Shown: piece after piece, positions 1 to 64,000 of the stretch
How the letters are laid out: each line of letters begins with the position of its first letter
Position numbering within the stretch: position 1 is the stretch's first letter
NCBI RefSeq assembly: GCF_000719265.1
Contig: NZ_JOFL01000027.1
Coordinates: forward strand, 7,688-71,687
Length of the DNA stretch: 64,000 nt
Direction: 5' to 3'
Source: Streptomyces roseoverticillatus
GTDB taxonomy: Bacteria; Actinomycetota; Actinomycetes; Streptomycetales; Streptomycetaceae
The notes under the pieces: generated by a model
Told to the model about the DNA's origin: nothing
What the model saw: the letters and a program-made list of their open reading frames with translations, nothing else
The model's database searches: none
Made by a program: the position numbers and the translations under genes

Positions 1-842
1 GGGCACGGTGCGTGGTGCAGGACCGCGTGGGCCACGTGACCGATGCGCGGCAGGCCGTGCGGGCCGGACGCATGGCGCCCGACGACCATGAGGGCGGCGC
101 TCCCGCAGGAGGACAGCAGCACCTGCGCCGCGCTCCCCATCTCCACCTGCTCGGCGACCTCGACCTGCGGATGGCGGGCGCGCCACGGCTCCAGCGCGTC
201 GCCCAGCCGCTTCTGTTCGAGCGCGGCGAGCCCGCCGGTCTCGTCGGCCAGCCGCATGGAGCCGGGCCCCCAGTCGACGACCGGGGGCAGCGACCAGGCG
301 CGTACAGCCCGCAGTCCGGCCCCGCGCGCGGCGGCGGCCCCGAAGGCGAACCCCAGGACTCCGTCCGGCTCCTCGCCCACACCGGCCAGCACCTCGCCGG
401 CCTCCCCCACCTGCTCCTGCCCCTGCTCGGGGCTGCGGACGAGGACGACCGGCCCCTTGGCCTGCCGCAGCACGTGCAGGGCGATGGAACCGATCAGGTA
501 CCCGACGAACGCCCCGTGGCCGCGCGAGCCGAGGACGAGCACGTCCGCCTCGGCGGACTCGGCCACGAGCGCGGGCACCGGGTCGGCGTGCAGCAGCCGG
601 GCCGTGACCGGAAGGTCTGGGTGACGCCCCGTCACCCGGGCCCGGGTCTCGCGCAGCAGGTCCCCGGCCCAGCGCTGCTGCGCCTCGGTGTCCACGGTGA
701 CCGGGAGGTCCAGGGGCTGCTGGGTCCAGGCGTGGACGAGGCGCAGCTCCATGCCCCGGCGCACGGCCTCGGCCGCCGCCCAGTCCGCCGCGGCACTGCC
801 GTGCTCGCTGCCGTCCACACCAACGGTGATCACGCCGGACAC
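1..842 (-). CDS. Universal stress protein (two Usp domains), 3' end beyond window
   Basis: Tandem universal stress protein of the soluble ATP-binding Usp superfamily, usually linked to dormancy, hypoxia or general stress in actinobacteria. The first domain opens with the strand VITVGVDGSEHGSAAADW and carries the ATP-binding pattern GSRGHGAFVGYLIGS (G-2x-G-9x-G-S). The second domain ends toward the window edge with a GRHAPSG segment followed by IGHVAHAVLHHAPC, the usual C-terminal helix and strand, so only a few residues are missing (about 280 seen; family about 280-300). The start is GTG at 842, because the nearby upstream ATG frame closes at once. About 130 bases separate it from the helicase upstream on the same strand. 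Regulation is not visible. The family is secure; the specific role is unknown. Confidence 0.9.
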   Translation of the reverse strand, partial: MSGVITVGVDGSEHGSAAADWAAAEAVRRGMELRLVHAWTQQPLDLPVTVDTEAQQRWAGDLLRETRARVTGRHPDLPVTARLLHADPVPALVAESAEADVLVLGSRGHGAFVGYLIGSIALHVLRQAKGPVVLVRSPEQGQEQVGEAGEVLAGVGEEPDGVLGFAFGAAAARGAGLRAVRAWSLPPVVDWGPGSMRLADETGGLAALEQKRLGDALEPWRARHPQVEVAEQVEMGSAAQVLLSSCGSAALMVVGRHASGPHGLPRIGHVAHAVLHHAPC

Positions 843-974
843 AGGGCCTCCATGGTGCGCGGGGAAGTCTTCTCCTTGTGGCCACTGTCCGGCCGTGGCC
901 GCCCCCGGGGCGGGGGCCGCAGGGGCCGGCCACACGGACGAGTGACTCCAGCTGGACTCGTGGCGCCGGCCGGG

Positions 975-3900
975 TCAGACGACGCTACGGGCCCCGATCG
1001 CGTTGTACGCCGCCGCCCAGCCCAGGGCCAGCCGGTCGCCCCGCGTGAAGACGACCGCTCCGAGGCCCGCGGCGTCCGGGGAGCGGTCCTGCGGGCGCGC
1101 GACCTCGGCCGGGCTGCCGTCGGAGAAGTGCTCCGTGGTCGTCTTCCCGTTCCAGGCGCGCACAACCGCGCCGGGCGGCGCGAGCACGTGCACGGCGTCG
1201 CCGCCGGGCTCCTCGGTGAAGACCGTGCCCGTGGCCCGGTCGGCGAGGAGGGCGCGGTAGCGGTCCGCGGAGAGCATGCAGGACGCGGGCGGGGTGGTGC
1301 CCGGCCAGTCGGGGGCGTCGACGCCGCGGTCCCGGGCGGCGCGCCACATCTGCGGTACGAGGCGGCGGGCCGGCGGCGGCGTGGCCATCTGCTCGCACAT
1401 CCACAGCAGCCGCCCGGCGCCGCGCGGGGGCCCGAGCGTCCGCCAGCGGATGCGGGCAGCGAGGTCAAAGGCGGCGACGGCCGCCCACGGGTGGACGCTG
1501 CCGAGCGGGCCCTGGGCGCCGAGCCAGGCGAGGTAGCGCTCGGCCTCGTCCAGGATGTTCGTCATGCTCTCCAGGGGGATGCCGAGCACGTAGGCGCTGC
1601 GCGTGCGGAAGGCGTGCGGGCTGTGGGCGACCAGGAGCAGGACGGCGCGGGACAGGTCGCCGGCCGCGGGCTTGGCGCCGTCGTCCTGCGGGCCCGTCCC
1701 GTCGAGCTGATCGGTGCGGCCACCGGTGCGCAGGACCCGCAGCAGTGCGGCGCGGGCCCGTTCGGTGAAGGGGGCCTGTTCCAGGACGGGCAGGACGGCG
1801 CTCAGCAGGGTGGCCAGCATGTCCTCGGCGGTGTCGGGGTCCTGCGGGACGGGGAGGCCGCGCAGGGCGCTCGTGAGGGTGTCCGCGAGGTCGGAGTCGA
1901 CCATGAAGCGGCTGGTGAGCTTGCCGAGTTCGGTCGGCACGAGGAGCGCGGGGGCGTCGTCGCCCTCGGGGCCGGGGGTGCGGCGCAGGAAGCGGGAGTC
2001 CGCGAGGAAGTCCACGGCGTCGTGGAGGGAGTCGAAGCTCTCCTGGCCCTGGTGGAAGGCGAGGGTCCGCGTCCACCAGGCCTCCGCCTGCGGCAGGGTG
2101 CGCAGGCGGCCCTGGACGGCCTCGGCGAGCAGGTGGTCGGGCAGGCGGTCGCGGATGCGGGAGCGGACGGTGTAGCCGGCGGCCAGCCGGGCCTGCCACT
2201 CGGCGCGCTCCGCCCCGTCGGCGAGCAGGAAGGCCCAGCCCTCGCGCTCGCCCGCGCCGACGCGGCCGGCGCGCCCGAACATCTGCTGGACCATGGACAC
2301 TTCGATGCGGTCGAGCCCGATCTGCGTGTCGCGCACGACGACGGTCCGGGCGGGGAGGTTGACCCCCGCGGCGACGGTGGAGGTGGCCACGAGGACGTCG
2401 GCCTGCCGGGTGCGGAAGGCGTGTTCGGCCTCGCGCTTGTACGGCCAGTCGCGGTAGTGCAGCCGCACCCCGGCCTCGGAGCAGAGCCGCTCGACGAGTT
2501 CGGCGTCGTCCGCGTCGGCTCCGGCGGTGGGCACGCCGCGGTCCGCGGCGAGGGCGAGCGCGGTCGCCCGTACGCCCCGTTTGCTGCCGCAGAAGACCAG
2601 CACGCTGCCGCCTTCGCCGGTGACGGTACGGGCGAGGCGTACGGCGGTCTCCGTGCGCGAGGCCGACCGTGCGGACCAGTCGGCGTCGGGCGCGGCGGGG
2701 AGGACGGGGATCTGCCAGGTCAGGCGCGTGGGCCGCCAGGGGGTGCGGATCAGACGCGCGCCGAGCCATGCGGCGACCTCGTCCGCGTTGGCGACCGTGG
2801 CGGAGAGGCCGACGATGCGCACCTGCCCGCTGTCCTCGCGTACGCGCGCGAGGAGGGCTTCGAGGACGGGGCCGCGCGTGGGGTCGCCGAGCAGGTGGAT
2901 CTCGTCCACGACCAGGCAGCCGACCTCGGCGAGGGCGTCGCGCAGCGAGCCGGCGCGGCAGATCGCCTCGAACTTCTCGGTGGTGGCGATCCAGACGTCC
3001 GCCTTGCGGACGAGCTCGGCGTCGACGGCGGACTCGCCGGTGAGCCGGACCACTTCGAGGCCGTTGCGGCGCCACGTCTCCAGTTCGCGGTCGAGCTCGT
3101 CGGTCAGGGAGCGCTGCGGCACGAGCCAGGCCGCCTTGCGGCCGCGGTGGTGGGCGTGCAGGGCGGCGACCATGCCGACGGGCGTCTTGCCGGCTCCGGT
3201 GGGGGCGACGACGACCAGGTGGTCGTCCCCGTCGAGAACGGCCGGGACGGCCGCGGCCTGGGCCGGGTTGAAGGACGGGTGGCTCAGGAGCCCGGCCCAG
3301 GGCTGCGGGACGAGGTCGGTCACCGGCACGTACGCGTCGGGGTCGCCGGACGGGAGCTCCTCCAGGGCGTCCCACTGGGCCGCGAAGGCGTCGCGGGCGG
3401 CGTGGGCGCCGGGGCCGGCCACGGGGGCCGCGTCCCGCGCCGGGTGGGCGACCAGGTCCGTGGGGCTCCCCAAGTCTCCGATGGTGCCGACCTGTTCGCT
3501 CTCCTGCCAGTGGCGGACGCTGCGGCAGGGTATGCCCTGCGCCGCGAGCTCCTCGCGCAGGGCGTCGAACGCGGGGGTGTCGGGGACGATGACCCGGACG
3601 TCCTCGGCCGCCGCCACGGCCGCCGCGGCGGGCCGCCAGGCCGGGTCGGTGACCTTGCACCACAGCAGGCGGCGCTTCTCCTCCTCCGCGGGCAGCGGCA
3701 GGTCCTCGGGCCAGGCGGGCCGCGGCTGCCGCGTGAGGGCGGCGGGACGCAGGGGGACGGCAGGGGCGGCGGAGCGCGGCACCCGGATCGCCGTGACGCC
3801 AGCTCCGGCTCCGGCTCCGGCGCGACAGGGCCCGAGGCCCATCCGCTCCAGGACGGCGGAGAGCGCGACGGGCTCGGCCGCGGGCGACGGCCCCGAAGCC

Positions 3901-4238
3901 GTCGCCGCCCGCCGCGGCGCGCACAGCTTGTCGTAGGTCTTCACCCCGAGGTCGGCCAGGGTGTACGCGGCGGGGCAGGAGGGGCAGACGACGGCGACGT
4001 AGCGGTAGACACGGCCCTGGGACTCGTACGGTTTGCGCAGCGCGTGGAGCGCACGTTCGCAGACGGGGCACGTGCGGGGCACCTGCTCCTGGTAGCTCCA
4101 GCCGGGTTCCAGGAACCGGGGAAGAAGCGTCCCGGTCAGCCGGGTGCCCCACCGTTCCCGCACCAGTTCCACGACGGTCGGCCCGGTCTCCGTACCGCCG
4201 GCCGTCACCGCTTGCGCATCGTCAACGTCACCGTGCAT
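975..4238 (-). CDS. DEAD/DEAH-box helicase, Ski2-like, with N-terminal Cys-pair region
   Basis: Superfamily 2 nucleic-acid helicase of 1087 residues, expected to act on RNA or DNA in the cytoplasm. Visible motifs in order: a possible zinc site made of CPVC (57-60) and CPSC (85-88); Walker A APTGAGKT near 345; DEIH (motif II) near 443; LSAT (motif III) near 478; and QMFGRAGR (motif VI) near 651. The order and the DEIH/FGRAGR forms resemble Ski2/Brr2-type helicases. The long C-terminal third is unassigned. The ATG start lies 43 bases after the M6 protease stop, so co-transcription is possible but the functions do not match. No nuclease, methylase or other defence partner is visible. The substrate and biological role are unknown. 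Confidence 0.85.
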   Translation of the reverse strand: MHGDVDDAQAVTAGGTETGPTVVELVRERWGTRLTGTLLPRFLEPGWSYQEQVPRTCPVCERALHALRKPYESQGRVYRYVAVVCPSCPAAYTLADLGVKTYDKLCAPRRAATASGPSPAAEPVALSAVLERMGLGPCRAGAGAGAGVTAIRVPRSAAPAVPLRPAALTRQPRPAWPEDLPLPAEEEKRRLLWCKVTDPAWRPAAAAVAAAEDVRVIVPDTPAFDALREELAAQGIPCRSVRHWQESEQVGTIGDLGSPTDLVAHPARDAAPVAGPGAHAARDAFAAQWDALEELPSGDPDAYVPVTDLVPQPWAGLLSHPSFNPAQAAAVPAVLDGDDHLVVVAPTGAGKTPVGMVAALHAHHRGRKAAWLVPQRSLTDELDRELETWRRNGLEVVRLTGESAVDAELVRKADVWIATTEKFEAICRAGSLRDALAEVGCLVVDEIHLLGDPTRGPVLEALLARVREDSGQVRIVGLSATVANADEVAAWLGARLIRTPWRPTRLTWQIPVLPAAPDADWSARSASRTETAVRLARTVTGEGGSVLVFCGSKRGVRATALALAADRGVPTAGADADDAELVERLCSEAGVRLHYRDWPYKREAEHAFRTRQADVLVATSTVAAGVNLPARTVVVRDTQIGLDRIEVSMVQQMFGRAGRVGAGEREGWAFLLADGAERAEWQARLAAGYTVRSRIRDRLPDHLLAEAVQGRLRTLPQAEAWWTRTLAFHQGQESFDSLHDAVDFLADSRFLRRTPGPEGDDAPALLVPTELGKLTSRFMVDSDLADTLTSALRGLPVPQDPDTAEDMLATLLSAVLPVLEQAPFTERARAALLRVLRTGGRTDQLDGTGPQDDGAKPAAGDLSRAVLLLVAHSPHAFRTRSAYVLGIPLESMTNILDEAERYLAWLGAQGPLGSVHPWAAVAAFDLAARIRWRTLGPPRGAGRLLWMCEQMATPPPARRLVPQMWRAARDRGVDAPDWPGTTPPASCMLSADRYRALLADRATGTVFTEEPGGDAVHVLAPPGAVVRAWNGKTTTEHFSDGSPAEVARPQDRSPDAAGLGAVVFTRGDRLALGWAAAYNAIGARSVV

Positions 4239-4281
4239 TCCGCAACTGTCTCAGAGGGCCGCGGCTCCGGGGGCGGAACGA

Positions 4282-6309
4282 TCACCTCCCCTTCGGCAGC
4301 GAGCACGTGGCCTCGGCGGTCTTGCCGGGATCGCTCTCCGAGCGCGCGGTCAGGGTGACGGTGCCCTTGCGGTCGGCGCCCGGCTTGGAGGCGACGGCGA
4401 CATCGACGGGGACCGAGGTGCCGGAGGCGGCGGTGGTGAGGCGGTTGGGGAGCCAGGCGGACCAGCCGCGGCCCGAGGCGGTGGCGGACAGGCGGTAGAC
4501 GTCGGACGACAGGCGGGGGTCGCTCTGCGGCGCGGCCTTCCCGGTGTTGGCGAGGTCGAAGGTGCACACGGCCCGGCCCCGGGCGGGCCCGCTCTTCACC
4601 GTGCCCTTGCCGAGGGCGAGTCCGCGGGCCTGCGGCCCCGACCCGTCGAGGGACTTGACGCCGATGTCGTAGGAGAGGACGCCGGTGGCGTCGCGCTGCA
4701 CGTTCAGGACGTAGAAGTGCAGCCGGTTGGCCTCGTCGACGTACTCGTACGAGCTGCCGGAGTCGGCCCCCGCGTGGAAGAGGGCGTCGCTGAGCTGCCG
4801 GTAGTCCCCGATGGTGATCTTCTGAGGGGTGCCGTCAGGACGGGTGAAGTCGGTCAGGCGGATGTCCTCGGGGTGGGCGTCGACCACCCACGCGAAGGGG
4901 GCCCGGTCCGCGTTCTTGGTCTTGCTGAGGAGGACGCCGTTGTCCGGGGTGAACGAGTCGGCGCCCATGCGGTCGACGACCTCGACGGTGTAGTTGTCGT
5001 AGCCGCCGCCGTCGCAGAGCGGGTCGGTGGTGCGGTCGCACGCCGGGGACAGGTCGCGGCCCATGGTGATGTTGACGCCGGTCAGCCCCTTCTCGCCGGG
5101 CGGGGCGGAGCGGGCGGTGACGCGGGCGACGACGGGGCCGGAGTCCTTGAGGGCGTCGCGGTCGAGGCGCAGGACGTTCTTCTCGTCGACGATGCCGAGT
5201 TTGAGCTTGTCCCGCAGGACGTGCTGGGCGCCCATGGAGCCGCCGGCGGTGGCGGGTATCTGCCAGCGGGTGTGCGGTCCGCCGGGGCCGTTGAAGGAGC
5301 CGCGCGAGAGCATGCCCCAGATGCCGGTGTAGGAGCGGCTGAGCGGTGTCCCGTAGGGGTTGTTGTAGTTGTCGCCGATGCCCAGGATGTGGCTGAGCTC
5401 GTGGGCGAAGGTGGCCATGCCGGAGCTCTCGGCCTGGGTGGAGGAGCCGTCCGCGGCGTTGGGCCAGATGCGGGCGGCCGCCTGCCAGGACGTCCACGGC
5501 ACGTAGCGGGTCTGCGCGGCGTTGAGGCCGGAGGCGATGGGCGAGGGCGGTCCCCAGGCGGCCGGCACGTCCTGCGCGGACCGGAACTTCATCTGCCCGA
5601 ACTCCTGCCAGGCGGAGGACTCGTCGACGCCGGCGGTCAGGTAGAAGACGAAGTCGAACTCGCGTGTTTTGCCGGCGCCCACGTCGGCGGTCCAGGCCCG
5701 CTTGCCGTCGGCGCGGATGTCCTTGCCGCAGGTGTCGCCCACGGGGCAGGCGCCGGGGTTCATGCCGGGCTCGATGCCGTACTGGTGGGACTTCCCCGGC
5801 ATGCGGTAGACGCCGAAGGCGGTCAGGCCGACGCCGAAGCGGCCCCCGGAGTCCTCCATCCAGTACTCGTTGATGGTGTGCCCGTGGTTGAGCGCGCCGG
5901 GCTTGTTGAGGAAGTCCTCGTAGAACTGCGGCACCTGCGCGCGCGGGATGCCGGACGCGCTGGGCAGCGGGTTGCCGAACTTGGCGGCTCCGGCGGGCTT
6001 CGTGACCGAGAACTCCTCGTCGGCGTAGTCCAGGAGCACGAGCGCGCCCTTGAACTTGCGCTGCGTGGGCGTGCGGCCGGGGTTCGCCCAGTCCGTTCCG
6101 GGCACGGAGCGGTACTCGGCCCAGGTCATGTCGTCGGGGTTGCGCCAGTGCTGCGGATCGATCGGCCGGACGAGGGGCAGCGGGCCCCGGGAAGCGGCGT
6201 CGGGCGTCGCCCGGGCGGGCCCGGCGGCGACGGCGGCCACGACGCCGAGGAGCAGGGCGACGACGCCGAGCCGGCGCAGCCGGCGGACGCGTCTGCGGCG
6301 CAGGAACAC
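4282..6309 (-). CDS. Secreted M6-family (immune inhibitor A-like) metalloprotease
   Basis: Secreted zinc metalloprotease of 675 residues. The N-terminus has an Arg-rich stretch, a hydrophobic core (VVALLLGVVAAVAA) and an Ala-x-Ala region, a clear signal peptide of roughly 35-40 residues. The catalytic motif HELSH lies at 303-307 and is followed by GIGDNYNNPYGTP, typical of M6 peptidases. A C-terminal domain of about 150 residues is beta-rich (NPCBM-associated or NEW3-like in character) and may aid substrate or cell-wall binding. Translation starts at GTG 6309 behind GAGGTGA. It is likely an extracellular scavenging protease. The helicase gene follows 43 bases downstream on the same strand. 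Confident on family, not on substrate. Confidence 0.88.
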   Translation of the reverse strand: MFLRRRRVRRLRRLGVVALLLGVVAAVAAGPARATPDAASRGPLPLVRPIDPQHWRNPDDMTWAEYRSVPGTDWANPGRTPTQRKFKGALVLLDYADEEFSVTKPAGAAKFGNPLPSASGIPRAQVPQFYEDFLNKPGALNHGHTINEYWMEDSGGRFGVGLTAFGVYRMPGKSHQYGIEPGMNPGACPVGDTCGKDIRADGKRAWTADVGAGKTREFDFVFYLTAGVDESSAWQEFGQMKFRSAQDVPAAWGPPSPIASGLNAAQTRYVPWTSWQAAARIWPNAADGSSTQAESSGMATFAHELSHILGIGDNYNNPYGTPLSRSYTGIWGMLSRGSFNGPGGPHTRWQIPATAGGSMGAQHVLRDKLKLGIVDEKNVLRLDRDALKDSGPVVARVTARSAPPGEKGLTGVNITMGRDLSPACDRTTDPLCDGGGYDNYTVEVVDRMGADSFTPDNGVLLSKTKNADRAPFAWVVDAHPEDIRLTDFTRPDGTPQKITIGDYRQLSDALFHAGADSGSSYEYVDEANRLHFYVLNVQRDATGVLSYDIGVKSLDGSGPQARGLALGKGTVKSGPARGRAVCTFDLANTGKAAPQSDPRLSSDVYRLSATASGRGWSAWLPNRLTTAASGTSVPVDVAVASKPGADRKGTVTLTARSESDPGKTAEATCSLPKGR

Positions 6310-6373
6310 GGCTCACCTCTCAGGAGTGAGTGCGATATGCCAGGTCCATGACAAGCCATGTCGTGCAAGCGTG

Positions 6374-6393
6374 CCTACCGGGGCCACGGTAGG
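6374..6393 (-). terminator. Hairpin downstream of the 6465-6935 gene
   Basis: A perfect 7-bp inverted repeat, CCTACCG / CGGTAGG with a 6-base loop, lies about 70 bases past the stop of the small membrane protein gene and before the protease start region. There is no T-run, as is common for Streptomyces terminators. It could equally be an operator for the protease promoter. Confidence 0.4.
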
Positions 6394-6464
6394 GCCGGGG
6401 CCAGGTGCGACGCCAGAGCGCGTACGTGACCCCGGTGGCGCGCGGCGCGCCCGGCCGCCCGCGT

Positions 6465-6935
6465 TCAGCCGCCGTGCACCACGATCCGGTAGGCGCAGAG
6501 ACCGACCACGCCCAGGACACAGGCGATCACCACCCAGGACCCGAGGCCCGTGTGGCGGCCCTTGCGCCCGTGCCGCGCCTTCGCGGCCTTCGCGGTCTTC
6601 TCAGCGCGACCGCCCCTCGCCGCACCCGGGTCGCGGGGCGCGGGAGCGGCGGCGGTCTCGGCGAGGAGCCGGCGGCAGGCCGCGGCGAGGTCGCCCATGC
6701 CCGCCGACAGCGGTACGACGGTCTCCGAGCGCGCCGGGGCGGTGGTCCCGCCGTCCAGGATGCGGCCCGCGCGGACGAGGACCTCGTCGCTGCCGCCCGC
6801 GGGGGCGAGGCTGATCCACCGCTGCACGTGCTCGCCGCGGATGACCACCTCCCCGGCCCGGTCCCGGTAGACGATGTACTCGCGCCACAGCAGCCCGGCC
6901 AGCTCTTCCGCGGTCTCTCTCAGTCTCGCCCTCAT
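6465..6935 (-). CDS. Hypothetical protein with single C-terminal membrane anchor
   Basis: A 156-residue protein that I cannot place in a named family. Residues 1-85 form a mixed globular region (starting MRARLRETAEELAGLLWREY, then a strand-rich part with VVIRGEHVQRWISL). Residues 90-130 are an Ala/Lys/Arg-rich basic linker with KTAKAAKARHGRKGR. The C-terminus has one hydrophobic helix (SWVVIACVLGVVGLCAYRIVV) ending in a few polar residues. This is the layout of a tail-anchored or C-terminal single-pass protein with a cytoplasmic N-domain. It stands alone: the pvc-like operon ends 50 bases upstream on the same strand and the protease gene follows. Coding bias supports a real gene; the function is unknown. 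Confidence 0.65.
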   Translation of the reverse strand: MRARLRETAEELAGLLWREYIVYRDRAGEVVIRGEHVQRWISLAPAGGSDEVLVRAGRILDGGTTAPARSETVVPLSAGMGDLAAACRRLLAETAAAPAPRDPGAARGGRAEKTAKAAKARHGRKGRHTGLGSWVVIACVLGVVGLCAYRIVVHGG

Positions 6936-6985
6936 GTGGTCCCCCCACGGTTCATCACGCCAACGAATCGAACAAACGCCGCATT

Positions 6986-7531
6986 CTAACGGCGGTCTGA
7001 CGGTTCGACGGCCCAGGGGCGCCGCACGGGACCGGAGGCAATGATTCCGGTCCTACCCAGGGCCTGCAGCCCCCGGAACTCCCCTTCGTAGAAGACCAGC
7101 GGCCGGCCGCCCTCGCGGTACTCGGCCTCCTCGACGCTCCCCACGAAGAGCACGTGGTCTCCCCCGTCGTACGCGGCCCACGGCGTGCAGGAGAGCGTCG
7201 CGAGGGAGCCCGCGAGGCGGGGGGCGAGGCCGGCGGGCGGCCGGGCCGCCCAGCGGGGCGGCGCCTGCGTGCGCCGGCCGGCGAAGCGCTCGGCGAGGTC
7301 CCGCTGGTCCTCGCCGAGCACGTTCACCGTGAACGGCCTGCCGGCGAGGTGCCGTCCGGCCCTGCTCCGGCGGTGGAGCGAGACCAGGACCAGCGCCGGG
7401 TCCAGCGAGACCGCCGTGAAGGCGTTGACGGTCGCGCCGTGCGGGACGCCGTCGACCTCGCACGTCACCACGGTGACGCCGGTGGCGAAGTGCCCCAGGC
7501 AGGCCCGCAGCAGCCGTTCATCGGTGATCAA
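6986..7531 (-). CDS. Flavin reductase domain protein (HpaC-like)
   Basis: NAD(P)H:flavin oxidoreductase of the HpaC / flavin-reductase-like domain family, 181 residues, matching the family length of 160-190. Characteristic parts are FATGVTVVT near residue 16, GATVNAFTAVSLDPALVLVSL (flavin-binding strand region) and the C-terminal strand with VLFVGSVEEAEY. Such enzymes supply reduced FAD to two-component monooxygenases. Here the natural partner is the HpaB/PvcC-like hydroxylase four genes upstream in the same operon. The start is probably TTG at 7531, six bases from the LigB stop; no ATG in frame fits better. It is the last gene of the operon. Family assignment is firm; the pairing is inferred from context. 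Confidence 0.85.
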   Translation of the reverse strand: MITDERLLRACLGHFATGVTVVTCEVDGVPHGATVNAFTAVSLDPALVLVSLHRRSRAGRHLAGRPFTVNVLGEDQRDLAERFAGRRTQAPPRWAARPPAGLAPRLAGSLATLSCTPWAAYDGGDHVLFVGSVEEAEYREGGRPLVFYEGEFRGLQALGRTGIIASGPVRRPWAVEPSDRR

Positions 7532-7537
7532 CGCCCG

Positions 7538-8416
7538 TCACCTCCCCCCGCCGGCCGGCAGGTCGAACCAGAGGTGCACCTGCCCGGTGCCGATCCCGTT
7601 CTCGTACGCGCTGAACAGCCGTCCCCGCGCCCGGCACGCCTCCCCGCCCAGCGCGCCCGCCAGCATCAGGTAGTGGCCGAAGCGGGCCTCGGGCGCGTAC
7701 CGCAGGTACTCCGGCATGGACCGGATCACCTCGTCGTGCCGGCCCGCCTCCAGCCAGGCGATCCGCCGCTCGTCCGCGGCCCGGGCCTCGGGGGTGACGA
7801 TGTTGGCCGGGTCGCCGGCCATGCGGTCGCGCAGTTCGCCGAGCGGCCGGAAGCGGTGGGACAGGCCGCCCGAGGCGAGCAGCAGCACGCGGCGGCCGGC
7901 GAGCCCGGCGATCGCCTCCCCCATGACCTCGCCGATCCTGAGGAAGTCCTCGGTGGTCGCCGTCTGGCAGACGGAGACGGACACCCACGGCTTGCCGGTC
8001 CGCCCGAGGTACGTCCAGAGGTTGAGCGTCGCGTAATGGATCGGCAGGTGCGGTTCGTCGTTGGCCTCGATCCACACCTTCCGCTCCGCCGCCAGGCCGG
8101 CGACCGCGTGCGCGAGCGCGGGGTCGCCGGGCAGGTCGTACGGCAGCCGGCTGATCGCCGACGGCATCTCGTCGGAGGTGAACAGGCCCCGGCGGCGCGG
8201 ATGGGCCGTGATCACCGCTTCGGTCGTGGTGGCCCAGTGGGAGTCGAACACCACGACGGTGTCGTACCCGGCCGTGTCGGTCACCTCGCGGCGGAGCCGT
8301 TCCAGGCCGGTCGCGAGCGTGAAGTCGCTGCCTCCGTTGGCCTCGGTGCGGGCGGGCTCGGGGAACATGATGGCGGGCGCGTGCGAGAGCAGGCCCGCAC
8401 CGACGATGTCGCCCAT
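7538..8416 (-). CDS. LigB-superfamily (type III) extradiol ring-cleavage dioxygenase
   Basis: Non-haem Fe(II) extradiol dioxygenase of the LigB superfamily, 292 residues, most like the 3,4-dihydroxyphenylacetate 2,3-dioxygenase group. Visible family marks are the N-terminal GLLSHAP (metal-ligand His), VVFDSHWATT (second His region) and LLLASGGLSHRFRPL (third conserved block). These enzymes open a catechol ring next to the diol. Strong RBS AAAGGAGA lies before ATG 8416, and the gene starts 12 bases after the reductase gene, inside the isocyanide operon. In this setting the substrate is probably a catechol produced by the HpaB/PvcC-like hydroxylase rather than a nutrient. An extradiol enzyme in a pvc-type locus is the oddest part of this operon. 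Substrate is inferred. Confidence 0.88.
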   Translation of the reverse strand: MGDIVGAGLLSHAPAIMFPEPARTEANGGSDFTLATGLERLRREVTDTAGYDTVVVFDSHWATTTEAVITAHPRRRGLFTSDEMPSAISRLPYDLPGDPALAHAVAGLAAERKVWIEANDEPHLPIHYATLNLWTYLGRTGKPWVSVSVCQTATTEDFLRIGEVMGEAIAGLAGRRVLLLASGGLSHRFRPLGELRDRMAGDPANIVTPEARAADERRIAWLEAGRHDEVIRSMPEYLRYAPEARFGHYLMLAGALGGEACRARGRLFSAYENGIGTGQVHLWFDLPAGGGR

Positions 8417-8428
8417 GGCGAGTCTCCT

Positions 8429-9403
8429 TTACGGGACGAGGAGGAGCTTTCCGGACGTGGCGCGGGAGGCCAGGTCGGTGTGCGCGCGGTGCGCCTCGGC
8501 GAGGGGGTACGTCCCGGCGACGGTGAACGTGAGCGTGCCGTCAAGCAGGCCCCGGAACACCTCGCCCGCCCGCGCCTCGAACTCCTCGACGGTGGCCCGG
8601 AAGTGCTCCAGATAGGGCCGGGTCAGGGTGAGCGAGCCGCCCCACAGCAGCCGCATCACGTCGACGGGCGGCACCGCGCCGCTCGCCCCGCCGAAGAGGA
8701 CCAGCGTGCCGCGCGTGCGCAGCGAGGCGAGGCTCGCGTCGAAGGTGGCCGCGCCCACGCCGTCGTAGACCGCGTGGACGCCTTCCCCGCCGGTGAGCGC
8801 GCGGACCCCGGCGGCCAGGTCGCCGGTCTCGGTGTAGCGGATGACCTCGTCGCAGCCGTTGGCGCGGGCGGTGCGCTCCTTCTCCTCGGTGGAGACCGTG
8901 CCGATGACGCGGGCGCCGCGCCGCGTCAGCATCTGGGTGAGCAGGAGGCCCACGCCACCGGCTGCGGCGTGCACGAGCACGGTCTCGCCCGCGCGGGCCG
9001 GGTAGGAGTCGTGGGCGAGGAAGTGGGCGGTCATGCCGTGGACGAGCACCCCGCCGGCCGTCCGCAGGTCGATGGCGTCGGGCACGACGACGGCCTTGTC
9101 CTCGGGCACGAGCACCCGCTCCGCGTAGCTGCCGAGCACGGTCGTCCAGGCGACCCGGTCACCGGTCTTGAAGCGGGTGACTCCGGGGCCGGTGGCGAGG
9201 ACGACGCCGGAGCCCTCCTCGCCGGGCACGCAGGGAACGGGCAGCGGATAGCGCCCCTCGCGCCGGTACAGGTCGATGAAGTTCACTCCGGCCGCGGCGA
9301 GTTCGACGAGGATCTGTCCTTCGCCGGGCCGCCCGGGGGCGGGCTTCTCGACGTAGAGCTGGACTTCGGGCCCGCCGGTCTCCCGGATCTCGATCGCGTG
9401 CAT
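8429..9403 (-). CDS. Zinc-independent quinone oxidoreductase-like MDR reductase
   Basis: Medium-chain dehydrogenase/reductase of the NADPH:quinone oxidoreductase (QOR) branch, 324 residues. The N-terminal GroES-like domain carries AAGVNFIDLYRREGRYP and PCVPGEEGSG, both diagnostic of QOR, and lacks the Cys/His zinc ligands of alcohol dehydrogenases. The NADPH-binding fold has VHAAAGGVG near residue 150 and YDGVGAATFD further on. Enzymes of this type reduce quinones or activated alkenes. Its ATG overlaps the stop of the asparagine-synthetase gene by one base (TGATG), so translation is coupled. In this operon it could reduce an enone, a quinone or the conjugated product of ring cleavage. Family firm; reaction inferred. 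Confidence 0.87.
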   Translation of the reverse strand: MHAIEIRETGGPEVQLYVEKPAPGRPGEGQILVELAAAGVNFIDLYRREGRYPLPVPCVPGEEGSGVVLATGPGVTRFKTGDRVAWTTVLGSYAERVLVPEDKAVVVPDAIDLRTAGGVLVHGMTAHFLAHDSYPARAGETVLVHAAAGGVGLLLTQMLTRRGARVIGTVSTEEKERTARANGCDEVIRYTETGDLAAGVRALTGGEGVHAVYDGVGAATFDASLASLRTRGTLVLFGGASGAVPPVDVMRLLWGGSLTLTRPYLEHFRATVEEFEARAGEVFRGLLDGTLTFTVAGTYPLAEAHRAHTDLASRATSGKLLLVP

Positions 9404-11280
9404 CAGTGCGCTCCCTTCACATCGGTCAGTCCGACGCCGTACGTGCGCAGCCAGTCGTCGAGCCGGACCGTGGACTCCACGAGGATCCGCTCGAATTCGG
9501 ACAGGCTTCCGGCCGCGGTCCGGGCCGTCATCCGCCGTACCGCGTCGCCGTCGAGGAACGGGTGGAGCGGTGCGTCCCCGTCGCCCGCCGCGGCGGCCAG
9601 GCCGGTGATGAGGGACCGGTCGTAGGCGGGGTCCTGGATGGACGGGTAGGCGGCCTTCTTGCGGCGCAGCACCGATTCCGGCAGCAGGTCGGATGCGGCC
9701 TCGCGGAGCAGCGCCTTCTCCTGGCCGCTGAAGGTCTTCATCTCCCAGGGGACGTTGAAGACGTACTCGACGAGGCGGTGGTCGCAGAACGGCACCCGGC
9801 CCTCCAGGCCGCTCGCCATGCCCATGCGGTCCTTCTTGTCGAGGAGGATGGGCAGCCAGCGGGTGAGGGTGAGGTGGCCGAGCTCGCGGGTCCGCCGGTC
9901 CGCAGCGTTCTCGGTGTCTTCGCCCTCCAGTCGCGGCACCTCGGCCAAAGCGGTCCGGTAGAGGTCGGCCTCGTATTCCGCGAGGTCGATGCCGTCCACG
10001 AACCACGGGTGGAACAGGGACCGCGGGTCGAGGCCACGGTGGGCGCCCAGTTTGAGCCAGGGGAAGGTCTCGGCGCGGCGCGCCTTTGGGTCGGAGAACC
10101 ACAGGTAGCCGCCGAAGACCTCGTCGGCGCCCTCGCCGGACAGCGCGACCGTGGCGTGCTGCCGGACGGCGGCGAAGAGCAGGTACAGCGAGACGTCGAG
10201 GTCGGCGAAGTTGAACGGCAGGTCCCAGGCGCCGAGGACGGTGCGGCGCACGGCCGGGTCGAGGAGCCGGGCGCGGTCGAGGACGATCGCGTGGTGCTCG
10301 GTGCCGGCGTGCCGGGCGACTTCGAGGGCGTACGGGCCGTCCGGCGTGGGCCGGATGGCGTCGGCGCGGAAGTTCTCGGTGTGGCCGGTGAAGTCGACGG
10401 AGAAGGTGGCGAGGCGGTCGCCGCCGGCGGCGCGGGCCCGTGCCGCGAGGGCGGTCACCGTGCTGGAGTCGAGGCCGCCGGAGAGCAGCGAGACGAGGGG
10501 GACGTCCGCGGTCATCTGCCGGGGGACGATGTCGTCGAGCAGCTCGCGGACGCGGGCGACGGTGGTGGAGAGGTCGTCGGTGTGCGGGCGGGCCTCCAGC
10601 GCCCAGTAGCGCTCTTCCTTGATGCCGTCGCGGCCGGCCCGCACGAGGTGTCCGGGCTTGACCTCGCGCATGCCGCGGAAGGGGACGTGTCCGGGGGTGC
10701 GCAGGAAGAGCAGGGCGTCGCAGAGCTCCTCCGCCCCGGCTTCGGCGCGCGCCAGGGGGTTGGCGAGGATCGCCTTGGGCTCGGAGCCGAAGAGGACCCC
10801 GTCGTCCGTCGGGTAGTAGAAGAGCGGCTTGACGCCCAGCCGGTCGCGGACGAGCAGCAGCTCTTCGCGGACGGTGTCCCAGATGGCGATGGAGTACATG
10901 CCGTTGAGGCGGTGGACGAAGTCCGTGCCCCACTGCAGGTAGGCGCGGAGCGCCACTTCGGTGTCGCTGCGGGTCGCGAAGCGGTGCCCGAGCAGGACGA
11001 GTTCCTCGCGCAGCTCGCGGAAGTTGTAGATCTCGCCGCCGTAGGAGATGACGGCGCGCGGCCGGTCTCCGCGGCCCTGTTCCGGGGTGCGCATCGGCTG
11101 CGTGCCGTGTTCCAGGTCGATGACGGCCAGCCGCCGGTGCCCCAGGGCGGCGTGGGTGTCCAGCCATACGCCGCCGGCGTCGGGCCCGCGGGCGGCGAGC
11201 GTGCCGGTCATGGCCTGGACGGTTGCGTGTTCGGTGGTCAGGTCGCGGGTGAAGCCGGTCCATCCGGTGATGCCGCACAT
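9403..11280 (-). CDS. Asparagine synthetase (glutamine-hydrolysing) family amidotransferase
   Basis: Class II glutamine amidotransferase plus ATP-pyrophosphatase, 625 residues, the AsnB architecture. The N-terminus is MCGITGW, so Cys2 is the nucleophile after Met removal. The synthetase half has the PP-loop LLSGGLDSSTVTALAAR near residue 260 and LSGEGADEVFGGYLWF near 370. AsnB-type enzymes adenylate a carboxylate and replace it with an amide; homologues in secondary metabolism amidate pathway acids or close lactam rings. It lies one base after the hydroxylase stop and overlaps the reductase start, so it belongs to the isocyanide operon. A primary-metabolism role is possible but the embedding argues for a pathway-specific acceptor. 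Confidence 0.88.
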   Translation of the reverse strand: MCGITGWTGFTRDLTTEHATVQAMTGTLAARGPDAGGVWLDTHAALGHRRLAVIDLEHGTQPMRTPEQGRGDRPRAVISYGGEIYNFRELREELVLLGHRFATRSDTEVALRAYLQWGTDFVHRLNGMYSIAIWDTVREELLLVRDRLGVKPLFYYPTDDGVLFGSEPKAILANPLARAEAGAEELCDALLFLRTPGHVPFRGMREVKPGHLVRAGRDGIKEERYWALEARPHTDDLSTTVARVRELLDDIVPRQMTADVPLVSLLSGGLDSSTVTALAARARAAGGDRLATFSVDFTGHTENFRADAIRPTPDGPYALEVARHAGTEHHAIVLDRARLLDPAVRRTVLGAWDLPFNFADLDVSLYLLFAAVRQHATVALSGEGADEVFGGYLWFSDPKARRAETFPWLKLGAHRGLDPRSLFHPWFVDGIDLAEYEADLYRTALAEVPRLEGEDTENAADRRTRELGHLTLTRWLPILLDKKDRMGMASGLEGRVPFCDHRLVEYVFNVPWEMKTFSGQEKALLREAASDLLPESVLRRKKAAYPSIQDPAYDRSLITGLAAAAGDGDAPLHPFLDGDAVRRMTARTAAGSLSEFERILVESTVRLDDWLRTYGVGLTDVKGAH

Positions 11281-11281
11281 G

Positions 11282-12793
11282 TCACGCGTCCTCGCTTCCG
11301 GTCCAGGGTCCCCGGCGCCAGCCGTCGAGGTCGTAGTCGTCGAGGCACTGCTGCACGAGCGACTCGTAGCGGGCGAGGCTGCCGCGCCCCGTGGCCCAGC
11401 GGAGCGCGTCCAGCCGGACCTGTTCGCCGTTGCCGGAATAGTTGCGCTCGTAGAGCTCGTGCCGGCCGCCGAACTCGGTGCCGATCGCGTCCCAGACCAG
11501 CTTCAGCAGCTTGATCCGGTCGTGGGCGGAGGCGTCGGCGCCGCGGTAGAAGCGGTCGATCAGCGGCCGCAGTTCGGGGTTGGCGAGGTCGCGGGCGCTG
11601 GAGGGCACGGCGAGGGGCGCGCCGCCGAGGGTGGTCTCGAACAGCTCGTGGACGCGGTCCCACACCTGGGCGTTGTACATGCGCATGGCGGAGGCGTGCT
11701 CCAGGCGCGGTACGACCGTCCCGCCGCTGCCCGGCTCCGGGTCGTAGGCCATGGCCGAGGTCAGCGCCCACACCATGTCGCGCATGGTGACGACCTCGCC
11801 GACGGCGGCCTGGACGCCGCGGAAGGCGTCGGTGCCGTTGGCCTTGGTGCCCCGGGAGAGGAGCCCGGCCATGAGCTCCAGCTTGACGCTCAGGCGGATG
11901 CCGGACTGGAAGTTGTAGAGGTTCGGGAAGCCGGACGTGGCGTAGAAGCCGGTGGCGCGCTCGATGTCGCGGTGGACGAGGACGTCCTCCCAGGGGATCA
12001 GTGCCTCGTCGAGCAGGAGCACGCTGTCGTTCTCGTCGAAGCGGCTGCTGAGCGGGGCGTCGAAGGGGCTGGCGGCGGCTTGCGCGTAGGGCGTGCGGCA
12101 GACGAGCTTCACGCCGGGGTTGTCCATGCGGACGAAGAAGATGAGGGCGAAGGCCTCGGCCTTGCCGGGGGCGAGGGCCGCCGAGCCGACCGGGGCGACG
12201 AAGCCCGCGTTGGTGATCGCCGATCCCGTCGCCAGCATCTTCGCGCCGCTGACCACGACCCCGGCGTCGGTCTCGCGCACGGCGTGCACGAACACGTCCT
12301 CCATGTCGTGGATCGCGCGCTTGCGGTCCACGGGCGGGTTGATGATGACGTGGTTGAGGTACAGCGCCTTGCGGGCGAACTCCTCGTACCAGGCAGTGGC
12401 GTTGGCGGCGTACGGGCCGTAGTAGCCGGCGTTGACGCCGAGGCCCGCCATGAAGGACGCCTTGTACTCGGGGGTGCGGCCGAGGAATCCGTAGCTCATC
12501 CGCGCCCAGGCGGCGATGGCCTCGCGGGCCTCGGCCAGCTCGGCCGCCGACCGGCTCGGCTTGAAGAACTTGTGCGTGCGGATGCCCGTCGGCTCGTCGA
12601 CGCCGGTCAGCACCCCGGCGGTCACCGGGTCGTGCAGGGCGTCGTAGAGGCGGGCCACGGACAGCGCGGAGTTACGGAAGGCCGGGTGGCGGGTGACGTC
12701 CTTGACGCGCTCGCCGCCGACGTAGACCTGCCGGCCGTCGCGCAGGCTCTCCAGGTAGTCGTCGCCCGTCATGAGGCGGTTGTCGTGGGTCAC
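11282..12793 (-). CDS. 4-hydroxyphenylacetate 3-hydroxylase-like FADH2 monooxygenase (PvcC/HpaB family)
   Basis: Acyl-CoA-dehydrogenase-fold flavin monooxygenase of the HpaB family, 503 residues (family about 480-520). Recognisable segments include the opening RLMTGDDYLESLRDGRQVYV, the central INPPVDRKR, the stretch ETDAGVVVSGAKMLATGSA and ALIPWEDVLVHRD. It uses FADH2 from a separate reductase to hydroxylate phenols ortho to the OH. In the Pseudomonas pvcABCD system the equivalent PvcC hydroxylates the isonitrile-bearing tyrosine product. It starts at GTG 12793 with a 4-base GTGA overlap with the oxygenase gene upstream, so the two are coupled. Its partner reductase is likely the 6986-7531 gene. 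Family firm; exact substrate inferred. Confidence 0.88.
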   Translation of the reverse strand: MTHDNRLMTGDDYLESLRDGRQVYVGGERVKDVTRHPAFRNSALSVARLYDALHDPVTAGVLTGVDEPTGIRTHKFFKPSRSAAELAEAREAIAAWARMSYGFLGRTPEYKASFMAGLGVNAGYYGPYAANATAWYEEFARKALYLNHVIINPPVDRKRAIHDMEDVFVHAVRETDAGVVVSGAKMLATGSAITNAGFVAPVGSAALAPGKAEAFALIFFVRMDNPGVKLVCRTPYAQAAASPFDAPLSSRFDENDSVLLLDEALIPWEDVLVHRDIERATGFYATSGFPNLYNFQSGIRLSVKLELMAGLLSRGTKANGTDAFRGVQAAVGEVVTMRDMVWALTSAMAYDPEPGSGGTVVPRLEHASAMRMYNAQVWDRVHELFETTLGGAPLAVPSSARDLANPELRPLIDRFYRGADASAHDRIKLLKLVWDAIGTEFGGRHELYERNYSGNGEQVRLDALRWATGRGSLARYESLVQQCLDDYDLDGWRRGPWTGSEDA

Positions 12794-13677
12794 CGGACCA
12801 GCCCCGGGTTGTCGAGCGGCGGCGTGCCGAGCACCTGGACGCGGCGCAGGTGGCGCGGGGACCCGCTGGTGAAGGCGTTACGGCCGTGCAGCAGCGTGTA
12901 GTTGTCGGTGACGACCAGGTCGCCGGTCTCCCAGACGTGGGCGTAGAGGTGCGCGGGGTCGTACAGCGCGGCGCGCAGGCTTCGGTGGACCTCGGCGATC
13001 TCGTCCTCGGGCAGGCCGGTGAAGCGCAGGTCGGGGTGGTTGACGAAGCTGTCGCCGACGGCGGCGGTGGGCTCGTTGTAGCGGATGACGGGCGCGCCGT
13101 GGACGGGGTGGGCGGTCACGACGGGCGAGACGGTGACGCTGTCGTAGAACTCCATCGTGCGCTGGTAGGTGCCGGTGACCTGCGCCCAGCGGGCGACGGT
13201 CCGCGGGTCGGTGCGTTGCAGGACGGCGGTGGTGTGGGAGAACGTGGTCTCGCCGCCGTTGCCTTCTCCGGGGGCGTGCACGCACTGGAACACCTGGAAC
13301 TCGGGGATCTGCTCGCGGTACATGCCGTCCCAGTGCATGGGCATGTAGCTGGAGTCGAAGATGTGGTCCTCGGGCTGTTCCCGCTCGACGAGTTCGAGCA
13401 CGGTCCCGAAGGGCCAGACACTGGGCTGTCCCCAGCGCTCGCAGTAGGCGGAGAGCGCTTCGGGGCCGTCGAAGGCGCCGAAGCCGCGGAGCAGCACGAC
13501 GTGGTGCTCGCGGACGAGGGAGCGCAGCGGGGCGACGGGGATGTCCTCGACGCGCAGTCCGGGCTCCAGGGCCCGTATCGCCAGCCCGAAGGGGGTGACC
13601 GGGGCGACGTCGTAGCGGAGGTCGGTGAGGATGCCGACGGCTGCGTCCGCGTCTGCAGTTGCTTCTGCGTGTGTCAT
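12790..13677 (-). CDS. TauD/TfdA-family Fe(II)/2-oxoglutarate oxygenase, PvcB-like
   Basis: TauD-family dioxygenase of 295 residues, matching PvcB/IsnB length. The HxD iron motif is seen in YMPMHWDGMYREQIPEF (H-x-D within MHWDG). The distal His and the 2-oxoglutarate-binding Arg are expected in DNYTLLHGRNAFTSGSPRHLRRVQ. In pvc- and isn-type pathways this enzyme follows the isocyanide synthase and oxidatively decarboxylates or desaturates the tyrosine isonitrile to a vinyl isonitrile. RBS AGAGAGG precedes ATG 13677. The gene lies 54 bases after the synthase stop and its own stop overlaps the hydroxylase start. The partnership is what makes the PvcB assignment; TauD members alone are versatile. 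Confidence 0.87.
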   Translation of the reverse strand: MTHAEATADADAAVGILTDLRYDVAPVTPFGLAIRALEPGLRVEDIPVAPLRSLVREHHVVLLRGFGAFDGPEALSAYCERWGQPSVWPFGTVLELVEREQPEDHIFDSSYMPMHWDGMYREQIPEFQVFQCVHAPGEGNGGETTFSHTTAVLQRTDPRTVARWAQVTGTYQRTMEFYDSVTVSPVVTAHPVHGAPVIRYNEPTAAVGDSFVNHPDLRFTGLPEDEIAEVHRSLRAALYDPAHLYAHVWETGDLVVTDNYTLLHGRNAFTSGSPRHLRRVQVLGTPPLDNPGLVR

Positions 13678-13731
13678 GGGTGCCTCTCTCGTGCGGGGAG
13701 GGTGTGGGGGGACGGGCGGCCGGCCCGGTGT

Positions 13732-14718
13732 TCAGGCGCAGGCCCGGTTCCACGGGCCGCGGGGCGCGCCGGCCTGTTCCAGGACGTAGTGGCTGGGGCG
13801 TCCGTGGGCGTGGACCAGCCGGGCGCCCGCCTCCTCGGCTTCCGCGCGCTTCATGAGGGTGAAGCGGCCTCCGGTCCCGACCGCGACGCTGTGCCAGGGC
13901 GTCAGCCAGGTGTCCGAGGTGTCGGCGAGCAGGATGCCGATCTTGTCCGTGCTGCAGGGCTGCGGGTGGATCGACAGGCGGACGGCCGTGGGGAAGAGCT
14001 GGTCGAGGAGGTTTCCCCAGGCCCGGCTGCGCTGGATGACGCGGTAGGCGAGGTCACGGCACTTGCGCTGCAGGGCGGAGCGGGTGCCGGTCCAGGCGGG
14101 GCCGGACAGGTCCTCCAGCATGAAGCGGGTGATGCCGCGGTACATGGCGAGCGGAGCGCCCCCGCCGCGCACCTCCTCGCGCAGCTCTTCCGTCGTGGGG
14201 GCGTAGCCGGCGGAGAGCATGGTGCGCATGTCCTCGTGGCCGGCGCCGCTGTAGACGTCGTCCAGGCTGAACTGTTCGAGCCGGTCGGCGCCGATCCTGG
14301 TGATCATGGCGTCGAGGGCCTGTGCGTAGGCGGTGACGTCCTCGTCGCGCACGCCCAGCAGGTCGTTGAAGACCCTTCCGTCGGAGCAGATCAGGATGGC
14401 CGCTCCGGGCGCGTACACCTCGCTGATGCGTTCGCACAGCTCGTTGAGGAACCGCAGTGCGAGCTCCTCGGCCAGGTCGGGCAGGGGGCCGAGGACCTTG
14501 GCCGGGTTGGGGGACTTCGTGGGGAAGGCAGGCAGGACGAATTCGATCCGCCGGCCGTCCCGCATGGCGCCGTGCACCGCGTCCAGGTGGTGCCGTACGC
14601 AGCGCAGGCAGACGCGTCCGGCGCATCCGCCCTCGCGCATTCTGCGCTGGTGGGACAGGACTTCCCGGACGACTTCTACGGCGGCCAGGTCGATATCGGG
14701 TGCGGCCGTTTCGGACAC
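13732..14718 (-). CDS. Isocyanide synthase, PvcA/IsnA (DIT1) family
   Basis: Isonitrile synthase family protein, 328 residues, close to PvcA and IsnA. These enzymes convert the amino group of Tyr or Trp to an isonitrile with carbon from ribulose 5-phosphate. Family signatures are IEFVLPAFPTKSPNPAKVLG near residue 55, LPDLAEELALRFLNELCERI, and ILICSDGRVFNDLLGV, the most conserved DIT1/PvcA block. I chose GTG 14718 because GGGAGG lies 6 bases upstream and the family alignment starts there; a longer frame to 14934 is open but has no family sequence. It is the first gene of the operon and has SARP-type repeats upstream. Tyrosine is the likely substrate given the HpaB- and LigB-like partners. Confidence 0.92.
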   Translation of the reverse strand: MSETAAPDIDLAAVEVVREVLSHQRRMREGGCAGRVCLRCVRHHLDAVHGAMRDGRRIEFVLPAFPTKSPNPAKVLGPLPDLAEELALRFLNELCERISEVYAPGAAILICSDGRVFNDLLGVRDEDVTAYAQALDAMITRIGADRLEQFSLDDVYSGAGHEDMRTMLSAGYAPTTEELREEVRGGGAPLAMYRGITRFMLEDLSGPAWTGTRSALQRKCRDLAYRVIQRSRAWGNLLDQLFPTAVRLSIHPQPCSTDKIGILLADTSDTWLTPWHSVAVGTGGRFTLMKRAEAEEAGARLVHAHGRPSHYVLEQAGAPRGPWNRACA

Positions 14719-14759
14719 CGCGCCTCCCTTCGTGGACTGCGTCCCACCGTGCTCGGCGG

Positions 14760-14789
14760 GCGCATGAAAGGCGCATGAGAAGCGCACAA
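14760..14789 (-). promoter_or_regulatory. Three direct repeats at 11-bp spacing upstream of pvcA: SARP operator
   Basis: GCGCATGA at 14760-14767, GCGCATGA at 14771-14778 and GCGCACAA at 14782-14789 recur at exactly 11-bp steps. On the coding strand they read TCATGCGC-type heptamers. This is the layout known for OmpR-like SARP activators, which bind heptamer repeats on one DNA face overlapping the -35 region. The array lies about 42 bases before the GTG of the isocyanide synthase gene, and a SARP gene lies just upstream. Confidence 0.7.
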
Positions 14790-14975
14790 GCCCCTCCGGA
14801 CCGGCAGCCCCGGGCCCTCGCGCAGGGCGGCGGGCCGGCGTCCGGGCAGGCCCGGGCCGGTGGTTGCGTCCGGCACCCCGTGCGGCGCTGCCGGCCGGTG
14901 GGATGGTGGCTGGACGTCCCGGGCCGGCTCGCACGTGCGTCGCCCGGCGCGCCCCCGTTCAGGGGGCGGTGCAGG

Positions 14976-17975
14976 TCACCGTCCGGCGGGCCCGGCGGTC
15001 CGCCGGAGGCGGTCGAGTTCCTGCCGGGCGCGGGCGGCCCAGAACGGCATGCGCAGGCTGCGGAACCCGTTCAGCGCCGTCGTGAGGTGGTGGACGGCCT
15101 GGTCACCGTCGCCGAGGGCCGCGCGCGTGCTGCCCAGCCAGAGGGCGGTGAGGGCTTCGCCCCGCCGTTCGCCGAGCTCGGTGAAGATCGCGGCGGCCTG
15201 GCCGAGCGGGGCGAGGGCCCACGCGGCCTGGCCGGGGCTGCGGGTCTCGGCGTGCATGCGGCCGAGGGCCAGCAGGGCGTACGCCTCGCCGGGCCGGTGC
15301 CGCAGGGACCGGTACTCGGCCAGGGCCCGGTGCAGGTGGCGGGCGGCCCGTTCGGCGCGGCCGTGGCCGATCTCGGCCCAGGCCAGGAGCTGCAGGACGT
15401 CGGCGAGGGCGAGCGGGTGGCCGAGGCGCTCGGCCGTGGCCACGGCCGGTTCGAGCGCGGCGACGGCCTCGGCCTCGCGCCCCTGGCAGGAGAGCGCGAA
15501 GCCCAGGCTGCGCAGGGCCATGACGTGGCCGTGCTTGTCGCCCAGCCGGTTCATGACGGCGGCCGCGGAGGCGGCGTCGTCGTGGGCGAGCTCCGCCATG
15601 CCGCGGTCGGCGATCGCGAAGCCGCGGTGGATGCGCAGGCGGGCGGCGTGGTGCTCCTCGCCGAGCGCGTCCAGTTGGGCGATGGCGCCGGCGTAGCGGG
15701 TCAGGGCGTCGTCCACCCGCCCGCGGACGGCGCGGGCCCGGGCCAGGGAGCCCTGGGCGACCGCGACGGCGACGGGGTCGCCGTCGGCCGCGGCGCGGTC
15801 GAGTGCGGCGCGGGCGACGTGCTCCCACTCGTCCCACCAGTTGCGCAGGTGGCAGACGTCCTCCAGGGCGGCGGCGAGCCCGGCCGTCTGCGGTCCGTAG
15901 CCGGCGCCGGCGGCGAAGCCGACCGCGGTGACCAGACTCGTGCGCTCGCTCTCCAGCCATCCGACGAGATCGCCCGCCGCGCCGGGGGCGTGCCCGCCGG
16001 TGCCTCTTCGGATGAGCTGGTCGCCCGCCGCGCGGACGCGGGCGAGCCAGCCGTCCAGGACCCGGGCGACCGCGGCCCGCCGCCACGACTCCGGCTCGTC
16101 GGCGAGGGCGCGCTCGGCGGCGTAGGCGTGCAGCAGGTCGTGCATGCGGTAGCGCGGCTGCCGCTGCCCGGCCGGGGACTCGATCTGTACGAGGTTGGCG
16201 TCGATGAGCGCGTCGGTGGCGCGGTCCGCGGCGAGTTCGTGGCCGGTGCCGGGGACGGTGGGGTCGGCCAGGGCGGCGGCGAGGGCCCAGCCGGGGAACT
16301 CCGGTGCGGGGAGCAGCCCGATGGCCCGGAAGGCGCGGGCGGCGTCGGGGGCCAGGCCGTGGTAGCTGGCGGCGACGCACGTGCGGACGGCGAGGTCGCC
16401 GACGGTGAGCTCGGCGAGCACCCCGCGCTCGTCGGCCAGCCGGTCGGCCAGGCGGCGGACCTGCCAGTCGGGGCGGCCGGCGAGCCGCGCCGCGGCCACG
16501 CGCAGCGCCAGGGGCAGGCCGGCGCAGGCGGCCAGGATCCGCCCGGTCGCCTCGGGCTCCGCCGCGAGCCGCTGCGGGCCGGCGATGCGCCGCAGCAGGT
16601 CCTGCGACTCCTCGTCGTCGAAGGGGTCGACGTCGATGAGGTGCGCGTCCGTGAGGCCGGCGAGCCGTGCCCTGCTGGTGACGAGGGCGGCGCTGCCGGG
16701 GGTGCCGGGGAGCAGCATCCGGATCTGGGCCTCGTCGCGCGCGTCGTCGAGGAGGACGAGCACCTTGCGGTCGGCGAGCAGCGAGCGGTAGAGCGCGGCC
16801 CGCTCCTCGGTGGCCTCGGGGATGGACGAGCCGGGGACGCCGAGGCTGAGCAGCAGGTTGGCGAGGATCGCGCCGGGCGTGCGCTGGGGGCCGCGGGTGC
16901 CGTCGAGGTGCAGGAAGAGCCGGCCGTCGGGGAAGTCGCCCCGGAGGTGGTGGGCGAGCCGGGTGGCCAGGGCGGTCTTGCCGACGCCGGGAAGGCCGGT
17001 GAGGATCACGACGGGCACGGCGCAGGGCGTGGTGCTGCCGGGCCGTCTCGCGGAGGGCCCGATCAGGGCGGCGACGCGCTCCAGCAGCCGGCTCCGGCCG
17101 ACGAAGTCCGCGTCGTCGGAGGGCACTTGGACGGTGGGCTGCCAGGCGTCGGCCGGCCGTGCGGGCTGCGCCGCGGCGGGCGGCGCGCCCAGCTCCGGGT
17201 CCCTGGTGAGGATCGCGTGGTGGAGCCTGCGCAGTGCGTCGCCGGGGTCGATGCCGAGTTCGTCGCGGAGGGCGGTGCGGGCGAGGGCGTAGGACTGCAG
17301 GGCGTCGCCCGGCTGGTGGCTGCGGTACTGCGCGGTCATCAGCTTGGCCCACAGCGATTCGCGCAGCGGGTAGCGGGCCGTCTCCGCGCGCAGCGGGCCC
17401 ACCAGTTCGCGGGGCTCGCCGAGGGCGAGGCGGGCCTCGGCGTGGTCCTCGAAGGCCGCGAGCCGCGCCTCCTCCAGGCGGGCGACCTCGCCGAGCAGGG
17501 CGTCGTGGTGCGCCACCCCTTCGAACGGGCTGCCGCGCCACAGCGCCAGCGCCTCCTCCAGGGCGTCGGCCGCGGCCCGGTGCTCGCCGGCGGCCAGGGC
17601 GGTGCGGCCGCGTGCGGCGAGGACCTCGAAGCGGTGCAGGTCGGCCTCGCCGGGGAACACCTGCAGGCGGTAGCCGCCGTTGCCCTGGCTCAGCCGCTCC
17701 TCGCCGGAGCCCTGGCCGGTCCCCGGTCCGGCGGCCGGGCTCAGAACCTTGCGCAGGACGGCGGCGTAGCTGCGGATGTTGGCCTGGGCCGAGGCCGGCG
17801 GGGCCTCGCCCCACACGGCGTCGCACAGCCGCTCGCCGGAGACGGCGGTGTTGGCGTTGACGAGCAGCATGGCGAGCAGGGTCCGCTGCTTCGGTCCCCC
17901 GAGCGGGAGGACCCGGCCGTCCGCGACGGCCGCGAGGGGCCCCAGCACCTTGAACTCGACACGCGTGTGCACCAC
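14976..17975 (-). CDS. AfsR/SARP-family regulator: OmpR-like DBD, BTAD, NB-ARC, TPR
   Basis: Large SARP-type transcriptional activator of 999 residues. Residues about 1-95 form the winged-helix DNA-binding domain (VEFKVLGPLAAVADGRVLPL, then AANIRSY-type recognition region). Residues about 100-250 form the bacterial transcriptional activation domain (LRDELGIDPGDALRRLH). An NB-ARC ATPase follows with P-loop GLPGVGKTALATRL near 326 and Walker B LVLLDDARDEAQ. The C-terminal third, about 600-980, is TPR-like. The start is GTG 17975 behind GGAAGGGCGG. It points toward the isocyanide operon with about 257 bases between them, holding 11-bp-spaced repeats, so it is the likely pathway activator. Target assignment is inferred. 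Confidence 0.88.
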   Translation of the reverse strand: MVHTRVEFKVLGPLAAVADGRVLPLGGPKQRTLLAMLLVNANTAVSGERLCDAVWGEAPPASAQANIRSYAAVLRKVLSPAAGPGTGQGSGEERLSQGNGGYRLQVFPGEADLHRFEVLAARGRTALAAGEHRAAADALEEALALWRGSPFEGVAHHDALLGEVARLEEARLAAFEDHAEARLALGEPRELVGPLRAETARYPLRESLWAKLMTAQYRSHQPGDALQSYALARTALRDELGIDPGDALRRLHHAILTRDPELGAPPAAAQPARPADAWQPTVQVPSDDADFVGRSRLLERVAALIGPSARRPGSTTPCAVPVVILTGLPGVGKTALATRLAHHLRGDFPDGRLFLHLDGTRGPQRTPGAILANLLLSLGVPGSSIPEATEERAALYRSLLADRKVLVLLDDARDEAQIRMLLPGTPGSAALVTSRARLAGLTDAHLIDVDPFDDEESQDLLRRIAGPQRLAAEPEATGRILAACAGLPLALRVAAARLAGRPDWQVRRLADRLADERGVLAELTVGDLAVRTCVAASYHGLAPDAARAFRAIGLLPAPEFPGWALAAALADPTVPGTGHELAADRATDALIDANLVQIESPAGQRQPRYRMHDLLHAYAAERALADEPESWRRAAVARVLDGWLARVRAAGDQLIRRGTGGHAPGAAGDLVGWLESERTSLVTAVGFAAGAGYGPQTAGLAAALEDVCHLRNWWDEWEHVARAALDRAAADGDPVAVAVAQGSLARARAVRGRVDDALTRYAGAIAQLDALGEEHHAARLRIHRGFAIADRGMAELAHDDAASAAAVMNRLGDKHGHVMALRSLGFALSCQGREAEAVAALEPAVATAERLGHPLALADVLQLLAWAEIGHGRAERAARHLHRALAEYRSLRHRPGEAYALLALGRMHAETRSPGQAAWALAPLGQAAAIFTELGERRGEALTALWLGSTRAALGDGDQAVHHLTTALNGFRSLRMPFWAARARQELDRLRRTAGPAGR

Positions 17976-18001
17976 CGCATGACCGCCCTTCCGCTGTGCA
18001 A

Positions 18002-18021
18002 GATTCGAACATCGGCGAATC
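18002..18021. promoter_or_regulatory. Inverted repeat upstream of the SARP gene
   Basis: GATTCG at 18002-18007 and CGAATC at 18016-18021 form a perfect 6-bp inverted repeat with an 8-base spacer. It sits about 27 bases before the regulator's GTG, where an operator or autoregulatory site would be expected. No family match is claimed. Confidence 0.35.
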
Positions 18022-18102
18022 CGACAACCATAGGCGTCATACGGGGATTGATCTTCCGCTTACCTCGAGCCCCGGTCGCGAAGCTCCAGCCGTGACGAGG
18101 GG

Positions 18103-18351
18103 TCACAGGTGCCGGGCTATGCAGTCCTGAAAGTCCTGATGAAGGGCGGCTATTTCCGTGCGCAGCGCTTCGAGACGCTTCCTGATGTCCGCCCGCCGTG
18201 CCTTCAGCTCGTCGATCCGAGCCTGGTCGACCGGATTCGCGGCCTGCAGCTGCGCGATGTGGCCGTCAACTGCTTTGCCCTCCCCGAGGAGGTGAGCCGC
18301 CTCGTTCTGCTTCTTGACAACATCGTGCAGTATGTCGGTGCACGGCATCAT
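18103..18351 (-). CDS. Small hypothetical coiled-coil protein
   Basis: An 82-residue protein that I do not recognise. The sequence is almost wholly helical and charged, with heptad-like runs such as QAANPVDQARIDELKARR and IRKRLEALRTEIAALHQDF, so a short coiled coil is likely. It begins with two Met codons (ATGATG) behind GGAGCGGGTGATGC and ends about 128 bases upstream of the SARP start on the same strand. The chitinase gene, also on the minus strand, lies about 100 bases upstream of it. No signal peptide, membrane helix or cysteine motif is present. Codon use is GC-rich at third positions, which supports expression. Function unknown. Confidence 0.6.
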   Translation of the reverse strand: MMPCTDILHDVVKKQNEAAHLLGEGKAVDGHIAQLQAANPVDQARIDELKARRADIRKRLEALRTEIAALHQDFQDCIARHL

Positions 18352-18454
18352 GCATCACCCGCTCCGGGCCGGCCGCACGGCCGGCTTTCCATGAAGCGTC
18401 CGGACACTTTCATTGTCCGCCGGACCCCGGACGGCGCAACCTCACTCGCGCTTC

Positions 18455-19528
18455 TCATCGCCCTTGCAGGGCCTTCGCATTGTCGCCGAAGCTCCACCCC
18501 CTCGATCCGTCCCAGTTGACCGACCAGGTCATGAGCCCCTTCAGCGCGCCGCGGTACGTGTTCCAGGCCTGCGCCACCAGGCCCGGCGACATGTAGCCGC
18601 CCCCGGCACCGGGCTGGGCCGGCAGCCCCGGCACCTGTTTGTCGTAGGGGACCCGGATGGTCGTGCCCTGGACGACGAGCCCCTTGTCGAGGCAGTCGGT
18701 CTGCGCGGTGAATCCCTGGACGGTTCCCGCGGAGTACGAGTCCCCTGAGCACCCGTACATGCTGCCGTTGTAGTACTGCATGTTCAGCCACCAGAGCCGG
18801 CCGTTGTCGGCGTACTTCTTCACGATCGGCAGATACGCGCCCCAGATCGAGCCGTACGTCACGCTGCCGCCGGTGACGTACGCCGTCTCCGGCGCCATGG
18901 TCAGGCCGAAGCCCGCGGGCATCCGCGCGAGCACGCCGTCGATGATGCGGATGAGGTTGGCCTGCGAGGCCGAGAGCGTGGTGATGCTGCCGCTGCCGGT
19001 GAGGCCGGTCTCGATGTCGATGTCGATGCCGTCGAAGTTGTACGCCTTCAGGATCGGCACGACGGTCTCCACGAACCGGTCGGCGACGGCGCTGGAACCG
19101 AGGTCGATACCGGCTGCCGCACCGCCGATCGACATCAGGATCGTGGCCCCCGCGGCCTTGGCCCCGCACATCTCGGCCGGCGTCGCGACCTTCACGGTCG
19201 CGTCCATGCCGTCCTCCCACAGCACCGTGCCGTCGGACCGGATGACCGGGAACGCCGCGTTGATCACGCTGTAGCCGTGGTCGCGGATGCGGGAGTCGGT
19301 GACCGGCACCCAGCCGAAGGGCGGGTGCACGCCGTTCGCCGCGCCGTCCCAGTTCTCCCAGTAGCCCTGGAGCACCTTGCCCGCGGGCCGCGGCTTGACG
19401 GGACAGGTGTCGGCGGCGGGCGCGCCCGCCGTCCGCCCTTGCGCGAGGACGCCCTGCGGCGCCTGCCCGAGGAGGGCGACGGCCACCAGCAGGCCGGCTC
19501 CCAGCCAACGCGCCGTCCGACCAGTCAT
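18455..19528 (-). CDS. Secreted GH18 chitinase
   Basis: Family 18 glycosyl hydrolase, 357 residues, expected to cleave chitin outside the cell. The N-terminus MTGRTARWLGAGLLVAVALL with a following Ala/Gln-rich region is a signal peptide of about 30 residues. The fold starts at VLQGYWENWDG, the substrate strand ILMSIGG is present, and the catalytic motif FDGIDIDIE spans 165-173, with Glu173 as the acid. No separate chitin-binding or fibronectin domain is visible, so it is a catalytic-domain-only enzyme. RBS GAGGAGG lies before ATG 19528. Upstream are a consensus promoter and a TGGTCCAGAC element, so induction by chitin products through DasR or a chitinase-specific regulator is likely. Confidence 0.92.
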   Translation of the reverse strand: MTGRTARWLGAGLLVAVALLGQAPQGVLAQGRTAGAPAADTCPVKPRPAGKVLQGYWENWDGAANGVHPPFGWVPVTDSRIRDHGYSVINAAFPVIRSDGTVLWEDGMDATVKVATPAEMCGAKAAGATILMSIGGAAAGIDLGSSAVADRFVETVVPILKAYNFDGIDIDIETGLTGSGSITTLSASQANLIRIIDGVLARMPAGFGLTMAPETAYVTGGSVTYGSIWGAYLPIVKKYADNGRLWWLNMQYYNGSMYGCSGDSYSAGTVQGFTAQTDCLDKGLVVQGTTIRVPYDKQVPGLPAQPGAGGGYMSPGLVAQAWNTYRGALKGLMTWSVNWDGSRGWSFGDNAKALQGR

Positions 19529-19566
19529 GCCCGACCTCCTCGGCGAGGACCCTCGAAAGGAGTCGA

Positions 19567-19608
19567 ACGCTAGAACCGCTCCACCCGGCCGTCAATATGT
19601 CTGGACCA
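19567..19608 (-). promoter_or_regulatory. Chitinase promoter with dre/chitinase-type operator
   Basis: On the minus strand, TTGACG (19595-19590) and TAGCGT (19572-19567) are separated by exactly 17 bases, a near-consensus vegetative promoter for the chitinase. Directly upstream is TGGTCCAGACAT (19608-19597), which matches the TGGTCTAGACC-type element described for Streptomyces chitinase promoters and DasR sites. Its place next to the -35 box fits repressor control. Confidence 0.72.
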
Positions 19609-19694
19609 AGTCGGGGGCCGGGGGCCGCCGTCCGCCGGGTGTGCTTCCGTGCACCCCGGAGGCGCTGACCCGTCCACCGGGCCGAGCGGACAGC

Positions 19695-20474
19695 ATGGGT
19701 AGGGTGACGACGCCCACGACGCCGTACCCCGAAGGCTGGTTCTGCATCGGTTTCTCCCGGGAGTGGAAGGCCGGCAGCGTCGGCACCCGGCGGTTCGCGG
19801 GCGGCGACGCCGTCGTCTACCGCACCCGGCGCGGGGTGCTCCGGGTCACCCGGCCCTACTGCCCCCACCTGGGGGCCCACCTCGGCGCCGGCGGCACCGT
19901 CGACGGCGAGTACCTGGTCTGCCCCTTCCACAGGTTCGCCTTCGCCCCGGACGGCACGTGCGCGAGGACGCCGTACGGGACGCCCCCCAGGGCTTCGCTC
20001 ACCCTGCTGCCCTCCCGCGAGGCGTACGGCATCGTCTGGACGTGGCACTCCCCCGACGGCGCCCCGCCGTCCCGGAAACTGCCTTCCCTGCCCGAACCCC
20101 TCGCCGGCCCCCGCGCGTTCCGCGCCACGGAAGAGGCGGGCACTCCCCAGGAAGTGACGGAGCGCGTCACCGGCCGGATCCTGTCCCGCTCCGGCTCCCG
20201 GCACGTCAGCCTCCGGGCCCTGGGCCCCGGAGCCGCGCTCGTCGTGATCGAGCCGGTGCGGCGTCCCCTGCACGCAGCGCCGTGGGGCCTCGTCCTGTGG
20301 GTCCTCGCCACCCCCGTCTCCCCGGGCCGGGTCCGCCGTTGGACGGCCTGCAGCGCCGCGGTCGCCCCGGCCCGCCTCCCCCCGCCGCTCCCTCACCGCG
20401 CCCGGCAGAACGACCCGGCCCTCCGCGGCGGCAGGGGCACCGGCTCCCCCACCCCCTCGGACCCGGGGTCGTAG
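19695..20474 (+). CDS. Rieske [2Fe-2S] protein lacking the catalytic iron motif
   Basis: A 259-residue homologue of KshA-like Rieske oxygenases. The [2Fe-2S] ligands are intact: C56-P-H58 and C76-P-F-H79. After residue 110 it aligns well with the paralogue at 21466-22323, but about 34 residues holding the ENxxDxxHxxxxH catalytic motif are absent between EVTER (153-157) and SRHVSLR (168-174). The C-terminus after about residue 228 (PARLPPPLPHRA onward) is not family-like: its last 82 bases are the antisense of the terpene synthase 3' end. It could be a ferredoxin-like electron carrier for the paralogue or a decaying gene. The start is ATG 19695, with GTG 19704 possible. It diverges from the chitinase. 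Confidence 0.75.
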   Translation: MGRVTTPTTPYPEGWFCIGFSREWKAGSVGTRRFAGGDAVVYRTRRGVLRVTRPYCPHLGAHLGAGGTVDGEYLVCPFHRFAFAPDGTCARTPYGTPPRASLTLLPSREAYGIVWTWHSPDGAPPSRKLPSLPEPLAGPRAFRATEEAGTPQEVTERVTGRILSRSGSRHVSLRALGPGAALVVIEPVRRPLHAAPWGLVLWVLATPVSPGRVRRWTACSAAVAPARLPPPLPHRARQNDPALRGGRGTGSPTPSDPGS

Positions 20475-21454
20475 GCGATGACGGAGGTGATGTCGGGATC
20501 GAGGCGCACCCACGCCCCCCGCAGCAGGTTCCCGCGGAAAGCGGCCCCGTTGTAGCGCGTCCCGGAGGCGTGCACGACCAGGTTCCCCTGGAACAGCATC
20601 CTGAGCGCTTCCGCATAGGACGCCATTCCCGGTTCCCCGGAGACGAGTTCACTTTCCATGGCCACATAATCCGCTTCGACGGCGCGGACCAGTTCGCACG
20701 CCCTGTAGACGGCCCGCTGGAGCGAAATGCCGTCCCGCCGCATCCAGAGGGTCAGAATGCTGGCGGCGGCGCAGCCCTTGGCCAGTTCCCTCCGGTAGGA
20801 GTACACGTCATTGATGACCAGCACGTGCTCGACGGCCTTCACCTTGAGGGCCCGGAGCGCCTCCTCGTGGCCGGACACGTCACAGCCGACCGCGTATTCG
20901 GCGATGCCGATGTTGGCCTCGTACCCCACGTCGCTCACCCGCCAGGCCAGGAATTCCTCATCGGTCATGCGGTGCGTCTCGTGCGGGGCGGAGCCGGTCG
21001 TGCGGGAGTCGATCCAATCCCCGAGCGCCGCGTTGATCCTGCTGCGGAACGTCCTTCCCAGTCCGTCCAGGAAGGGGTTGATGATGGCGGCCAGGGTCTC
21101 CTCGACGGCGGTCTCGGGCCGCTTCTCCTGGGCGATGACCCGCTTCAGGCCGGCCACCATCTCCTTCGCCCCGATTCCCGTCCAGCCCTCGTCGATCATG
21201 TCGTCGATCAGGTACGTGATCATCACGTATTTCGCCGCCGCCAGGATCCGCTCCATGTCGGCCGACTGCGGGGCCCACAGGCAGACGAGGCGGGCGGACT
21301 GATCCTGCCGGATCTTCGCCGCATAGCGATTCAGGACGGGGTGCCCAGCGACGTACTCGGCCAGCAGGGCCTCCGCTTCCGCCACGCGCGGATGGACGTG
21401 AATAGGCAGGCGGGTCCCGATCTGCGGGAAGTGGATGATCTCACGCAGTTCCAT
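20393..21454 (-). CDS. Class I terpene synthase
   Basis: Terpene cyclase of 353 residues, the usual single alpha-domain size in Streptomyces. The Asp-rich Mg2+ site is D84-D85-M-I-D88-E89, and the NSE triad is N215-D-V-Y-S219-Y-R-R-E223, both complete, so the enzyme should ionise a prenyl diphosphate. An Arg (172) sits about 43 residues before the NSE motif as the diphosphate sensor, and an RY pair occurs in GTRYNGAA. Product and chain length cannot be read from sequence. RBS GGAGGGA precedes ATG 21454, 11 bases after the Rieske-like gene, forming an operon. The 3' end overlaps the convergent Rieske gene by 82 bases. Oxidative tailoring by the flanking Rieske proteins is inferred. Confidence 0.9.
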   Translation of the reverse strand: MELREIIHFPQIGTRLPIHVHPRVAEAEALLAEYVAGHPVLNRYAAKIRQDQSARLVCLWAPQSADMERILAAAKYVMITYLIDDMIDEGWTGIGAKEMVAGLKRVIAQEKRPETAVEETLAAIINPFLDGLGRTFRSRINAALGDWIDSRTTGSAPHETHRMTDEEFLAWRVSDVGYEANIGIAEYAVGCDVSGHEEALRALKVKAVEHVLVINDVYSYRRELAKGCAAASILTLWMRRDGISLQRAVYRACELVRAVEADYVAMESELVSGEPGMASYAEALRMLFQGNLVVHASGTRYNGAAFRGNLLRGAWVRLDPDITSVIAYDPGSEGVGEPVPLPPRRAGSFCRAR

Positions 21455-21465
21455 CTTCCCTCCGG

Positions 21466-22323
21466 TCAGTCGGGCGCCACCGGGTAGAACTGGCGGGCCC
21501 AGTGCCGGTAGGCACCGATCGGCCCATCCTCATTGTTCAGCCGCGGGTGGGGCAGATAGGCCTTGTGGTGGAATACGGGCCAGTCCGCGCGGGAGTCGTG
21601 AAAGGACCAGTGGTTCATCCCGGCGGCCACCGCGCGTTCGAGGGCGCGGCGGGCTGCGGGAGGAATGCGGAGCAGGGGGTCGAGCACCGCACTGGCCGCG
21701 AGGCAGTACCGGATGCGGCCCGGTCCGACGGGGGTGACCAGCACCCACTGGGCGGCGCGCAGGTGACAGCGCGGCAGGTCGATCGTCATGAGCGCCGCCC
21801 CCAGACCGAAATACCGGATGCTGACGTCCTGGACGGTGGAGAAGAACGGAAGGCTGCGCCCGACGCGGACCGTGAGGGAGTAGAACGGCCCGTCGCCCTC
21901 GGGCGCCGTCAGGATGTCGAGGAAATCGACGCCGTGGAGTTCGACGACGTGCCGGTGGTCGATGAAGTTCTCCATCACCTCCTGCGGGTGGCCCGCCAGT
22001 TCGACCGCACGGAAGGTTCGGGGGGCGGCGAAGTCACCGGTGGGCGGCGGGACTTCCCACGAGGGCGGCGTGCGGTCGTGAGAATGCCCTGCCCAGACGA
22101 TGCCGTGCGCTTCCCGTACGGGCAGCGCGGACCGCAGCGCTCCGCCGCGGGTGCGCTGGATGAGCAGGCCGGTTCCCATGAAGCGGCACATGCGGACGGT
22201 TCCCGGTTTCCACTGCCACGAGAATCCCGCACAAAACCATCCGTTCGGGTAAGGCAATGGCTCCGGGAAGGCCTCGTCCGCCGCTTGTGCCCGGTACGGA
22301 GAGACATATGTACGCGCCCGCAT
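21466..22323 (-). CDS. Rieske-oxygenase homologue lacking the [2Fe-2S] segment
   Basis: A 285-residue KshA-like oxygenase in which the catalytic mononuclear-iron motif is kept, E118-N-F-I-D122-H-R-H125-V-V-E-L-H130, and the typical C-terminal block with DGPIGAYRHWARQFYP is present. The Rieske part is missing: where the paralogue (19695-20474) has about 54 residues with CxH and CxxH, this protein joins GGALRS directly to ALPVREAHGIVW (residues 60-77). The reading frame is uninterrupted and RBS GAGGGTG stands before ATG 22323, which argues for a maintained gene. Terpene synthase follows 11 bases later. Without a cluster it would need an external electron donor, possibly the paralogue. Alternatively it is an early pseudogene. 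Confidence 0.78.
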   Translation of the reverse strand: MRARTYVSPYRAQAADEAFPEPLPYPNGWFCAGFSWQWKPGTVRMCRFMGTGLLIQRTRGGALRSALPVREAHGIVWAGHSHDRTPPSWEVPPPTGDFAAPRTFRAVELAGHPQEVMENFIDHRHVVELHGVDFLDILTAPEGDGPFYSLTVRVGRSLPFFSTVQDVSIRYFGLGAALMTIDLPRCHLRAAQWVLVTPVGPGRIRYCLAASAVLDPLLRIPPAARRALERAVAAGMNHWSFHDSRADWPVFHHKAYLPHPRLNNEDGPIGAYRHWARQFYPVAPD

Positions 22324-22723
22324 ATCACCCTCGCATGGTAGGAGTTGGTGCGGCAGAGGCCATCGGAGAACGATAAGTGACGACTCACGGGTTCCTCCCC
22401 GGTACGCGCACAGTGCCTGTACGCATGCTGGCGAAGAATGCGAAGTCCGCCAAGGCGCGCACTGCCGGCGCTTGAAGCACGCACACTCCGCGGTGGTGCG
22501 CAGTAGCACTACCGGATGGCCGATGCACCGGCTTTTGTGGCCATTGGGAAAGCCTGCTGCGGAAAGAGGCTCTCACATGGATACCGGAGGCGTTTGACAC
22601 GGGCAAGAGAATCGGTTTTTCACCAGGCTACCGAGGATGGGTACGACGTGTCCCCGGTTCGGTTGACGCCGGTTGACGCCGTGTCCCGTTTCTCCGTTCC
22701 CCGGCCTCCCCTGCGGCGGCGGT
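22324..22723. other. 400-base region without a gene
   Basis: Upstream of the Rieske/terpene operon and downstream of the antiporter gene. It holds a tandem duplication of CGGTTGACGC (about 22660-22680) and the small palindrome GTAGCACTAC (22503-22512). Base composition is less GC-rich than the flanks. No frame here has convincing coding bias. It probably contains the promoter of the Rieske/terpene operon. Confidence 0.5.
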
Positions 22724-23827
22724 TCAGGGGCTGACCGCCAGCACCACGTACGCCGCCAGGAGCGAGAGGTGGAGCCCGCCCTGCAGCGGGGTGGCGCGCC
22801 CGGGGATCACCGTCAGGGTGCCGACGGCGACCGTGAGGGCGAGGAGCACCATGTGCGTGGCGCCGAGGCCGAGGACGAGCGGGCCCTCCAGCCAGACGGA
22901 GGCGACCGCGACCGCGGGGATGGTCAGGCCGATGCTGGCCATGGCCGAGCCGAGGCCGAGGTTGAGGCTGGTCTGGACGCGGTCGCGGCGGGCGGCGCGC
23001 AGGGCCGCGATGGTCTCGGGGAGGAGGACCAGCAGGGCGATGACGACGCCGACGACCGAGGCAGGCAGGCCGGCGGCGGCCACCGCGGACTCGATGGTCG
23101 GCGAGACCCCCTTGGCGAGGCCGACCACCGAGACCAGGGCGACCCCGAGCAGGCCAAGGCTGGTCAGGGCGGCCCGGGCCGAGGGCGGTGCGGCGTGGTG
23201 GTCGTCGGTGTCGATGACCTCGCCCTCGGCGGTCACCGGCAGGAAGTAGTCGCGGTGCCGTACGGTCTGCGTCGCGACGAAGAGCCCGTAGAGGATGAGC
23301 GAGGCGGCCGCGGCGAAGACGAGCTGGGCGGTGGAGAACCGCGGGCCGGGCGTGCTGGTGGTGAAGGTCGGCAGGGCCAGGCTCAGCCCGGCCAGGGTCG
23401 CCACCGTCCCGAAGGCGGCGCCGGTGCCCTCCGCGTTGAAGACGGCGACCCGGCGTCTGAGCGCACCCACCAGGAGGGACAGGCCGACGATCCCGTTGCA
23501 GGTGATCATGACGGCGGCGAAGACCGTGTCGCGCGCCAGGGAACTGCTCTTGTCACCGCCGTCGGCCATGAGCGTCACGATGAGGGCCACCTCGATGATC
23601 GTCACCGCGACGGCGAGGACGAGCGAGCCGAACGGTTCGCCGACCCGGTGGGCGATCACCTCCGCATGGTGCACGGCGGAGAGCACCGCACCGGCCAGGC
23701 AGCAGCTCACCAAGGTCACCGCCGCCGGGGACAGCGACCGCCCCCAGGTGAGGACCAGCACGACGGCGGCGAGCACCGGCACCAGGACGGGCCAGCGCGC
23801 GGCAAGCAAACGGAACCGACGGTTCAT
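22724..23827 (-). CDS. chaA: Cation (Ca2+ or Na+)/proton antiporter, ChaA family
   Basis: Integral membrane cation:proton exchanger of the CaCA/ChaA family, 367 residues from ATG 23827, almost the same length as the Escherichia coli protein. It contains about eleven hydrophobic segments and two related halves with the acidic repeats expected of this superfamily, for example AVAVTIIEVALIV in the first half and VVIALLVLLPETIAALRAA in the second. A further 23 codons upstream are open but hydrophilic and unlike the family, so I chose the start MNRRFRLLAARW. It exchanges external protons for cytoplasmic Ca2+, Na+ or K+. It stands alone between the terpene locus and tRNA-Ala. Ion preference is not readable. 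Confidence 0.85.
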   Translation of the reverse strand: MNRRFRLLAARWPVLVPVLAAVVLVLTWGRSLSPAAVTLVSCCLAGAVLSAVHHAEVIAHRVGEPFGSLVLAVAVTIIEVALIVTLMADGGDKSSSLARDTVFAAVMITCNGIVGLSLLVGALRRRVAVFNAEGTGAAFGTVATLAGLSLALPTFTTSTPGPRFSTAQLVFAAAASLILYGLFVATQTVRHRDYFLPVTAEGEVIDTDDHHAAPPSARAALTSLGLLGVALVSVVGLAKGVSPTIESAVAAAGLPASVVGVVIALLVLLPETIAALRAARRDRVQTSLNLGLGSAMASIGLTIPAVAVASVWLEGPLVLGLGATHMVLLALTVAVGTLTVIPGRATPLQGGLHLSLLAAYVVLAVSP

Positions 23828-24074
23828 GGGGACAAGCTTCGCAGATCGCCCGTCAGATGCCCGTTCACCGGAGGCGCGTCCGGATTCCCCGCTCACCGGG
23901 GCGCGTCTGTCCTCGCCCCCGCCCAGACCGCGGCTGGTAGGGCTGGACGGGAGCGGCGTGCGGCCTCACCCGAAGATCTGCACCGTCGGATGATCGGAGA
24001 AACACCCGTCACCCGGACGAGGCACAACGGAAAAGACCGGACGAGGCGCGACGGAGAAGGCGGGACACGACGAA

Positions 24075-24104
24075 GGAGGGGCCGTCCGCGTGGACGACCC
24101 CTCC
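24075..24104 (-). terminator. Strong hairpin after tRNA-Ala
   Basis: GGAGGGG-C-CGTCC with loop GCGT and return GGACG-A-CCCCTCC forms a 12-bp stem broken only by one C/A mismatch. It begins 11 bases past the tRNA 3' end on the minus strand and is best read as the tRNA terminator. Confidence 0.75.
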
Positions 24105-24114
24105 CTCTCGCGTG

Positions 24115-24187
24115 TGGAGCTAAGGAGAATTGAACTCCTGACCTCCTGCATGCCATGCAGGCGCTCTACCAACTGAGCTATAGCCCC
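24115..24187 (-). tRNA. tRNA-Ala, anticodon GGC
   Basis: A 73-base cloverleaf on the minus strand. The acceptor stem GGGGCTA pairs with TAGCTCC and includes the G3:U70 pair that is the alanine identity element. The D arm is AGCTCAGTTGGTAGAGC. The anticodon stem CCTGC/GCAGG encloses loop ATGGCAT, giving anticodon GGC (codon GCC). The T arm reads GGAGTTCAATTCTCC. The discriminator is A and CCA is not encoded. No integrase or duplicated 3' end is visible, so there is no sign that it has served as an integration site here. Confidence 0.96.
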
Positions 24188-24660
24188 TTGTTCAGATGTT
24201 CCGCTTTCCGCCCGGTTCCCCTGGCGACGCAGACAATATTACACGACAGCAGCAGTGCCATTGACGCCGCTCTTCGCACCGTTCCGGACTGCGCAACACC
24301 GCGCGAGCCGGGAGTGCGGCACCCATATCGTCGCCCGTTCCGTCGCCCGGGCTACCTCGTCGCCCTGTTCACCCGGGACGACGTCGGCAACCGGCCGTTC
24401 GACACCGCCGCGCTCACCGTCAACTGCCTCAATGAGTACGGCGGTTTCATGTCCGTCCTGACGAACAATCTGACCGACTCCCACCCGGTTTCGCGCGAGC
24501 GGGCCGGCGTCCCGGCACTGTACGACCCGGACCCGCTACGGGTGCTGGATCGTCCCGGCGCTGACTGCTGCTCCGTAAGCGTGACAGCACCCGGCGCCGG
24601 GGCCCGGGTGACCGTTGTGGCAGGTGTGCGGGGAAGTCACCGAGAAGGTAAGCAGGACAC
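24188..24660. other. 473-base region without a convincing gene
   Basis: Lies between tRNA-Ala and the phosphatase. Several short frames are open but none has a good ribosome site, family resemblance or consistent third-position bias. It probably carries the tRNA promoter on its left side and the phosphatase promoter on its right. Confidence 0.5.
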
Positions 24661-25782
24661 ATGCCCCTTCAGCGCAGGCGGTCCGGCTCCGGACGACGCC
24701 GGCGGCGCCCCGGCCGCCCGCTCGTCGCCGTGCCCCTGGGGCTCATCGCCCTGGTCGTGGTGGTCGACCTCCTGACACCGCCCGACATCCACCTGGGCCC
24801 GCTCCTGGTCGCCGCCCCGGCCATCACCGCGGCCATCGGCGGCCCCATGCTCACCGGCGTCATCGGAGCCCTCGCGGTGGCCGCCCAGGTCGTGATCGGC
24901 ATCTTCCACGGGGGCCTGACGACGCCGAATCACCAGGCCCAGATCGCCGCGCTGCTCCTCATCTCGGCCTTCCTCGTGATCTTCCGCCACACCCGGGCCC
25001 AGCACGAGCAGCAGCTGATCCGGGCGCGCTGGGTGGCCGAGGTGGCCCAGCGGGTGCTGCTGCGGCCGGTCCCGCCGCGGCTGGGCCCGCTGCGGATCGC
25101 GACGCTCTACGTCCCCGCCGAGGCCGAGGCCCGGATGGGCGGCGACCTCTACGCCGCCGCGCGGACCGAGCACGGCACCCGGGTCATGATCGGCGACGTG
25201 CGCGGCAAGGGCCTCCCGACGATCGGCGACGCCGCCTCCCTCCTCGGCGCTTTCCGCGCGGCGGCCCACCGCAATCCGCCCTTGCCGCGGCTGGTGGCGC
25301 ACCTGCAGAACGCCACGTACTGGGACATGGCCGAGCCGCAGGAGGGGCCGGCGGCGGGAGAGGGCTTCATCACCGCCGCGATCCTCGACATCCCCGACCA
25401 CCAGCCGGTGCTCCGGCTGATCAACTGCGGGCACCCGCCCCCGCTCGTCCTCAGCCGCGGCGAGGTGACCACCCTGACGGTCGCCGACCCCGCCCTGCCG
25501 CTCGGCCTCACCGGCGGCCTGACGGAGGAGGACTACGCGTCGGAATCCTTCCCCTATCGCCCGGGCGACGTCCTCCTCCTCTACACGGACGGCGTCATCG
25601 AGACCAGGGACACCGGCGGGCGCTTCTACCCCCTGGCCGACCGGGTCGCCGACTGGCAGGAGACCGACCCGGACGGGCTCGTCCAGCACCTCCACCGTGA
25701 CCTGCTCGCTTACGCTGGCGGATCGCTGGACGACGACGTCGCCGTCATGGCCATCGAGCGGCTGCCGCAGGAGTCCGCGTGA
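24661..25782 (+). CDS. Membrane-bound PP2C-type (SpoIIE-like) Ser/Thr phosphatase
   Basis: A 373-residue PPM-family protein phosphatase. Residues about 20-115 contain four hydrophobic helices (starting PLVAVPLGLIALVVVVDLL and ending ALLLISAFLVIF). A linker helix leads to the SpoIIE domain at about 150-370. Metal-binding motifs are present: GGDLYAA near 160 and GDVRGKG near 178, and DGVIETRD with DDDVAVM at the end. Such proteins in Streptomyces dephosphorylate anti-sigma-factor antagonists and so feed partner-switching stress control. There is no PAS, GAF or HATPase kinase part and no anti-sigma partner next door. RBS GAGAAGG stands about 12 bases before ATG. Target unknown. Confidence 0.88.
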   Translation: MPLQRRRSGSGRRRRRPGRPLVAVPLGLIALVVVVDLLTPPDIHLGPLLVAAPAITAAIGGPMLTGVIGALAVAAQVVIGIFHGGLTTPNHQAQIAALLLISAFLVIFRHTRAQHEQQLIRARWVAEVAQRVLLRPVPPRLGPLRIATLYVPAEAEARMGGDLYAAARTEHGTRVMIGDVRGKGLPTIGDAASLLGAFRAAAHRNPPLPRLVAHLQNATYWDMAEPQEGPAAGEGFITAAILDIPDHQPVLRLINCGHPPPLVLSRGEVTTLTVADPALPLGLTGGLTEEDYASESFPYRPGDVLLLYTDGVIETRDTGGRFYPLADRVADWQETDPDGLVQHLHRDLLAYAGGSLDDDVAVMAIERLPQESA

Positions 25783-26111
25783 CGTGTGCGGGATGACCGT
25801 AGGGCTGCCATCGGGCCAAGGCCCGTCCGACCGATCTCCGCTGATCCTGCGGCTGGTCCGACACCGCCGGTCACCCGCGCTGTCGGTTTCTCGCCGTTGC
25901 GGCGGAAGAAGACCGCCCGCCGCAACCGCGGCGAACCACCACGGTGAGGGTCCGGCGCGGCACACGCGGCCACAGCAACCGGCGTTCGCCGTGATCCGCC
26001 GGACCGGCCCTAACGGCAACGGCGCCGGTAGTAGGCGTACGTCAGGGCCGGCACCAGCGGGCCCCAGCTGGTCGCCATTGACGACTGTCCCGGCCGCGCG
26101 CCGCAAAAGGA
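25783..26111. other. 329-base region without a gene
   Basis: Lies between the convergent ends of the phosphatase and the MFS gene. It is GC-rich with several short inverted repeats that could end transcription from both sides, but no single strong hairpin stands out. No frame is convincing. Confidence 0.45.
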
Positions 26112-27407
26112 TCATGCGGGAGTACGGTCCGCCTCCGCCGTGCGGTGGAGCGCGGCGAGCGCGCCGCAGGTCAGCGCCGCCAGTACCGCTCCCGTGGCGA
26201 GCAGCACCGGCATGCTCCACCAGCGGGACAGCAGGGCGAGGGCGTACGGCGTGAGCATGCCGAGGTAAGCCGCCGTCCAGAACAGCGACGTCACCATGGC
26301 CAGCCGCTCCGGCGGCGCGGCCGCGGCGGCCTCGGTCAGGCCGAAGGACAGGGCGAGACCGTAGCCGGCGCCCAGCAGGGCCGCCGCCACGAGTGCGAGC
26401 CCCGGCCGGGCCCCCGCCGCCGCGGGCACGGCGAGCCCGAGCCCGGCCGTGATCACCCCGAGGCCGGCCGCCCCGGTGGCCGGGCGGTGCCGGGCGGCCA
26501 GCCGCCGGGCCAGCGGCTGCACGAGCAGGCCGCTGCCGGGGACGACGGCAGTCGCGATGCCCGCGTAGACAGTGCGCCACCCGGCCAGACCGCCGTCCAC
26601 GAGGCCGGGCAGGGTCGCGAACCCGACGGCCGGGGCGGCGAAGACCCACGGCGCCAGCGGCAGGACGGCACGCCGGAAGCGGCGCCAGTCGGGGGCGGCG
26701 GCGCGTGCGGGTGCGCCGGCGCCGGTCCCGGAGCGCCTCCGGTCCGCCCGGCGGCCCGTCTCCGGCGCACCGTAGGCGACCGCCCAGGCGACCGCGGCCA
26801 GGGCCACGTGCGGAAGGTAGGCGGTCGCCATCGGATGCGGCAGCCACTGGGCGATCAGCGCGGCCACCAGCCCGCCCGAGGCGAAGCCCGCGGAGACGAA
26901 CAGCCCGGCGCGCCGCGCGGCCGTCCCCGCCGCCGCGTCCGGTGCGTACGGCGGGCAGGACAGCTCCTTGACCCAGGCACTGCCGGCCGCCAGGAGCGCG
27001 CCCGCGCTGATGCCGGTCAGGAACCGGCCGGGCAGGAGCCAGCCCGTGGCGGCCGAGCCCGCCATCAGCAGGCAGGACGAGAGCAGGTTGACGGCCAGGG
27101 CGGTGAGCGCCACCGGGCGGCGCCCGCGCCGGTCGGCCAGCGGCCCGCCGAGCAGCAGGCCCGGGACCAGGCCCACGACGTACACCGCGAACAGGCCGGT
27201 GACCGTGGACTCGGACAGGCCGAGTTCGGAGCGGTAGGCGCCGAGCAGCGCGGAAAACTGGTTCGCGCTCCAGCCGGACGCGGTCATCATCCAGCCGGTG
27301 CGCAGCCAGGGGCGGTTCCCGGCCGCCGGGCGGGCATCGGGTCCGGGCGGGCGGGAAGCGGACGTGCGCTGCTCCTTTGCCGCATTCTTTGTCACAGAAG
27401 TACTCAC
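26112..27407 (-). CDS. Major facilitator superfamily transporter
   Basis: MFS transporter of about 431 residues with twelve predicted membrane helices. The loop 2-3 signature is GGPLADRRGRRPVALTAL, as in drug or small-solute permeases. Substrate cannot be read. An ATG at 27452 would add 15 residues, but it coincides with a LysR-type palindrome in the shared promoter, so GTG 27407 (VSTSVTKNAAKEQRTS) is the more likely start. It is transcribed away from a LysR regulator whose gene begins about 100 bases off, the classic arrangement of a regulator and its target. Export or import of the regulator's ligand is therefore a fair inference. The family is certain, the cargo unknown. Confidence 0.87.
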   Translation of the reverse strand: MSTSVTKNAAKEQRTSASRPPGPDARPAAGNRPWLRTGWMMTASGWSANQFSALLGAYRSELGLSESTVTGLFAVYVVGLVPGLLLGGPLADRRGRRPVALTALAVNLLSSCLLMAGSAATGWLLPGRFLTGISAGALLAAGSAWVKELSCPPYAPDAAAGTAARRAGLFVSAGFASGGLVAALIAQWLPHPMATAYLPHVALAAVAWAVAYGAPETGRRADRRRSGTGAGAPARAAAPDWRRFRRAVLPLAPWVFAAPAVGFATLPGLVDGGLAGWRTVYAGIATAVVPGSGLLVQPLARRLAARHRPATGAAGLGVITAGLGLAVPAAAGARPGLALVAAALLGAGYGLALSFGLTEAAAAAPPERLAMVTSLFWTAAYLGMLTPYALALLSRWWSMPVLLATGAVLAALTCGALAALHRTAEADRTPA

Positions 27408-27451
27408 GCCACCCAGTCCTACGGGCCCCGGCCCGGCCGCCGCCGCCCGCA

Positions 27452-27466
27452 TTCACAACTCGTGAA
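27452..27466. promoter_or_regulatory. LysR-type operator between divergent MFS and LysR genes
   Basis: TTCAC-AACTC-GTGAA is a perfect interrupted palindrome containing the T-N11-A core typical of LysR-family binding sites. It sits between the two divergent genes, 44 bases before the proposed MFS start and 44 before the regulator ATG. Confidence 0.65.
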
Positions 27467-27509
27467 CGCGCGCACGAGCCGGCCGGTGGTCATGTCTATC
27501 GTGGCCGTC

Positions 27510-28418
27510 ATGGATCTCCGCCTGCTGTCGTCCTTCCTGGCGGTGGTCGAGGAAGGGCACTTCGGACGGGCCGCCGCACGGCTCTTCCTCTCCCCGCCCG
27601 CCGTCACCCAGCACGTCCGGCGGCTGGAGACCGACCTCGGCACCCGTCTGCTGCACCGCACCCCCGTGTCGCCCACGCCCGCCGGCGAACGGCTGGCCCG
27701 CCACGCCCGCACGCTGCTCGCCGCCGCCAACGCCGCGCTGGACGACGTGGCCGAGGCGGCGGACCGGGCGCCGTTCGCCGCCGACCGGCCGCTGCGCGTC
27801 GGCATCATGGGCCACGGCTCGGCGGAGCTGACCCCGGCCTCGGTCAACGCCTACCGCAGGGCCCGCCCGCACATCGCCGTCGAACTGCGGCAGCTCGACT
27901 TCACCGAACACGTCTCGGCGCTCGTCGAGGACCGCGTCGACATCGCGTTCGTCCGCCCCGACCCGGCGGACGACCGCGTCACCGCTGACGTCCTCACGAC
28001 CGAGCAGCGCATCGTGGTGGTCCCCGGGGCGTCCGCCCTCGCGGACGCCCGCGACACCGGCGCCCTGCTCGCCGACGTCACCGACCTGCCCTTCTTCCGC
28101 GTACCGGGCCACACGCCGCGCCCCTTCACCGAGTACTTGTACTTCGGCTGCACGGACCGGCGCCGCAGCACGGACTTCGCCCTCACACCGCAGGAGGTGC
28201 TCACCGGGGTGGTCACCGGCCGTGCGGCCGGCTCCGGACTGAAGTCCTTCGCCCGCTACTACGCCTGGCCCGGCGCGGTCTTCGTCCCCGTCCTGGACGC
28301 TCCCCGCGAGAGCAGCTACCTGGCGGTCCGCGCCGCGGACCGCAACCCCGAGGTCCAGATCTTCCGCGCACTGACCCTGGCCCTGGCGAAGGAACTGGGC
28401 CCGCGGATCAGCGAGTGA
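27510..28418 (+). CDS. LysR-family transcriptional regulator
   Basis: A 302-residue LysR regulator. Residues 1-60 form the winged helix-turn-helix (MDLRLLSSFLAVVEEGHFGR, then AAARLFLSPPAVTQHVRRLE). The remainder is the type 2 periplasmic-binding-like effector domain, with LRVGIMGHGS opening subdomain I and IVVVPGASAL in subdomain II. ATG 27510 gives the canonical LysR beginning; ATG 27492 is a possible longer start. It is divergent from the MFS transporter with a T-N11-A palindrome between them and so likely regulates that gene and itself. The effector cannot be read. Confidence 0.9.
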   Translation: MDLRLLSSFLAVVEEGHFGRAAARLFLSPPAVTQHVRRLETDLGTRLLHRTPVSPTPAGERLARHARTLLAAANAALDDVAEAADRAPFAADRPLRVGIMGHGSAELTPASVNAYRRARPHIAVELRQLDFTEHVSALVEDRVDIAFVRPDPADDRVTADVLTTEQRIVVVPGASALADARDTGALLADVTDLPFFRVPGHTPRPFTEYLYFGCTDRRRSTDFALTPQEVLTGVVTGRAAGSGLKSFARYYAWPGAVFVPVLDAPRESSYLAVRAADRNPEVQIFRALTLALAKELGPRISE

Positions 28419-28585
28419 GCGCCGTATGCCTGCCGCCGGGCGCGCGGGCCTCACCGCCCGCGCGCGAACAGGCCGCGCCGCGGTGAGCGCGGCTCGGCAA
28501 CGGTCCTGGACCGATATCGGTTTGGGCGGACAGCACACGTAGAGCTAGGTTTTGCCTCGTTAGTTCGATTAGCGAGGAAAACTTC

Positions 28586-29287
28586 ATGCTCAAGCTCACG
28601 TCGGGCGCGGTGGCCGCCGTCGTCACCATCGGCATGCTCACCGGCTGCTCGTCCGCTGCCGGGAAGGGCAGCGACACCGCCGAGGAGACCCGGGCCCCCG
28701 CCTCGGCCAAGGCGGCGAACGAGAGCGAGAAGTCGAAGGACGAGGCCGGTACGGGCGGCACGGCCGGCAAGCCGGGCAAGAAGGCCGAGTGGAAGGACGG
28801 CGGCCGGATCGGCGGCGCCGGAGCCGTCTGCGAGTTCCCGGTGTCGTTCGAGGTGGCGAAGGCGTGGCAGCCCAAGGGGCTCGACGCGAAGGGCGCGGCG
28901 TTCCTCAGCAAGTGGCTGGGCCACCCGTCGTTCAAGGGCGCCTGCGAGATCGACGCGAAGCCCGCGGGCATGATCGGCTACATCCGCGTGTGGACGTCGG
29001 AGCGGACGGACATGTCGCCGCTTCAGGCGCTGGAGACGTTCGTGGCCGAGGAGAAGAACGTCACCGGCAAGGAGTTCAGCGACACGAAGGCCGGTGACCT
29101 TCCCGCCGCGGAGGTCGTCTACAAGCAGAAGAGCCCTCTTCTGGACGAGCCGAAGCAGGAACAGGCCTTCGCCGTGACGACACCGAAGGGCGTGACCGTC
29201 GTCCACCTCGGCGGGTTCGACGACAGCGAGCAGAAGGAGATGCTCCCGGCCTACGAACTCGCCAAGAAGACCACGAAGCTCCCCTGA
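28586..29287 (+). CDS. Lipoprotein, LpqN-like
   Basis: A 233-residue exported lipoprotein. The N-terminal helix (TSGAVAAVVTIGML) ends in the lipobox LTGC, predicting acylation at Cys20 and anchoring to the outer face of the membrane. A charged, low-complexity linker (about 25-70, Ala/Glu/Lys-rich) follows. The C-terminal domain of about 150 residues begins near VCEFPVSFEVAKAW and has the character of the PsbP-like LpqN/LpqT lipoproteins of actinobacteria. That match is by feel and not firm. Two Cys (in VCEF and ACEI) could form a disulfide. RBS GAGGAA precedes the ATG. It stands alone, convergent with the permease gene. Function unknown. Confidence 0.72.
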   Translation: MLKLTSGAVAAVVTIGMLTGCSSAAGKGSDTAEETRAPASAKAANESEKSKDEAGTGGTAGKPGKKAEWKDGGRIGGAGAVCEFPVSFEVAKAWQPKGLDAKGAAFLSKWLGHPSFKGACEIDAKPAGMIGYIRVWTSERTDMSPLQALETFVAEEKNVTGKEFSDTKAGDLPAAEVVYKQKSPLLDEPKQEQAFAVTTPKGVTVVHLGGFDDSEQKEMLPAYELAKKTTKLP

Positions 29288-29298
29288 CCGTCCGGTCC

Positions 29299-30432
29299 TC
29301 AGTGCGGGCCGCCGCCCATCGCCCCCAGCATGGCCTTCCCTCCCGTGCGGAGGAAGCGCACGAGCAGCGCGGCGGCCAGGCCGAGGAAGGCGAGGTTGAG
29401 CCAGGTCGTGTAGTTCCAGCTCACCCCCTCCTCGGGAATCACGGCGTGCCCGCGGCCGGGTACGAGCCCCAGGCCGCCGAAGACGAATTCGACGGCATAC
29501 CCGGCGACGACCACGGCCACGTAGAAGGTGACCAGCAGGAAGAGCGCCGTCCTCGCGCCGTAGTACTTCCGGTAGATGTTCAGGATCGGCAGGATCAGCA
29601 GGTCGGCGAAGATGAAGGCGACCACGCCGCCGAAGCTGATGCCGCCCTTCCACAGGACGACGGCGAGCGGCACGTTCCCGATGGAGCACACGAACGAGGC
29701 GATCGCCACCAGCGGGCCGACGAGCGGGCCCCACCACTTCGCGAGCCCGGGGTCGTCGGTGAGGAAGAACGCCTGCCAGAACGACTCCGGGACCCAGGCC
29801 GCGATGGCGCCGGCGATCAGCAGGCCGGCCACGAGGTCGCGTAGGATCGCCGCCCACTCCATGACGAAGACGTGCGCCGTGGCCGTGTAGCCCTCGCCGG
29901 AGAACAGCCGCCGGGCGAACGTCCCCTCGCGCCGTACGGACATGTCCATACTCGCGTGCCCCTCCATGGAGCCGGCCACCCCGCGCGCGGCCTGCGCACG
30001 GGCCTCGTCCAGCAGCCGCGGCCGGAGGAACAGCCGGAAGAGCACCGCCAAGGCGATGATCATGAGGGGTCCGCCCGTGAACTCCGCGAGCGTGAACTGC
30101 CAGCCCATGAGCAGCGCCAGAATCACCCCGAGCTCGACCACCAGGTTGGTGGAGGCGATTTCGAAGGCCATCGCCGCGGTGAAGTCCGCCCCCTTCCGGA
30201 ACAGGGCGCGGGCCAGCGCCACGGCCGCGTAGGAGCAGGACGAGGAGGCCGCGCCCAGGCCCGCGGCGCGCGCCAGCGTACGGGGCCGGGCGTCACCGAG
30301 CAGGGCGACGACGGTCGCCTTGCGCACCACCGCCTGGACCACCGCGGACAGGGCGAACCCCAGGATCAGCGCCCAGGTGATCTCCCAGGTCATGGACCCG
30401 GCGATGGACAGCGCGTGCACGATCGCCTGCAT
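29299..30432 (-). CDS. Permease of the UPF0718/DUF318 (ArsP-like) family
   Basis: Polytopic membrane protein of 377 residues from ATG 30432 (RBS GAAGGG). Two blocks of four to five helices carry the family repeats, for example CSYAAVALARALFRKGADFT in the first half and CSIGNVPLAVVLWKGGISFG in the second, each beginning with a Cys-Ser in a helix. A central hydrophilic loop contains EGHASMDMS, a His/Met-rich stretch that could bind soft metals. Relatives include ArsP (organoarsenical efflux) and other metal or sulfur-linked permeases. No ArsR-type regulator or arsenic genes are adjacent, so arsenic is not implied here. Upstream codons to 30525 are open but non-conserved. Family good, cargo unknown. 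Confidence 0.8.
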   Translation of the reverse strand: MQAIVHALSIAGSMTWEITWALILGFALSAVVQAVVRKATVVALLGDARPRTLARAAGLGAASSSCSYAAVALARALFRKGADFTAAMAFEIASTNLVVELGVILALLMGWQFTLAEFTGGPLMIIALAVLFRLFLRPRLLDEARAQAARGVAGSMEGHASMDMSVRREGTFARRLFSGEGYTATAHVFVMEWAAILRDLVAGLLIAGAIAAWVPESFWQAFFLTDDPGLAKWWGPLVGPLVAIASFVCSIGNVPLAVVLWKGGISFGGVVAFIFADLLILPILNIYRKYYGARTALFLLVTFYVAVVVAGYAVEFVFGGLGLVPGRGHAVIPEEGVSWNYTTWLNLAFLGLAAALLVRFLRTGGKAMLGAMGGGPH

Positions 30433-30588
30433 CCGCCCGACCCTTCTTCCGGCACACGGCACGTCACCACGGGGCACATCGCCCCGCGCGTCCCCGTATA
30501 CCTCTACCCCCCGCGCCCCGCGCACGGAATGAGGAACGCCCGGATCAGCCCCTGCGTAACACCGGCAGCCCCGCTCGACGCCGCCCGG

Positions 30589-31020
30589 CTAGGGCAGATC
30601 CGTACGACCCAGCCACGCCGGCTTCACCGGCACGCCGTCCGCGTCCCGTTCCTCGGCGGGCCCGGCGGGCGGCGGCTGCACGGAGTCCGCAGGCGCGGGC
30701 GGTTCCGCAGGCTCAGGCGCGGGCGGTTCCGCGGGCTCAGGCGCGGCCGCGCTGTCCTCCAGCAGTTCCGCGAGCGTGAACCGGGTGCTGTAGGACTGCT
30801 GCCAGGAGCCGTCGAGCACCAGCAGGAAGCCGTCACCGTGCCGGAAGAACCGGCGGCGCTTCGGGTTCCACGGATGCTGGGGCACAAAGTCCCGGGCGCG
30901 CCTTTCGAGCTCCGCCAGAGCCTCTTCGCGCTCGCCCTCCACATGCGCCAGCACGGACGTCTTCGTACGTTTGTGCTCGCCGCCCACGGTCGTTTCGACG
31001 ATGAGTCCCCACGTGGCCAT
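30589..31020 (-). CDS. Conserved hypothetical protein with Pro/Glu/Ala repeat tail
   Basis: A 143-residue protein from ATG 31020, preceded by GAGAGGGG. The first 80 residues form a compact domain (MATWGLIVETTVGGEHK, a Lys/Arg-rich KRRRFFRHGDGFLLVLDGSW stretch and QQSYSTRFTLAELL) of a type often seen in Streptomyces without known function. The tail is disordered with a duplicated EPAEPPAP unit. It ends with VKPAWLGRTDLP. No signal peptide or membrane helix. The gene is divergent from the lone ketosynthase across about 180 bases and follows the permease. I cannot assign a role. Confidence 0.6.
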   Translation of the reverse strand: MATWGLIVETTVGGEHKRTKTSVLAHVEGEREEALAELERRARDFVPQHPWNPKRRRFFRHGDGFLLVLDGSWQQSYSTRFTLAELLEDSAAAPEPAEPPAPEPAEPPAPADSVQPPPAGPAEERDADGVPVKPAWLGRTDLP

Positions 31021-31198
31021 GCGCCCCCCTCTCACGTCATTGTCTTGATCTTACAGATTCCCGCCTCCGTTTCGGTGGGCTGAATCAAGCAGGGTTACCG
31101 GTATCAAGCTGGCAGTGTCGTCTTTGTGCCGTACGGATCAGCTGCGCGAATCACCGCAGCGGCTTGTTGATTTCCTACTTGTGCATGGAGGGGCGAGG

Positions 31199-32419
31199 AT
31201 GAGCAGCAACACCGAGGTGCTCGTGACGGGCGTCGGCGGGATCACCCCGCTGGGCGCCGGCATGGCGCGGTCGTGGAAGGGGATGGTCGCCGGCGAGTCC
31301 GGCGTGACGCGGCTCGGCGAGGAGTGGCCGGCGGACCTGCCGGTACGGGTGGCCGGTTCGCTCCCCGTGGATCCGCTGTCGCTGCTGGAGCGCGTGGAGG
31401 CCCGCAAGTGGGACCGGTGCGAGCAGCTCGCGATGATCGGCTCGCGTGAGGCGTGGCAGGACGCCGGGCAGCCGCGGGTGGAGCCCGAACGGCTCGCCGT
31501 CGTCATCGGCACGGGGACCGGCGGCATCCTCACCACCCTCGGCCAGGACGACGTCTACGAGCGGTCGGGGCCGCGCCGGCTCTCCCCGTACGCCGTGCCC
31601 ATGCTGATGCCGAACGGCCCGGCCGCCTGGGTCAGCATGGAGCTGGGTGCGCGGGGCGGCGCGAGGACGCCGGTGAGCGCGTGCGCTTCCGGGGCGGAGG
31701 CGATCGCCATGGGCCTCGACCTGATCCGGGCCGGGCGCGCCGACGTCGTGGTCGCGGGAGGTGTTGAGGCGTCCCTGCACCCGTTCTGCATCGCCGCGTT
31801 CGCGCAGATGAAGGCCCTCTCCACGGACGACGGCGACCCGGCGGCGGTCTCCCGCCCCTTCGACGCCGCCCGCAGCGGCTTCGTCATGGCCGAGGGGTCG
31901 GGCGTGGTGGTCCTGGAGCGCGCCGGGTTCGCCCGGGCCCGCTCGGCCCGCGCGTACGGGAAGCTGGCCGGTGCCGCGGTGTCCTCCAGCGCGCACCACA
32001 TCACCGCTTCGGACGCGGAGGGCCAGGTGCACGCCGTCCGGACGGCCCTGCGCGACGCGGGCCTCGGGCCGCGGGACATCGACAACGTCCACGCGCACGC
32101 CACGTCCACGGAGTCCGGGGACCTGGCCGAGGCGCAGGCGATCACGAGCGCGCTCGGCGGGCACGTGGCGGTCACGGCCACGAAGTCGATGACCGGTCAC
32201 ATGCTGGGCGCGTCCGGCGCGGTGGCCGCGATCGCCGCCCTCCTCACGCTCCGGGACGGCGTGCTGCCCGCGACCCGCAACTTCGAGAAGCCCGGCCCGG
32301 GAATCGACCTGGACGTGGTCCACGGCGAGAGCCGCGCCGGCGACTGGTCGGCGGGGCTGGTGAACTCCTTCGGTTTCGGCGGGCACAACGTCAGCCTCGT
32401 GGTGACCCGCGAGGGCTAG
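31199..32419 (+). CDS. Lone beta-ketoacyl-ACP synthase (FabF-like)
   Basis: A 406-residue thiolase-fold ketosynthase of the KAS II type, catalysing decarboxylative condensation of acyl and malonyl-ACP. The full Cys-His-His triad is present: Cys162 in SACASGAEA, the first His in VHAHATSTESGD, and the second His in KSMTGHMLGASG. RBS GGAGGGG precedes ATG 31199. No acyl carrier protein, ketoreductase, chain-length factor or acyltransferase lies nearby, so it is not part of a type II PKS here. It may serve fatty-acid synthesis as a second FabF or feed an unlinked pathway. The gene is divergent from the 143-residue hypothetical and convergent with the glycosyltransferase. Confidence 0.88.
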   Translation: MSSNTEVLVTGVGGITPLGAGMARSWKGMVAGESGVTRLGEEWPADLPVRVAGSLPVDPLSLLERVEARKWDRCEQLAMIGSREAWQDAGQPRVEPERLAVVIGTGTGGILTTLGQDDVYERSGPRRLSPYAVPMLMPNGPAAWVSMELGARGGARTPVSACASGAEAIAMGLDLIRAGRADVVVAGGVEASLHPFCIAAFAQMKALSTDDGDPAAVSRPFDAARSGFVMAEGSGVVVLERAGFARARSARAYGKLAGAAVSSSAHHITASDAEGQVHAVRTALRDAGLGPRDIDNVHAHATSTESGDLAEAQAITSALGGHVAVTATKSMTGHMLGASGAVAAIAALLTLRDGVLPATRNFEKPGPGIDLDVVHGESRAGDWSAGLVNSFGFGGHNVSLVVTREG

Positions 32420-32477
32420 CCGGCTGCCGTCCACTCGTTCCGCTCGTCGCCGTCACAGTAACGGCACACGAACGATC

Positions 32478-34556
32478 TCAGCGCTTCGTCAGTCGCCTGC
32501 GCACCGCCTTCAGCAGTTCCACCCGGCCGACGCGCAGGGTCAGTGCGTCACGTCCCGGCAGGGGCTTCGCGTACCAGGGGAGGCCGAGTCGCCGCCAGCG
32601 GGCCGGTTTCAGAGACGGCTGGGGCGGTACGGGGACGGACCACTGTCCGGTGGTCGTGGTGAGGCGGAGGGTCAGTTCCCGTTCGCCGGGGGTCGTGCAA
32701 GGGATCCGTACGGTGAAAGCGCCGTCGGAAGGGGCGGGTTCGACCGGGGTGTGCTCTGTCCTGCCGTCCGGGCCCTCGGCGGCGATCGTCAACGCGCCCC
32801 GGGGCAGGCTCGCCAGGCTGCAGCGGCCCTTCACGACGAGGGTGGCGGGGGTGCCGGCCGACCACTGCGCGCCGGTGACGCGCAGGTGCGGCTGTACGCG
32901 GTGGCGGTTCTCGCCCACGTCCAGGGTGAGGTTGCCGTAGGGCTTGGTGGTGAAGAGGGCGATCGCCGTCCCCGCGTCGGTGACGAGCGTGGTCGTCGCG
33001 GTGGTCACGGAATCCGCACGGCTGCTGCCGAGGCGGACTTCCTTCACGATGCCCTGGGCGCCGACGGCGAGCGAGAGGTCCCACAAGCCGGGCGTCAGGG
33101 AGGCGAGGCCGACCGTCACGTCGTAGCCGGCCAGGTCGTACACGTAGAGGCCGCCGTCCTCGTCGGCGCCCAGGCCCGGCGTCGGGGTGTGGCGGACCGG
33201 GAGGCGGCGCTCCGTGGCCGTCCCGCGCTTGCGGAGGATGAGCTCGGTCGTGACGTCGCGCGTGGATACGCGGTGGATGCGGGCGTGGCCCGCGAGGCGC
33301 AGACCGGCGCCGTCGATGTCGGCGGAGTCGACGCGGTGGCGGGCACGCAGCTCGGTGGTGATGTCGTAGCGGTCGTCGGGGATGCCGAGTGCGGAGTCGC
33401 GGAAGTACGGGTAGAGGGCGTAGGCCCGGCCGTCCTGGACCTGTATCTCAGGGCCCGCGGCGGCGGTGGCGGCGAGGGTGGTGATCCCGTAGCTCGCGGC
33501 ACCCCGGTCGAGCTCCCAGCGGACGAGAGTGAGGAGTTCGCCGAGGAGCCGGCGGCGGATGAGGTGGCACCGCAGGCGGACCACGGCGGGCAGGCGGGCG
33601 GCCAGGCCCTCGGTCCAGTGCAGGGCGACCAGGTCGGCCAGCTCGTACAGCAGCTTGCCCTGGACCTCGCGCCGCGGTTCGCGGCTCAGCTGGAGTACGG
33701 CGTCGCGTAGTTCGATCGCGTAGTGGCGGTGCATCAGCGTGTCGCGGCCGGGGCCGGCCGGGACGTGCGCGGCGACGAGCCCGGTCATCTTCCGGAAGAG
33801 GTCCACGCGCGTCCGCGCGCTGTGCTCCTGCGCGGTGATGTTGTTGCCGTCCTCGCGGGCGACCCAGTGGACGCAGTCGTGGTCGGCGACGACGGAGATC
33901 GCGGCGGCCTCGAGATAGGCGGTGGCGACGAACGGCTGGTCCTCGCCGATCGACAGGCCGGTGTCGAAGCGGAGCCGGAGCCGGTCGACCAGCTCGCGGC
34001 GGAACAGCTTCATCGGGTTGAGCGTCCAGTAGACCCGGGAGGCGAACACGTCGGTCCTGGGCTGGTTCCGGCGGAACATCGACCCGGGCGCGCGGCGGCC
34101 GCCCTCCCCCACGATCCGCCCGAGGACGACGTCGGAGCCGTTCTCGTCCGCCGCCGCGACCATGCGCTCCAGGGCCTCGGACCCCAGGTGGTCGTCCGCG
34201 TCGAGGAAGAAGACGTAGCGCCCGGTCGCGCGGTCCAGCCCGAGGTTGCGCGGGCCCGCCGGACCGCCGGAGTTCGGCTGGTGGATCACGTGCATCCGCG
34301 GCGCCCGCTCCGCCAGGCGGTCCAGTTCGCCCGCCGTGCCGTCCGTGGAGCCGTCGTCGACCGCTATCAGCTCGATCCGGTCCGCCCCCAGGGACTGGCC
34401 GAGGACGGAGCCGACGCTGCGGGTCACGTACGGCATGGCGTCGAACGCGGCGATGATGACCGTGACTTCGGGCGCAGGCACAGCAACAGGCTCCGCCCGC
34501 GGGCCCCGCGGACTCCACAGTTCCGCAGTTTCCGCAATTCGGATTGGGTTTTTCAA
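32478..34556 (-). CDS. Family 2 glycosyltransferase with long C-terminal beta-rich region
   Basis: A 692-residue GT-A enzyme. Residues 28-250 hold the GT2 fold: VTVIIAAFDAMPYVTRSVGS, VDDGSTDGT, QPNSGGPAGPRN and the DxD-containing FFLDADDH. Residues 250-380 are helical. The last 300 residues are beta-rich with repeats of a strand pattern, like the accessory domains of teichoic-acid or capsule glycosyltransferases. A role in cell-wall polymer glycosylation is plausible. The long frame begins at TTG 34556, which lacks a ribosome site; GTG 34481 has GGAG at suitable spacing and retains the whole GT domain. It is divergent from the alpha/beta hydrolase across an iron-box-like palindrome. Confidence 0.85.
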   Translation of the reverse strand: MKNPIRIAETAELWSPRGPRAEPVAVPAPEVTVIIAAFDAMPYVTRSVGSVLGQSLGADRIELIAVDDGSTDGTAGELDRLAERAPRMHVIHQPNSGGPAGPRNLGLDRATGRYVFFLDADDHLGSEALERMVAAADENGSDVVLGRIVGEGGRRAPGSMFRRNQPRTDVFASRVYWTLNPMKLFRRELVDRLRLRFDTGLSIGEDQPFVATAYLEAAAISVVADHDCVHWVAREDGNNITAQEHSARTRVDLFRKMTGLVAAHVPAGPGRDTLMHRHYAIELRDAVLQLSREPRREVQGKLLYELADLVALHWTEGLAARLPAVVRLRCHLIRRRLLGELLTLVRWELDRGAASYGITTLAATAAAGPEIQVQDGRAYALYPYFRDSALGIPDDRYDITTELRARHRVDSADIDGAGLRLAGHARIHRVSTRDVTTELILRKRGTATERRLPVRHTPTPGLGADEDGGLYVYDLAGYDVTVGLASLTPGLWDLSLAVGAQGIVKEVRLGSSRADSVTTATTTLVTDAGTAIALFTTKPYGNLTLDVGENRHRVQPHLRVTGAQWSAGTPATLVVKGRCSLASLPRGALTIAAEGPDGRTEHTPVEPAPSDGAFTVRIPCTTPGERELTLRLTTTTGQWSVPVPPQPSLKPARWRRLGLPWYAKPLPGRDALTLRVGRVELLKAVRRRLTKR

Positions 34557-34585
34557 GGAAAAGGCGACACCGGGACCACCTCACA

Positions 34586-34608
34586 CGTAACTTAGGCTAA
34601 CCTAAGTT
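34586..34608. promoter_or_regulatory. Iron-box-like palindrome (DmdR/IdeR type)
   Basis: AACTTAGG-CTAA-CCTAAGTT (34589-34608) is an 8-bp perfect palindrome. The inner TTAGGCTAACCTAA matches the right part of the actinobacterial iron-box consensus TTAGGTTAGGCTNACCTAA; over the 19 bases from 34586, sixteen positions agree. It lies about 25 bases before the hydrolase ATG and upstream of the divergent glycosyltransferase, so repression by an iron-loaded DtxR-family protein is likely. Confidence 0.75.
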
Positions 34609-34632
34609 CCCCCTTCGCCGAGGACGGTCACG

Positions 34633-35598
34633 ATGCAGCGACTGCAGCACAGCCAGGGCATGCCCGGTACCGCACGGACCCGTGACGGCCGGGAGTTGCA
34701 CTTCATGGAGCTCGCAGGCCCGGCCGGCGGCGCCCCCGCGACGGTGGTGTTCGAGGGCGGCCTGGCGTCGGTCCGCTCGTACTGGGCTCTCGTCCAGCAG
34801 GCCGTGGCGGGCTCGGCGCGGGCAGTGGTCTACGACCGCAGCGGCCTCGGCCGCAGCGCCCCCGACCCGTCGGGACAGCGCCGTCTCGCCCGGCTCGCCG
34901 ACGACTTGGGCGAGCTGCTCGACCACCTCGGCCCGGGCCCGTACGTACTGGTCGGGCACAGCTGGGGCGGCCCCGTCGTACGGCTCGCCGCGGCGGCCCG
35001 GCCCGGGCGGATCGCCGGCCTGGTATTGGTCGACCCCACGGACGAGGCCTGCGACCTGCTCTTCGATCGTTCCATCCGCCGCCTGGAGAAGATCCGGTAC
35101 GGGGCCGCCCTGCTGCTGGCGCGCCTGGGGCTGCTCGGCCTGCTCTTCCGCAAGGTGACCGCCGCCCTGCCGCCCGACGCCGCCGCCGACATGCGCGCGG
35201 AGGCGTTCACCGTCGCGACGATGCGCACGATGGGCGCCGAACAGGCCGGCATCGCGGCGGACCTGCGCGCCCTGCGCGACCACCCGCCGGCCCTCGGCGA
35301 CATCCCCGTCACGGTCATCTCCGCGACCCTGCCCACCCCGGGCATGAGCGCGCAGGCCCGCGCGTCCGTGAACGCGGCGCACGCCCACCGGGCCGGTCAG
35401 TCGCCCCGCGGGCGGCACGTCCTCGCGCGGCACGCGGACCACATGGTGCCGACGGCGGAACCCGGCATCGTGGTGGCGGAAGTCGAGCGCCTGCTGGGAG
35501 CGGCGGCCGCTGTTCCGGAGGAGCCAGCCGTCCCGGAGGAGGCAGCCGTCCCGGAGAAAGCAGGGCAGCAGGATCAGAACGGGCAGGTCGCGTCATAG
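34633..35598 (+). CDS. Alpha/beta hydrolase, probably iron-regulated
   Basis: A 321-residue alpha/beta-hydrolase fold protein. The nucleophile elbow is GHSWGG near residue 115, preceded by the oxyanion strand VVFEGGLASVRSYW and VVYDRSGLGRSAPD. The final catalytic His is expected in RHADHMVPT near 274, and the acid in VLVDPTDEA or nearby. No signal peptide. The last 30 residues are a Pro/Glu/Ala-rich tail with two VPEE units and are likely disordered. The substrate is unknown. An iron-box-like palindrome sits directly upstream, so the enzyme may be made under iron limitation and could act on a ferric-siderophore ester or similar, which is inference only. Confidence 0.82.
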   Translation: MQRLQHSQGMPGTARTRDGRELHFMELAGPAGGAPATVVFEGGLASVRSYWALVQQAVAGSARAVVYDRSGLGRSAPDPSGQRRLARLADDLGELLDHLGPGPYVLVGHSWGGPVVRLAAAARPGRIAGLVLVDPTDEACDLLFDRSIRRLEKIRYGAALLLARLGLLGLLFRKVTAALPPDAAADMRAEAFTVATMRTMGAEQAGIAADLRALRDHPPALGDIPVTVISATLPTPGMSAQARASVNAAHAHRAGQSPRGRHVLARHADHMVPTAEPGIVVAEVERLLGAAAAVPEEPAVPEEAAVPEKAGQQDQNGQVAS

Positions 35599-35637
35599 CG
35601 GGATAGATTGGGCGGAGGTCCACGAGAGGAGACCCGC

Positions 35638-35715
35638 ATGTCCTCCAAGCGACGCCGCAAGAAGAAGGCCCGCGCCCGCAAGGCCGCCAACCACGGCAGG
35701 CGCCCCCAGTGCTGA
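35638..35715 (+). CDS. Ribosomal protein bL37 (25 residues)
   Basis: A very small gene for a 25-residue, Arg/Lys-rich peptide that starts MSSKRRRKKKAR and ends ANHGRRPQC. The ending is close to ANHGKRPNA of mycobacterial bL37, the small actinobacterial 50S protein seen in cryo-EM structures of mycobacterial ribosomes, and length and charge also agree. It sits near helix 15/16 of 23S rRNA in that structure. RBS GAGGAG lies 7 bases before the ATG. It follows the alpha/beta hydrolase by 39 bases on the same strand but the steady coding and good ribosome site suggest independent expression. Too short for routine gene finders. Confidence 0.8.
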   Translation: MSSKRRRKKKARARKAANHGRRPQC

Positions 35716-35759
35716 GCACACGGGCCTGAGCCCTCAGCGCTGAGGGCGGCCCGTCAGCC

Positions 35760-35799
35760 GCTATGCACGTCGGTCGCTATGCACGTCGGTCGCTATGCC
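35760..35799. repeat. Tandem 16-bp repeat at the end of the reductase gene
   Basis: GCTATGCACGTCGGTC occurs at 35760-35775 and 35776-35791, followed by a partial third copy GCTATGCC. The array spans the stop codon of the saccharopine-dehydrogenase-like gene and looks like slippage duplication. Confidence 0.8.
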
Positions 35800-36979
35800 G
35801 GACACGGAACCGGATCCCGGCCGTCTCCAACCGCCCGATCAGCGCGTCCCCCATGGCCGTGGCCGTCGTGACCTGCCCCGACGTCTTCGGCAGGTCGTCC
35901 AGGGCGAGGCACAGCGACGCCTCCGCGAGGATCTTCGCCGTCTCTCCGTAGCCCGGGTCGCCGCCCGCGACCTCGGTGAACACGCGCCGCCCGCCCCCTT
36001 CGCCCACGGCCCGCACCTGGAACCAGGCGCGGGCCCGCTGCTCCGCGCTCGGCCCACGGCCCGGCTCGTAGCGGCGGGAGATCCAGGAGCGGACGGGAGC
36101 GACCTGCGCGGCGGCCGCCAGCGCGCCCACGCCGACCGGCCCGGCCAGCGCCATGGGCAGCGTCTTCACGGACGCGTAGTGCCGGTAGCGGAAATCGGGG
36201 CCGTAGCGTTCCAGCGCCGCGGCCGAACGGCGTACGACCTGGGGATCGAGCGTGGGCAGCGGCAGCGCCCACGTGCCCGTCTCCTTGCTGAACCGCGGCG
36301 CTCCCAGCGGAGCCCTGACCCGGCGCCCGGCCGGGCGCGGCTCGTACCGGCTCCGCTCCTCCGCCGCGGCCTTCGCCTGCCGCTGCCGCGAGGCGATCAG
36401 CATCGACGTGGCCAGCGTCCCGCCGGAGACGAGCCCCGACGCCCGAACGAAGCCGTCGACCGTCAGCGGCACTCCCTCCGGCAACCGCCCGACGGTGAAG
36501 TACGCGAGGAGGTCGTGCGGCGCCGAGTCGAAGCCGCAGGCGTGCACGATCCGGGCGCCGGTCCTGCGGGCCTCGGCATCGTGACGTACGTAGGTGAGGT
36601 CCACGAACTCCGGCTCGCCCGTGAGGTCGGTGTAGTCGGTGCCGGCTTCCGCGCAGGCCGCCACCAGCTCCCGGCCGTAGCGGATGTACGGGCCCACGGT
36701 CGAGGCGACGACGTGCGCGGACCCGGCCAGTTCACGCATGGCGGCCGGGTCGGCCGCATCCGCGGTGACGAGGGCCGGCTCGGCGGCCCGTACGGGGTCG
36801 AGCGCGGCCAGCCGCTCGCGGAGCTGCTCCAGCTTCACCCGGCTGCGCCCGGCGAGCGCCCACCGGAACCCCTCCGGGGCGTTCTCCAGCAGGTATTCGG
36901 CGGTCAGCTGCCCGACGAACCCCGTGGCACCGAAGAGCACAAGGTCGTACGGCCGTTCAGAGCCGTCCCGCCGGTTCAT
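35777..36979 (-). CDS. Saccharopine-dehydrogenase-like reductase (trans-acting enoyl reductase family)
   Basis: A 400-residue NAD(P)-dependent protein of the saccharopine-dehydrogenase-like family that includes the mycobacterial trans-acting enoyl reductase. The Rossmann start YDLVLFGATGFVGQLTAEYL lies at residues 11-30. Downstream come the conserved blocks VVASTVGPYIRYGRELVAAC, TDYTDLTGE and IVHACGFDSAPHDL. The C-terminus KTSGQVTTATAMGDALIGRL is also typical of the family. Substrate is uncertain; in mycobacteria the relative acts on lipid intermediates. ATG 36979 follows GGAGGC and marks the family start; the frame further upstream is not conserved. The stop lies within a 16-bp tandem repeat. 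Confidence 0.82.
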   Translation of the reverse strand: MNRRDGSERPYDLVLFGATGFVGQLTAEYLLENAPEGFRWALAGRSRVKLEQLRERLAALDPVRAAEPALVTADAADPAAMRELAGSAHVVASTVGPYIRYGRELVAACAEAGTDYTDLTGEPEFVDLTYVRHDAEARRTGARIVHACGFDSAPHDLLAYFTVGRLPEGVPLTVDGFVRASGLVSGGTLATSMLIASRQRQAKAAAEERSRYEPRPAGRRVRAPLGAPRFSKETGTWALPLPTLDPQVVRRSAAALERYGPDFRYRHYASVKTLPMALAGPVGVGALAAAAQVAPVRSWISRRYEPGRGPSAEQRARAWFQVRAVGEGGGRRVFTEVAGGDPGYGETAKILAEASLCLALDDLPKTSGQVTTATAMGDALIGRLETAGIRFRVRHSDRRA

Positions 36980-37327
36980 GGAGCCTCCGGCCGAGTCCGC
37001 TGCGATCGAAGTCACCGGGCATACGTCCCTTCTCACGTCCGAACAGCATCGAACCCATTGTCCACATCCGGCTGACGCGTGCTCAGGAAACGCCGACGCC
37101 TCGCTTCCGGCCGGCCCCGGCCCCGGACGCACGCCCGGCGCCCCCGGACGCGCGGCGCCGCAGCCACGCACGCGGCGGAGCCGTATGCCCATGCACGAAC
37201 CGGTGGTGGGGGCCGGTTCCGGTCGGTACGGCCGGCCGCCGGCCCCATGCTCATGTGCGGACAGCGCGGTTCTCAGGGGCGAACCGTTCGCCTCCCCGAC
37301 ACCACGCGCAGAAACGGCAGGACGACC
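36980..37327. other. 348-base intergenic region
   Basis: Lies between the divergent reductase and repeat-protein genes and must hold both promoters. It is very GC-rich. Open frames exist on both strands but lack ribosome sites and family features. No clear operator seen. Confidence 0.45.
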
Positions 37328-37870
37328 ATGCCAGTGCACCCGCTCCCGCTCGCCCGGCGGTCCGCGATCCTCGTAGCCGCCGCCACACTGGTGGTCCTGG
37401 CCCCCGGCACGGGCCGGGCCGACTCCCCGTCACCGGCACCGATCAAGAACGAGGGGGCCGGGTGGTACCTCGACAGCGGCAGTGACACCTCCTCCGCGAA
37501 GGCGCCCTCGCACACCTCCAAGTACACGGGCGAGCCGGCGTCGGCGCCCGGCAACCTGAAGTGGTCCTACGACGCCTCCACCAAGCTCATCAAGAACGAG
37601 GCGAACGGCTGGTACCTCGGCAGCGGCGGCGACTCCTCGTCCGCCAAGGCCCCCGCGTACACGACGAAGTACACGGGCGACCCGGCCTCCGCTCCCCCGC
37701 AGCTCAAGTGGTCCTACGACGCCTCCACGAAGCTCATCAAGAACGAGGGGAACGGCTGGTACCTCGGCAGCGGGGGCGACGACTACGGCAAGGCGCCCGC
37801 GTACACCACGAAGTACACCGGCAGCCCGGCGTCGGCGCCCGCGCAGCTGAAGTGGGCGATATCGTCCTAG
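37328..37870 (+). CDS. Secreted protein of three tandem 49-residue repeats
   Basis: A 180-residue exported protein. The signal peptide (RRSAILVAAATLVVLAPGTGRA) ends near residue 32. The mature part is three copies of a 49-residue unit starting at IKNE, each with GWYLxSGxDxxxxKAP, a tyrosine/threonine-rich YTTKYTG block and ASAPxxLKW. The spacing is exactly 147 bases (37442, 37589, 37736). WYL and LKW aromatic motifs with three-fold symmetry suggest a beta-trefoil or other carbohydrate-binding fold, like a simplified ricin domain; this is inference. The protein ends LKWAISS. A strong hairpin follows. I recognise no named family. It would be secreted or cell-surface bound. Confidence 0.78.
   Translation: MPVHPLPLARRSAILVAAATLVVLAPGTGRADSPSPAPIKNEGAGWYLDSGSDTSSAKAPSHTSKYTGEPASAPGNLKWSYDASTKLIKNEANGWYLGSGGDSSSAKAPAYTTKYTGDPASAPPQLKWSYDASTKLIKNEGNGWYLGSGGDDYGKAPAYTTKYTGSPASAPAQLKWAISS
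37442..37860 (+). repeat. Three in-frame 147-bp tandem repeats
   Basis: Units start at 37442, 37589 and 37736, with exact 147-bp period; the last is shorter. Junction sequences such as AAGTGGTCCTACGACGCCTC are nearly identical between copies, so the expansion is recent or kept alike by recombination. Confidence 0.9.
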
Positions 37871-37875
37871 GTTCC

Positions 37876-37907
37876 CCGGGGTCCCCCAAGTCCCAGGGGG
37901 ACCCCGG
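37876..37907 (+). terminator. Perfect hairpin after the repeat-protein gene
   Basis: CCGGGGTCCCCC and GGGGGACCCCGG form a 12-bp perfect stem with an 8-base loop, five bases past the stop codon. It is likely a terminator for the repeat-protein gene. Confidence 0.8.
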
Positions 37908-37971
37908 CCGTCCGGCAGCTCCGCAGGGGACGCGGTTCAGTGCTGTCGTCCGCCGCCGCCTCGCCGCCCTG

Positions 37972-38580
37972 TTACGAGCGCAGTTCCAGGGTGATGTGCG
38001 GGGAGAGAGCGCGCAGGAAGCCGGGTGCGTCAAAGAGTTCGCCGGCGCTGGCGACGCCGACCGTGCGGGTCTGTCCGGTGAGGATGCGCCCGCCGGCCCG
38101 GTGGACCGCTTCGACTGCGAGGGGCGCGGTGACGGCGTAGATGTCCTGGCCGCGGGCTACGGCGCGTCGTTCGGTGTTACCGGATCGGACGACGACGTCG
38201 ACGAGGAAGGTCTGCGCGGAGCGCCCGTGGTCGTCGACGGCGGTGGGAGCCGGGGTGTCCGGGGCCAGGACGCCACCGACCGCCTCGGTCGTCATGTAGG
38301 TGCGCACCTCGGGGATGGGCAGGTGGCTGGGGATCGTGACGACGTCGGCCATCGTGAACTCGCCGACGACCGTCCGCGGCCCCATCGGGTCGGAGAAGGT
38401 CCACTTCACGGTGGGCAGGTCGTCGTTGTGGTACTCCAGCTGCCCGTTCCTGAAGCGGACGCGGCGGCCACCACCCCGCTCCACGGAGACCTTGCCCGCG
38501 GCCCGCGTCCCCTCCGTGGGCTCCCAGCTGTTCAGCCCGTACGCGATGTGCGCCTCGTCGGCCTCGGTCCAGTCGCGCAT
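37972..38580 (-). CDS. C-terminal half of a saccharopine-dehydrogenase-like protein, probable remnant
   Basis: A 202-residue frame that resembles only the C-terminal part of saccharopine-dehydrogenase-like proteins: GLNSWEPTEGTRAAGK, the middle region with MTTEAVGGVLAPDTPAP, and the end DIYAVTAPLAVEAVHRAGG and ASAGELFDAPGFLRAL. The N-terminal Rossmann domain with the GATGxxG motif is absent, and the frame upstream of ATG 38580 is the antisense of the LysE gene. There is no ribosome site. I read it as a 5'-deleted copy, possibly still translated. A full-length member of the same broad family lies at 35777-36979, but the two are not close copies. The LysE gene begins 69 bases upstream on the other strand. 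Confidence 0.65.
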   Translation of the reverse strand: MRDWTEADEAHIAYGLNSWEPTEGTRAAGKVSVERGGGRRVRFRNGQLEYHNDDLPTVKWTFSDPMGPRTVVGEFTMADVVTIPSHLPIPEVRTYMTTEAVGGVLAPDTPAPTAVDDHGRSAQTFLVDVVVRSGNTERRAVARGQDIYAVTAPLAVEAVHRAGGRILTGQTRTVGVASAGELFDAPGFLRALSPHITLELRS

Positions 38581-38649
38581 CGCTGGATTTCTGCCCGATT
38601 CCGGGCAGGAAATAGGGAGTTTGCGGTTCCGGCAGTACAGTGGCCGCCC

Positions 38650-39315
38650 ATGATCACACTCTCCGCCCTGGGATCCTTCGCCCTGATCGTGGGGCTCCTC
38701 ACCCTCACGCCCGGCCTCGACACCGCCCTCATCCTGCGTACCGCTGCCCTCGGCCACCGCAGGCGCGCCTGGGGCGTGGTGCTCGGGATCCAGACCGGCA
38801 CCCTCGCCTGGGGCGTGCTCAGCTCGCTCGGCATCACCGCCCTGCTGACCGCCTCCCACCTCGCCTACACGATCCTCCGCTGGGTGGGTGCCGCCTATCT
38901 GGTGTGGATGGGAGGCCGGATGCTCATACCGGCCCTGCGCCGGCGGGTCGCCGGTGCGGACTCCGGCGCCTCCGAGCCCGCCGAGTCCTCCGATGACGCC
39001 GACACGGTGGAAGTCGGCGGCTTCCGGGCCGGCTGGCGGCGGGGCGTCGTGACCAACCTGCTCAACCCCAAGATGGGCGCCTTCTACGTGGCCGTCCTGC
39101 CGCAGTTCATCCCGGCCGGTGCCCCGCACGTGGCGACCGGCACCCTGCTGGCCGGCGTGCACATCGTGTTCGCCTCGCTCTGGGCGGCCGTCCTGATCGC
39201 CTTCGCGCGGGCGCTCCGCACCACCCTCCGGAAGCCCTCGGCGCGCCGGGTCCTGGACCGGATCACCGGCACCGTCATCGCCGCCTTCGGGGTCCGGCTC
39301 GCCCTGGGCGACTGA
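38650..39315 (+). CDS. LysE/RhtB-family amino acid exporter
   Basis: A 221-residue membrane exporter of the LysE/RhtB family, usual size 200-220, with six hydrophobic segments. The opening LGSFALIVGLLTLTPGLDTALILR is the family signature, with the TPGLD loop after the first helix. The second conserved block is GVVTNLLNPKMGAFYVAVLPQF. A polar loop of about 35 residues between helices 3 and 4 (ESSDDADTVE) is longer than usual. It exports amino acids or their analogues; the cargo is not readable. ATG 38650 is the family start. It diverges from the reductase remnant and converges with the 271-residue membrane protein. Confidence 0.88.
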   Translation: MITLSALGSFALIVGLLTLTPGLDTALILRTAALGHRRRAWGVVLGIQTGTLAWGVLSSLGITALLTASHLAYTILRWVGAAYLVWMGGRMLIPALRRRVAGADSGASEPAESSDDADTVEVGGFRAGWRRGVVTNLLNPKMGAFYVAVLPQFIPAGAPHVATGTLLAGVHIVFASLWAAVLIAFARALRTTLRKPSARRVLDRITGTVIAAFGVRLALGD

Positions 39316-39336
39316 CCCGAGGTCCCGCCCGGCCGG

Positions 39337-40152
39337 TCACGCGCCCTTGTTGAGGCGGTCGTTGACGCGGTCCCCGTCGTCCGGGGCGATCCGTCCATCC
39401 CGCAGCGTGAGGCCGAACAGGCCGGCGATCAGCTCCTGGTTGACGTCCACGGCCGCCTCGGCCAGGTCGGCGAAGGCCGCGGCGCCGGCCCGCCCCTGCC
39501 GGACCCCGGTCACCACGGCCACCAGGCCGGCCAGGCCCGCCGGCCACCAGGCGAGCCCGAGGGACAGGTAGAGCAGGCCCCACGCGGTGAGGGCGGCCGC
39601 CTCGGCGAACGCCCTGCGCGCCGCGTCCACGGGAGCGCGCTGCTCGGGCGGGAGGACCAGCCACAGGCGGGGCCACAGCAGCGCGATGCGCAGCCCGTAC
39701 TCGGCGTGCACCCGGTCGTCGACGAGCCGCAGGCGGTCGGCGATCCAGGTCGGGCGGGCGGGCAGGTAGCGGGTGATGGCCGGGGGCTCGGGCGACCGTG
39801 CGGCACGGTCGCGGCGGTTGCGGGTGATCGCCTGGGCCGGCGCCGCGGCCCAGGCGGGCCAAGGCCCGGTCCACACCCGCTGCACGACCGCGGCCAGGCA
39901 GCGCGCGGCCAGGCCCGCTCCGGCCGCGGTGAGCAGCACGCCCGTCAGCGCGAGGACGGCGGACGCCGGCTCGTGCAGCCGCGGCCCCGCGTGCCGCAGT
40001 GCCGCGGTCAGGGGCCGATGGTCGAAGGGGGCGCCGTGGTGCAGCAGTCGGGCGCAGGACGCCGCCGCGAGGAAGAGCAGGCCCGGCAGGACCAGCAGGC
40101 TGAGCCATTTCTCCGCCAGCTTGTCGGCCAGGTGGGTCAGGAAGCCGCCCAC
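39337..40152 (-). CDS. Hypothetical membrane protein
   Basis: A 271-residue protein with about four hydrophobic helices: residues 18-36 (LSLLVLPGLLFLAAASCA), 60-85 (VLALTGVLLTAAGAGLAARC), 190-205 (AWGLLYLSLGLAWW) and 205-222 (AGLAGLVAVVTGV). A cytoplasmic or extracellular section of about 100 residues lies between the pairs, with ITRYLPARPTWIADRLRLVD in its middle. The end is soluble and helical (VDVNQELIAGLFGL). I recognise no family. The small Cys-containing protein at 40232-40627 is encoded 80 bases upstream on the same strand, and the two may be co-transcribed. Coding bias is strong. Function unknown. Confidence 0.65.
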   Translation of the reverse strand: MGGFLTHLADKLAEKWLSLLVLPGLLFLAAASCARLLHHGAPFDHRPLTAALRHAGPRLHEPASAVLALTGVLLTAAGAGLAARCLAAVVQRVWTGPWPAWAAAPAQAITRNRRDRAARSPEPPAITRYLPARPTWIADRLRLVDDRVHAEYGLRIALLWPRLWLVLPPEQRAPVDAARRAFAEAAALTAWGLLYLSLGLAWWPAGLAGLVAVVTGVRQGRAGAAAFADLAEAAVDVNQELIAGLFGLTLRDGRIAPDDGDRVNDRLNKGA

Positions 40153-40231
40153 GGCCCGCCCCTCACCGGTCCCGCCGGGCCGCCCCTCATCCGTCCCGCC
40201 GGCCGGCTTCGCGCTGTCCTCGGCTCACGCG

Positions 40232-40627
40232 TCAGCCGCCGTTGCCGGTGGAGCCGGTGGAGCCGGTGCCGCCGGTCCGCAGCCGCAGGGGTTCCTCGAA
40301 GAGGACGCAAGCGGGAACCCTGCCGTCCGCGTCGCGCCCTTCACGCCGGCTGCACTGCCGCCGGGGACACGCGTACGTGCCGGCCGGGATGCGGGGCCGC
40401 TCCAGGCCGGGCAAGGGGCTGTAGACGTCAGGGGCGGGCGGCACGGTGCCGCGGGTGACGGGCGGGAGCGGGATCCCGGCCCGTGCGCACACCTCGAAGG
40501 CGGAGACGGTCCCGGCGCGCAGCCCTTCGATGCCCTCCTCCAAGAGGTCCAGCCGGGGCCCGCTCCAGCGCTCCCGCAGCTCCGGCAGCAGGCCGCACAA
40601 CTCACCCAGCGCGCTTCGCTCGTCCAT
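40232..40627 (-). CDS. Small hypothetical protein with Cys-rich zinc-ribbon-like patch
   Basis: A 131-residue protein. Residues 1-50 are helical (LCGLLPELRERWSGPRLDLL and VSAFEVCARAGIP). Residues about 80-110 contain CPRRQC-x-R and, twelve residues on, a third Cys in VPACVLFEEPL, so a small metal-binding or redox patch is possible; three Cys rather than four are visible there. The C-terminus is a low-complexity Gly/Ser/Thr stretch (TGGTGSTGSTGNGG). Similar short proteins accompany membrane or NTPase partners in actinobacterial conflict-type loci, but no such partner is evident beyond the adjacent membrane protein. Start ATG 40627. Function unknown. Confidence 0.55.
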   Translation of the reverse strand: MDERSALGELCGLLPELRERWSGPRLDLLEEGIEGLRAGTVSAFEVCARAGIPLPPVTRGTVPPAPDVYSPLPGLERPRIPAGTYACPRRQCSRREGRDADGRVPACVLFEEPLRLRTGGTGSTGSTGNGG

Positions 40628-40893
40628 TCCCAGCCCCCCAACTGGCCCGGCATTATGCCGCGTTCAGCATAGACGTACGACATGCGCGTGCGAGGACGTC
40701 GCTCCGGGATCCGGCTGACGGCCCGGCACGGGGGGCGACCTGGACAAGGCCGTCGGCGCCCTGCGGCAGTGCGCTCCGACGGCTTCCGGCCGGGACGCGG
40801 CGCCCCCTCACGCCGTCCTGGAACTCCGTGCGGAGCATCCCTACCGGCCGAGCGTGTGGGCGCCGTTCCTGCACATGGGGCCGTGAAGGGGGC

Positions 40894-42426
40894 CTACGGG
40901 GCCGGGCAGGTGAGCTGTTCCGGGGTCTTCGTGCTGATCAGGTACGCGGTCTCGCGCTCCCGCGCGCAGGCGGAGTTGAAGTAGGACACGTGCCCGTTCA
41001 CGTCCGTGACCAGCAGCCGGCTGCCGTCGATCTCCTGCTGGAGGCGGCGGCCGCCGGCCAGGGGCGTGGCCGGGTCGTGGGTGTTGGCGGCGATCAGGAC
41101 GGGGGGCGCGCCGCGCACCGTCGTCGGCTGCCACGGGCTCGTCGCCTTGACGGGCCAGTCCGCGCAGCTGGCGGAGATGACCCAGCCCTCCACGGCCGCG
41201 CCGGTGCGCGGAGCGGTCTTGCGGGCCTGTGCGAGGCGGACCGCCGCGTCGGCGTAGCCGGTGAACTGCGGCGGGAGGTCCAGGCAGGAGACGGCGGTGT
41301 AGGCGCTGTCCTGCTTGCCGACGTAGCTTCCGCCTTCGACGAGGCCCGTGGCGTCGTTGTGCCGGTCCGCGGCGGCCAGCCGCTCGGCGAGCTTCGCCCA
41401 CGCGTCGATGCCCACGGCGTCCTCCAGCAGGCGGATGCGTACGAGCTGGTCGGGCAGGGCCATACGGATCCAGTCGCCGTTGACGGCGGGCCGTCCCTTC
41501 GCGCCGGGCGCGGGGATCGGGGTGCGGTCGGCCCGGGCCACGACCCGGTCGTAGACCTTTCCGGCGTCCTCGCCGTGCAGGGCGCACGCGGTGTCCCGGG
41601 CGCACCATGCGGCGAACCGGTCGAACTCGCCCTCCATGACGGCGGCTTCCTCGAGCATGAAGCGGGTGGGGCCCGAGGCGTGGTCGACCGGGCCGTCCAG
41701 CACCATGGCCCGGATCCGCTGGGGGAACAGCTGGGCGTAGGTCGCGCCGAGGTAGGTTCCGTAGGACACGCCGAGGTAGTTGAGACGCCGCTCGCCGAGC
41801 GCGGCGCGGAAGGCGTCCATGTCGCGGGCGACCGAGGCGGTGTCGACGTGGCGGACGAGGTCGCCGTGCCGGGCCAGGCACCGCTCGCCCCGGGCCCGGC
41901 TGTTCCGCTTCATCTCCTCGTACTCGCGGGCGCTCTTGGGCAGGACGACCTGGCCGGGGTCGAGCACGGGCCCGCAGTCGAGCGGCCGGCTGCCTCCGGT
42001 TCCGCGCGGGTCGAGGCTGACGATGTCGAACCGGTCCCGCAGGGGCCCCTTGAACAGGGTGTCCGCGTACCCGTAGGCGAGCATGGAGGCGCCCTCCCCG
42101 CCGGGGCCGCCGGGGTTGAAGAACAGCGCTCCGACGCGGTGCTTCTGGTCACGGGCCGGTACGCGGGCGACCTTGACGTCGGTCCGCTCCCCGGCCGGCT
42201 TCTTCCAGTCGAGCGGAACGCGCATCGTGCCGCACTGGACGGGGTATCCGGCCGGCGCTTCGGCACATGGCTGCCACGCAACAGAAGACGTGGGATCGGG
42301 GGCTGCTTGAGCGGAGGCTGCTTGAGCGGCGGGAGCGACTGCGGTCGTCACCAGTAAGGTCAGGGCGCTGAGGGCCACGCGTCGGCGTACGGGGCGCGGG
42401 GCGTGCCGTAGTCCGGTCTTGTTCAT
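40894..42426 (-). CDS. Secreted alpha/beta-hydrolase peptidase (TAP / SlpD-E type)
   Basis: Secreted serine peptidase of the tripeptidyl-aminopeptidase group (S33), 510 residues. The signal peptide runs through RRRVALSALTLLVTTAVAPAAQA. The oxyanion block FFNPGGPGGEGAS, the strand IVSLDPRGTGGSRPLDC and the nucleophile elbow GVSYGTYLG (Ser near residue 221) are all present. The TAP-like C-terminal domain carries the Asp in NTHDPATPLAGG and the His in DVNGHVSYF. Several Cys, including CAEA, VQCG and the terminal CPAP, suggest disulfides. It would remove short peptides from N-termini outside the cell. It is convergent with no close gene and about 80 bases downstream of the TIGR00645-type gene. 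Confidence 0.9.
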   Translation of the reverse strand: MNKTGLRHAPRPVRRRVALSALTLLVTTAVAPAAQAASAQAAPDPTSSVAWQPCAEAPAGYPVQCGTMRVPLDWKKPAGERTDVKVARVPARDQKHRVGALFFNPGGPGGEGASMLAYGYADTLFKGPLRDRFDIVSLDPRGTGGSRPLDCGPVLDPGQVVLPKSAREYEEMKRNSRARGERCLARHGDLVRHVDTASVARDMDAFRAALGERRLNYLGVSYGTYLGATYAQLFPQRIRAMVLDGPVDHASGPTRFMLEEAAVMEGEFDRFAAWCARDTACALHGEDAGKVYDRVVARADRTPIPAPGAKGRPAVNGDWIRMALPDQLVRIRLLEDAVGIDAWAKLAERLAAADRHNDATGLVEGGSYVGKQDSAYTAVSCLDLPPQFTGYADAAVRLAQARKTAPRTGAAVEGWVISASCADWPVKATSPWQPTTVRGAPPVLIAANTHDPATPLAGGRRLQQEIDGSRLLVTDVNGHVSYFNSACARERETAYLISTKTPEQLTCPAP

Positions 42427-42506
42427 GGGCCTATCCCAACCCGGTTGCGATCAGGCGAGCAAGCGGGATTTGCGACGACGCTTCCCTTGCGCGCCGGTGA
42501 GCGCGA

Positions 42507-43121
42507 TCAGCCGGCCGGATGCGCGGGCTGCTGCTCCGGTACGGCGTGCGGCCCGTGGTGCAGGGAGGCGGCCCGGGCCTCCATCGGGCCCGCCATGAAG
42601 GCGAGGATGCAGGCGGAGACGATGAAGGCCATGTGGATCGTGGTGCCCCAGACGAGCTCCTGACGGGACGTGTGGTGGATGTTGACGAACATCTGCAGGA
42701 GGTGGATCGAGGAGATGCCGACGATGGCCATGGCGAGCTTGACCTTGAGCACGTTGGAGTTGACGTGCGAGAGCCATTCCGGCTGGTCCTTGTGGCCCTG
42801 CAGGCCGATGCGCGAGACGAACGTCTCGTAGCCCCCGACGATCACCATGATCAGGAGGTTGGCGATCATCACGACGTCGACGAGCTTGAGCACGGCCAGC
42901 ATCACCGTGTTCTCGTCCGTCCGGCCGTTCAGCACGCCGTGGACCAGGCTCCACAGCTCGCCGAAGAACTCGTAGACGTACACGGCCTGCGCCGCCACCA
43001 GCCCGAAGTACAGCGGCGCCTGCAGCCACCGGGTGGCGAACAGGGCGTACCCCAGCGAGGGAACCGCCGCCCCGTCGGCCGGACCGTGGACCTCCGCTGC
43101 ATACCCGCCGCGAGCCTTCAC
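42507..43121 (-). CDS. YqhA/TIGR00645-family inner membrane protein
   Basis: A 204-residue membrane protein of the YqhA (TIGR00645) family with four predicted helices, starting at GTG 43121 behind GAGGGGAGA. Diagnostic stretches are ATRWLQAPLYFGLVAAQAVY near residue 30, VVMIANLLIMVIVGGYETFV and VKLAMAIVGISSIHLLQMFV. The function of the family is not established. The C-terminus is hydrophilic and His/Pro-rich (LHHGPHAVPEQQP). It is divergent from the erythromycin-esterase homologue with about 130 bases between. The longer frame to 43259 overlaps that promoter region and is not conserved. Confidence 0.82.
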   Translation of the reverse strand: MKARGGYAAEVHGPADGAAVPSLGYALFATRWLQAPLYFGLVAAQAVYVYEFFGELWSLVHGVLNGRTDENTVMLAVLKLVDVVMIANLLIMVIVGGYETFVSRIGLQGHKDQPEWLSHVNSNVLKVKLAMAIVGISSIHLLQMFVNIHHTSRQELVWGTTIHMAFIVSACILAFMAGPMEARAASLHHGPHAVPEQQPAHPAG

Positions 43122-43250
43122 CCTGTCTCCCCTCGTCACGTGCGTGCCGCACCCAGAGCAGGCTTGCCCAGACGGGTGCGGTCTACAGGTGACAGGGGTG
43201 CGGTTCCCTCGTGTAGGTGAGGGAGTTGCGGCACCCTGTATAAAAGCTGC

Positions 43251-44639
43251 ATGGCACACATATCACGACGGCGTTCCCTGGTACCGGCCATGACCGCGGC
43301 ACTCGCCCTGACGGCCCTTCTGGGCCCGGCCGCCGGCGGTGCGGCGGCGGTCACGTCCGCGGCCGGGACCCGCACCACCCCGGCCGCCGCCGGTGACGAC
43401 CGCGCCGTGGTGGCGGGTCTGGAGCGGTACGCCCACCCGCTGCGCGGCACCGAGCCCGGCGGGTCCGCGGACGACCTGCGGGCGTTCGGACGGATGACCC
43501 GGGGCGCGGACATCGTCGGCCTCGGCGAGGCCTCGCACGGTTCGAAGGACGTCTTCACCGTGAAGGAGCGGCTGTTCCGGCAACTGGCCGAGCGCGAGGG
43601 CTTCTCCGCGTACGCCATGGAGATCAGCTGGTCCGCGGCCGTCCGCCTGAACACGTACCTCCGCACCGGCGAGGGCGACGTCCGGCAGATCATGCGCGAC
43701 GAGTTCCAGGACGGGTACTCCCTGCTGAACACGGAGGAACTCGCCCACCTCTTCAGCTGGATGCGCGAGTACAACCGCAGCGGCGCGCACCAGCTCCGGA
43801 TCGTGGGCCTGGACTACTCCGACGCCGGCCCCGAGCAGTACGACCGCATCCTCACCTGGGCGGAGCACAACGAATCCGCCCTCCTGCCCGAACTCCGCCG
43901 CCGCTACGCCGCGCTGCGTGCCCTGCCCGCCGGCGTGGCCACGCGCATGGCGGCGTACAACGCCCTGCCGCTCGCCGAGAAGAAGACGATGGCGAAGGAC
44001 GCGGAGGCCGCCTACCAGCTGCTGTCCAAGGCCGGGAAGCAGGACCCCTGGGTGCTGCAGGAGGCCCGGGTCCTCTCCCACATGGCCGCGGAGTACACCG
44101 TCGACTGGAGCGACCCGGCGCAGGCGAAGGCCGCGAGCCGCCTGCGCGACCGGACCATGGCGGAGACCGCCGTGTGGTGGCAGCGGCGGACCGGCGAGCG
44201 GATCGCCGTCTCGGCCCACGACGGTCACGTCTCGTACGAGACCGTGATGCCCGAGGCCTACCCCGTCACGATGGGCGCGGACCTGCGCGAGCTCGCCGGC
44301 CGCAAGTACCTCGCCGTCGGCACCTCCCTCTACGGCGGCGACTACCGCGCCCGGACGGCGACGGGCGGGACGGGGACGTACAGCGTCGGCCCGGCCGCCC
44401 CCGGCAGCAACGAGTACACCCTCGGCAAGGTGCGCCACCGCGACTTCTACGTCGACCTGCGAGCCGCCGGCCGCGACCCGGTCGTCAACGGCTGGCTGAC
44501 CACGGCGCGCCCCACGTTCGTCATCCCCGGCCGCTACCCCAACGAGCCCACGCCGCCGCTCGCGCTGGGCCGCGCGTTCGACGTCGTGGTGCATCTGCAC
44601 CACGTGCGGGCGTCCGTGCCGGTGCCTCCGGCACAGTAG
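43251..44639 (+). CDS. Secreted erythromycin-esterase-family hydrolase
   Basis: A 462-residue member of the erythromycin esterase superfamily (EreA/EreB-like). The key block GLGEASHGSKDVF near residues 91-103 contains the essential Glu and His of the family, and the second block IVGLDYSDAG and third SAHDGHVSYET hold further conserved acid and His residues. The N-terminal SRRRSLVPAMTAALALTALL with an Ala-rich stretch is a signal peptide, so the enzyme is exported. EreA/EreB themselves act in the cytoplasm on macrolactones, so export hints at another substrate. A perfect 14-bp hairpin follows. No macrolide locus is nearby. Resistance should not be assumed. Confidence 0.85.
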   Translation: MAHISRRRSLVPAMTAALALTALLGPAAGGAAAVTSAAGTRTTPAAAGDDRAVVAGLERYAHPLRGTEPGGSADDLRAFGRMTRGADIVGLGEASHGSKDVFTVKERLFRQLAEREGFSAYAMEISWSAAVRLNTYLRTGEGDVRQIMRDEFQDGYSLLNTEELAHLFSWMREYNRSGAHQLRIVGLDYSDAGPEQYDRILTWAEHNESALLPELRRRYAALRALPAGVATRMAAYNALPLAEKKTMAKDAEAAYQLLSKAGKQDPWVLQEARVLSHMAAEYTVDWSDPAQAKAASRLRDRTMAETAVWWQRRTGERIAVSAHDGHVSYETVMPEAYPVTMGADLRELAGRKYLAVGTSLYGGDYRARTATGGTGTYSVGPAAPGSNEYTLGKVRHRDFYVDLRAAGRDPVVNGWLTTARPTFVIPGRYPNEPTPPLALGRAFDVVVHLHHVRASVPVPPAQ

Positions 44640-44649
44640 CCGCGCCCCT

Positions 44650-44681
44650 CCGGCCCTTCACCCGCACGGGTGAAGGGCCGG
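44650..44681 (+). terminator. Perfect 14-bp hairpin after the esterase gene
   Basis: CCGGCCCTTCACCC, loop GCAC, then GGGTGAAGGGCCGG. It starts about 10 bases past the stop codon, and ends 67 bases before the aminotransferase start. A T-pair follows. A clear terminator candidate. Confidence 0.88.
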
Positions 44682-44748
44682 TTCCGCCGCCCGCTCCGCT
44701 CACTACCCTCGGGGTCCGTTCCGAGGTCATGGTGAGGGAGCCCGGCCG

Positions 44749-46068
44749 ATGCACACGCAGTCCGACGACCCGTCAGGTTCGCCAGGTTCGCACGGGAAAC
44801 ACCCGGCGCCCGACCCGTGGCGGGGGCGCTACGCCGCCCGTACGAGCGGGATGATCGCCTCCGAGGTGCGGGCCCTGTTCGCGGTCGCCGCCCGGCCCGA
44901 GGTGGTGTCGCTGGCCGGCGGGATGCCGAACGTCTCGGCGCTGCCGCTGGAGGCCGTCAGCGCCGTGACGGCCGACCTCGTGCTGCGGCAGGGGGCGGTC
45001 GCGCTCCAGTACGGGTCCGCGCAGGGCGTCGCGTCGTTACGGGAGAGCATCTGCGACGTCATGGCCCTGGAGGGCATCACCGCCCGCCCGGACGACGTCG
45101 TGGTCACCAGCGGCTCGCAGCAGGCCCTGGACCTGGTCGCCAGGGTCTTCCTCGACCCGGGCGACACGGTGGTCACCGAAGCGCCCACCTATGTGACGGC
45201 CATCAACACCTTCGCCGCGTACCAGGCCCGCATCGCGCACGTGCCGATGGACGGCGACGGCGTCGTCCCCGAGGCGCTGGCCGCCGTCTTCGCCCGGCTG
45301 CGCGCCGAAGGCCGCACCCCCAAGTTCTTCTACACGGTGCCCACCTTCCAGAACCCGGCCGGCGTGACGCTGCCGGCCGCGCGGCGGCCGCACGTCCTCG
45401 ACGTCTGCCGGCGCGCCGGGGTGCTGGTCCTGGAGGACAACCCGTACGGGTTGCTGCGCTACGACGGCGAGCCGGTGCGCGCGCTGCGGGCCGACGCGGC
45501 CTGCGGTCACGACGTGGTCTACCTGGGCTCGTTCTCCAAGACCTTCGCCGCCGGGCTGCGCGTCGGCTGGGCCCTCGCCCCCGCGGCCGTGCGCGACAAG
45601 CTGGTGCTCGCGGCCGAGTCGGCGATCCTGTCCCAGTCGCCGTTCACCCAGCTCGCCGTCGACCGCTACCTGCGCACCCAGCCGTGGCCGGAACAGCTCA
45701 AGGCCTTCCGGGAGATGTACCGCGAACGGCGCGACGCGATGCTGGAGGCCCTCACCGCGTACATGCCCCCGGGCGTGACCTGGACGACCCCGGCCGGCGG
45801 GTTCTTCGTGTGGGCCACGCTGCCGGGCGCGCTGGACGCCAAGGCCATGCTGCCGCGGGCCCTCGCCGCGCGCGTCGCCTACGTGCCCGGCACCGGGTTC
45901 TTCGCCGACGGCGGCGGGCGGTCCCACATGCGCCTGTCGTTCTGCTACCCGCCGCCGGAGCGCATCCGCGAGGGCGTCCGGCGCCTCGGCGAAGTCGTCG
46001 CGGAGGCGACCAGGCTGCGCGACGCCTTCGGCGCGGCGGCCACCGCCGGGCGGTCAGCAGGTCCGTGA
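44749..46068 (+). CDS. PLP-dependent aminotransferase, class I/II (2-aminoadipate/aromatic type)
   Basis: A 439-residue fold-type I aminotransferase of the LysN/KAT-like group. Landmarks are SLAGGMPNVSALPLEA near residue 50, LQYGSAQGVASLRESI near 87, TSGSQQALDLVARVFL, EAPTYVTAI, FYTVPTFQNPAGVT and EDNPYGLLRY. The PLP lysine is Lys264 in GSFSKTFAAGLRVGW. These enzymes transfer amino groups to 2-oxo acids such as 2-oxoadipate, branched-chain or aromatic oxo acids. There is no winged-helix domain, so it is not a MocR regulator. RBS GAGGGAGC precedes ATG 44749. It stands alone; short tandem repeats begin just after the stop. Confidence 0.9.
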   Translation: MHTQSDDPSGSPGSHGKHPAPDPWRGRYAARTSGMIASEVRALFAVAARPEVVSLAGGMPNVSALPLEAVSAVTADLVLRQGAVALQYGSAQGVASLRESICDVMALEGITARPDDVVVTSGSQQALDLVARVFLDPGDTVVTEAPTYVTAINTFAAYQARIAHVPMDGDGVVPEALAAVFARLRAEGRTPKFFYTVPTFQNPAGVTLPAARRPHVLDVCRRAGVLVLEDNPYGLLRYDGEPVRALRADAACGHDVVYLGSFSKTFAAGLRVGWALAPAAVRDKLVLAAESAILSQSPFTQLAVDRYLRTQPWPEQLKAFREMYRERRDAMLEALTAYMPPGVTWTTPAGGFFVWATLPGALDAKAMLPRALAARVAYVPGTGFFADGGGRSHMRLSFCYPPPERIREGVRRLGEVVAEATRLRDAFGAAATAGRSAGP

Positions 46069-46081
46069 CCGGCGGCCGGCT

Positions 46082-46123
46082 GTCGGCAGTCGGCAGTCGG
46101 CAGTCGGCAGTCGGCAGTCGGCT
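46082..46123. repeat. 7-bp tandem repeat array (GTCGGCA)
   Basis: Five perfect copies of GTCGGCA from 46082 to 46116 and a sixth with one change. It lies 14 bases after the aminotransferase stop. A simple-sequence tract with no coding role. Confidence 0.92.
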
Positions 46124-46194
46124 GCGGGAACGGTCATCTCCTCGGCCTCGTCTGCGGCGGCGGGCCCTTCTCCGCTGCCCTGTCCCGGAAGAGT

Positions 46195-46228
46195 TCAAGG
46201 TGACGGGCTCAAGGTGACGGGCTCAAGG
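46195..46228. repeat. 14-bp tandem duplication
   Basis: TCAAGGTGACGGGC at 46195-46208 and 46209-46222, then a partial third copy TCAAGG. It lies in the gene-poor stretch between the aminotransferase and the broken mycothiol-type gene. Confidence 0.85.
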
Positions 46229-46311
46229 AAGGGCTCACCAGCTCGCCGCGGACCAGCGCGGCCGGCATCCGCTCGGCGGTGTCCTCGGTGAGCGTGATGC
46301 CGACGCCGGGG

Positions 46312-46579
46312 TGAGGTCACCGTCGCGCCCGGCCTGGACCGGCAGGTGCCCGAGGACCGCCTGCGGGGGCTCCTGGACAGCGTGACGTACAAGGGCGCAC
46401 GGTTCTTCGGCGCCGACCTGACCGGCCTTCAGCTGCGGGCCGACGAGCTCAACTGGCCCTTCAGCACCGGTGCGACCCTGACCGGCCCGGTGCAGGACCT
46501 GCTCCTGTTCGCGTTCGGTCGCAGGCTGCCGGAAGGCCGGCTCAAGGGCGCGGTGCCGCGGGCCGATGCTGCGGGCTGA
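46312..46579 (+). pseudogene. C-terminal remnant of a mycothiol-dependent maleylpyruvate-isomerase-type gene
   Basis: Only the C-terminal part of an MDMPI-family (DinB-like, mycothiol-dependent) protein is readable: PEDRLRGLLDSVTYKGARFF, then TGLQLRADELNWPF and the closing TLTGPVQDLLLFAFGRRLP. The N-terminal helical bundle with the metal-binding His residues is missing. In this frame a stop codon lies just upstream, near 46300, and there is no ribosome site. The region upstream is full of short tandem repeats. It is therefore a deletion remnant. The family match is by sequence character and is moderately sure. Confidence 0.6.
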
Positions 46580-46651
46580 GCCCGCCGGCCGTGCGGCGGC
46601 GTCAGCCCAGGCGGATGGGCGGCATCATCTCCCTGGCGCGGCGCCGCGCCC

Positions 46652-47128
46652 TCAGGCCACGGACGCGGCCCGGCGCCGTACCAGGAAGTCCTGCACGGTG
46701 AGGGTCACTGCCAGGTACAGGTAGACGGTCGAGGCCCCGAGCAGACCGGTCCGCGTGGTGTGATCGATCCACTTGTCGAGGCCGATGTGCACCGCGAGGG
46801 AGACGAGCCAAAGGGCCGTGGTGGCCGGCGCCCCCTTGCGCAGCATCTGTCCCCCGGGCGCCCGCCACACCGTGACCGTGCGGGCCCGCACCACGCCGAA
46901 CCCGGCCGCGACGAGGAAGCACGCGGCCACGAGGGCGATGGTGGCGGCGCCCAGCGCGTGCTCCTTCACCACGGAGGCCACCCCGAAGGCGAACGCGAGC
47001 ACCCCCATCACACCGAGGAATCCGAGCAGCGCCACACCGCCCTTGCCGTGCACGGGCCGGGTGCGCAGTTGTCTGCGTATCACCAGAGCGACGATCACGA
47101 TCCCGATGACGATGCTGGCGTTGTTCAC
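46652..47128 (-). CDS. DUF1453/CcdC-like membrane protein
   Basis: A 158-residue integral membrane protein with four hydrophobic segments: NNASIVIGIVIVALVIRRQL at the N-terminus, GVALLGFLGVMGVLAFAFGV, AATIALVAACFLVAAGFGVV, and a last pair around TTALWLVSLAVHIGLD and STVYLYLAVTLTVQDFLV. The order RRQLRTRPV, then VRARTVTVWRAPGGQMLRKG before the third part, fits the DUF1453 family seen beside regulators in Streptomyces. Function unknown. I chose GTG 47128 since it follows GGGGGAT and begins the hydrophobic helix. Three 19-bp-spaced TACGTAGA repeats lie about 50 bases upstream and probably belong to its promoter. Confidence 0.7.
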   Translation of the reverse strand: MNNASIVIGIVIVALVIRRQLRTRPVHGKGGVALLGFLGVMGVLAFAFGVASVVKEHALGAATIALVAACFLVAAGFGVVRARTVTVWRAPGGQMLRKGAPATTALWLVSLAVHIGLDKWIDHTTRTGLLGASTVYLYLAVTLTVQDFLVRRRAASVA

Positions 47129-47174
47129 GGCCGGATCCCCCTTGTCCCGCCGTCTCGTGACGGCCGGCGTGCTG

Positions 47175-47231
47175 TGCATACGTAGAAGTATTCTGCGTAC
47201 GTAGAAGCGCTGTGCGTACGTAGACGTATCA
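47175..47231 (-). promoter_or_regulatory. Three direct repeats at exact 19-bp spacing (TGCRTACGTAGA)
   Basis: TGCATACGTAGA at 47175, TGCGTACGTAGA at 47194 and TGCGTACGTAGA at 47213 recur every 19 bases. The core TACGTA is itself a palindrome. The array lies upstream of the DUF1453 gene and next to the end of the broken MFS gene. It looks like a multi-site operator; the binding protein is unknown and no regulator gene adjoins it now. Confidence 0.6.
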
Positions 47232-47236
47232 GAACA

Positions 47237-47700
47237 TCACGAGGCGCGTGCCTCCGAATCAGTGAACCCCGAACGGGCGGGCCGGCGGGGGAGCATGGTG
47301 GCGATCGCCACGGACAGGGCCGCACAGACCACCGCGCTCGCCCACACGACCGCCGGCCCAGGGCGTCCGCCAGTGCCCCCGCCGCCATGGCCCCCAGAGC
47401 GAGCCCGCCGCCCGTCACGATGCCCACGGCGGCGAACACCCGCGTGCGCGCCGCGCCGTCGAAGGCCGCAGCCAGCAGGGAACTGCCGCCGGTCAGCAGG
47501 GCGGCAGCCGCGCCGGCCCCGGCCGCGCCGCGCGCCACGTCCAGCAGCACGACGCCGTCCGCCACCAGGGCGCTCACCCGCGACGCCGCCGCGAACAGCA
47601 CGCCGCCCGCGGCGAACACGCGGCGTCGGCCGAAGCGGTCGGCCGGCTCCGGCACGCCGAGCAGCGCGGCCAGCCGCTCCCCGGCCCCCGTGCCCGGCGC
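47237..47700 (-). pseudogene. Broken MFS transporter gene
   Basis: Two frames together give part of an MFS protein. One holds EPADRFGRRRVFAAGG (the loop 2-3 motif) and helices up to ALGAMAAGALADALG. About 47350-47390 the frame shifts, and the ending AVVWASAVVCAALSVAIATM plus a short tail to the stop at 47237 lies in a second frame. Only about five of twelve helices remain and the N-terminus is lost. Both a frameshift and large deletions are needed to explain it, so it is a pseudogene. An MFS gene next to operator-like repeats suggests a former regulated efflux unit. Confidence 0.72.
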
Positions 47701-48231
47701 CGGGGTGTGCAGCAGCAGAGGTCCCGGCCGGCCGCGGCGCCTGACGGGCGCGGCATTCCGCGGTCACGAACTTCCGCCATATGACGGCCAGTCTGCCGAC
47801 TGCACTCGAAAACAGGCACCTGACCAGCAGTGACAGCGAACTACTACCGGAGTAAATATCGCCGGTCGTTGAAGGCGAAGAAGGCGGCGGTGAGTAAATT
47901 GTCCGCGATGCCCAGGACACATTCAGCCAGTGCACCGGCCGCGGCCGGACGGACTTCCGATGCGTTCACCGGGCCCCGCACGCCCGGCCGGAATCCCCCG
48001 CCACCGGGATGCTCTCGACGAAATCAGACGGCGGCGGACAGACGGCACATCGAGGGCCGGTAGGCAGCACCACCTCGGATAGCAAACCGCGTAAAGAACG
48101 TTTCAAGAAACCCAAAGGTAGTTGCGGGGTACACGGGCATCTTGCTTTAGTGATCACCGAGGCTGGCCACACGGGGCCGGCTCATACGATCCGCGCACTT
48201 CAACAGTCGTGACAGTCGGGGGAAGACTGCC
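47701..48231. other. About 530 bases without an intact gene, less GC-rich
   Basis: This stretch leads from the broken MFS gene to the left edge of the operon at 48579. Base composition falls compared with the left flank. Apart from a 12-bp palindrome near 48100, I see no gene, tRNA or insertion sequence ends. Open frames on either strand have no ribosome site or family resemblance. Confidence 0.5.
48100..48111. promoter_or_regulatory. Palindrome GTTTCAAGAAAC
   Basis: A perfect 5-bp inverted repeat around a 2-base centre. It is AT-rich in a GC-rich genome and lies about 470 bases before the operon at 48579. It is a candidate operator, with no regulator identified. Confidence 0.35.
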
Positions 48232-48237
48232 GTGAGC

Positions 48238-48363
48238 ATGCCTGAAGATTTAGACCGGAGTCTCAGCGGGACTCCGTCTTCGCCGAGTCAGTATCCATGC
48301 CGGCAGACGTCAATGCGGCCATGGCGACGCCCGCCTTGCTTCCCGGCTTCAACGCCGGCCTAA
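48238..48363 (+). CDS. Possible small gene or 5' remnant with a TTA codon
   Basis: A 41-residue frame beginning MPEDLDRSLSGT from ATG 48238 (or GTG 48232), preceded by GGGGGAAG at good spacing. The upstream sequence looks like a normal Streptomyces promoter and leader. The fifth codon (48250-48252) is TTA, the rare leucine codon read by the developmentally controlled bldA tRNA. The rest, rich in Pro, Ser and Arg, has no family resemblance, so this may be the surviving start of a lost gene instead of a functional peptide. If translated it would depend on bldA. Low confidence. Confidence 0.3.
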   Translation: MPEDLDRSLSGTPSSPSQYPCRQTSMRPWRRPPCFPASTPA

Positions 48364-48578
48364 ATATTACGGCACAACGATTTCACGCTGCCGTCCGCTG
48401 ACTTTCCCTTCGCGAACTGCCCTGTCTCAGCACGGTCACATCGTGCTGCCCGCCTGCCGAGCATCTTCATCGCCGCCGAGGCCGATTTCAGTGATCGGCC
48501 GTAACGGCCTCTCCCCTGTTCCGGGCCTACTTGCCGCGCGCATCGCGTTGTCAATAGGTGACCAACAAGCAGAGAGTC

Positions 48579-49616
48579 ATGCCAATGAACCAGAGGCGCA
48601 CACCACTCCCGCAGCCGCACCAGCACACGATCATGGACTGCACGGTACGTGACGGTGCTTACTCCGTTAATTTCCAGTTCGATATGAAGACGATCGAGAC
48701 CCTGCTCGCCGAGATCAGTTCGGCGGGTGTGGAATGGATTGAAGTCGGCCATGGCCTGGGCATCAGGGGCAACACGATCGCCGAATCAAACATCACCGAT
48801 CTGGAGTGGTGCGGGATCGCTTCGCGGCTCCTGCCCGAGAACGTCAACTGGGGCATGTTCGCGGTGGCGGACTACACGTCCCCCGCGGATCTGGAACCGC
48901 TGGCCGACGCCGGGATGAAGTACACCCGCATCGGGTCCGACATGACGTCGTACGAGAATGTGTACGACCATGTCGCCCGTGCCAAAGATCTCGGTCTGAC
49001 GGTTTTCGTCAACCTGATGAAGTCCCATGTCTACGACACCGAAAAGGCCGTAGAGATCGCCACCCGGATCGAGAACTCCTGCGATCTCGATGGCCTGTAC
49101 TTCGTCGATTCAGTGGGACAGTTCCTCCCCGAGCGCACGGCACAGCTCTTCAGCGAGGCGGCACGTCAGCTGAAGACGCCGCTGGGTTTCCACGGGCACA
49201 ACAACCTGGGTCTGGCCAACGCGAACTCCCTGGCCGCGATGGATAACGGCGCCTCGATCGTGGACTGCACGCTGGCGGGGCTCGGCCGGGATGCCGGCAA
49301 CGCCGTGCTCGAGCACATGGCCGGGGTGCTGGAGCTGCAGGAAGGCAAGCGCATCTACAACACGGATGCACTCGCCCACACCAGCGAGCACTGCGTCTCC
49401 CGCCTGGAGACGCTCAAGGCCGACCGCGAGCTGCAGGTTCTCGGCGCACTGTACGGGCTGCACTCCAAGAACTTCCCCGCCATCACCGCCGCGGCCGAAA
49501 AGTACTCGCTCAGCCCCGTGCAGCTGATGGAAGCGGTGAAGCCGACGGCCTATCAGAAGGACCTGTCGAGCGCTGACATCGAAGCCATTGCGAAGTCCTT
49601 CCTCGAGACGGAGTAA
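48579..49616 (+). CDS. DRE-TIM metallolyase, 4-hydroxy-2-oxovalerate aldolase-like
   Basis: A 345-residue member of the HMGL-like/DRE-TIM family, equal in size to DmpG/BphI aldolases. The metal and catalytic motif MDCTVRDGAYS is at residues 19-29 (Asp20, Arg24, Asp25), and the barrel's His pair is in GFHGHNNLGLANANS. The C-terminal part (LYGLHSKNFPAITAAAEKYS) also fits the DmpG layout. Such enzymes make or break a C-C bond between pyruvate and an aldehyde. The partner acetaldehyde dehydrogenase of catabolic operons is absent. GTG 48558 is an alternative start; ATG 48579 seems better placed. First gene of the low-GC operon; FAH-family gene follows after 4 bases. Confidence 0.85.
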   Translation: MPMNQRRTPLPQPHQHTIMDCTVRDGAYSVNFQFDMKTIETLLAEISSAGVEWIEVGHGLGIRGNTIAESNITDLEWCGIASRLLPENVNWGMFAVADYTSPADLEPLADAGMKYTRIGSDMTSYENVYDHVARAKDLGLTVFVNLMKSHVYDTEKAVEIATRIENSCDLDGLYFVDSVGQFLPERTAQLFSEAARQLKTPLGFHGHNNLGLANANSLAAMDNGASIVDCTLAGLGRDAGNAVLEHMAGVLELQEGKRIYNTDALAHTSEHCVSRLETLKADRELQVLGALYGLHSKNFPAITAAAEKYSLSPVQLMEAVKPTAYQKDLSSADIEAIAKSFLETE

Positions 49617-49620
49617 TCAA

Positions 49621-50493
49621 GTGAACGTGAAGGTCTACCCGTACGTCGTTGATCAGCAGCAGGACGTCGTCCTTGAGGATCACGACGGCTACAAGGCCTC
49701 TGTCCGCCGACTGGCGAGCACGCTGAACGAGCCGTTGCCGATCGACCTCGCCCAGCTCATCTCGACGGAGAAGATGCCCCTCCTGGTCGGCAAGTTCCGC
49801 GAGCACCGCGCCGCCGGCCATGACGGCATGGACCTCGGACAGGTCTCCCTCGGGGACTCCCTGATGCTGTCGTCCATACCTCAGATCTGGGGCGCGGGGC
49901 TCAACTTCCTGGCTCACGCGAAGGACCTGGAAGCCACCCAGGACGATTTTCCGGGCTCATACAACCGCCCTTACACCTGTGTGATCGCCAATGGCGACGC
50001 CATCAAGATTCCGCGGCAGTCCTCCCGCGTCACCGCCGAGGCGGAGCTGGGAGTCGTGCTGGGGAAGACCTGCAAGAACGTATCCGCCGAGGACGCGTTC
50101 GACTACATTCTCGGGTTTACCACCAGCCTCGACATGACGGATGAGGGCGCCCTCCGGCAGAACCTCCGGTACATCGCGTGGAGCAAGGGCTTCGACACCT
50201 TCGCGAGCATCGGCCCGTCCTTGATTCTGCGGGACCAGGAGCAGTTCGAGGACCTCAAGGACATCCGCATCACCACATACCGGAACGACGAGATCGTCGC
50301 GAGCAACACCGTCAGCAACATGAAGTACAGCATCGGCCGGCTGATCGAGTACTTCTCGGCCGGCCGCACGCTCCCGGCCGGCACCGTGATCTCGACCGGA
50401 ACTCCCGGAGCCGCGGTGATTTCCCCCGGCGACACCGTTCGCGCAGAGGTCTCCGGCGTAGGCGTACTGGAACACCCCGTCGAAGCAGCCTAA
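49621..50493 (+). CDS. Fumarylacetoacetate hydrolase (FAH) family protein
   Basis: A 290-residue FAH-superfamily enzyme (hydrolase, isomerase, hydratase or decarboxylase of 2-oxo/beta-diketo acids). The C-terminal FAH domain spans about 85-285: IWGAGLNFLAHAKD, then IKIPRQSSRVTAEAELGVVL with the metal-binding Glu pair, TSLDMTDEG with the Asp, and ISTGTPGAAVISPGDTVRAE, the family end. It may act on the acyl-pyruvate or hydroxy-oxo acid made by the aldolase encoded just upstream. The start is GTG 49621, with GGAG eight bases before, four bases after the aldolase stop. The exact reaction cannot be told from sequence; isomerase, hydratase and lyase members look alike. Confidence 0.87.
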   Translation: MNVKVYPYVVDQQQDVVLEDHDGYKASVRRLASTLNEPLPIDLAQLISTEKMPLLVGKFREHRAAGHDGMDLGQVSLGDSLMLSSIPQIWGAGLNFLAHAKDLEATQDDFPGSYNRPYTCVIANGDAIKIPRQSSRVTAEAELGVVLGKTCKNVSAEDAFDYILGFTTSLDMTDEGALRQNLRYIAWSKGFDTFASIGPSLILRDQEQFEDLKDIRITTYRNDEIVASNTVSNMKYSIGRLIEYFSAGRTLPAGTVISTGTPGAAVISPGDTVRAEVSGVGVLEHPVEAA

Positions 50494-50520
50494 TCGTAGA
50501 AAATCGAGTGAGGACTGAGA

Positions 50521-51342
50521 ATGGTATTCGAGGCCAAGCACTTCGACACCCTCGCCGAACAGGGTTACTGCGTGATCGAGAACTACCTCGATCCGGAGAC
50601 CGTGCAGCGCCTGCGCACGGTGTCGGAGGATATTCTTTCGCGCGGTGACGGCACCATGCCGCCGAGCCTCTTCCTGGAGAGCTCCGAGCTGAAGAACGCT
50701 CTCTTCTCCGAGAAGTTCGACGACATGGTGGCCGAGCTCAGCAACAAGGTCGGCTCGCTGCTGCTGTACCCGAACTTCACCGTCCGGAAGGCCCTGCTCA
50801 TCGGTTGGCACATCGATGACCGCATGTTGTCGAAGCCCGTCAACAAGCCCGGCGATTTCCCCGCGATCCTGATGTTCAACATTTTCCTCCAGGACAATGA
50901 CACCGTCCACGGCGGGGGCATGGACATCGTCCAGTCGAGCCCCCTGCGCTCCCGGGAAGAGCGCGAGGAAATCGTCAGCAATCACGAATACACGCCGGAA
51001 AACACAATCCCGAGCAAGGCGGGCGACCTGGTGATCTTCGATTACCGCGCCGTGCACCGCGGGACCCACCCGCAGATCGAGTCCGATGTGGCACGCCTCG
51101 CCCTGCAGTGGACACTCTCCGTCGGTAACGCTGTCACCCAGGACTACCTGAAGTATCTGCGCGCCCGGCTGACGAAGAAGCTGCACATCTCGGACTACAC
51201 CAACCACAAGGCGAGCAACTTCTTCGCCGACCTCCCCAACGTCACCCGTGAACTGATCGAGGAGTCCTGCGGCAAGCCCGTCTTCTCCGACGGTCTCGGG
51301 TACCGCGGTCTGTCCGACATCGTGGAAGAGGATTCTCACTGA
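50521..51342 (+). CDS. Phytanoyl-CoA dioxygenase (PhyH)-family oxygenase
   Basis: A 273-residue Fe(II)/2-oxoglutarate oxygenase of the PhyH family. The iron-binding pair is His97-x-Asp99 in GWHIDDRM, the distal His lies in AVHRGTH (179 or 183), and the 2-oxoglutarate Arg is probably in VARLALQW near 192. PhyH members in natural-product loci hydroxylate, epoxidise or halogenate small substrates. There is no CoA-binding hint here. The stop overlaps the ThDP-enzyme start by one base (TGATG), so the two are translationally coupled. RBS GAGGACTGAGA precedes the ATG. The gene is visibly less GC-rich than the chromosome around it. The substrate is unknown. Confidence 0.87.
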   Translation: MVFEAKHFDTLAEQGYCVIENYLDPETVQRLRTVSEDILSRGDGTMPPSLFLESSELKNALFSEKFDDMVAELSNKVGSLLLYPNFTVRKALLIGWHIDDRMLSKPVNKPGDFPAILMFNIFLQDNDTVHGGGMDIVQSSPLRSREEREEIVSNHEYTPENTIPSKAGDLVIFDYRAVHRGTHPQIESDVARLALQWTLSVGNAVTQDYLKYLRARLTKKLHISDYTNHKASNFFADLPNVTRELIEESCGKPVFSDGLGYRGLSDIVEEDSH

Positions 51343-53042
51343 TGCCGAACGTAGCACGTGTGATCCTGGATTCCCTCTGGGACGAGGGTGTTTCGACATT
51401 CTTCATGGTCCCGGGGAAGATGATCAACGCATTCATGTCGAACTACCGCGATGCCGACCGCGACGGCAATCCCCGGATTGCACCCGTGATCGCCGCCAAC
51501 GAAGGCGGTGCGACGGCCATGGCCGACGGTTACGCCCGAGCCGCGGAGCGGCCCGGCGTGGTGATGGCGCTGGACGGCCCGGGTGTGGCCAACAGCGTCG
51601 GGATACTGATCAATGCGAGTGCGGACCGATCGCCCGTCATCCTGCTGTCGGGACACATCCCCAGGGGTTTCGACGCCCATGACGCGCTGCAGGACGTGAC
51701 GCCGACGGGTATCGATATGGCGGCAGTGCTGGAACCGGTAACGAGCTCGTCACTGCAGGTGCGAAGCGATGAGCACCCGATCCGGTACTGGAACCGCACT
51801 CTGAAGAAGCTCGTCGAATGCCCGACGCGCCCTGTGTACCTGTCCTACGCCGCGGATGTGCTGGCCGCGGACAGCAGTGAATCCGCTGTCAGCACACGCT
51901 CGTTGTCGACCTCGCGCACGATGTGCGACGAGCAGGACCTCGACCGCGTGCTCGCTACGATCAACGCGTCGGCGAGTGTCTCCGTACTGGTGGGCTCGCA
52001 TGCCAACAAGCGGGATGTGCGGACCCTGCTGACCCGGCTGTCCGAATCCCACGACATCCTTGTCGGCTCCACTGTGGACGCCAAGGGAGCCTTCACCGAG
52101 AGCCACCCGAACAGTGTCGGCGTGTTCGGGTACTCGGCCAACCTGCGGGCGACCGAACTCTTCACGCAGCAGACCCCCGAAACAGTGCTGCTCCTGGGTT
52201 GCCGTCCCACGCAGTTCAACACCAGCGCCTACGACGCCCGTCTCTCCAGTGCACAGAACGTCATTGAGGTGACTTCTTCGGTCGAGGACATCGGCAACTT
52301 CGCTCCGGGCTCCCGGACGCTGCTGTGCGACGAGCTGCTGTTCCTGGAACGGTGGGAGGCCTCGTTGGCCGACCAGGTGTTCACCGAGAACGCGGCACTG
52401 CGGGAACGCGCCGAGCGCACGCCGCTATGGGAGAGCATTCCCGAGGACACCGACACCATGCATCCCGCGCGTGCGGTGGTGTCCCTGAACAAGTGGCTGA
52501 ACGACCGCTGGTGCGTTGCGGACATGGGCAACCACCGGTCCTTCGCCACGCACTACTGGACGACGCACATCGACGCCGGCTTCTACTCCAGCACCAACAT
52601 GGGTGTGATGGGCTGGGCCTTCGGTGCCGGTATCGGTGTGTCGTTCGCCCGGGAAGAGCCCGGTCTCGTCATCTCGGGTGACGGCTGCGCCCTGATGAAC
52701 GGCATAGAGATCCAGACCGCCGTCCGGTACCGCCGGAACATCATCTTCGCGATCTTCGACAACGCGAGCTACGGCGCAACGCGCATGAACAACAGGCAGA
52801 ACCTGCCGGAGTTGAGCGTTCTGCCGGATCACGACTGGGTGAAGTTCGCCGAGTCCGTCGGGGCGGAGGGCTTCCGGGTGACGTCGGTCGACGAGCTGGA
52901 AGCCGTGGCGGAGAAGATCAAGGACAGCGACGGTGTCCATGTCCTGCACGTCATCGTCGACCGCGATGCCGGCACCCCGGCACAGTCGTACCGGGAGAAC
53001 CTGAAGTCCTTCACCCGGTCGAGGACCGGGAGCAATGCATAG
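51342..53042 (+). CDS. Thiamine-diphosphate enzyme of the acetolactate synthase superfamily
   Basis: A 566-residue POX/AHAS-type ThDP enzyme with three domains. The N-terminal PYR domain has the catalytic Glu in IAANEGGATAMADGYARAAE near residue 50. The central domain runs about 190-350. The C-terminal PP domain has the cofactor motif GDGCALMNGIEIQTA, ending in IFAIFDNASYG, with the Asp/Asn ligands of Mg-ThDP. It decarboxylates a 2-oxo acid and may ligate the product to an acceptor. It is not a plain housekeeping AHAS, since no regulatory subunit or ilv genes are nearby. The start overlaps the oxygenase stop by one base. A 62-base gap separates it from the exporter. Confidence 0.88.
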   Translation: MPNVARVILDSLWDEGVSTFFMVPGKMINAFMSNYRDADRDGNPRIAPVIAANEGGATAMADGYARAAERPGVVMALDGPGVANSVGILINASADRSPVILLSGHIPRGFDAHDALQDVTPTGIDMAAVLEPVTSSSLQVRSDEHPIRYWNRTLKKLVECPTRPVYLSYAADVLAADSSESAVSTRSLSTSRTMCDEQDLDRVLATINASASVSVLVGSHANKRDVRTLLTRLSESHDILVGSTVDAKGAFTESHPNSVGVFGYSANLRATELFTQQTPETVLLLGCRPTQFNTSAYDARLSSAQNVIEVTSSVEDIGNFAPGSRTLLCDELLFLERWEASLADQVFTENAALRERAERTPLWESIPEDTDTMHPARAVVSLNKWLNDRWCVADMGNHRSFATHYWTTHIDAGFYSSTNMGVMGWAFGAGIGVSFAREEPGLVISGDGCALMNGIEIQTAVRYRRNIIFAIFDNASYGATRMNNRQNLPELSVLPDHDWVKFAESVGAEGFRVTSVDELEAVAEKIKDSDGVHVLHVIVDRDAGTPAQSYRENLKSFTRSRTGSNA

Positions 53043-53104
53043 TACGGCCCGGCCGACACGGATCTGAGATGCACACAGCACAAACAACGAGGTAGGCGGC
53101 GGAG

Positions 53105-54310
53105 ATGTCTGGTGCGAAGTCGAAGTTTACGAGCAACGAAGTGCGCGTACTCTTCTTCGCTTTTTTCAGTGTTGTCATCGGCTTGATGGCAGTAGATTTT
53201 TTCAACCCATCTCTCCCGACCATCCAGAAGGACTTGGATGTCGGCCAGGGCACCATGAAGAACCTCATCGTGTTCTACATGATCGTTCTTGGTCTGGCCC
53301 AGTTCTTCTACGGCAGTTTCTCTGATGCCAAGGGCCGCAAGATAGCCCTGGCGACAGGACTCGGTGTCGCGGCGGTGGGTCTGTTCGTGGGATACACCGC
53401 CCACAGCATCGTCGCGCTGGACATCTCCCGCGTGCTCACTGCGCTGGGCACTGCCTCGTGCACCGTGATATCCCGGGCGCTGATCGTCGACACACTGCAA
53501 GAGCCCGGAAAGCTGCGTAAGGCGTTTTCCTACTTCTCGATGGCAAGTCAGCTGTCGCCGGCCATCGCTCCCCTGATCGGCAGCTTCATCGGTGTCCACT
53601 TCGGCTGGCACGTTCAGTTCCTGCTCTTTGCCGTAGCGGTCGTCGCCGGGCTGATCATGATTGCTTCGCTGATGCCGGAGACCCATCCGGCATCAGCGCG
53701 CAATCAGGGGCGGACGGGCAAGGTGCAGGCCTATACGACCGTTCTCAAGAACGTCAACTTCACGTCGTACAGCATTGCTTCCGCGCTGATCTTCTCCTTC
53801 ACCATCGCGTTCTACGCGACGGCACCCTTCGCGTTCGATGCCCTGGGCGTCAGCCCGGTGGGCAACAGCCTGTTCTACATCCTGTATGCCGTGTCCATCA
53901 TCTGCGGCTCGTTCTGCAACAGCTGGATCAGCTGGTCGCCGACGGACACCTACATCCGAGGCCTCGTGGCATACCTGGTGGTATTCGTGGTCTCGGCATT
54001 CTCGGACCTGGACAGCAGTCTGGTGAAGATCGGTCTGTTCTCGGTTGCACTGGGCTTCATCTCCGGCATGATCGCTCCGCTGACCCTGACCCTGAGCATG
54101 ACCACGGTGGAGACGGCCCGCGGCGCGGCCAGCGCGGTACAGGGTGCCATCAAGATGTTCTTCACCGGCCTGTTGCTGCTGGTGTTCGACAGCGTCGTCA
54201 TCACCGGGTTCACCGCTATTGTCCTGATATTCATCGGGTTCGCGGTGGCGCTCCTGGCGCTTTACATGTTCACAACCGCCGCCAACCGAAAGGAAAAGGT
54301 CAGTGCGTAA
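53105..54310 (+). CDS. MFS exporter, Bcr/CflA type
   Basis: A 401-residue twelve-helix MFS transporter. VFYMIVLGLAQFFYGSFSDA with KGRKIALATG is the loop 2-3 motif of the Bcr/CflA drug-efflux group, and the helix-5 region ISRALIVDTLQEPGKLRKAF fits the same group. The first helix segment uses many TTT and TTC codons and AT-rich third positions, quite unlike the chromosomal background, which supports horizontal origin. It likely exports the product of the operon and may give self-protection. RBS GGTAGG/GGAG precedes ATG 53105. Its end overlaps the SDR start by eight bases. Confidence 0.88.
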   Translation: MSGAKSKFTSNEVRVLFFAFFSVVIGLMAVDFFNPSLPTIQKDLDVGQGTMKNLIVFYMIVLGLAQFFYGSFSDAKGRKIALATGLGVAAVGLFVGYTAHSIVALDISRVLTALGTASCTVISRALIVDTLQEPGKLRKAFSYFSMASQLSPAIAPLIGSFIGVHFGWHVQFLLFAVAVVAGLIMIASLMPETHPASARNQGRTGKVQAYTTVLKNVNFTSYSIASALIFSFTIAFYATAPFAFDALGVSPVGNSLFYILYAVSIICGSFCNSWISWSPTDTYIRGLVAYLVVFVVSAFSDLDSSLVKIGLFSVALGFISGMIAPLTLTLSMTTVETARGAASAVQGAIKMFFTGLLLLVFDSVVITGFTAIVLIFIGFAVALLALYMFTTAANRKEKVSA

Positions 54311-55073
54311 TACGACGGCCCTGGTGCTGGGCGGGACATCGGGCATCGGCCTGGGGATCGCGCGGAGTCTCGCCGCACACGGGGCGACCGTCACCATTGC
54401 GAGCCGCGACCAAGGAAAGGCCGACCGGACAGCGGCGACCATCACGGTTCCGGCCGGCGCGGTGAGCGTTTCCGGGATCGGTCTCGACCTTTCCCGCCCG
54501 GAAGGAATCGCGGACGCGCTGCGGCGGCACGGGAAAGATTTCGACATCGCCGTGCTCAACGGTCCGGGGTACCGGCCCGGCAAGGTCGACACCGTGACGG
54601 CGGATGACTTTTCGCAGGCGTACAGCTCGATGTTCCTGTCACTGCAGCAGGTTGTCGACTCGGTCGTCGGCAGCATGAAGAAGAAGCAGTGGGGCAGGCT
54701 GCTGTACGTCTCTTCGAGTTCAGTGATCGTGCCCATCCATGAGCTTGCCGTTTCGTCCGTGGTGCGCTCCGCGGTGAATTCGTACATGAAACTGCTGGCG
54801 AACGCGCTAGCCCCGGACGGGATCACCGTGAATTCGGTTATTCCCGGCCGTATCGACACCCCGCGAGTGCAGGCAGTCGATGCGGTGCGGGCACGTGACC
54901 GGGGTGTCACCGCCGATCAGGTCCGCGAGGGCGCGGAGAGCCTCATCCCGGTCGGCAGATACGGCACACCGGAGGAGATAGGTGAGCTGGCGGCCTTCTT
55001 GTGTTCGGATCGAGCGGGTTACCTCACCGGTTCCGCTTTCCGCTGCGACGGCGGAATGACAGCCGCTTTGTGA
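54303..55073 (+). CDS. Short-chain dehydrogenase/reductase with atypical active site
   Basis: A 256-residue classical-length SDR. The cofactor motif GGTSGIGLG is at residues 10-18. The catalytic Ser region YVSSSSVIV is kept. The position where YxxxK is expected reads SSVVRSAV (in HELAVSSVVRSA), so Ser and Arg replace Tyr and Lys. Such variants are known in a subgroup of FabG-like SDRs and may have a different acid-base system or no redox activity. The end VNSVIPGRIDTPR and YLTGSAFRCDGG is normal for the family. The start is GTG 54303, eight bases inside the MFS gene, with AAAGGAAAAGG upstream. Last gene of the operon. Confidence 0.86.
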   Translation: MRNTTALVLGGTSGIGLGIARSLAAHGATVTIASRDQGKADRTAATITVPAGAVSVSGIGLDLSRPEGIADALRRHGKDFDIAVLNGPGYRPGKVDTVTADDFSQAYSSMFLSLQQVVDSVVGSMKKKQWGRLLYVSSSSVIVPIHELAVSSVVRSAVNSYMKLLANALAPDGITVNSVIPGRIDTPRVQAVDAVRARDRGVTADQVREGAESLIPVGRYGTPEEIGELAAFLCSDRAGYLTGSAFRCDGGMTAAL

Positions 55074-55260
55074 CGTCTCGCTCCCGGTCCGTCGCCGGCC
55101 GACCGGCGACGGACCGGTGTCAGCGCCCGCGGCCCGCGCCCGCGCCCGGCCTCCCACCGAACGCGCCGTCAGCGCCCTTCACCTCCACGAGCCCCCGGAA
55201 GGGGCCTTTCGGTCGATCCGTGACCGCTGAGCCGGCACCCTGCGTGGCTACCCTGGCGGG

Positions 55261-55857
55261 ATGAGGATCCCGTCCACGGAAGACATCCGCGCCCTGCACG
55301 AGCGGCACGCACCATCCCCCGAGGCGCTGGAACTGGTCCGCACCCACTGCGAGATCGTCTGGAGGGTCGCCGAACGGATCCTGGACGCGTCCCCCGACGG
55401 CATCGACCGCGACCTGGTGCGCGCCGGCTGTCTCCTGCACGACATCGGCGTCTACCGCCTCTACGACGACACGGGAAGGGCCGACCTCACCGGCTACGTC
55501 CGGCACGGGGTGCTGGGGCACGAACTCCTGAGGGCCGAGGGGCTGCCCGAGGAGATCTGCCGGTTCTGCTCCTGCCACGTGGGCATGGGCCTGACCCGGC
55601 ACGACGTGCTGCGGCGTCGGCTTCCCCTGCCCGCCGCGGACTACCTGGCGGTCACGCAGGAGGAGAAGCTCGTGATGTACGCGGACAAGTTCCACAGCAA
55701 GACCTCGCCCCCGCGCTTCGTCGCCGCCGACACGTACGCCGCCCACGTCCGGCGCTTCGGCCAGGACAAGGCCGAGACGTTCACCGGTCTGCGCAAGACC
55801 TTCGGCGATCCGGAACTGACCGGTCTGGCGGCCGACTACGGTCACGCCCTGACCTAG
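55261..55857 (+). CDS. HD-domain phosphohydrolase-like protein
   Basis: A 198-residue HD-superfamily protein. THCEIVWRVAERIL contains the first metal His, AGCLLHDIGVYRLYD the HD pair, and YVRHGVLGHELLRAEG the following His residues; a last Asp lies in MYADKFHS. Such proteins hydrolyse phosphoesters or nucleotides in the cytoplasm. The substrate is unknown. The gene starts about 190 bases after the SDR stop, with a return to normal high GC, so it is outside the acquired operon. A broken SUKH-type gene follows on the same strand. Confidence 0.82.
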   Translation: MRIPSTEDIRALHERHAPSPEALELVRTHCEIVWRVAERILDASPDGIDRDLVRAGCLLHDIGVYRLYDDTGRADLTGYVRHGVLGHELLRAEGLPEEICRFCSCHVGMGLTRHDVLRRRLPLPAADYLAVTQEEKLVMYADKFHSKTSPPRFVAADTYAAHVRRFGQDKAETFTGLRKTFGDPELTGLAADYGHALT

Positions 55858-55902
55858 CGGCGCCACGGGGCGTTGTCAGTGGTGGGTGCGACCATCGCGG
55901 TC

Positions 55903-56159
55903 ATGGCTGACACGACCTTCAACGCCCGGTGGCTGGGTTTCGCCCCCGCCTCCGGCGCGCGGATCGAGGCGCTGGAGGAGCGCCTCGGTTGCCGGCTCCC
56001 GCCGTCGTACCGGGCGTTCCGGTCACCGCCGAGTTCGGCGTCTCGCTGCCGCGCTCCGCCCTGACCTCGCAGGACTGCCGTCTGCACCGGTTCACGACCC
56101 GGTCGTGGACACGGCCGCCGGGGCCCGGCGAGACGTACGTGGTCGTGCGCTGGGAGTGA
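55903..56159 (+). pseudogene. Broken SMI1/KNR4 (SUKH)-family gene
   Basis: The N-terminal region ARIEALEERLGCRLPPSYRA is a clear SMI1/KNR4-type motif, after the start MADTTFNARWLGFAP. Directly after it the frame shifts, and the rest (LPRSALTSQDCRLHRF and TYVVVRWE) continues in another frame to a stop at 56159. The usual SUKH protein is 150 or more residues, so an internal deletion is present as well. SUKH proteins often act as immunity proteins against toxins of contact systems. No toxin gene is nearby. A remnant. Confidence 0.68.
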
Positions 56160-56215
56160 CAGCCGGCCCCTGTGCGTAAATGGGAGGCAAAAGGACGTCT
56201 TAGGGGAGATCACGC

Positions 56216-57283
56216 GTGGAAGCGAGGACGGGGCCGGAGTCGTTCCTGGACGGGTACGAGAAGATCCTGACCGATGCGGCCGGTACGGGCCGGCGGCCGG
56301 ACCGGGCACAGGTCGGGGCCCGGCGGGCGAGTGGTGAGCAGGCGGCGGAGGCCGGGCTGTCGCTGCGTTCCTGTGTGGCGGCCCACCTCGCGGCCACGCG
56401 GCGGCACTGGCCCGCGGGGCGCGCCTCCCCGGCGGATGTGGATCGTGTGCTCGGTGCGGCGGAGCTGGCGATCGACGCGTTCGCGGAGGGGTACGAGCGG
56501 GCTCAGCGGCTGGCCGCGCGCCAGGAGGAGGCGGACCGGCGGGAGTTCGTCGACGACCTGCTGCACGGCCGGAGTCACCTCGGGCGGCTGGCGGAGCGGG
56601 CCGAGCGGTTCGGGCTGCTGCTCTCCCACGCGTACGCGGTGGCCGTGGCCGAGGGGGCGGAGCCGTACGACGACTTCCACGCGGTGACCCGGCAGGTGGG
56701 CGCGTCCCTCGTCGGCCGGTTCGGCAGCCGGAACATCCTCATCACCACCAAGGACGGCCGGATCATCTGCGTCGCCCCCGGCGACCAGACCGACGTGCTG
56801 ACGTACTTCGCCAAGCAGGCGTACGCGGCGATCAGTGCGGGCGGGCGAATAGCCGTCGGCAGGGCCAAGGGCGGCGGCGGAGGCGTCGCGCACTCCTACG
56901 AGGAGGCCCTCTCGACCCTGGAGCTCGCCGCGCGGATGGGCTTCAACGAGCCCGTGCTGAAGGCTTCCGACCTGCTGGTCTTCCCGGTGCTGGCCCGGGA
57001 CCGGCAGGCGCTGGCGGATCTGGTGCACACGACGCTGGGGCCGTTGCGCCAGGCGCGCGGCGGGGCGGTGCCGCTGCTGGAGACGCTGACCGCCTACTTC
57101 GACGCGGGGTGCGTGTCGGCGGAGGCGGCCCGCACGCTGTCGCTCAGCGTGCGGGCCCTGACGTACCGGCTGCGGCGCATCCACGTCCTGACCGGCTGCG
57201 ACCCGGCCGACCCCGCGCAGCGCTACACGCTGCAGACCGCCGTGATCGGGGCCCGGCTCCTGGACTGGCCGGCGCGGTCCTGA
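56216..57283 (+). CDS. PucR/CdaR-family transcriptional regulator
   Basis: A 355-residue regulator with the PucR C-terminal helix-turn-helix. The N-terminal half is helical (ASGEQAAEAGLSLRSCVAAH) and belongs to the sensor-like part found in Streptomyces members. A GGDEF-like middle region with HAYAVAVAEG and GGRIAVGRAKGGGGGVAHSY lies at about 135-235. The HTH is at 290-345 (TLTAYFDAGCVSAEAARTLS followed by VRALTYRLRRIHVLTG). GTG 56216 is preceded by GGGGAG. The stop abuts the convergent flotillin-like gene with no spacer at all. Target genes are unknown. Confidence 0.87.
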   Translation: MEARTGPESFLDGYEKILTDAAGTGRRPDRAQVGARRASGEQAAEAGLSLRSCVAAHLAATRRHWPAGRASPADVDRVLGAAELAIDAFAEGYERAQRLAARQEEADRREFVDDLLHGRSHLGRLAERAERFGLLLSHAYAVAVAEGAEPYDDFHAVTRQVGASLVGRFGSRNILITTKDGRIICVAPGDQTDVLTYFAKQAYAAISAGGRIAVGRAKGGGGGVAHSYEEALSTLELAARMGFNEPVLKASDLLVFPVLARDRQALADLVHTTLGPLRQARGGAVPLLETLTAYFDAGCVSAEAARTLSLSVRALTYRLRRIHVLTGCDPADPAQRYTLQTAVIGARLLDWPARS

Positions 57284-58741
57284 CTAGTCGGTGACCGGGA
57301 TCCTGCCGTTCGACGGGGCCGCTCCGGCGTCCCGTGCGGGCTGGTCGGCGGTCAGACCCTTCAGGAGCCGGGTGAGGTCGACGCCGGTGGTGGAGCCGAT
57401 GAGCTCCATGCCCTGGGCGACGTTGTCGGCGACGGTGCGGGGCAGCTTGCCGGCGCCGTCGGTGGAGATGACGGTCAGCTTGTCGATGGCGCCGAGCGGT
57501 TCGGCCGCCTTGCCGACGACCTGGGGCAGCACCTCGACGAGCATCTGCAGGACGGCGGCGTCGCCGTAGCGCTCGAAGGCGTCGGCCTTCTTGTTCATCG
57601 CCTCGGCCTCGGCGGTGCCCTTGGCGGCGATGGCCGCGGCCTCCGCCTCGCCCTCCTGGCGGACGGCGTCCGCGATGGCCACGCGCCGGGCGCGCTCAGC
57701 CTCGCCCTGCTTGGCGCCCTCGACGGCGACGGCCTCGGCCGCGGCGATCGCCGCCAGCCGCTCGGCCTCCGCCTGCTTGACCCGGGCGACGCGCTTGGCT
57801 TCCGCCTCCTGCTCCGCCTCGTACCGCTTGGCGTCGGCGGGCTTGCGGACCTGCGTGTCGAGCTGGCGGTCGGTCAGGGCCGCCTGGCGCTCGGCGACCT
57901 TCTCCTGCTCGACGAGGATCTGCTGCTGGCGGTCGGCCTCGGCCAGCGGGCCGGCGGCGTTGGCCTGGGCCGCGGCCGCGTCGGTCTCGGCCTTGATCTC
58001 CGCCTGCCGCAGGTACAGGGTCCGCTGCGCGACCGCGATCTCCTCCTCGGCCTTCAGCCGCGCCTGTTCGGCCGCCTGGCGGGCGTTGGCCTCGGCGATG
58101 TCGGCCTCTTGCATGGCGCGGGCGGCTTCGGGCCGGCCGAGGTCCTCCAGGTAGCTGCCCTCGGTGGTGATGTCCTGGATCTGGAAGGCGTCGAGGACGA
58201 GGCCCTGCCCGGACAGGCTGGCCTCGGCCTCCTCGGCGACCTGCCCGGCGAACGCGGCGCGGTCGCGGATGATGTCCTCCACGGACATGCGGCCGACGAT
58301 GGACCGCAGGGCGCCGGAGAGCACTTCCTGGGTGAAGCCGACGATGCCGCCCTGCTGCTGGAGGAAGCGCTGCGCCGCGGCGCGGATGGCGTCCTCGGTG
58401 CCGCCGACCTTGACGATCGCGACGCCTTCCAGGTGGGCCTTGATGCCGCGCAGGGTCACCGCGCCGCGGACGGCGACGGGGATGTGGCGGCTGGAGAGGT
58501 CGAGCACGTAGCGCTGCTGGACGAACGGGACGACGAACACGCCTCCGCCGACCACGACCTTCTGGCCGCTGTTGTCGGTGAACACCTGTCCGGTCTGCGG
58601 GTCCGTGGACTTCTTCCCGCGCCGGCCGGTGATGATGAACGCCTCGCTGGGGCCGGCGACCTTGTAGCGGGTGACGACGACCAGTGCGAGGAGGACGAGG
58701 AGCACCACCACTCCTACGACCGCGGTGACGACTGGGCTCAT
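57284..58741 (-). CDS. SPFH-domain flotillin-like protein
   Basis: A 485-residue flotillin. The N-terminus is a single membrane helix (VVTAVVGVVVLLVLLALVVV). The SPFH domain spans about 30-200 (SEAFIITGRRGKKSTDPQTG, then VPFVQQRYVLDLSSRHIPV and GFTQEVLSGALRSIVGRMS). Residues about 230-400 form a long Glu/Ala-rich coiled coil with EA repeats, ending in the VLQMLVEVLPQVVGKAAEPL region typical of flotillins. It likely scaffolds membrane microdomains. RBS GGAGAGGAGA precedes ATG 58741. The NfeD-like gene is 77 bases upstream, the standard bacterial flotillin/NfeD pair. Its 3' end touches the PucR gene. Confidence 0.92.
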   Translation of the reverse strand: MSPVVTAVVGVVVLLVLLALVVVTRYKVAGPSEAFIITGRRGKKSTDPQTGQVFTDNSGQKVVVGGGVFVVPFVQQRYVLDLSSRHIPVAVRGAVTLRGIKAHLEGVAIVKVGGTEDAIRAAAQRFLQQQGGIVGFTQEVLSGALRSIVGRMSVEDIIRDRAAFAGQVAEEAEASLSGQGLVLDAFQIQDITTEGSYLEDLGRPEAARAMQEADIAEANARQAAEQARLKAEEEIAVAQRTLYLRQAEIKAETDAAAAQANAAGPLAEADRQQQILVEQEKVAERQAALTDRQLDTQVRKPADAKRYEAEQEAEAKRVARVKQAEAERLAAIAAAEAVAVEGAKQGEAERARRVAIADAVRQEGEAEAAAIAAKGTAEAEAMNKKADAFERYGDAAVLQMLVEVLPQVVGKAAEPLGAIDKLTVISTDGAGKLPRTVADNVAQGMELIGSTTGVDLTRLLKGLTADQPARDAGAAPSNGRIPVTD

Positions 58742-58818
58742 GGAGAATCTCCTCTCCTGCCTCCCGGGGGACGGCAGGTCGTACTGGCATGACGAAAAGA
58801 ACGGTCCCGGCGGCGCGC

Positions 58819-59328
58819 TCAGCGCTCGACCGCGCGCACGGTCACCGACGTGGACGACGGGGCGGCGGTCACCCACACCTCGGCGCCCCGGGCCAGCGGC
58901 CCGTCCGCCCTGGCAGCGAACTTGACCGGCTGGCCGGCCAGGCGGAGGAGGACCTCGCCGTATCCGCCGGCCGGAACGGCGGTCACCACGGTGCCGGCGA
59001 CCCCGACGAGGTCGTCCTTCGTGGGGGCGGAGGGGCTGCCGCCGCGCGCGAGGGCCCGGCTGAACCGGTACGTCAGCCAGCCGGCGCCCGTGCCCGCGGC
59101 GGCTCCCGCGGCGGCCGCCGCTCCCGCGCCGAGCCCGGTGGACCCGAGCACGATCGCCCCCGTGAAGCCGAGCATCGAGACGAAGCCCGCGATCACCGGG
59201 AGCGACAGCCACCCGTCGAACAGTCCGCTCAGGGCACCGTCGAGCGCACTCTCCAGCACCCCGTCGAACACCAGGGAGAGGACCAGGAGCGCGATCCCCC
59301 CGATGCCGAGACCGAGAAACAAGCCCAT
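58819..59328 (-). CDS. NfeD-like membrane protein with OB-fold
   Basis: A 169-residue partner of the SPFH protein. Membrane helices are at 1-20 (LFLGLGIGGIALLVLSLVF) and around 45-90 (LPVIAGFVSMLGFTGAIVL and a Gly/Ala-rich helix). The C-terminal OB-fold of the NfeD type is at about 105-165: GVAGTVVTAVPAGGYGEVLL, VKFAARADGPLARGAEVWV and TSVTVRAVER. I chose ATG 59328 with GAGGTG upstream. NfeD proteins bind or stabilise flotillins. The pair is likely co-transcribed from a promoter upstream of 59328, divergent from the secreted propeller protein. Confidence 0.87.
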   Translation of the reverse strand: MGLFLGLGIGGIALLVLSLVFDGVLESALDGALSGLFDGWLSLPVIAGFVSMLGFTGAIVLGSTGLGAGAAAAAGAAAGTGAGWLTYRFSRALARGGSPSAPTKDDLVGVAGTVVTAVPAGGYGEVLLRLAGQPVKFAARADGPLARGAEVWVTAAPSSTSVTVRAVER

Positions 59329-59544
59329 GAGCACCTCGCACGCCTGACCGACAACCTCGCTGGACGACGGCATCGTGTCAGCAGACGGAGGCGGCGCACA
59401 TTGCCTGGTTCCGGCAATCTTTACGGCTTTTTAACGCCCCCCTCCCTGCAGCTGCGATCACTAGGGAAAGTCGCTGATCAGGTTCTCTAGACTCCCGGTC
59501 AAATGGCCTACGAGTGCCATGAGTTGACCAGGGAGATGACGGCG

Positions 59545-60501
59545 ATGGCGATGGTGACAGTGATGAGGCGCATCCGCAGAACGCTCTTCGCGGCAGGCCT
59601 GACGGCCGCGCTCGCGGTCGGCGGCACCGCGATACCCGCGGCGGCGGCCGGTGCGCAGGCCCCCGAGCGCCTTGAGGCGTGCGGGGAGCGGACGAGCGTG
59701 TCGGTCTTCCACAAGGGCGGCATACCGCTGCTCGACTGGCGGGAGAACCTGGAGTTCGACGGCCGGGGCACGCTCTGGGTCTCGCACATCACCCAGCACC
59801 GGGTCGAGGGGTACGCCCCCGACGGCACGCTCCGGGCGAGCTTCCCGCTGAGCGGGCCCGGCGGCATCCGGCGCGGCCCGGACGGGATGATGTACGTCAA
59901 CTACGGCGTCAACCCGCTGACGCCGCACGGCGGTATCGTGCGCTTCGACCCCACCGCCGCCGCGCCGAAGCCGGAGAAGGTCGTGGACGGCCTGTCCGGG
60001 ATCAACGGCCTGGCCGTCGACACGGAGGGCAACCTCTACGTCAGCCGCGAGCTGGCCACGGGCGTCCTCAAGATCCGCCCCGACGGGACGAAGGACGAGG
60101 AGTGGACGCGCGGCGCGAACGTCTTCGGCACCAACGGCCTGGAGATCGTCGGCGACCAGCTGTACGCGAGCGTCCTCATCGACGCCTCGTCCCGGATCGT
60201 CCGGATCCCCCTCGAGGACCCGGCGCGCCACACCACGGTCACCCGCCTCAGCTCGAACCTGCTCGACGGCAAGTTCCTCGACGACCTCACCGCGTTCAAC
60301 GGCAGCCTGGTCGTCGCGTCCTTCCGCGACGGCGAACTCATCCGGGTCGACCCCGCCACCGGCCGTTCCTGCACCCTGGTGACCGGCCTCCGCATGCCCA
60401 CGAGCGTCCGGATCCCGCGCGGCTTCGGCGCCCACGACACCGGGCACACGCTGTTCGTCGTCGAGGCGTCGGGCCGGATCGTACGGGTGACGGTCGGCTG
60501 A
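59545..60501 (+). CDS. Secreted SMP-30/gluconolactonase-like beta-propeller protein
   Basis: A roughly 318-residue exported beta-propeller. After several possible Met starts (59503, 59536, 59545) comes the signal peptide RRTLFAAGLTAALAVGGTA with Ala-rich cleavage region. ATG 59545 has GGGAG at good spacing. The mature part has repeated propeller strands, such as LEFDGRGTLWVSHITQHRV, GPGGIRRGPDGMMYVNYG, INGLAVDTEGNLYVSRELAT and TNGLEIVGDQLYAS. Six blades are likely. Two Cys (EACGER and RSCTL) could pair. Substrate and enzyme activity are not clear; relatives include lactonases and strictosidine-synthase-like proteins. A 24-bp duplication spans the stop codon. Confidence 0.8.
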   Translation: MAMVTVMRRIRRTLFAAGLTAALAVGGTAIPAAAAGAQAPERLEACGERTSVSVFHKGGIPLLDWRENLEFDGRGTLWVSHITQHRVEGYAPDGTLRASFPLSGPGGIRRGPDGMMYVNYGVNPLTPHGGIVRFDPTAAAPKPEKVVDGLSGINGLAVDTEGNLYVSRELATGVLKIRPDGTKDEEWTRGANVFGTNGLEIVGDQLYASVLIDASSRIVRIPLEDPARHTTVTRLSSNLLDGKFLDDLTAFNGSLVVASFRDGELIRVDPATGRSCTLVTGLRMPTSVRIPRGFGAHDTGHTLFVVEASGRIVRVTVG

Positions 60502-60527
60502 GAACCGCGGGTGACGGTCGGCTGAGA
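60484..60527. repeat. 24-bp-period tandem duplication across the propeller stop codon
   Basis: CGGGTGACGGTCGGCTGAGA occurs at 60484-60503 and 60508-60527. The first copy includes the last codons and stop of the propeller gene. Just downstream lie GC-rich inverted repeats between CTCCCC and GGGGAG that may terminate both this gene and the convergent Lrp gene. Confidence 0.9.
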
Positions 60528-60584
60528 GCCGGGGAGGAGCTCGCAGGCTCTCCCCGAGCTCGCGGACTCTCCCCGTAACCCGGC

Positions 60585-61058
60585 TCAGGGCCCGACCGGG
60601 AGCCCCTTCGGCTCCTTCACTCGCTTCATGATGATCTGCGAGTTCACCTCGGTGATGCCCGACAGCGTGGTGAGCCGCTCGATCCACAGCCGCTCGTACG
60701 CGGCGAGGTCCGCGACCGCGATGCGGAGCAGGCAGCCGGGGCTGCCGAAGAGGCGATAGGCCTCCACGACGTCGGGGATGTCCTGGAGGGCCGCCTCGAA
60801 CGCCTCCACCGCCTCGCGGTCGCGCTTGACCTCGATGGAGACGAGGACCTCGAAGCTCCGGCCGACGGCCTCGGGGTCGATGACCGCCCGGTAGCCCTGG
60901 ATCACTCCGTCCTGCTCCAGCTGCCGCACGCGGCGCATGCACGGGGAGGGTGTCAGGCCGACGCGATGGGCGAGCTCCTGGATGGTCAGGCGGCCGTCGG
61001 CCTGGAGCTCACGCAAGATATTTCTGTCGATGCTGTCCACCACGCAATTATCCACCAC
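60585..61058 (-). CDS. Lrp/AsnC-family transcriptional regulator
   Basis: A 157-residue Lrp/AsnC protein, the family's usual length. The N-terminal HTH is at about 8-55 (DSIDRNILRELQADGRLTIQ, LAHRVGLTPSPCMRRVRQLE). The ligand-binding RAM domain is at about 65-150, with VVEAYRLFGSPGCLLRIAV and IERLTTLSGITEVNSQIIM. The start is GTG 61058; GTG 61043 is an alternative. It is divergent from asparaginase, aspartase and malic enzyme, and a near-palindromic AATTGCGCGCGATT lies between. It probably controls that operon in response to asparagine or aspartate, inferred from position. Confidence 0.92.
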   Translation of the reverse strand: MVDNCVVDSIDRNILRELQADGRLTIQELAHRVGLTPSPCMRRVRQLEQDGVIQGYRAVIDPEAVGRSFEVLVSIEVKRDREAVEAFEAALQDIPDVVEAYRLFGSPGCLLRIAVADLAAYERLWIERLTTLSGITEVNSQIIMKRVKEPKGLPVGP

Positions 61059-61092
61059 ACTTATCGGCCGGTACGGCTCATTTCAGCGATCC

Positions 61093-61106
61093 AATTGCGC
61101 GCGATT
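61093..61106. promoter_or_regulatory. Near-palindrome in the Lrp/asparaginase promoter region
   Basis: AATTGCGCGCGATT reads the same on both strands but for one pair. It lies between the divergent regulator and asparaginase genes and is a candidate Lrp-family site. The regulator start side also carries a repeated GTGGTGGA. Confidence 0.5.
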
Positions 61107-61180
61107 CGTCCTATTGTTCCCCTGCCTGGCCGACACGCCTCCGTGGACGGCCGTACTGATCTTGAGAAGGGCGGGCACAC

Positions 61181-62176
61181 GTGGGACAGGTCGTCGTCAT
61201 CAGCACCGGCGGAACGATCGCCAGCCGCTGGCAGGGTTCCGGCTTCGCCGCCGACGCACGGGGCGGGGACGTCCTGGCCACGGCCGCCGTGCCCGAGGGC
61301 GTCTCCGTGCGGGTCGTCGACCTGATGAGCGTGAACAGCGCCCGCCTGACCACGCGCGACCAGCTCGCCCTGCTGCGGACCGTGCACGAGGTGCTGGCCG
61401 ACCCCGCCGTCGACGGCATCGTGGTCACGCACGGCACGGACACCCTGGAGGAGTCGGCCTTCCTGCTCGACCTCCACCACGACGACCCCCGCCCGGTCGT
61501 CTTCACCGGCGCCCAGCTCCCGCTGGAGGCCGCCGACGGCGACGGCCCGCGCAACCTCCACGACGCGCTGCTGGCGGCGGGCTCGGCCGCGCTGCGCGGC
61601 CACGGCGTCCTGGTCGCCTTCGACGGGCGGATACACGCCGCCCGCGGCACGATCAAGGTGCAGACCCTGGCAGCCGACGCGTTCGCCGACCCCTCCGGCA
61701 GCCCCGTCGCGGACGCCAAGGACAGCCGCATTCTCGTCCACGGGCGTCCCGAGCGCCCGGCGGCGCTTCCTCTGCCGGCCACCCGCGAGGACCTCCCCCG
61801 CGTCGACATGGTCATGCACCACTGCGACGCGGACCCGCTGCTGTTCGACGCCGCCGTCGCGGCGGGCGCCCAGGGCATCGTCCTCGTCGCGACGGGCGCG
61901 GGCAACGCGACCCCCGAGGTCGTCGCCGCCGTCGAGGCGGCCGTCGCCCGAGGCGTACTCGTCGCCCTCACCACCCGCGTCCCGTCCGGCCCGGTCGCCG
62001 AGATCTACACCCAGGGCGGCGCCGTGGACCTCGCCGCCGCCGGCGCCGTCCTGACCGGCACGCTCCGCGCCGGTCAGGCCCGTATCGCCGTCCTCAGCGC
62101 CGCGCTCACCGCCGCGGACACGGACGAGCGGACGCACGCGCTGCGCAAACTGATCGGCACCCCGGCCGCCGCCTGA
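61181..62176 (+). CDS. L-asparaginase
   Basis: A 331-residue L-asparaginase of the bacterial type I/II family, hydrolysing L-asparagine to aspartate and ammonia. The first catalytic Thr is in ISTGGTIAS at residues 7-15, and the second in VTHGTDTLEESAFLL near 86-95. Further blocks GAQLPLEAADGDGPRNLHDA and GVLVAFDGRIHAARG fit the family. No signal peptide, so it is cytoplasmic. The start is GTG 61181 behind GAGAAGG. Aspartate ammonia-lyase follows 48 bases on, and the Lrp-family gene diverges from it. The function is secure. Confidence 0.93.
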   Translation: MGQVVVISTGGTIASRWQGSGFAADARGGDVLATAAVPEGVSVRVVDLMSVNSARLTTRDQLALLRTVHEVLADPAVDGIVVTHGTDTLEESAFLLDLHHDDPRPVVFTGAQLPLEAADGDGPRNLHDALLAAGSAALRGHGVLVAFDGRIHAARGTIKVQTLAADAFADPSGSPVADAKDSRILVHGRPERPAALPLPATREDLPRVDMVMHHCDADPLLFDAAVAAGAQGIVLVATGAGNATPEVVAAVEAAVARGVLVALTTRVPSGPVAEIYTQGGAVDLAAAGAVLTGTLRAGQARIAVLSAALTAADTDERTHALRKLIGTPAAA

Positions 62177-62224
62177 GCATCCCCCCCCACTCCTCCCCCG
62201 CACCGCACCCGATCGGATCCCCCC

Positions 62225-63661
62225 ATGTCGGCCCCCGTCACCGGCCCCTCCCGCACCGAGCACGACCTCCTCGGCGACCGCGACGTCCCCGCCGCCGCGT
62301 ACTACGGCGTCCACACCCTGCGCGCCGTGGAGAACTTCCCCATCACCGGGACGCCCATCTCCGCCTACCCCGACCTCGTCACCGCCCTCGCCTCCGTCAA
62401 GCAGGCCGCTGCCCTCGCCAACCGCGACCTGGGCCTGCTCGACGGCCGCAAGGTGGAGGCGATCGTGCAGGCCTGCGAGGAGATCCGGGCCGGGCAGTGG
62501 CACGACCACTTCGTCGTCGACGTCATCCAGGGCGGCGCCGGCACCTCCAGCAACATGAACGCCAACGAGGTCATCGCGAACCGCGCGCTGGAGCTCCTCG
62601 GCCACGCCAAGGGCGAGTACAAGCACCTGCACCCGCTGGAGGACGTCAACGCCGGGCAGAGCACCAACGACGTCTACCCGACCGCGGTCCGCCTCTCGCT
62701 GCAGCTCGCCGCCGCCCGCCTGCTGGAGGCCATGGACGTGCTGCGCGAGGCCTTCGCCGCCAAGGCGGAGGAGTTCGCGGACGTCCTGAAGATGGGCCGC
62801 ACCCAGCTGCAGGACGCCGTGCCCATGACCCTGGGCCAGGAGTTCGCCGCCTACGCCGTCATGCTGGAGGAGGACCGGGCCCGCCTGGCCGAGGCGTGCG
62901 CACTGCTGCGCGAGATCAACCTCGGCGGCACCGCCATCGGCACCGGGCTCAACGCCCACCCCGAGTACCCGGAGCTCGCCTGCCGCCACCTCGGCACGGT
63001 CACCGGCGTCCCGGTCACCGTCGCCGGCGACCTGGTGGAGGCCACGCAGGACATGGGCGCGTTCGTCCAGCTCTCCGGCGTGCTGAAGCGGATCGCCGTC
63101 AAGCTCTCCAAGACGTGCAACGACCTGCGCCTGCTCTCCTGCGGCCCGCGCGCCGGCCTCGCCGAGATCAACCTGCCGCCCGTCCAGGCGGGTTCGAGCA
63201 TCATGCCCGGCAAGGTGAACCCGGTGATCCCCGAGGTCGTCAACCAGATCGCCTTCGAGGTCATCGGCAACGACGTCACGGTCACGTTCGCCGCCGAGGG
63301 CGGCCAGCTCCAGCTCAACGCCTTCGAGCCGGTCATCGCCCACAGCCTCCTCAAGAGCCTCACCCACCTCCGGGCCGGCTGCCTGACCCTGGCCGAGCGC
63401 TGCGTCACCGGCATCACCGCGAACCGCGAGCACCTGGCCCGCCTCGTCGGCCAGTCCATCGGCCTGGCCACCGCGCTCAACCCGTACATCGGCTACGAGC
63501 AGGCCACCGCCGTCGCGCAGGAGGCGCTCACCACGGGCGCCGCGGTGCACGAGCTCGTCCTGGCCAAGGGCCTGCTCACCGAGGAGCAGCTCCAGGAGAT
63601 CCTCCACCCGGACAACCTCGCCCGCCCCCACACGCGCGCGGCCACGACCGTCCGCGCCTGA
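62225..63661 (+). CDS. aspA: Aspartate ammonia-lyase
   Basis: A 478-residue aspartase of the fumarase/aspartase superfamily, converting L-aspartate to fumarate and ammonia. The superfamily signature GSSIMPGKVNP is at about 322-332. YYGVHTLRAVENFPITG near residue 26 and VIQGGAGTSSNMNANEVIAN near 100 are aspartase-type blocks, while GRTQLQDAVPMTLGQEF holds the conserved HTQ-equivalent position. The protein is cytoplasmic and tetrameric in the family. It lies 48 bases after asparaginase and 60 bases before the malic enzyme start, so all three are probably one transcript. Assignment as aspartase over fumarase rests on these motifs and on the asparaginase neighbour. Confidence 0.93.
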   Translation: MSAPVTGPSRTEHDLLGDRDVPAAAYYGVHTLRAVENFPITGTPISAYPDLVTALASVKQAAALANRDLGLLDGRKVEAIVQACEEIRAGQWHDHFVVDVIQGGAGTSSNMNANEVIANRALELLGHAKGEYKHLHPLEDVNAGQSTNDVYPTAVRLSLQLAAARLLEAMDVLREAFAAKAEEFADVLKMGRTQLQDAVPMTLGQEFAAYAVMLEEDRARLAEACALLREINLGGTAIGTGLNAHPEYPELACRHLGTVTGVPVTVAGDLVEATQDMGAFVQLSGVLKRIAVKLSKTCNDLRLLSCGPRAGLAEINLPPVQAGSSIMPGKVNPVIPEVVNQIAFEVIGNDVTVTFAAEGGQLQLNAFEPVIAHSLLKSLTHLRAGCLTLAERCVTGITANREHLARLVGQSIGLATALNPYIGYEQATAVAQEALTTGAAVHELVLAKGLLTEEQLQEILHPDNLARPHTRAATTVRA

Positions 63662-63721
63662 GACAGTCCCCGCACGACCCCGCACGACCCGAGCACGACC
63701 CGAGAAAGAAGAAGTAACCCC

Positions 63722-64000
63722 ATGGCAACGGCGCCAAGCGTCTCGTACTCGATGACGGTCCGGCTGGAGGTCCCCGCGAGCGGGACCTCGGTCAGCGAGC
63801 TGACCACGACGGTGGAAAGCTCGGGTGGTTCCGTGACGGGTCTGGACGTGACCGCGTCCGGCCACGAGAAGCTCCGGATCGACGTCACCATGGCGACGGC
63901 GTCCACCGAGCACGCCGATGAGATCGTGGAGAACCTCCGCGGCATCGAGGGCGTGGTGCTGGGCAAGGTTTCGGACCGTACGTTCCTGATGCACCTCGGT
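63722..64000 (+). CDS. NAD-dependent malic enzyme, N-terminal ACT domain (cut by window)
   Basis: The first 93 codons of a gene running past the window end. From ATG 63722 it reads MATAPSVSYSMTVRLEVPAS and continues with VESSGGSVTGLDVTASGHEK and GVVLGKVSDRTFLMHLG. This is the ACT-like regulatory domain found at the start of Streptomyces NAD-dependent malic enzymes; the catalytic domain lies outside. The enzyme would turn malate into pyruvate and CO2. RBS GAAAGAAG. It follows aspartase by 60 bases and completes an asparagine-to-pyruvate route with fumarase. Recognition rests on the N-terminal sequence alone. Confidence 0.85.
   Translation, partial: MATAPSVSYSMTVRLEVPASGTSVSELTTTVESSGGSVTGLDVTASGHEKLRIDVTMATASTEHADEIVENLRGIEGVVLGKVSDRTFLMHLG

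What the first reader, a model, noticed from the sequence alone, without database searches (positions are those of the whole stretch)
6986..14718. Isocyanide operon that also encodes an extradiol ring-opening enzyme and an amidotransferase
Seen: seven minus-strand genes with overlaps or gaps of 1-54 bases encode PvcA-, PvcB- and HpaB/PvcC-like enzymes plus AsnB-type, QOR-type, LigB-type and flavin-reductase proteins. Known: PvcA makes an isonitrile from an aromatic amino acid, PvcB oxidises it, PvcC-type enzymes make a catechol, and LigB enzymes open catechol rings. Inferred: the pathway does not stop at a styryl isonitrile but opens the aromatic ring, with later reduction and amide formation (or ring re-closure to a pyridine, pyrrole, lactam or cyclopentenoid). 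I know of no described isonitrile pathway with this exact set.
Basis: partly seen in the sequence, partly recalled or inferred. Interest (0 to 1): 0.87.

Follow-up and report, generated by a model that had tools for sequence, protein, structure and literature searches.

The report
Isonitrile operon with ring-opening enzyme
A conserved set of eight Streptomyces genes appears to build a reactive tyrosine-derived isonitrile, then open its aromatic ring and cap the new acid as an amide, a combination not found in any described isonitrile pathway that could be searched here.

Summary
Seven adjacent minus-strand genes (6986-14718) encode PvcA, PvcB, HpaB, AsnB, QOR, LigB and flavin-reductase proteins, with an AfsR/SARP-type regulator upstream. 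A PvcA-seeded scan gave 17 full-length Streptomyces loci; 16 keep PvcA-PvcB-HpaB-AsnB-QOR-LigB in order, and one (S. mashuensis) has lost the last three. A SARP-box-like repeat sits before pvcA in the window and in 19 of 19 SARP-linked loci. PvcB carries published marks of the decarboxylating type in 19 of 19 operon copies. If these hold, the intermediate is a vinyl isonitrile without a carboxylate, so the acid that AsnB amidates is most simply the one made by ring cleavage. The LigB relatives of 56-64% identity in Streptomyces sit, where examined, in a different gene setting; the one annotated is a dihydroxyphenylacetate catabolic cluster whose HpaE and HpaG are absent from the operon. Ring opening is thus a well-supported genomic inference, untested as chemistry. 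LigB-AsnB pairs on contigs outside the Streptomyces operon range suggest a wider family. Ten searches of an open-access library found no product.

The parts
14976..17975 (-). AfsR/SARP-type transcriptional regulator (BTAD, NB-ARC, TPR), presumed operon activator
   Evidence: Pfam and NCBIfam; upstream of PvcA in 19 of 19 Streptomyces loci (in L017 about 4 kb upstream)
14760..14787 (-). three half-sites RTGCGY at 11-base spacing, SARP-box-like; the two overlapping pairs begin 58 and 69 bases before the pvcA start
   Evidence: the only two matches of RTGCGY-N5-RTGCGY in the 64-kb window (0.70 expected, 19 of 100 shuffles reach 2); at least one pair in 19 of 19 SARP-linked loci, none in L124
13732..14718 (-). 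PvcA-like isonitrile synthase (tyrosine type by nearest relative)
   Evidence: PF05141 E 1.4e-80; NF045653 301 bits, below its 600-bit cut-off; best solved relative PvcA 3e59 E 6e-86
12790..13677 (-). PvcB/PIsnB-like Fe/2OG desaturase, decarboxylating type by sequence marks (HWD...H iron site; R at K107, N at N188)
11282..12793 (-). HpaB/PvcC-like two-component FAD monooxygenase, presumed to make the catechol
   Evidence: PF11794/PF03241; best solved relatives 4oo2 and 6qyh E about 1e-148
9403..11280 (-). AsnB-type glutamine amidotransferase, MCGI and SGGxDSS motifs intact
   Evidence: motifs in 19 of 19 operon copies; best solved relative is the hydroxyamidotransferase 7ylz E 4e-174, E. coli AsnB only 3e-42
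8429..9406 (-). QOR-type NADPH-dependent enone/quinone reductase
   Evidence: PRK10754 252 bits, below its cut-off
7538..8416 (-). LigB-type extradiol dioxygenase, nearest fold 3,4-dihydroxyphenylacetate 2,3-dioxygenase
   Evidence: AlphaFold2 model pLDDT 92.5 matches 8iq8 TM 0.86, plant DOPA 4,5-dioxygenases TM 0.69-0.73
6986..7531 (-). flavin reductase, presumed partner of HpaB; optional member
   Evidence: PF01613; present in 11 of the 16 relatives with the full core

Best explanation
A SARP-controlled Streptomyces gene cluster that makes a ring-opened, amidated isonitrile from L-tyrosine. Steps: (1) PvcA turns the amino group of tyrosine into an isonitrile; (2) PvcB, of the PIsnB type, removes CO2 and desaturates to 4-hydroxystyryl isonitrile (C9H7NO, 145.05); (3) HpaB with reduced flavin adds the second hydroxyl (C9H7NO2, 161.05); (4) LigB cuts the catechol outside the diol, most likely at the 2,3 bond as its 3,4-dihydroxyphenylacetate-cleaving relatives are expected to do, giving an isocyanovinyl 2-hydroxymuconic semialdehyde (C9H7NO4, 193.04); (5) QOR reduces a conjugated C=C and AsnB turns the new carboxylate into an amide, with possible closure to a pyridine carboxamide (C9H7N3O, 173.06) or a lactam. 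Gene content, order, conservation and sequence marks are shown; every reaction is inferred from family knowledge.
For: The core is fixed in 16 of 17 full-length relatives, in different chromosomal settings except among close relatives. Two contig-cut relatives (L004, L013) have further core genes on other contigs. A LigB-seeded search of 295 genus genomes, independent of PvcA, found 7 operon-type LigBs; all 7 genomes have PvcA-PvcB-HpaB, linked in 6 (the own genome's linkage). Regulator and repeat site conserved. PvcB marks: R at the K107 position in 19 of 19 operon copies, N (17) or H (2) at the N188 position; six non-operon Streptomyces PvcB-like proteins lack them (rule from PMC9467999). 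LigB keeps the residues at the iron-site and acid-base positions (H12, H60, E243, H187; roles recalled, positions). LigB relatives at 56-64% identity lie elsewhere: none of 34 loci fetched (of 68 such matches) has an operon partner nearby, and the one annotated (L067) carries HpaE- and HpaG-like enzymes, which the operon block lacks, so the cleaved product is presumably handed to QOR and AsnB instead. G018 keeps PvcA-PvcB-HpaB and AsnB-QOR-LigB as two unlinked blocks in one genome (L124, L058).
Against: No product or enzyme assay. The PvcB rule is correlative: single mutations did not switch selectivity. S. mashuensis (L010) keeps PvcA-PvcB-HpaB without AsnB, QOR and LigB, so the upper half may be useful alone. 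AsnB also accompanies PvcA in 21 of 40 other Streptomyces loci without LigB, so AsnB could act on an acid that does not come from ring cleavage. LigB-AsnB pairs occur on 12 contigs of lower identity where no PvcB was listed (the PvcB list was cut at 120). The own genome holds weaker HpaE (19 places, best 458 bits) and HpaG (3 places, best 187 bits, one inside this window at 49882-50484) relatives; none reaches the cut-offs (638, 276), but neither do the catabolic ones of L067 (542, 213), so a lower pathway elsewhere in the genome is not excluded. Isonitriles bind Fe(II), which could poison LigB. QOR's substrate is unknown.
Confidence: 0.58

Rival explanations
1. Two-branch assembly: PvcA-PvcB-HpaB make a catechol vinyl isonitrile whose ring stays intact, while LigB-QOR-AsnB act on a different catechol and supply a second building block.
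For: The two halves separate physically: G018 has them on two contigs (L124, L058) and S. mashuensis keeps only the upper half. LigB and AsnB relatives share a contig length on 30 contigs; 20 of these had no listed PvcB, but 8 of the 20 are operon-type Streptomyces (LigB 78% or more), leaving 12 with LigB 62-68% (the PvcB list was cut at 120).
Against: No conserved gene would join the two pieces (no ligase, NRPS or transferase in the block); HpaB is the only catechol-making enzyme in the block and lies directly upstream of AsnB-QOR-LigB.
Confidence: 0.17
2. AsnB amidates the amino-acid carboxylate, giving a tyrosine-isonitrile amide, before or instead of PvcB decarboxylation; ring opening follows or is minor.
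For: A distant AsnB sits near PvcA, typically with a P450 between, in 21 of 40 other Streptomyces PvcA loci with no LigB in the stretch fetched, where the tyrosine carboxylate is the obvious acid.
Against: The P450-type AsnBs form their own clade far from the operon AsnBs; operon PvcBs carry the decarboxylating marks in 19 of 19, so the carboxylate should be gone.
Confidence: 0.13
3. Hydroxamate rather than amide: AsnB transfers hydroxylamine as TsnB9 does, giving a hydroxamic acid isonitrile.
For: The best solved relative of AsnB is a hydroxyamidotransferase, E 4e-174 against 3e-42 for E. coli AsnB.
Against: The TsnB6/TsnB7 type amido-oxygenases that make glutamyl hydroxamate (PMC13418202, passages) are not among the genes of the conserved block; they were not searched genome-wide. 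A proposed plain amidotransferase also shares the TsnB9-like inserts (Dip5, PMC13122635, passages). Sequence alone does not decide the donor.
Confidence: 0.06
4. The operon is catabolic or detoxifying, a rearranged hydroxyphenylacetate or tyrosine breakdown pathway with PvcA and PvcB as passengers.
For: HpaB, HpaC-like and HpaD-like proteins are the first enzymes of 4-hydroxyphenylacetate breakdown; weaker HpaE and HpaG relatives exist elsewhere in the own genome.
Against: No HpaE or HpaG in the block; AsnB and a SARP regulator fit biosynthesis; PvcA and PvcB accompany the operon-type LigB in all 7 genomes that have it, and none of the 34 catabolic-type LigB loci fetched has them.
Confidence: 0.04

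Closest known systems
Rhabduscin / byelyankacin vinyl isonitrile pathways (PvcA + PIsnB type)
   Same: PvcA-type synthase followed by a decarboxylating Fe/2OG desaturase to 4-hydroxystyryl isonitrile (marks tested; chemistry from PMC9467999, parts 1-2 and passages)
   Different: those end in glycosylation (recalled) and keep the aromatic ring; here HpaB, LigB, QOR and AsnB follow and the block holds no glycosyltransferase
Paerucumarin pathway of Pseudomonas aeruginosa (pvcABCD)
   Same: PvcA, PvcB and a ring-hydroxylating flavin enzyme (PvcC, recalled as HpaB-like)
   Different: P. aeruginosa PvcB keeps the carboxylate (PMC9467999) and the product is a coumarin; no LigB, QOR or AsnB (recalled)
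3,4-Dihydroxyphenylacetate (homoprotocatechuate) catabolic clusters of Streptomyces
   Same: LigB 56-64% identical, HpaD-like
   Different: the representative annotated (L067) carries HpaE- and HpaG-like, P450 and glutamine-synthetase-like genes; no operon partner in 34 of 34 loci fetched
Streptomyces PvcA-P450-AsnB-MFS-FecCD-ABC clusters (no product known to me)
   Same: PvcA with an AsnB-type amidotransferase; 21 of 40 other PvcA loci fetched
   Different: P450 instead of PvcB/HpaB, no LigB, metallophore-like transporter genes; AsnB of a distant clade
TsnB9 (trichostatin), Dip5 (dipyrimicin, proposed) and PcsA (polyene carboxamide) AsnB-type tailoring enzymes
   Same: amidotransferase-type enzymes acting on a small-molecule carboxylate (TsnB9; Dip5; PcsA: listing only, its AsnB kinship recalled)
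   Different: none was seen there with an isonitrile or a ring-cleaved acid
Fungal cyclopentenyl isonitriles of Trichoderma (dermadin, trichoviridin)
   Same: tyrosine-derived isonitriles whose carbon skeleton can be drawn from a 4,5-extradiol-cleaved catechol vinyl isonitrile (recalled and inferred; one search gave listings only)
   Different: fungal; genes not compared here; the LigB in this operon resembles 2,3-cleaving enzymes more

Membership tests
PvcA/PvcB isonitrile pathway, vinyl isonitrile branch | PvcA (DIT1_PvcA) homologue | tested here: met
   NCBIfam TyIsonSynPvcA matched below its cut-off
PvcA/PvcB isonitrile pathway, vinyl isonitrile branch | PvcB homologue with HxD...H iron site and K/R107 plus N/H188 marks of the decarboxylating type | tested here: met
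   19 of 19 operon copies
PvcA/PvcB isonitrile pathway, vinyl isonitrile branch | isonitrile detected in the producer | not testable with these tools
   needs culture and mass spectrometry
4-hydroxyphenylacetate / homoprotocatechuate catabolism | HpaB, HpaC-like and HpaD-like upper enzymes | tested here: met
   all below the NCBIfam equivalog cut-offs
4-hydroxyphenylacetate / homoprotocatechuate catabolism | HpaE and HpaG in the same gene block | tested here: not met
   none among the seven genes or the conserved block
4-hydroxyphenylacetate / homoprotocatechuate catabolism | HpaE and HpaG anywhere in the own genome | tested here: inconclusive
   best 458 and 187 bits, below the cut-offs, which the catabolic L067 proteins (542, 213) do not reach either
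Type II extradiol dioxygenase (LigB fold) | LigB fold and conserved His/His/Glu plus acid-base His | tested here: met
   residue roles recalled
Type II extradiol dioxygenase (LigB fold) | 2,3 (proximal) rather than 4,5 (distal) cleavage | tested here: inconclusive
   fold nearer to a 2,3-cleaving enzyme (TM 0.86) than to DOPA 4,5-dioxygenases (0.69-0.73), and relatives catabolic; the cleaved bond is not shown
TsnB-type hydroxamate cassette | TsnB6/TsnB7 amido-oxygenase partners beside the amidotransferase | tested here: not met
   not among the genes of the block by family; not searched genome-wide
SARP-regulated biosynthetic cluster | SARP gene adjacent and direct-repeat site at 11-base spacing before the first gene | tested here: met
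   binding not tested; the repeat form of SARP sites is recalled

The most novel reading that the evidence does not exclude
A genetically tractable bacterial route in which an extradiol dioxygenase opens the aromatic ring of a tyrosine-derived vinyl isonitrile and the fragment recloses, either to an isocyanovinyl pyridine carboxamide (a likely copper ligand) or to a cyclopentenyl isonitrile of the kind known from Trichoderma, with relatives of the LigB-AsnB pair across several phyla.
Probability: 0.3. Interest if true: 0.85.

Novelty: new variant of a known kind. Interest (0 to 1): 0.64.

Why it matters
As far as I recall, known bacterial tyrosine isonitriles keep their aromatic ring, and the fungal cyclopentenyl isonitriles, which seem to need ring opening, have not been tied to genes. 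A compact, conserved, SARP-linked operon would make ring opening of an isonitrile catechol directly testable in Streptomyces, would ask how an iron(II) enzyme tolerates an isonitrile substrate, and points to a new class of small isonitrile metabolites (possible metal ligands or antibiotics). If LigB instead makes a separate building block, the operon is still an unassigned isonitrile cluster; by my count 20 Streptomyces genomes hold all six core genes: the own one, 16, G058, and those of L004 and L013 in contig pieces.

Tried and rejected
Malleonitrone was considered as a product of a related Burkholderia cluster and rejected: it is a condensate of malleobactin and aeruginaldehyde (PMC11446287, PMC9958762, passages). 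B. pseudomallei 'cluster 7 (isonitrile)' led nowhere: PMC9040570 gives only the label in the passages seen, and the papers of Biggins and of Klaus that it cites are not held. B. stagnalis PvcA-PvcB (L220) has no LigB, AsnB or HpaB match within 12 kb. Searches for AsnB of the operon kind in Gammaproteobacteria found one 53% and one 51% relative in 369 and 250 genomes, with only the best few candidates of each genome scored; the first has no other operon gene nearby, the second was not fetched. The three gammaproteobacterial PvcA genomes have no AsnB at E 1e-60. Plasmid searches gave no operon. A catabolic reading was set low for lack of lower-pathway genes in the block. AsnB of the PvcA-P450 clusters as the sister of the operon AsnB was rejected by the tree. 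My regular expressions for the LigB glutamate and for HpaB were too strict and failed on some or all copies; for LigB I rely on the alignments and the printed N-termini, and I make no HpaB claim from it. G640 (L196) first looked like a further operon genome, but its contig has the same length (48,005) and its genes the same identities as L005, so it is not counted again; G060, G257, G219 and G045 likewise repeat L002, L009, L011 and L018.

Full report
Observation. Spacing runs from 4-base overlaps to a 54-base gap. The 999-residue AfsR/SARP-type regulator at 14976-17975 lies on the same strand upstream and belongs to the unit.

Conservation. A peptide-pattern scan with PvcA over one genome for each of 84,980 species gave 22 loci; 19 are from Streptomyces (one record is titled Streptosporangium nondiastaticum; a LigB of the same identity is named Streptomyces nondiastaticus by NCBI) and three are gammaproteobacterial with PvcA-PvcB only. 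Of the 19, two (L004, L013) are cut by contig ends. Of the 17 full-length loci, 16 have PvcA-PvcB-HpaB-AsnB-QOR-LigB in that order and strand (in L012 PvcA rests on the tblastn match of residues 17-314), and 11 of these 16 have the flavin reductase next. The exception, L010 (S. mashuensis), has a 72-residue remnant of AsnB and no QOR or LigB at the locus, and no LigB at E 1e-50 elsewhere in its genome. For L004, PvcB through flavin reductase lie on another contig (L218); for L013, HpaB to LigB lie on another contig (L219) and PvcB on a third (P0255). Flanking genes are shared only inside small groups: the window, L001, L002 and L003 share the downstream genes, and L006/L009, L014/L019 and L007/L057 share flanks, so the block occurs in many chromosomal settings. 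The scan was seeded with PvcA, so I also searched with LigB: in an even sample of 295 Streptomyces genomes (own included), 72 have a LigB at E 1e-50; 7 (73-100% identical) are of the operon type, 6 with the full block and one (G018) with PvcA-PvcB-HpaB and AsnB-QOR-LigB on two contigs. Four of these seven repeat genomes of the first scan.

Regulation. In the window and in 19 of 19 SARP-linked loci (L001-L019) a direct repeat RTGCGY-N5-RTGCGY begins 57-59 bases before the matched pvcA start (L012 counts -124 because its match starts at residue 17), with a further half-site at -69 in five loci and the window. It is absent in L124, which has no SARP match beside it. In the same loci the pattern occurs before 14 of 283 called gene starts; that control includes the pvcA starts themselves, which I did not subtract, so it is not independent. 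The window holds only two matches, both here, but 19 of 100 shuffles also reach two, so position and conservation carry the argument, not the count. Heptamer repeats at 11-base spacing are the known form of SARP sites (recalled).

PvcB type. PMC9467999 (parts 1-2 and search passages read) states that vinyl-isonitrile-forming enzymes have K or R at PIsnB position 107 and N or H at 188, while isocyanoacrylate formers have L and C; one orthologue of the first type behaved as predicted, but single mutations did not switch the product. All 19 operon PvcBs examined (window and 18) have R, and N (17) or H (2); L124 has R and N; six other Streptomyces PvcB-like proteins have V or A and A or L. The predicted intermediate is 4-hydroxystyryl isonitrile, which has no carboxylate. 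If so, the acid needed by AsnB must come from ring opening or from outside.

LigB. The catabolic-type LigBs of Streptomyces are 53-63% identical to the operon LigBs in aligned pairs. Their neighbour genes recur across loci; in the one representative annotated by profile (L067) they are HpaE- and HpaG-like enzymes, a P450, a glutamine-synthetase-like enzyme and aldehyde dehydrogenases. None of the 34 loci fetched, of 68 such matches, has PvcA, PvcB, HpaB, AsnB or QOR matches. Twenty-three positions are conserved one way in the 19 operon LigBs and another way in the 34 catabolic-type ones, among them A13, M17, F18, N119, H127, A153 and T154, as expected for a changed substrate; their distance to the iron was not measured. 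The AlphaFold2 model (pLDDT 92.5) is nearest to 3,4-dihydroxyphenylacetate 2,3-dioxygenase 8iq8. I infer recruitment from a dihydroxyphenylacetate-cleaving enzyme whose substrate has the same catechol and a two-carbon side chain. Against a clean separation from catabolism: the own genome has weaker HpaE (19) and HpaG (3) relatives, one HpaG-like gene lying in this window at 49882-50484; the curated cut-offs do not decide, because the L067 proteins miss them too.

AsnB. Glutaminase and synthetase motifs are intact in 19 of 19. The best solved relative is the hydroxyamidotransferase 7ylz, identified as TsnB9 in PMC13122635 (passages). A tree places the operon AsnBs with those of Amycolatopsis, Crossiella, Burkholderia and Pseudomonas, and places the AsnBs of the PvcA-P450 clusters in a distant clade (several nodes, the operon clade among them at 0.79, have support below 0.8). 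So AsnB probably joined isonitrile clusters at least twice.

Second cluster type. 58 of the 295 genomes have a PvcA match. Of 40 further PvcA loci fetched from them (not all listed matches were fetched; stretches up to 20 kb), 21 have AsnB, 0 have LigB and 1 (L124) has HpaB. The common layout is FecCD-type ABC transporter, MFS, AsnB, P450, PvcA. The window's own genome has a second PvcA of this broad kind with a P450 and a metal P-type ATPase, without AsnB in the stretch (L125).

Wider distribution. Four more contigs link AsnB with PvcB. Ten of the 12 are 6-45 kb long, including a MAG named Cyanobacteria bacterium RYN_339, which indicates real linkage of LigB and AsnB outside Streptomyces; a Luteimonas MAG contig of 11.7 kb links AsnB with PvcB. 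The DNA of these contigs could not be read here, so whether PvcA is beside the pairs is unknown. Identical lengths are an indirect sign, not a map.

Literature. Ten searches of the open-access library listed no isonitrile pathway with an extradiol dioxygenase and an amidotransferase. Most subscription papers are not held, so a published assignment could exist.

Verdict. A real, conserved, probably SARP-regulated isonitrile cluster with an unusual tailoring set; ring opening followed by amidation is the best reading, at about 0.58. It is a new variant of a known kind (PvcA/PvcB isonitrile pathways), not a new kind of system.

Noticed in passing
L125 (own genome G000:C5:175000-194900): A second PvcA (53% identical) in the same genome, with a P450, a metal P-type ATPase and, by shared gene groups, a FecCD-like ABC transporter; part of a Streptomyces cluster type found in many genomes, often with AsnB and MFS genes.
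   Followed up: partly
L010 13402-13620: S. mashuensis carries a 72-residue AsnB remnant after HpaB; AsnB, QOR and LigB are missing while PvcA-PvcB-HpaB remain.
   Followed up: partly
L124 and L058: One unnamed Streptomyces genome (G018; contig length 192,685 as in an S. cinnamoneus entry) keeps PvcA-PvcB-HpaB and AsnB-QOR-LigB on two different contigs, its PvcA only 54% identical to the window's but HpaB 78%.
   Followed up: partly
L067 2598-16091: A Streptomyces dihydroxyphenylacetate-type cluster also holds a type III glutamine-synthetase-like enzyme, a glutamyl-GABA-hydrolase-like protein and a PuuC-like dehydrogenase, which might mean gamma-glutamylated arylethylamine (tyramine or dopamine) breakdown.
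   Followed up: no
window 20393-22509, minus strand: A family 2 terpene synthase (PF19086) next to a protein with the KshA C-terminal oxygenase domain, outside the isonitrile unit.
   Followed up: no
window 48558-55073, plus strand: A run of HMGL-like, fumarylacetoacetate hydrolase (weakly HpaG-like), PhyH, TPP-enzyme, MFS and SDR genes that looks like a second small pathway.
   Followed up: no
L221 9932-20900: A Burkholderia stagnalis replicon carries two isocyanide-synthase genes, one with a PvcB-like second half, beside UbiA prenyltransferase and methyltransferase genes.
   Followed up: no
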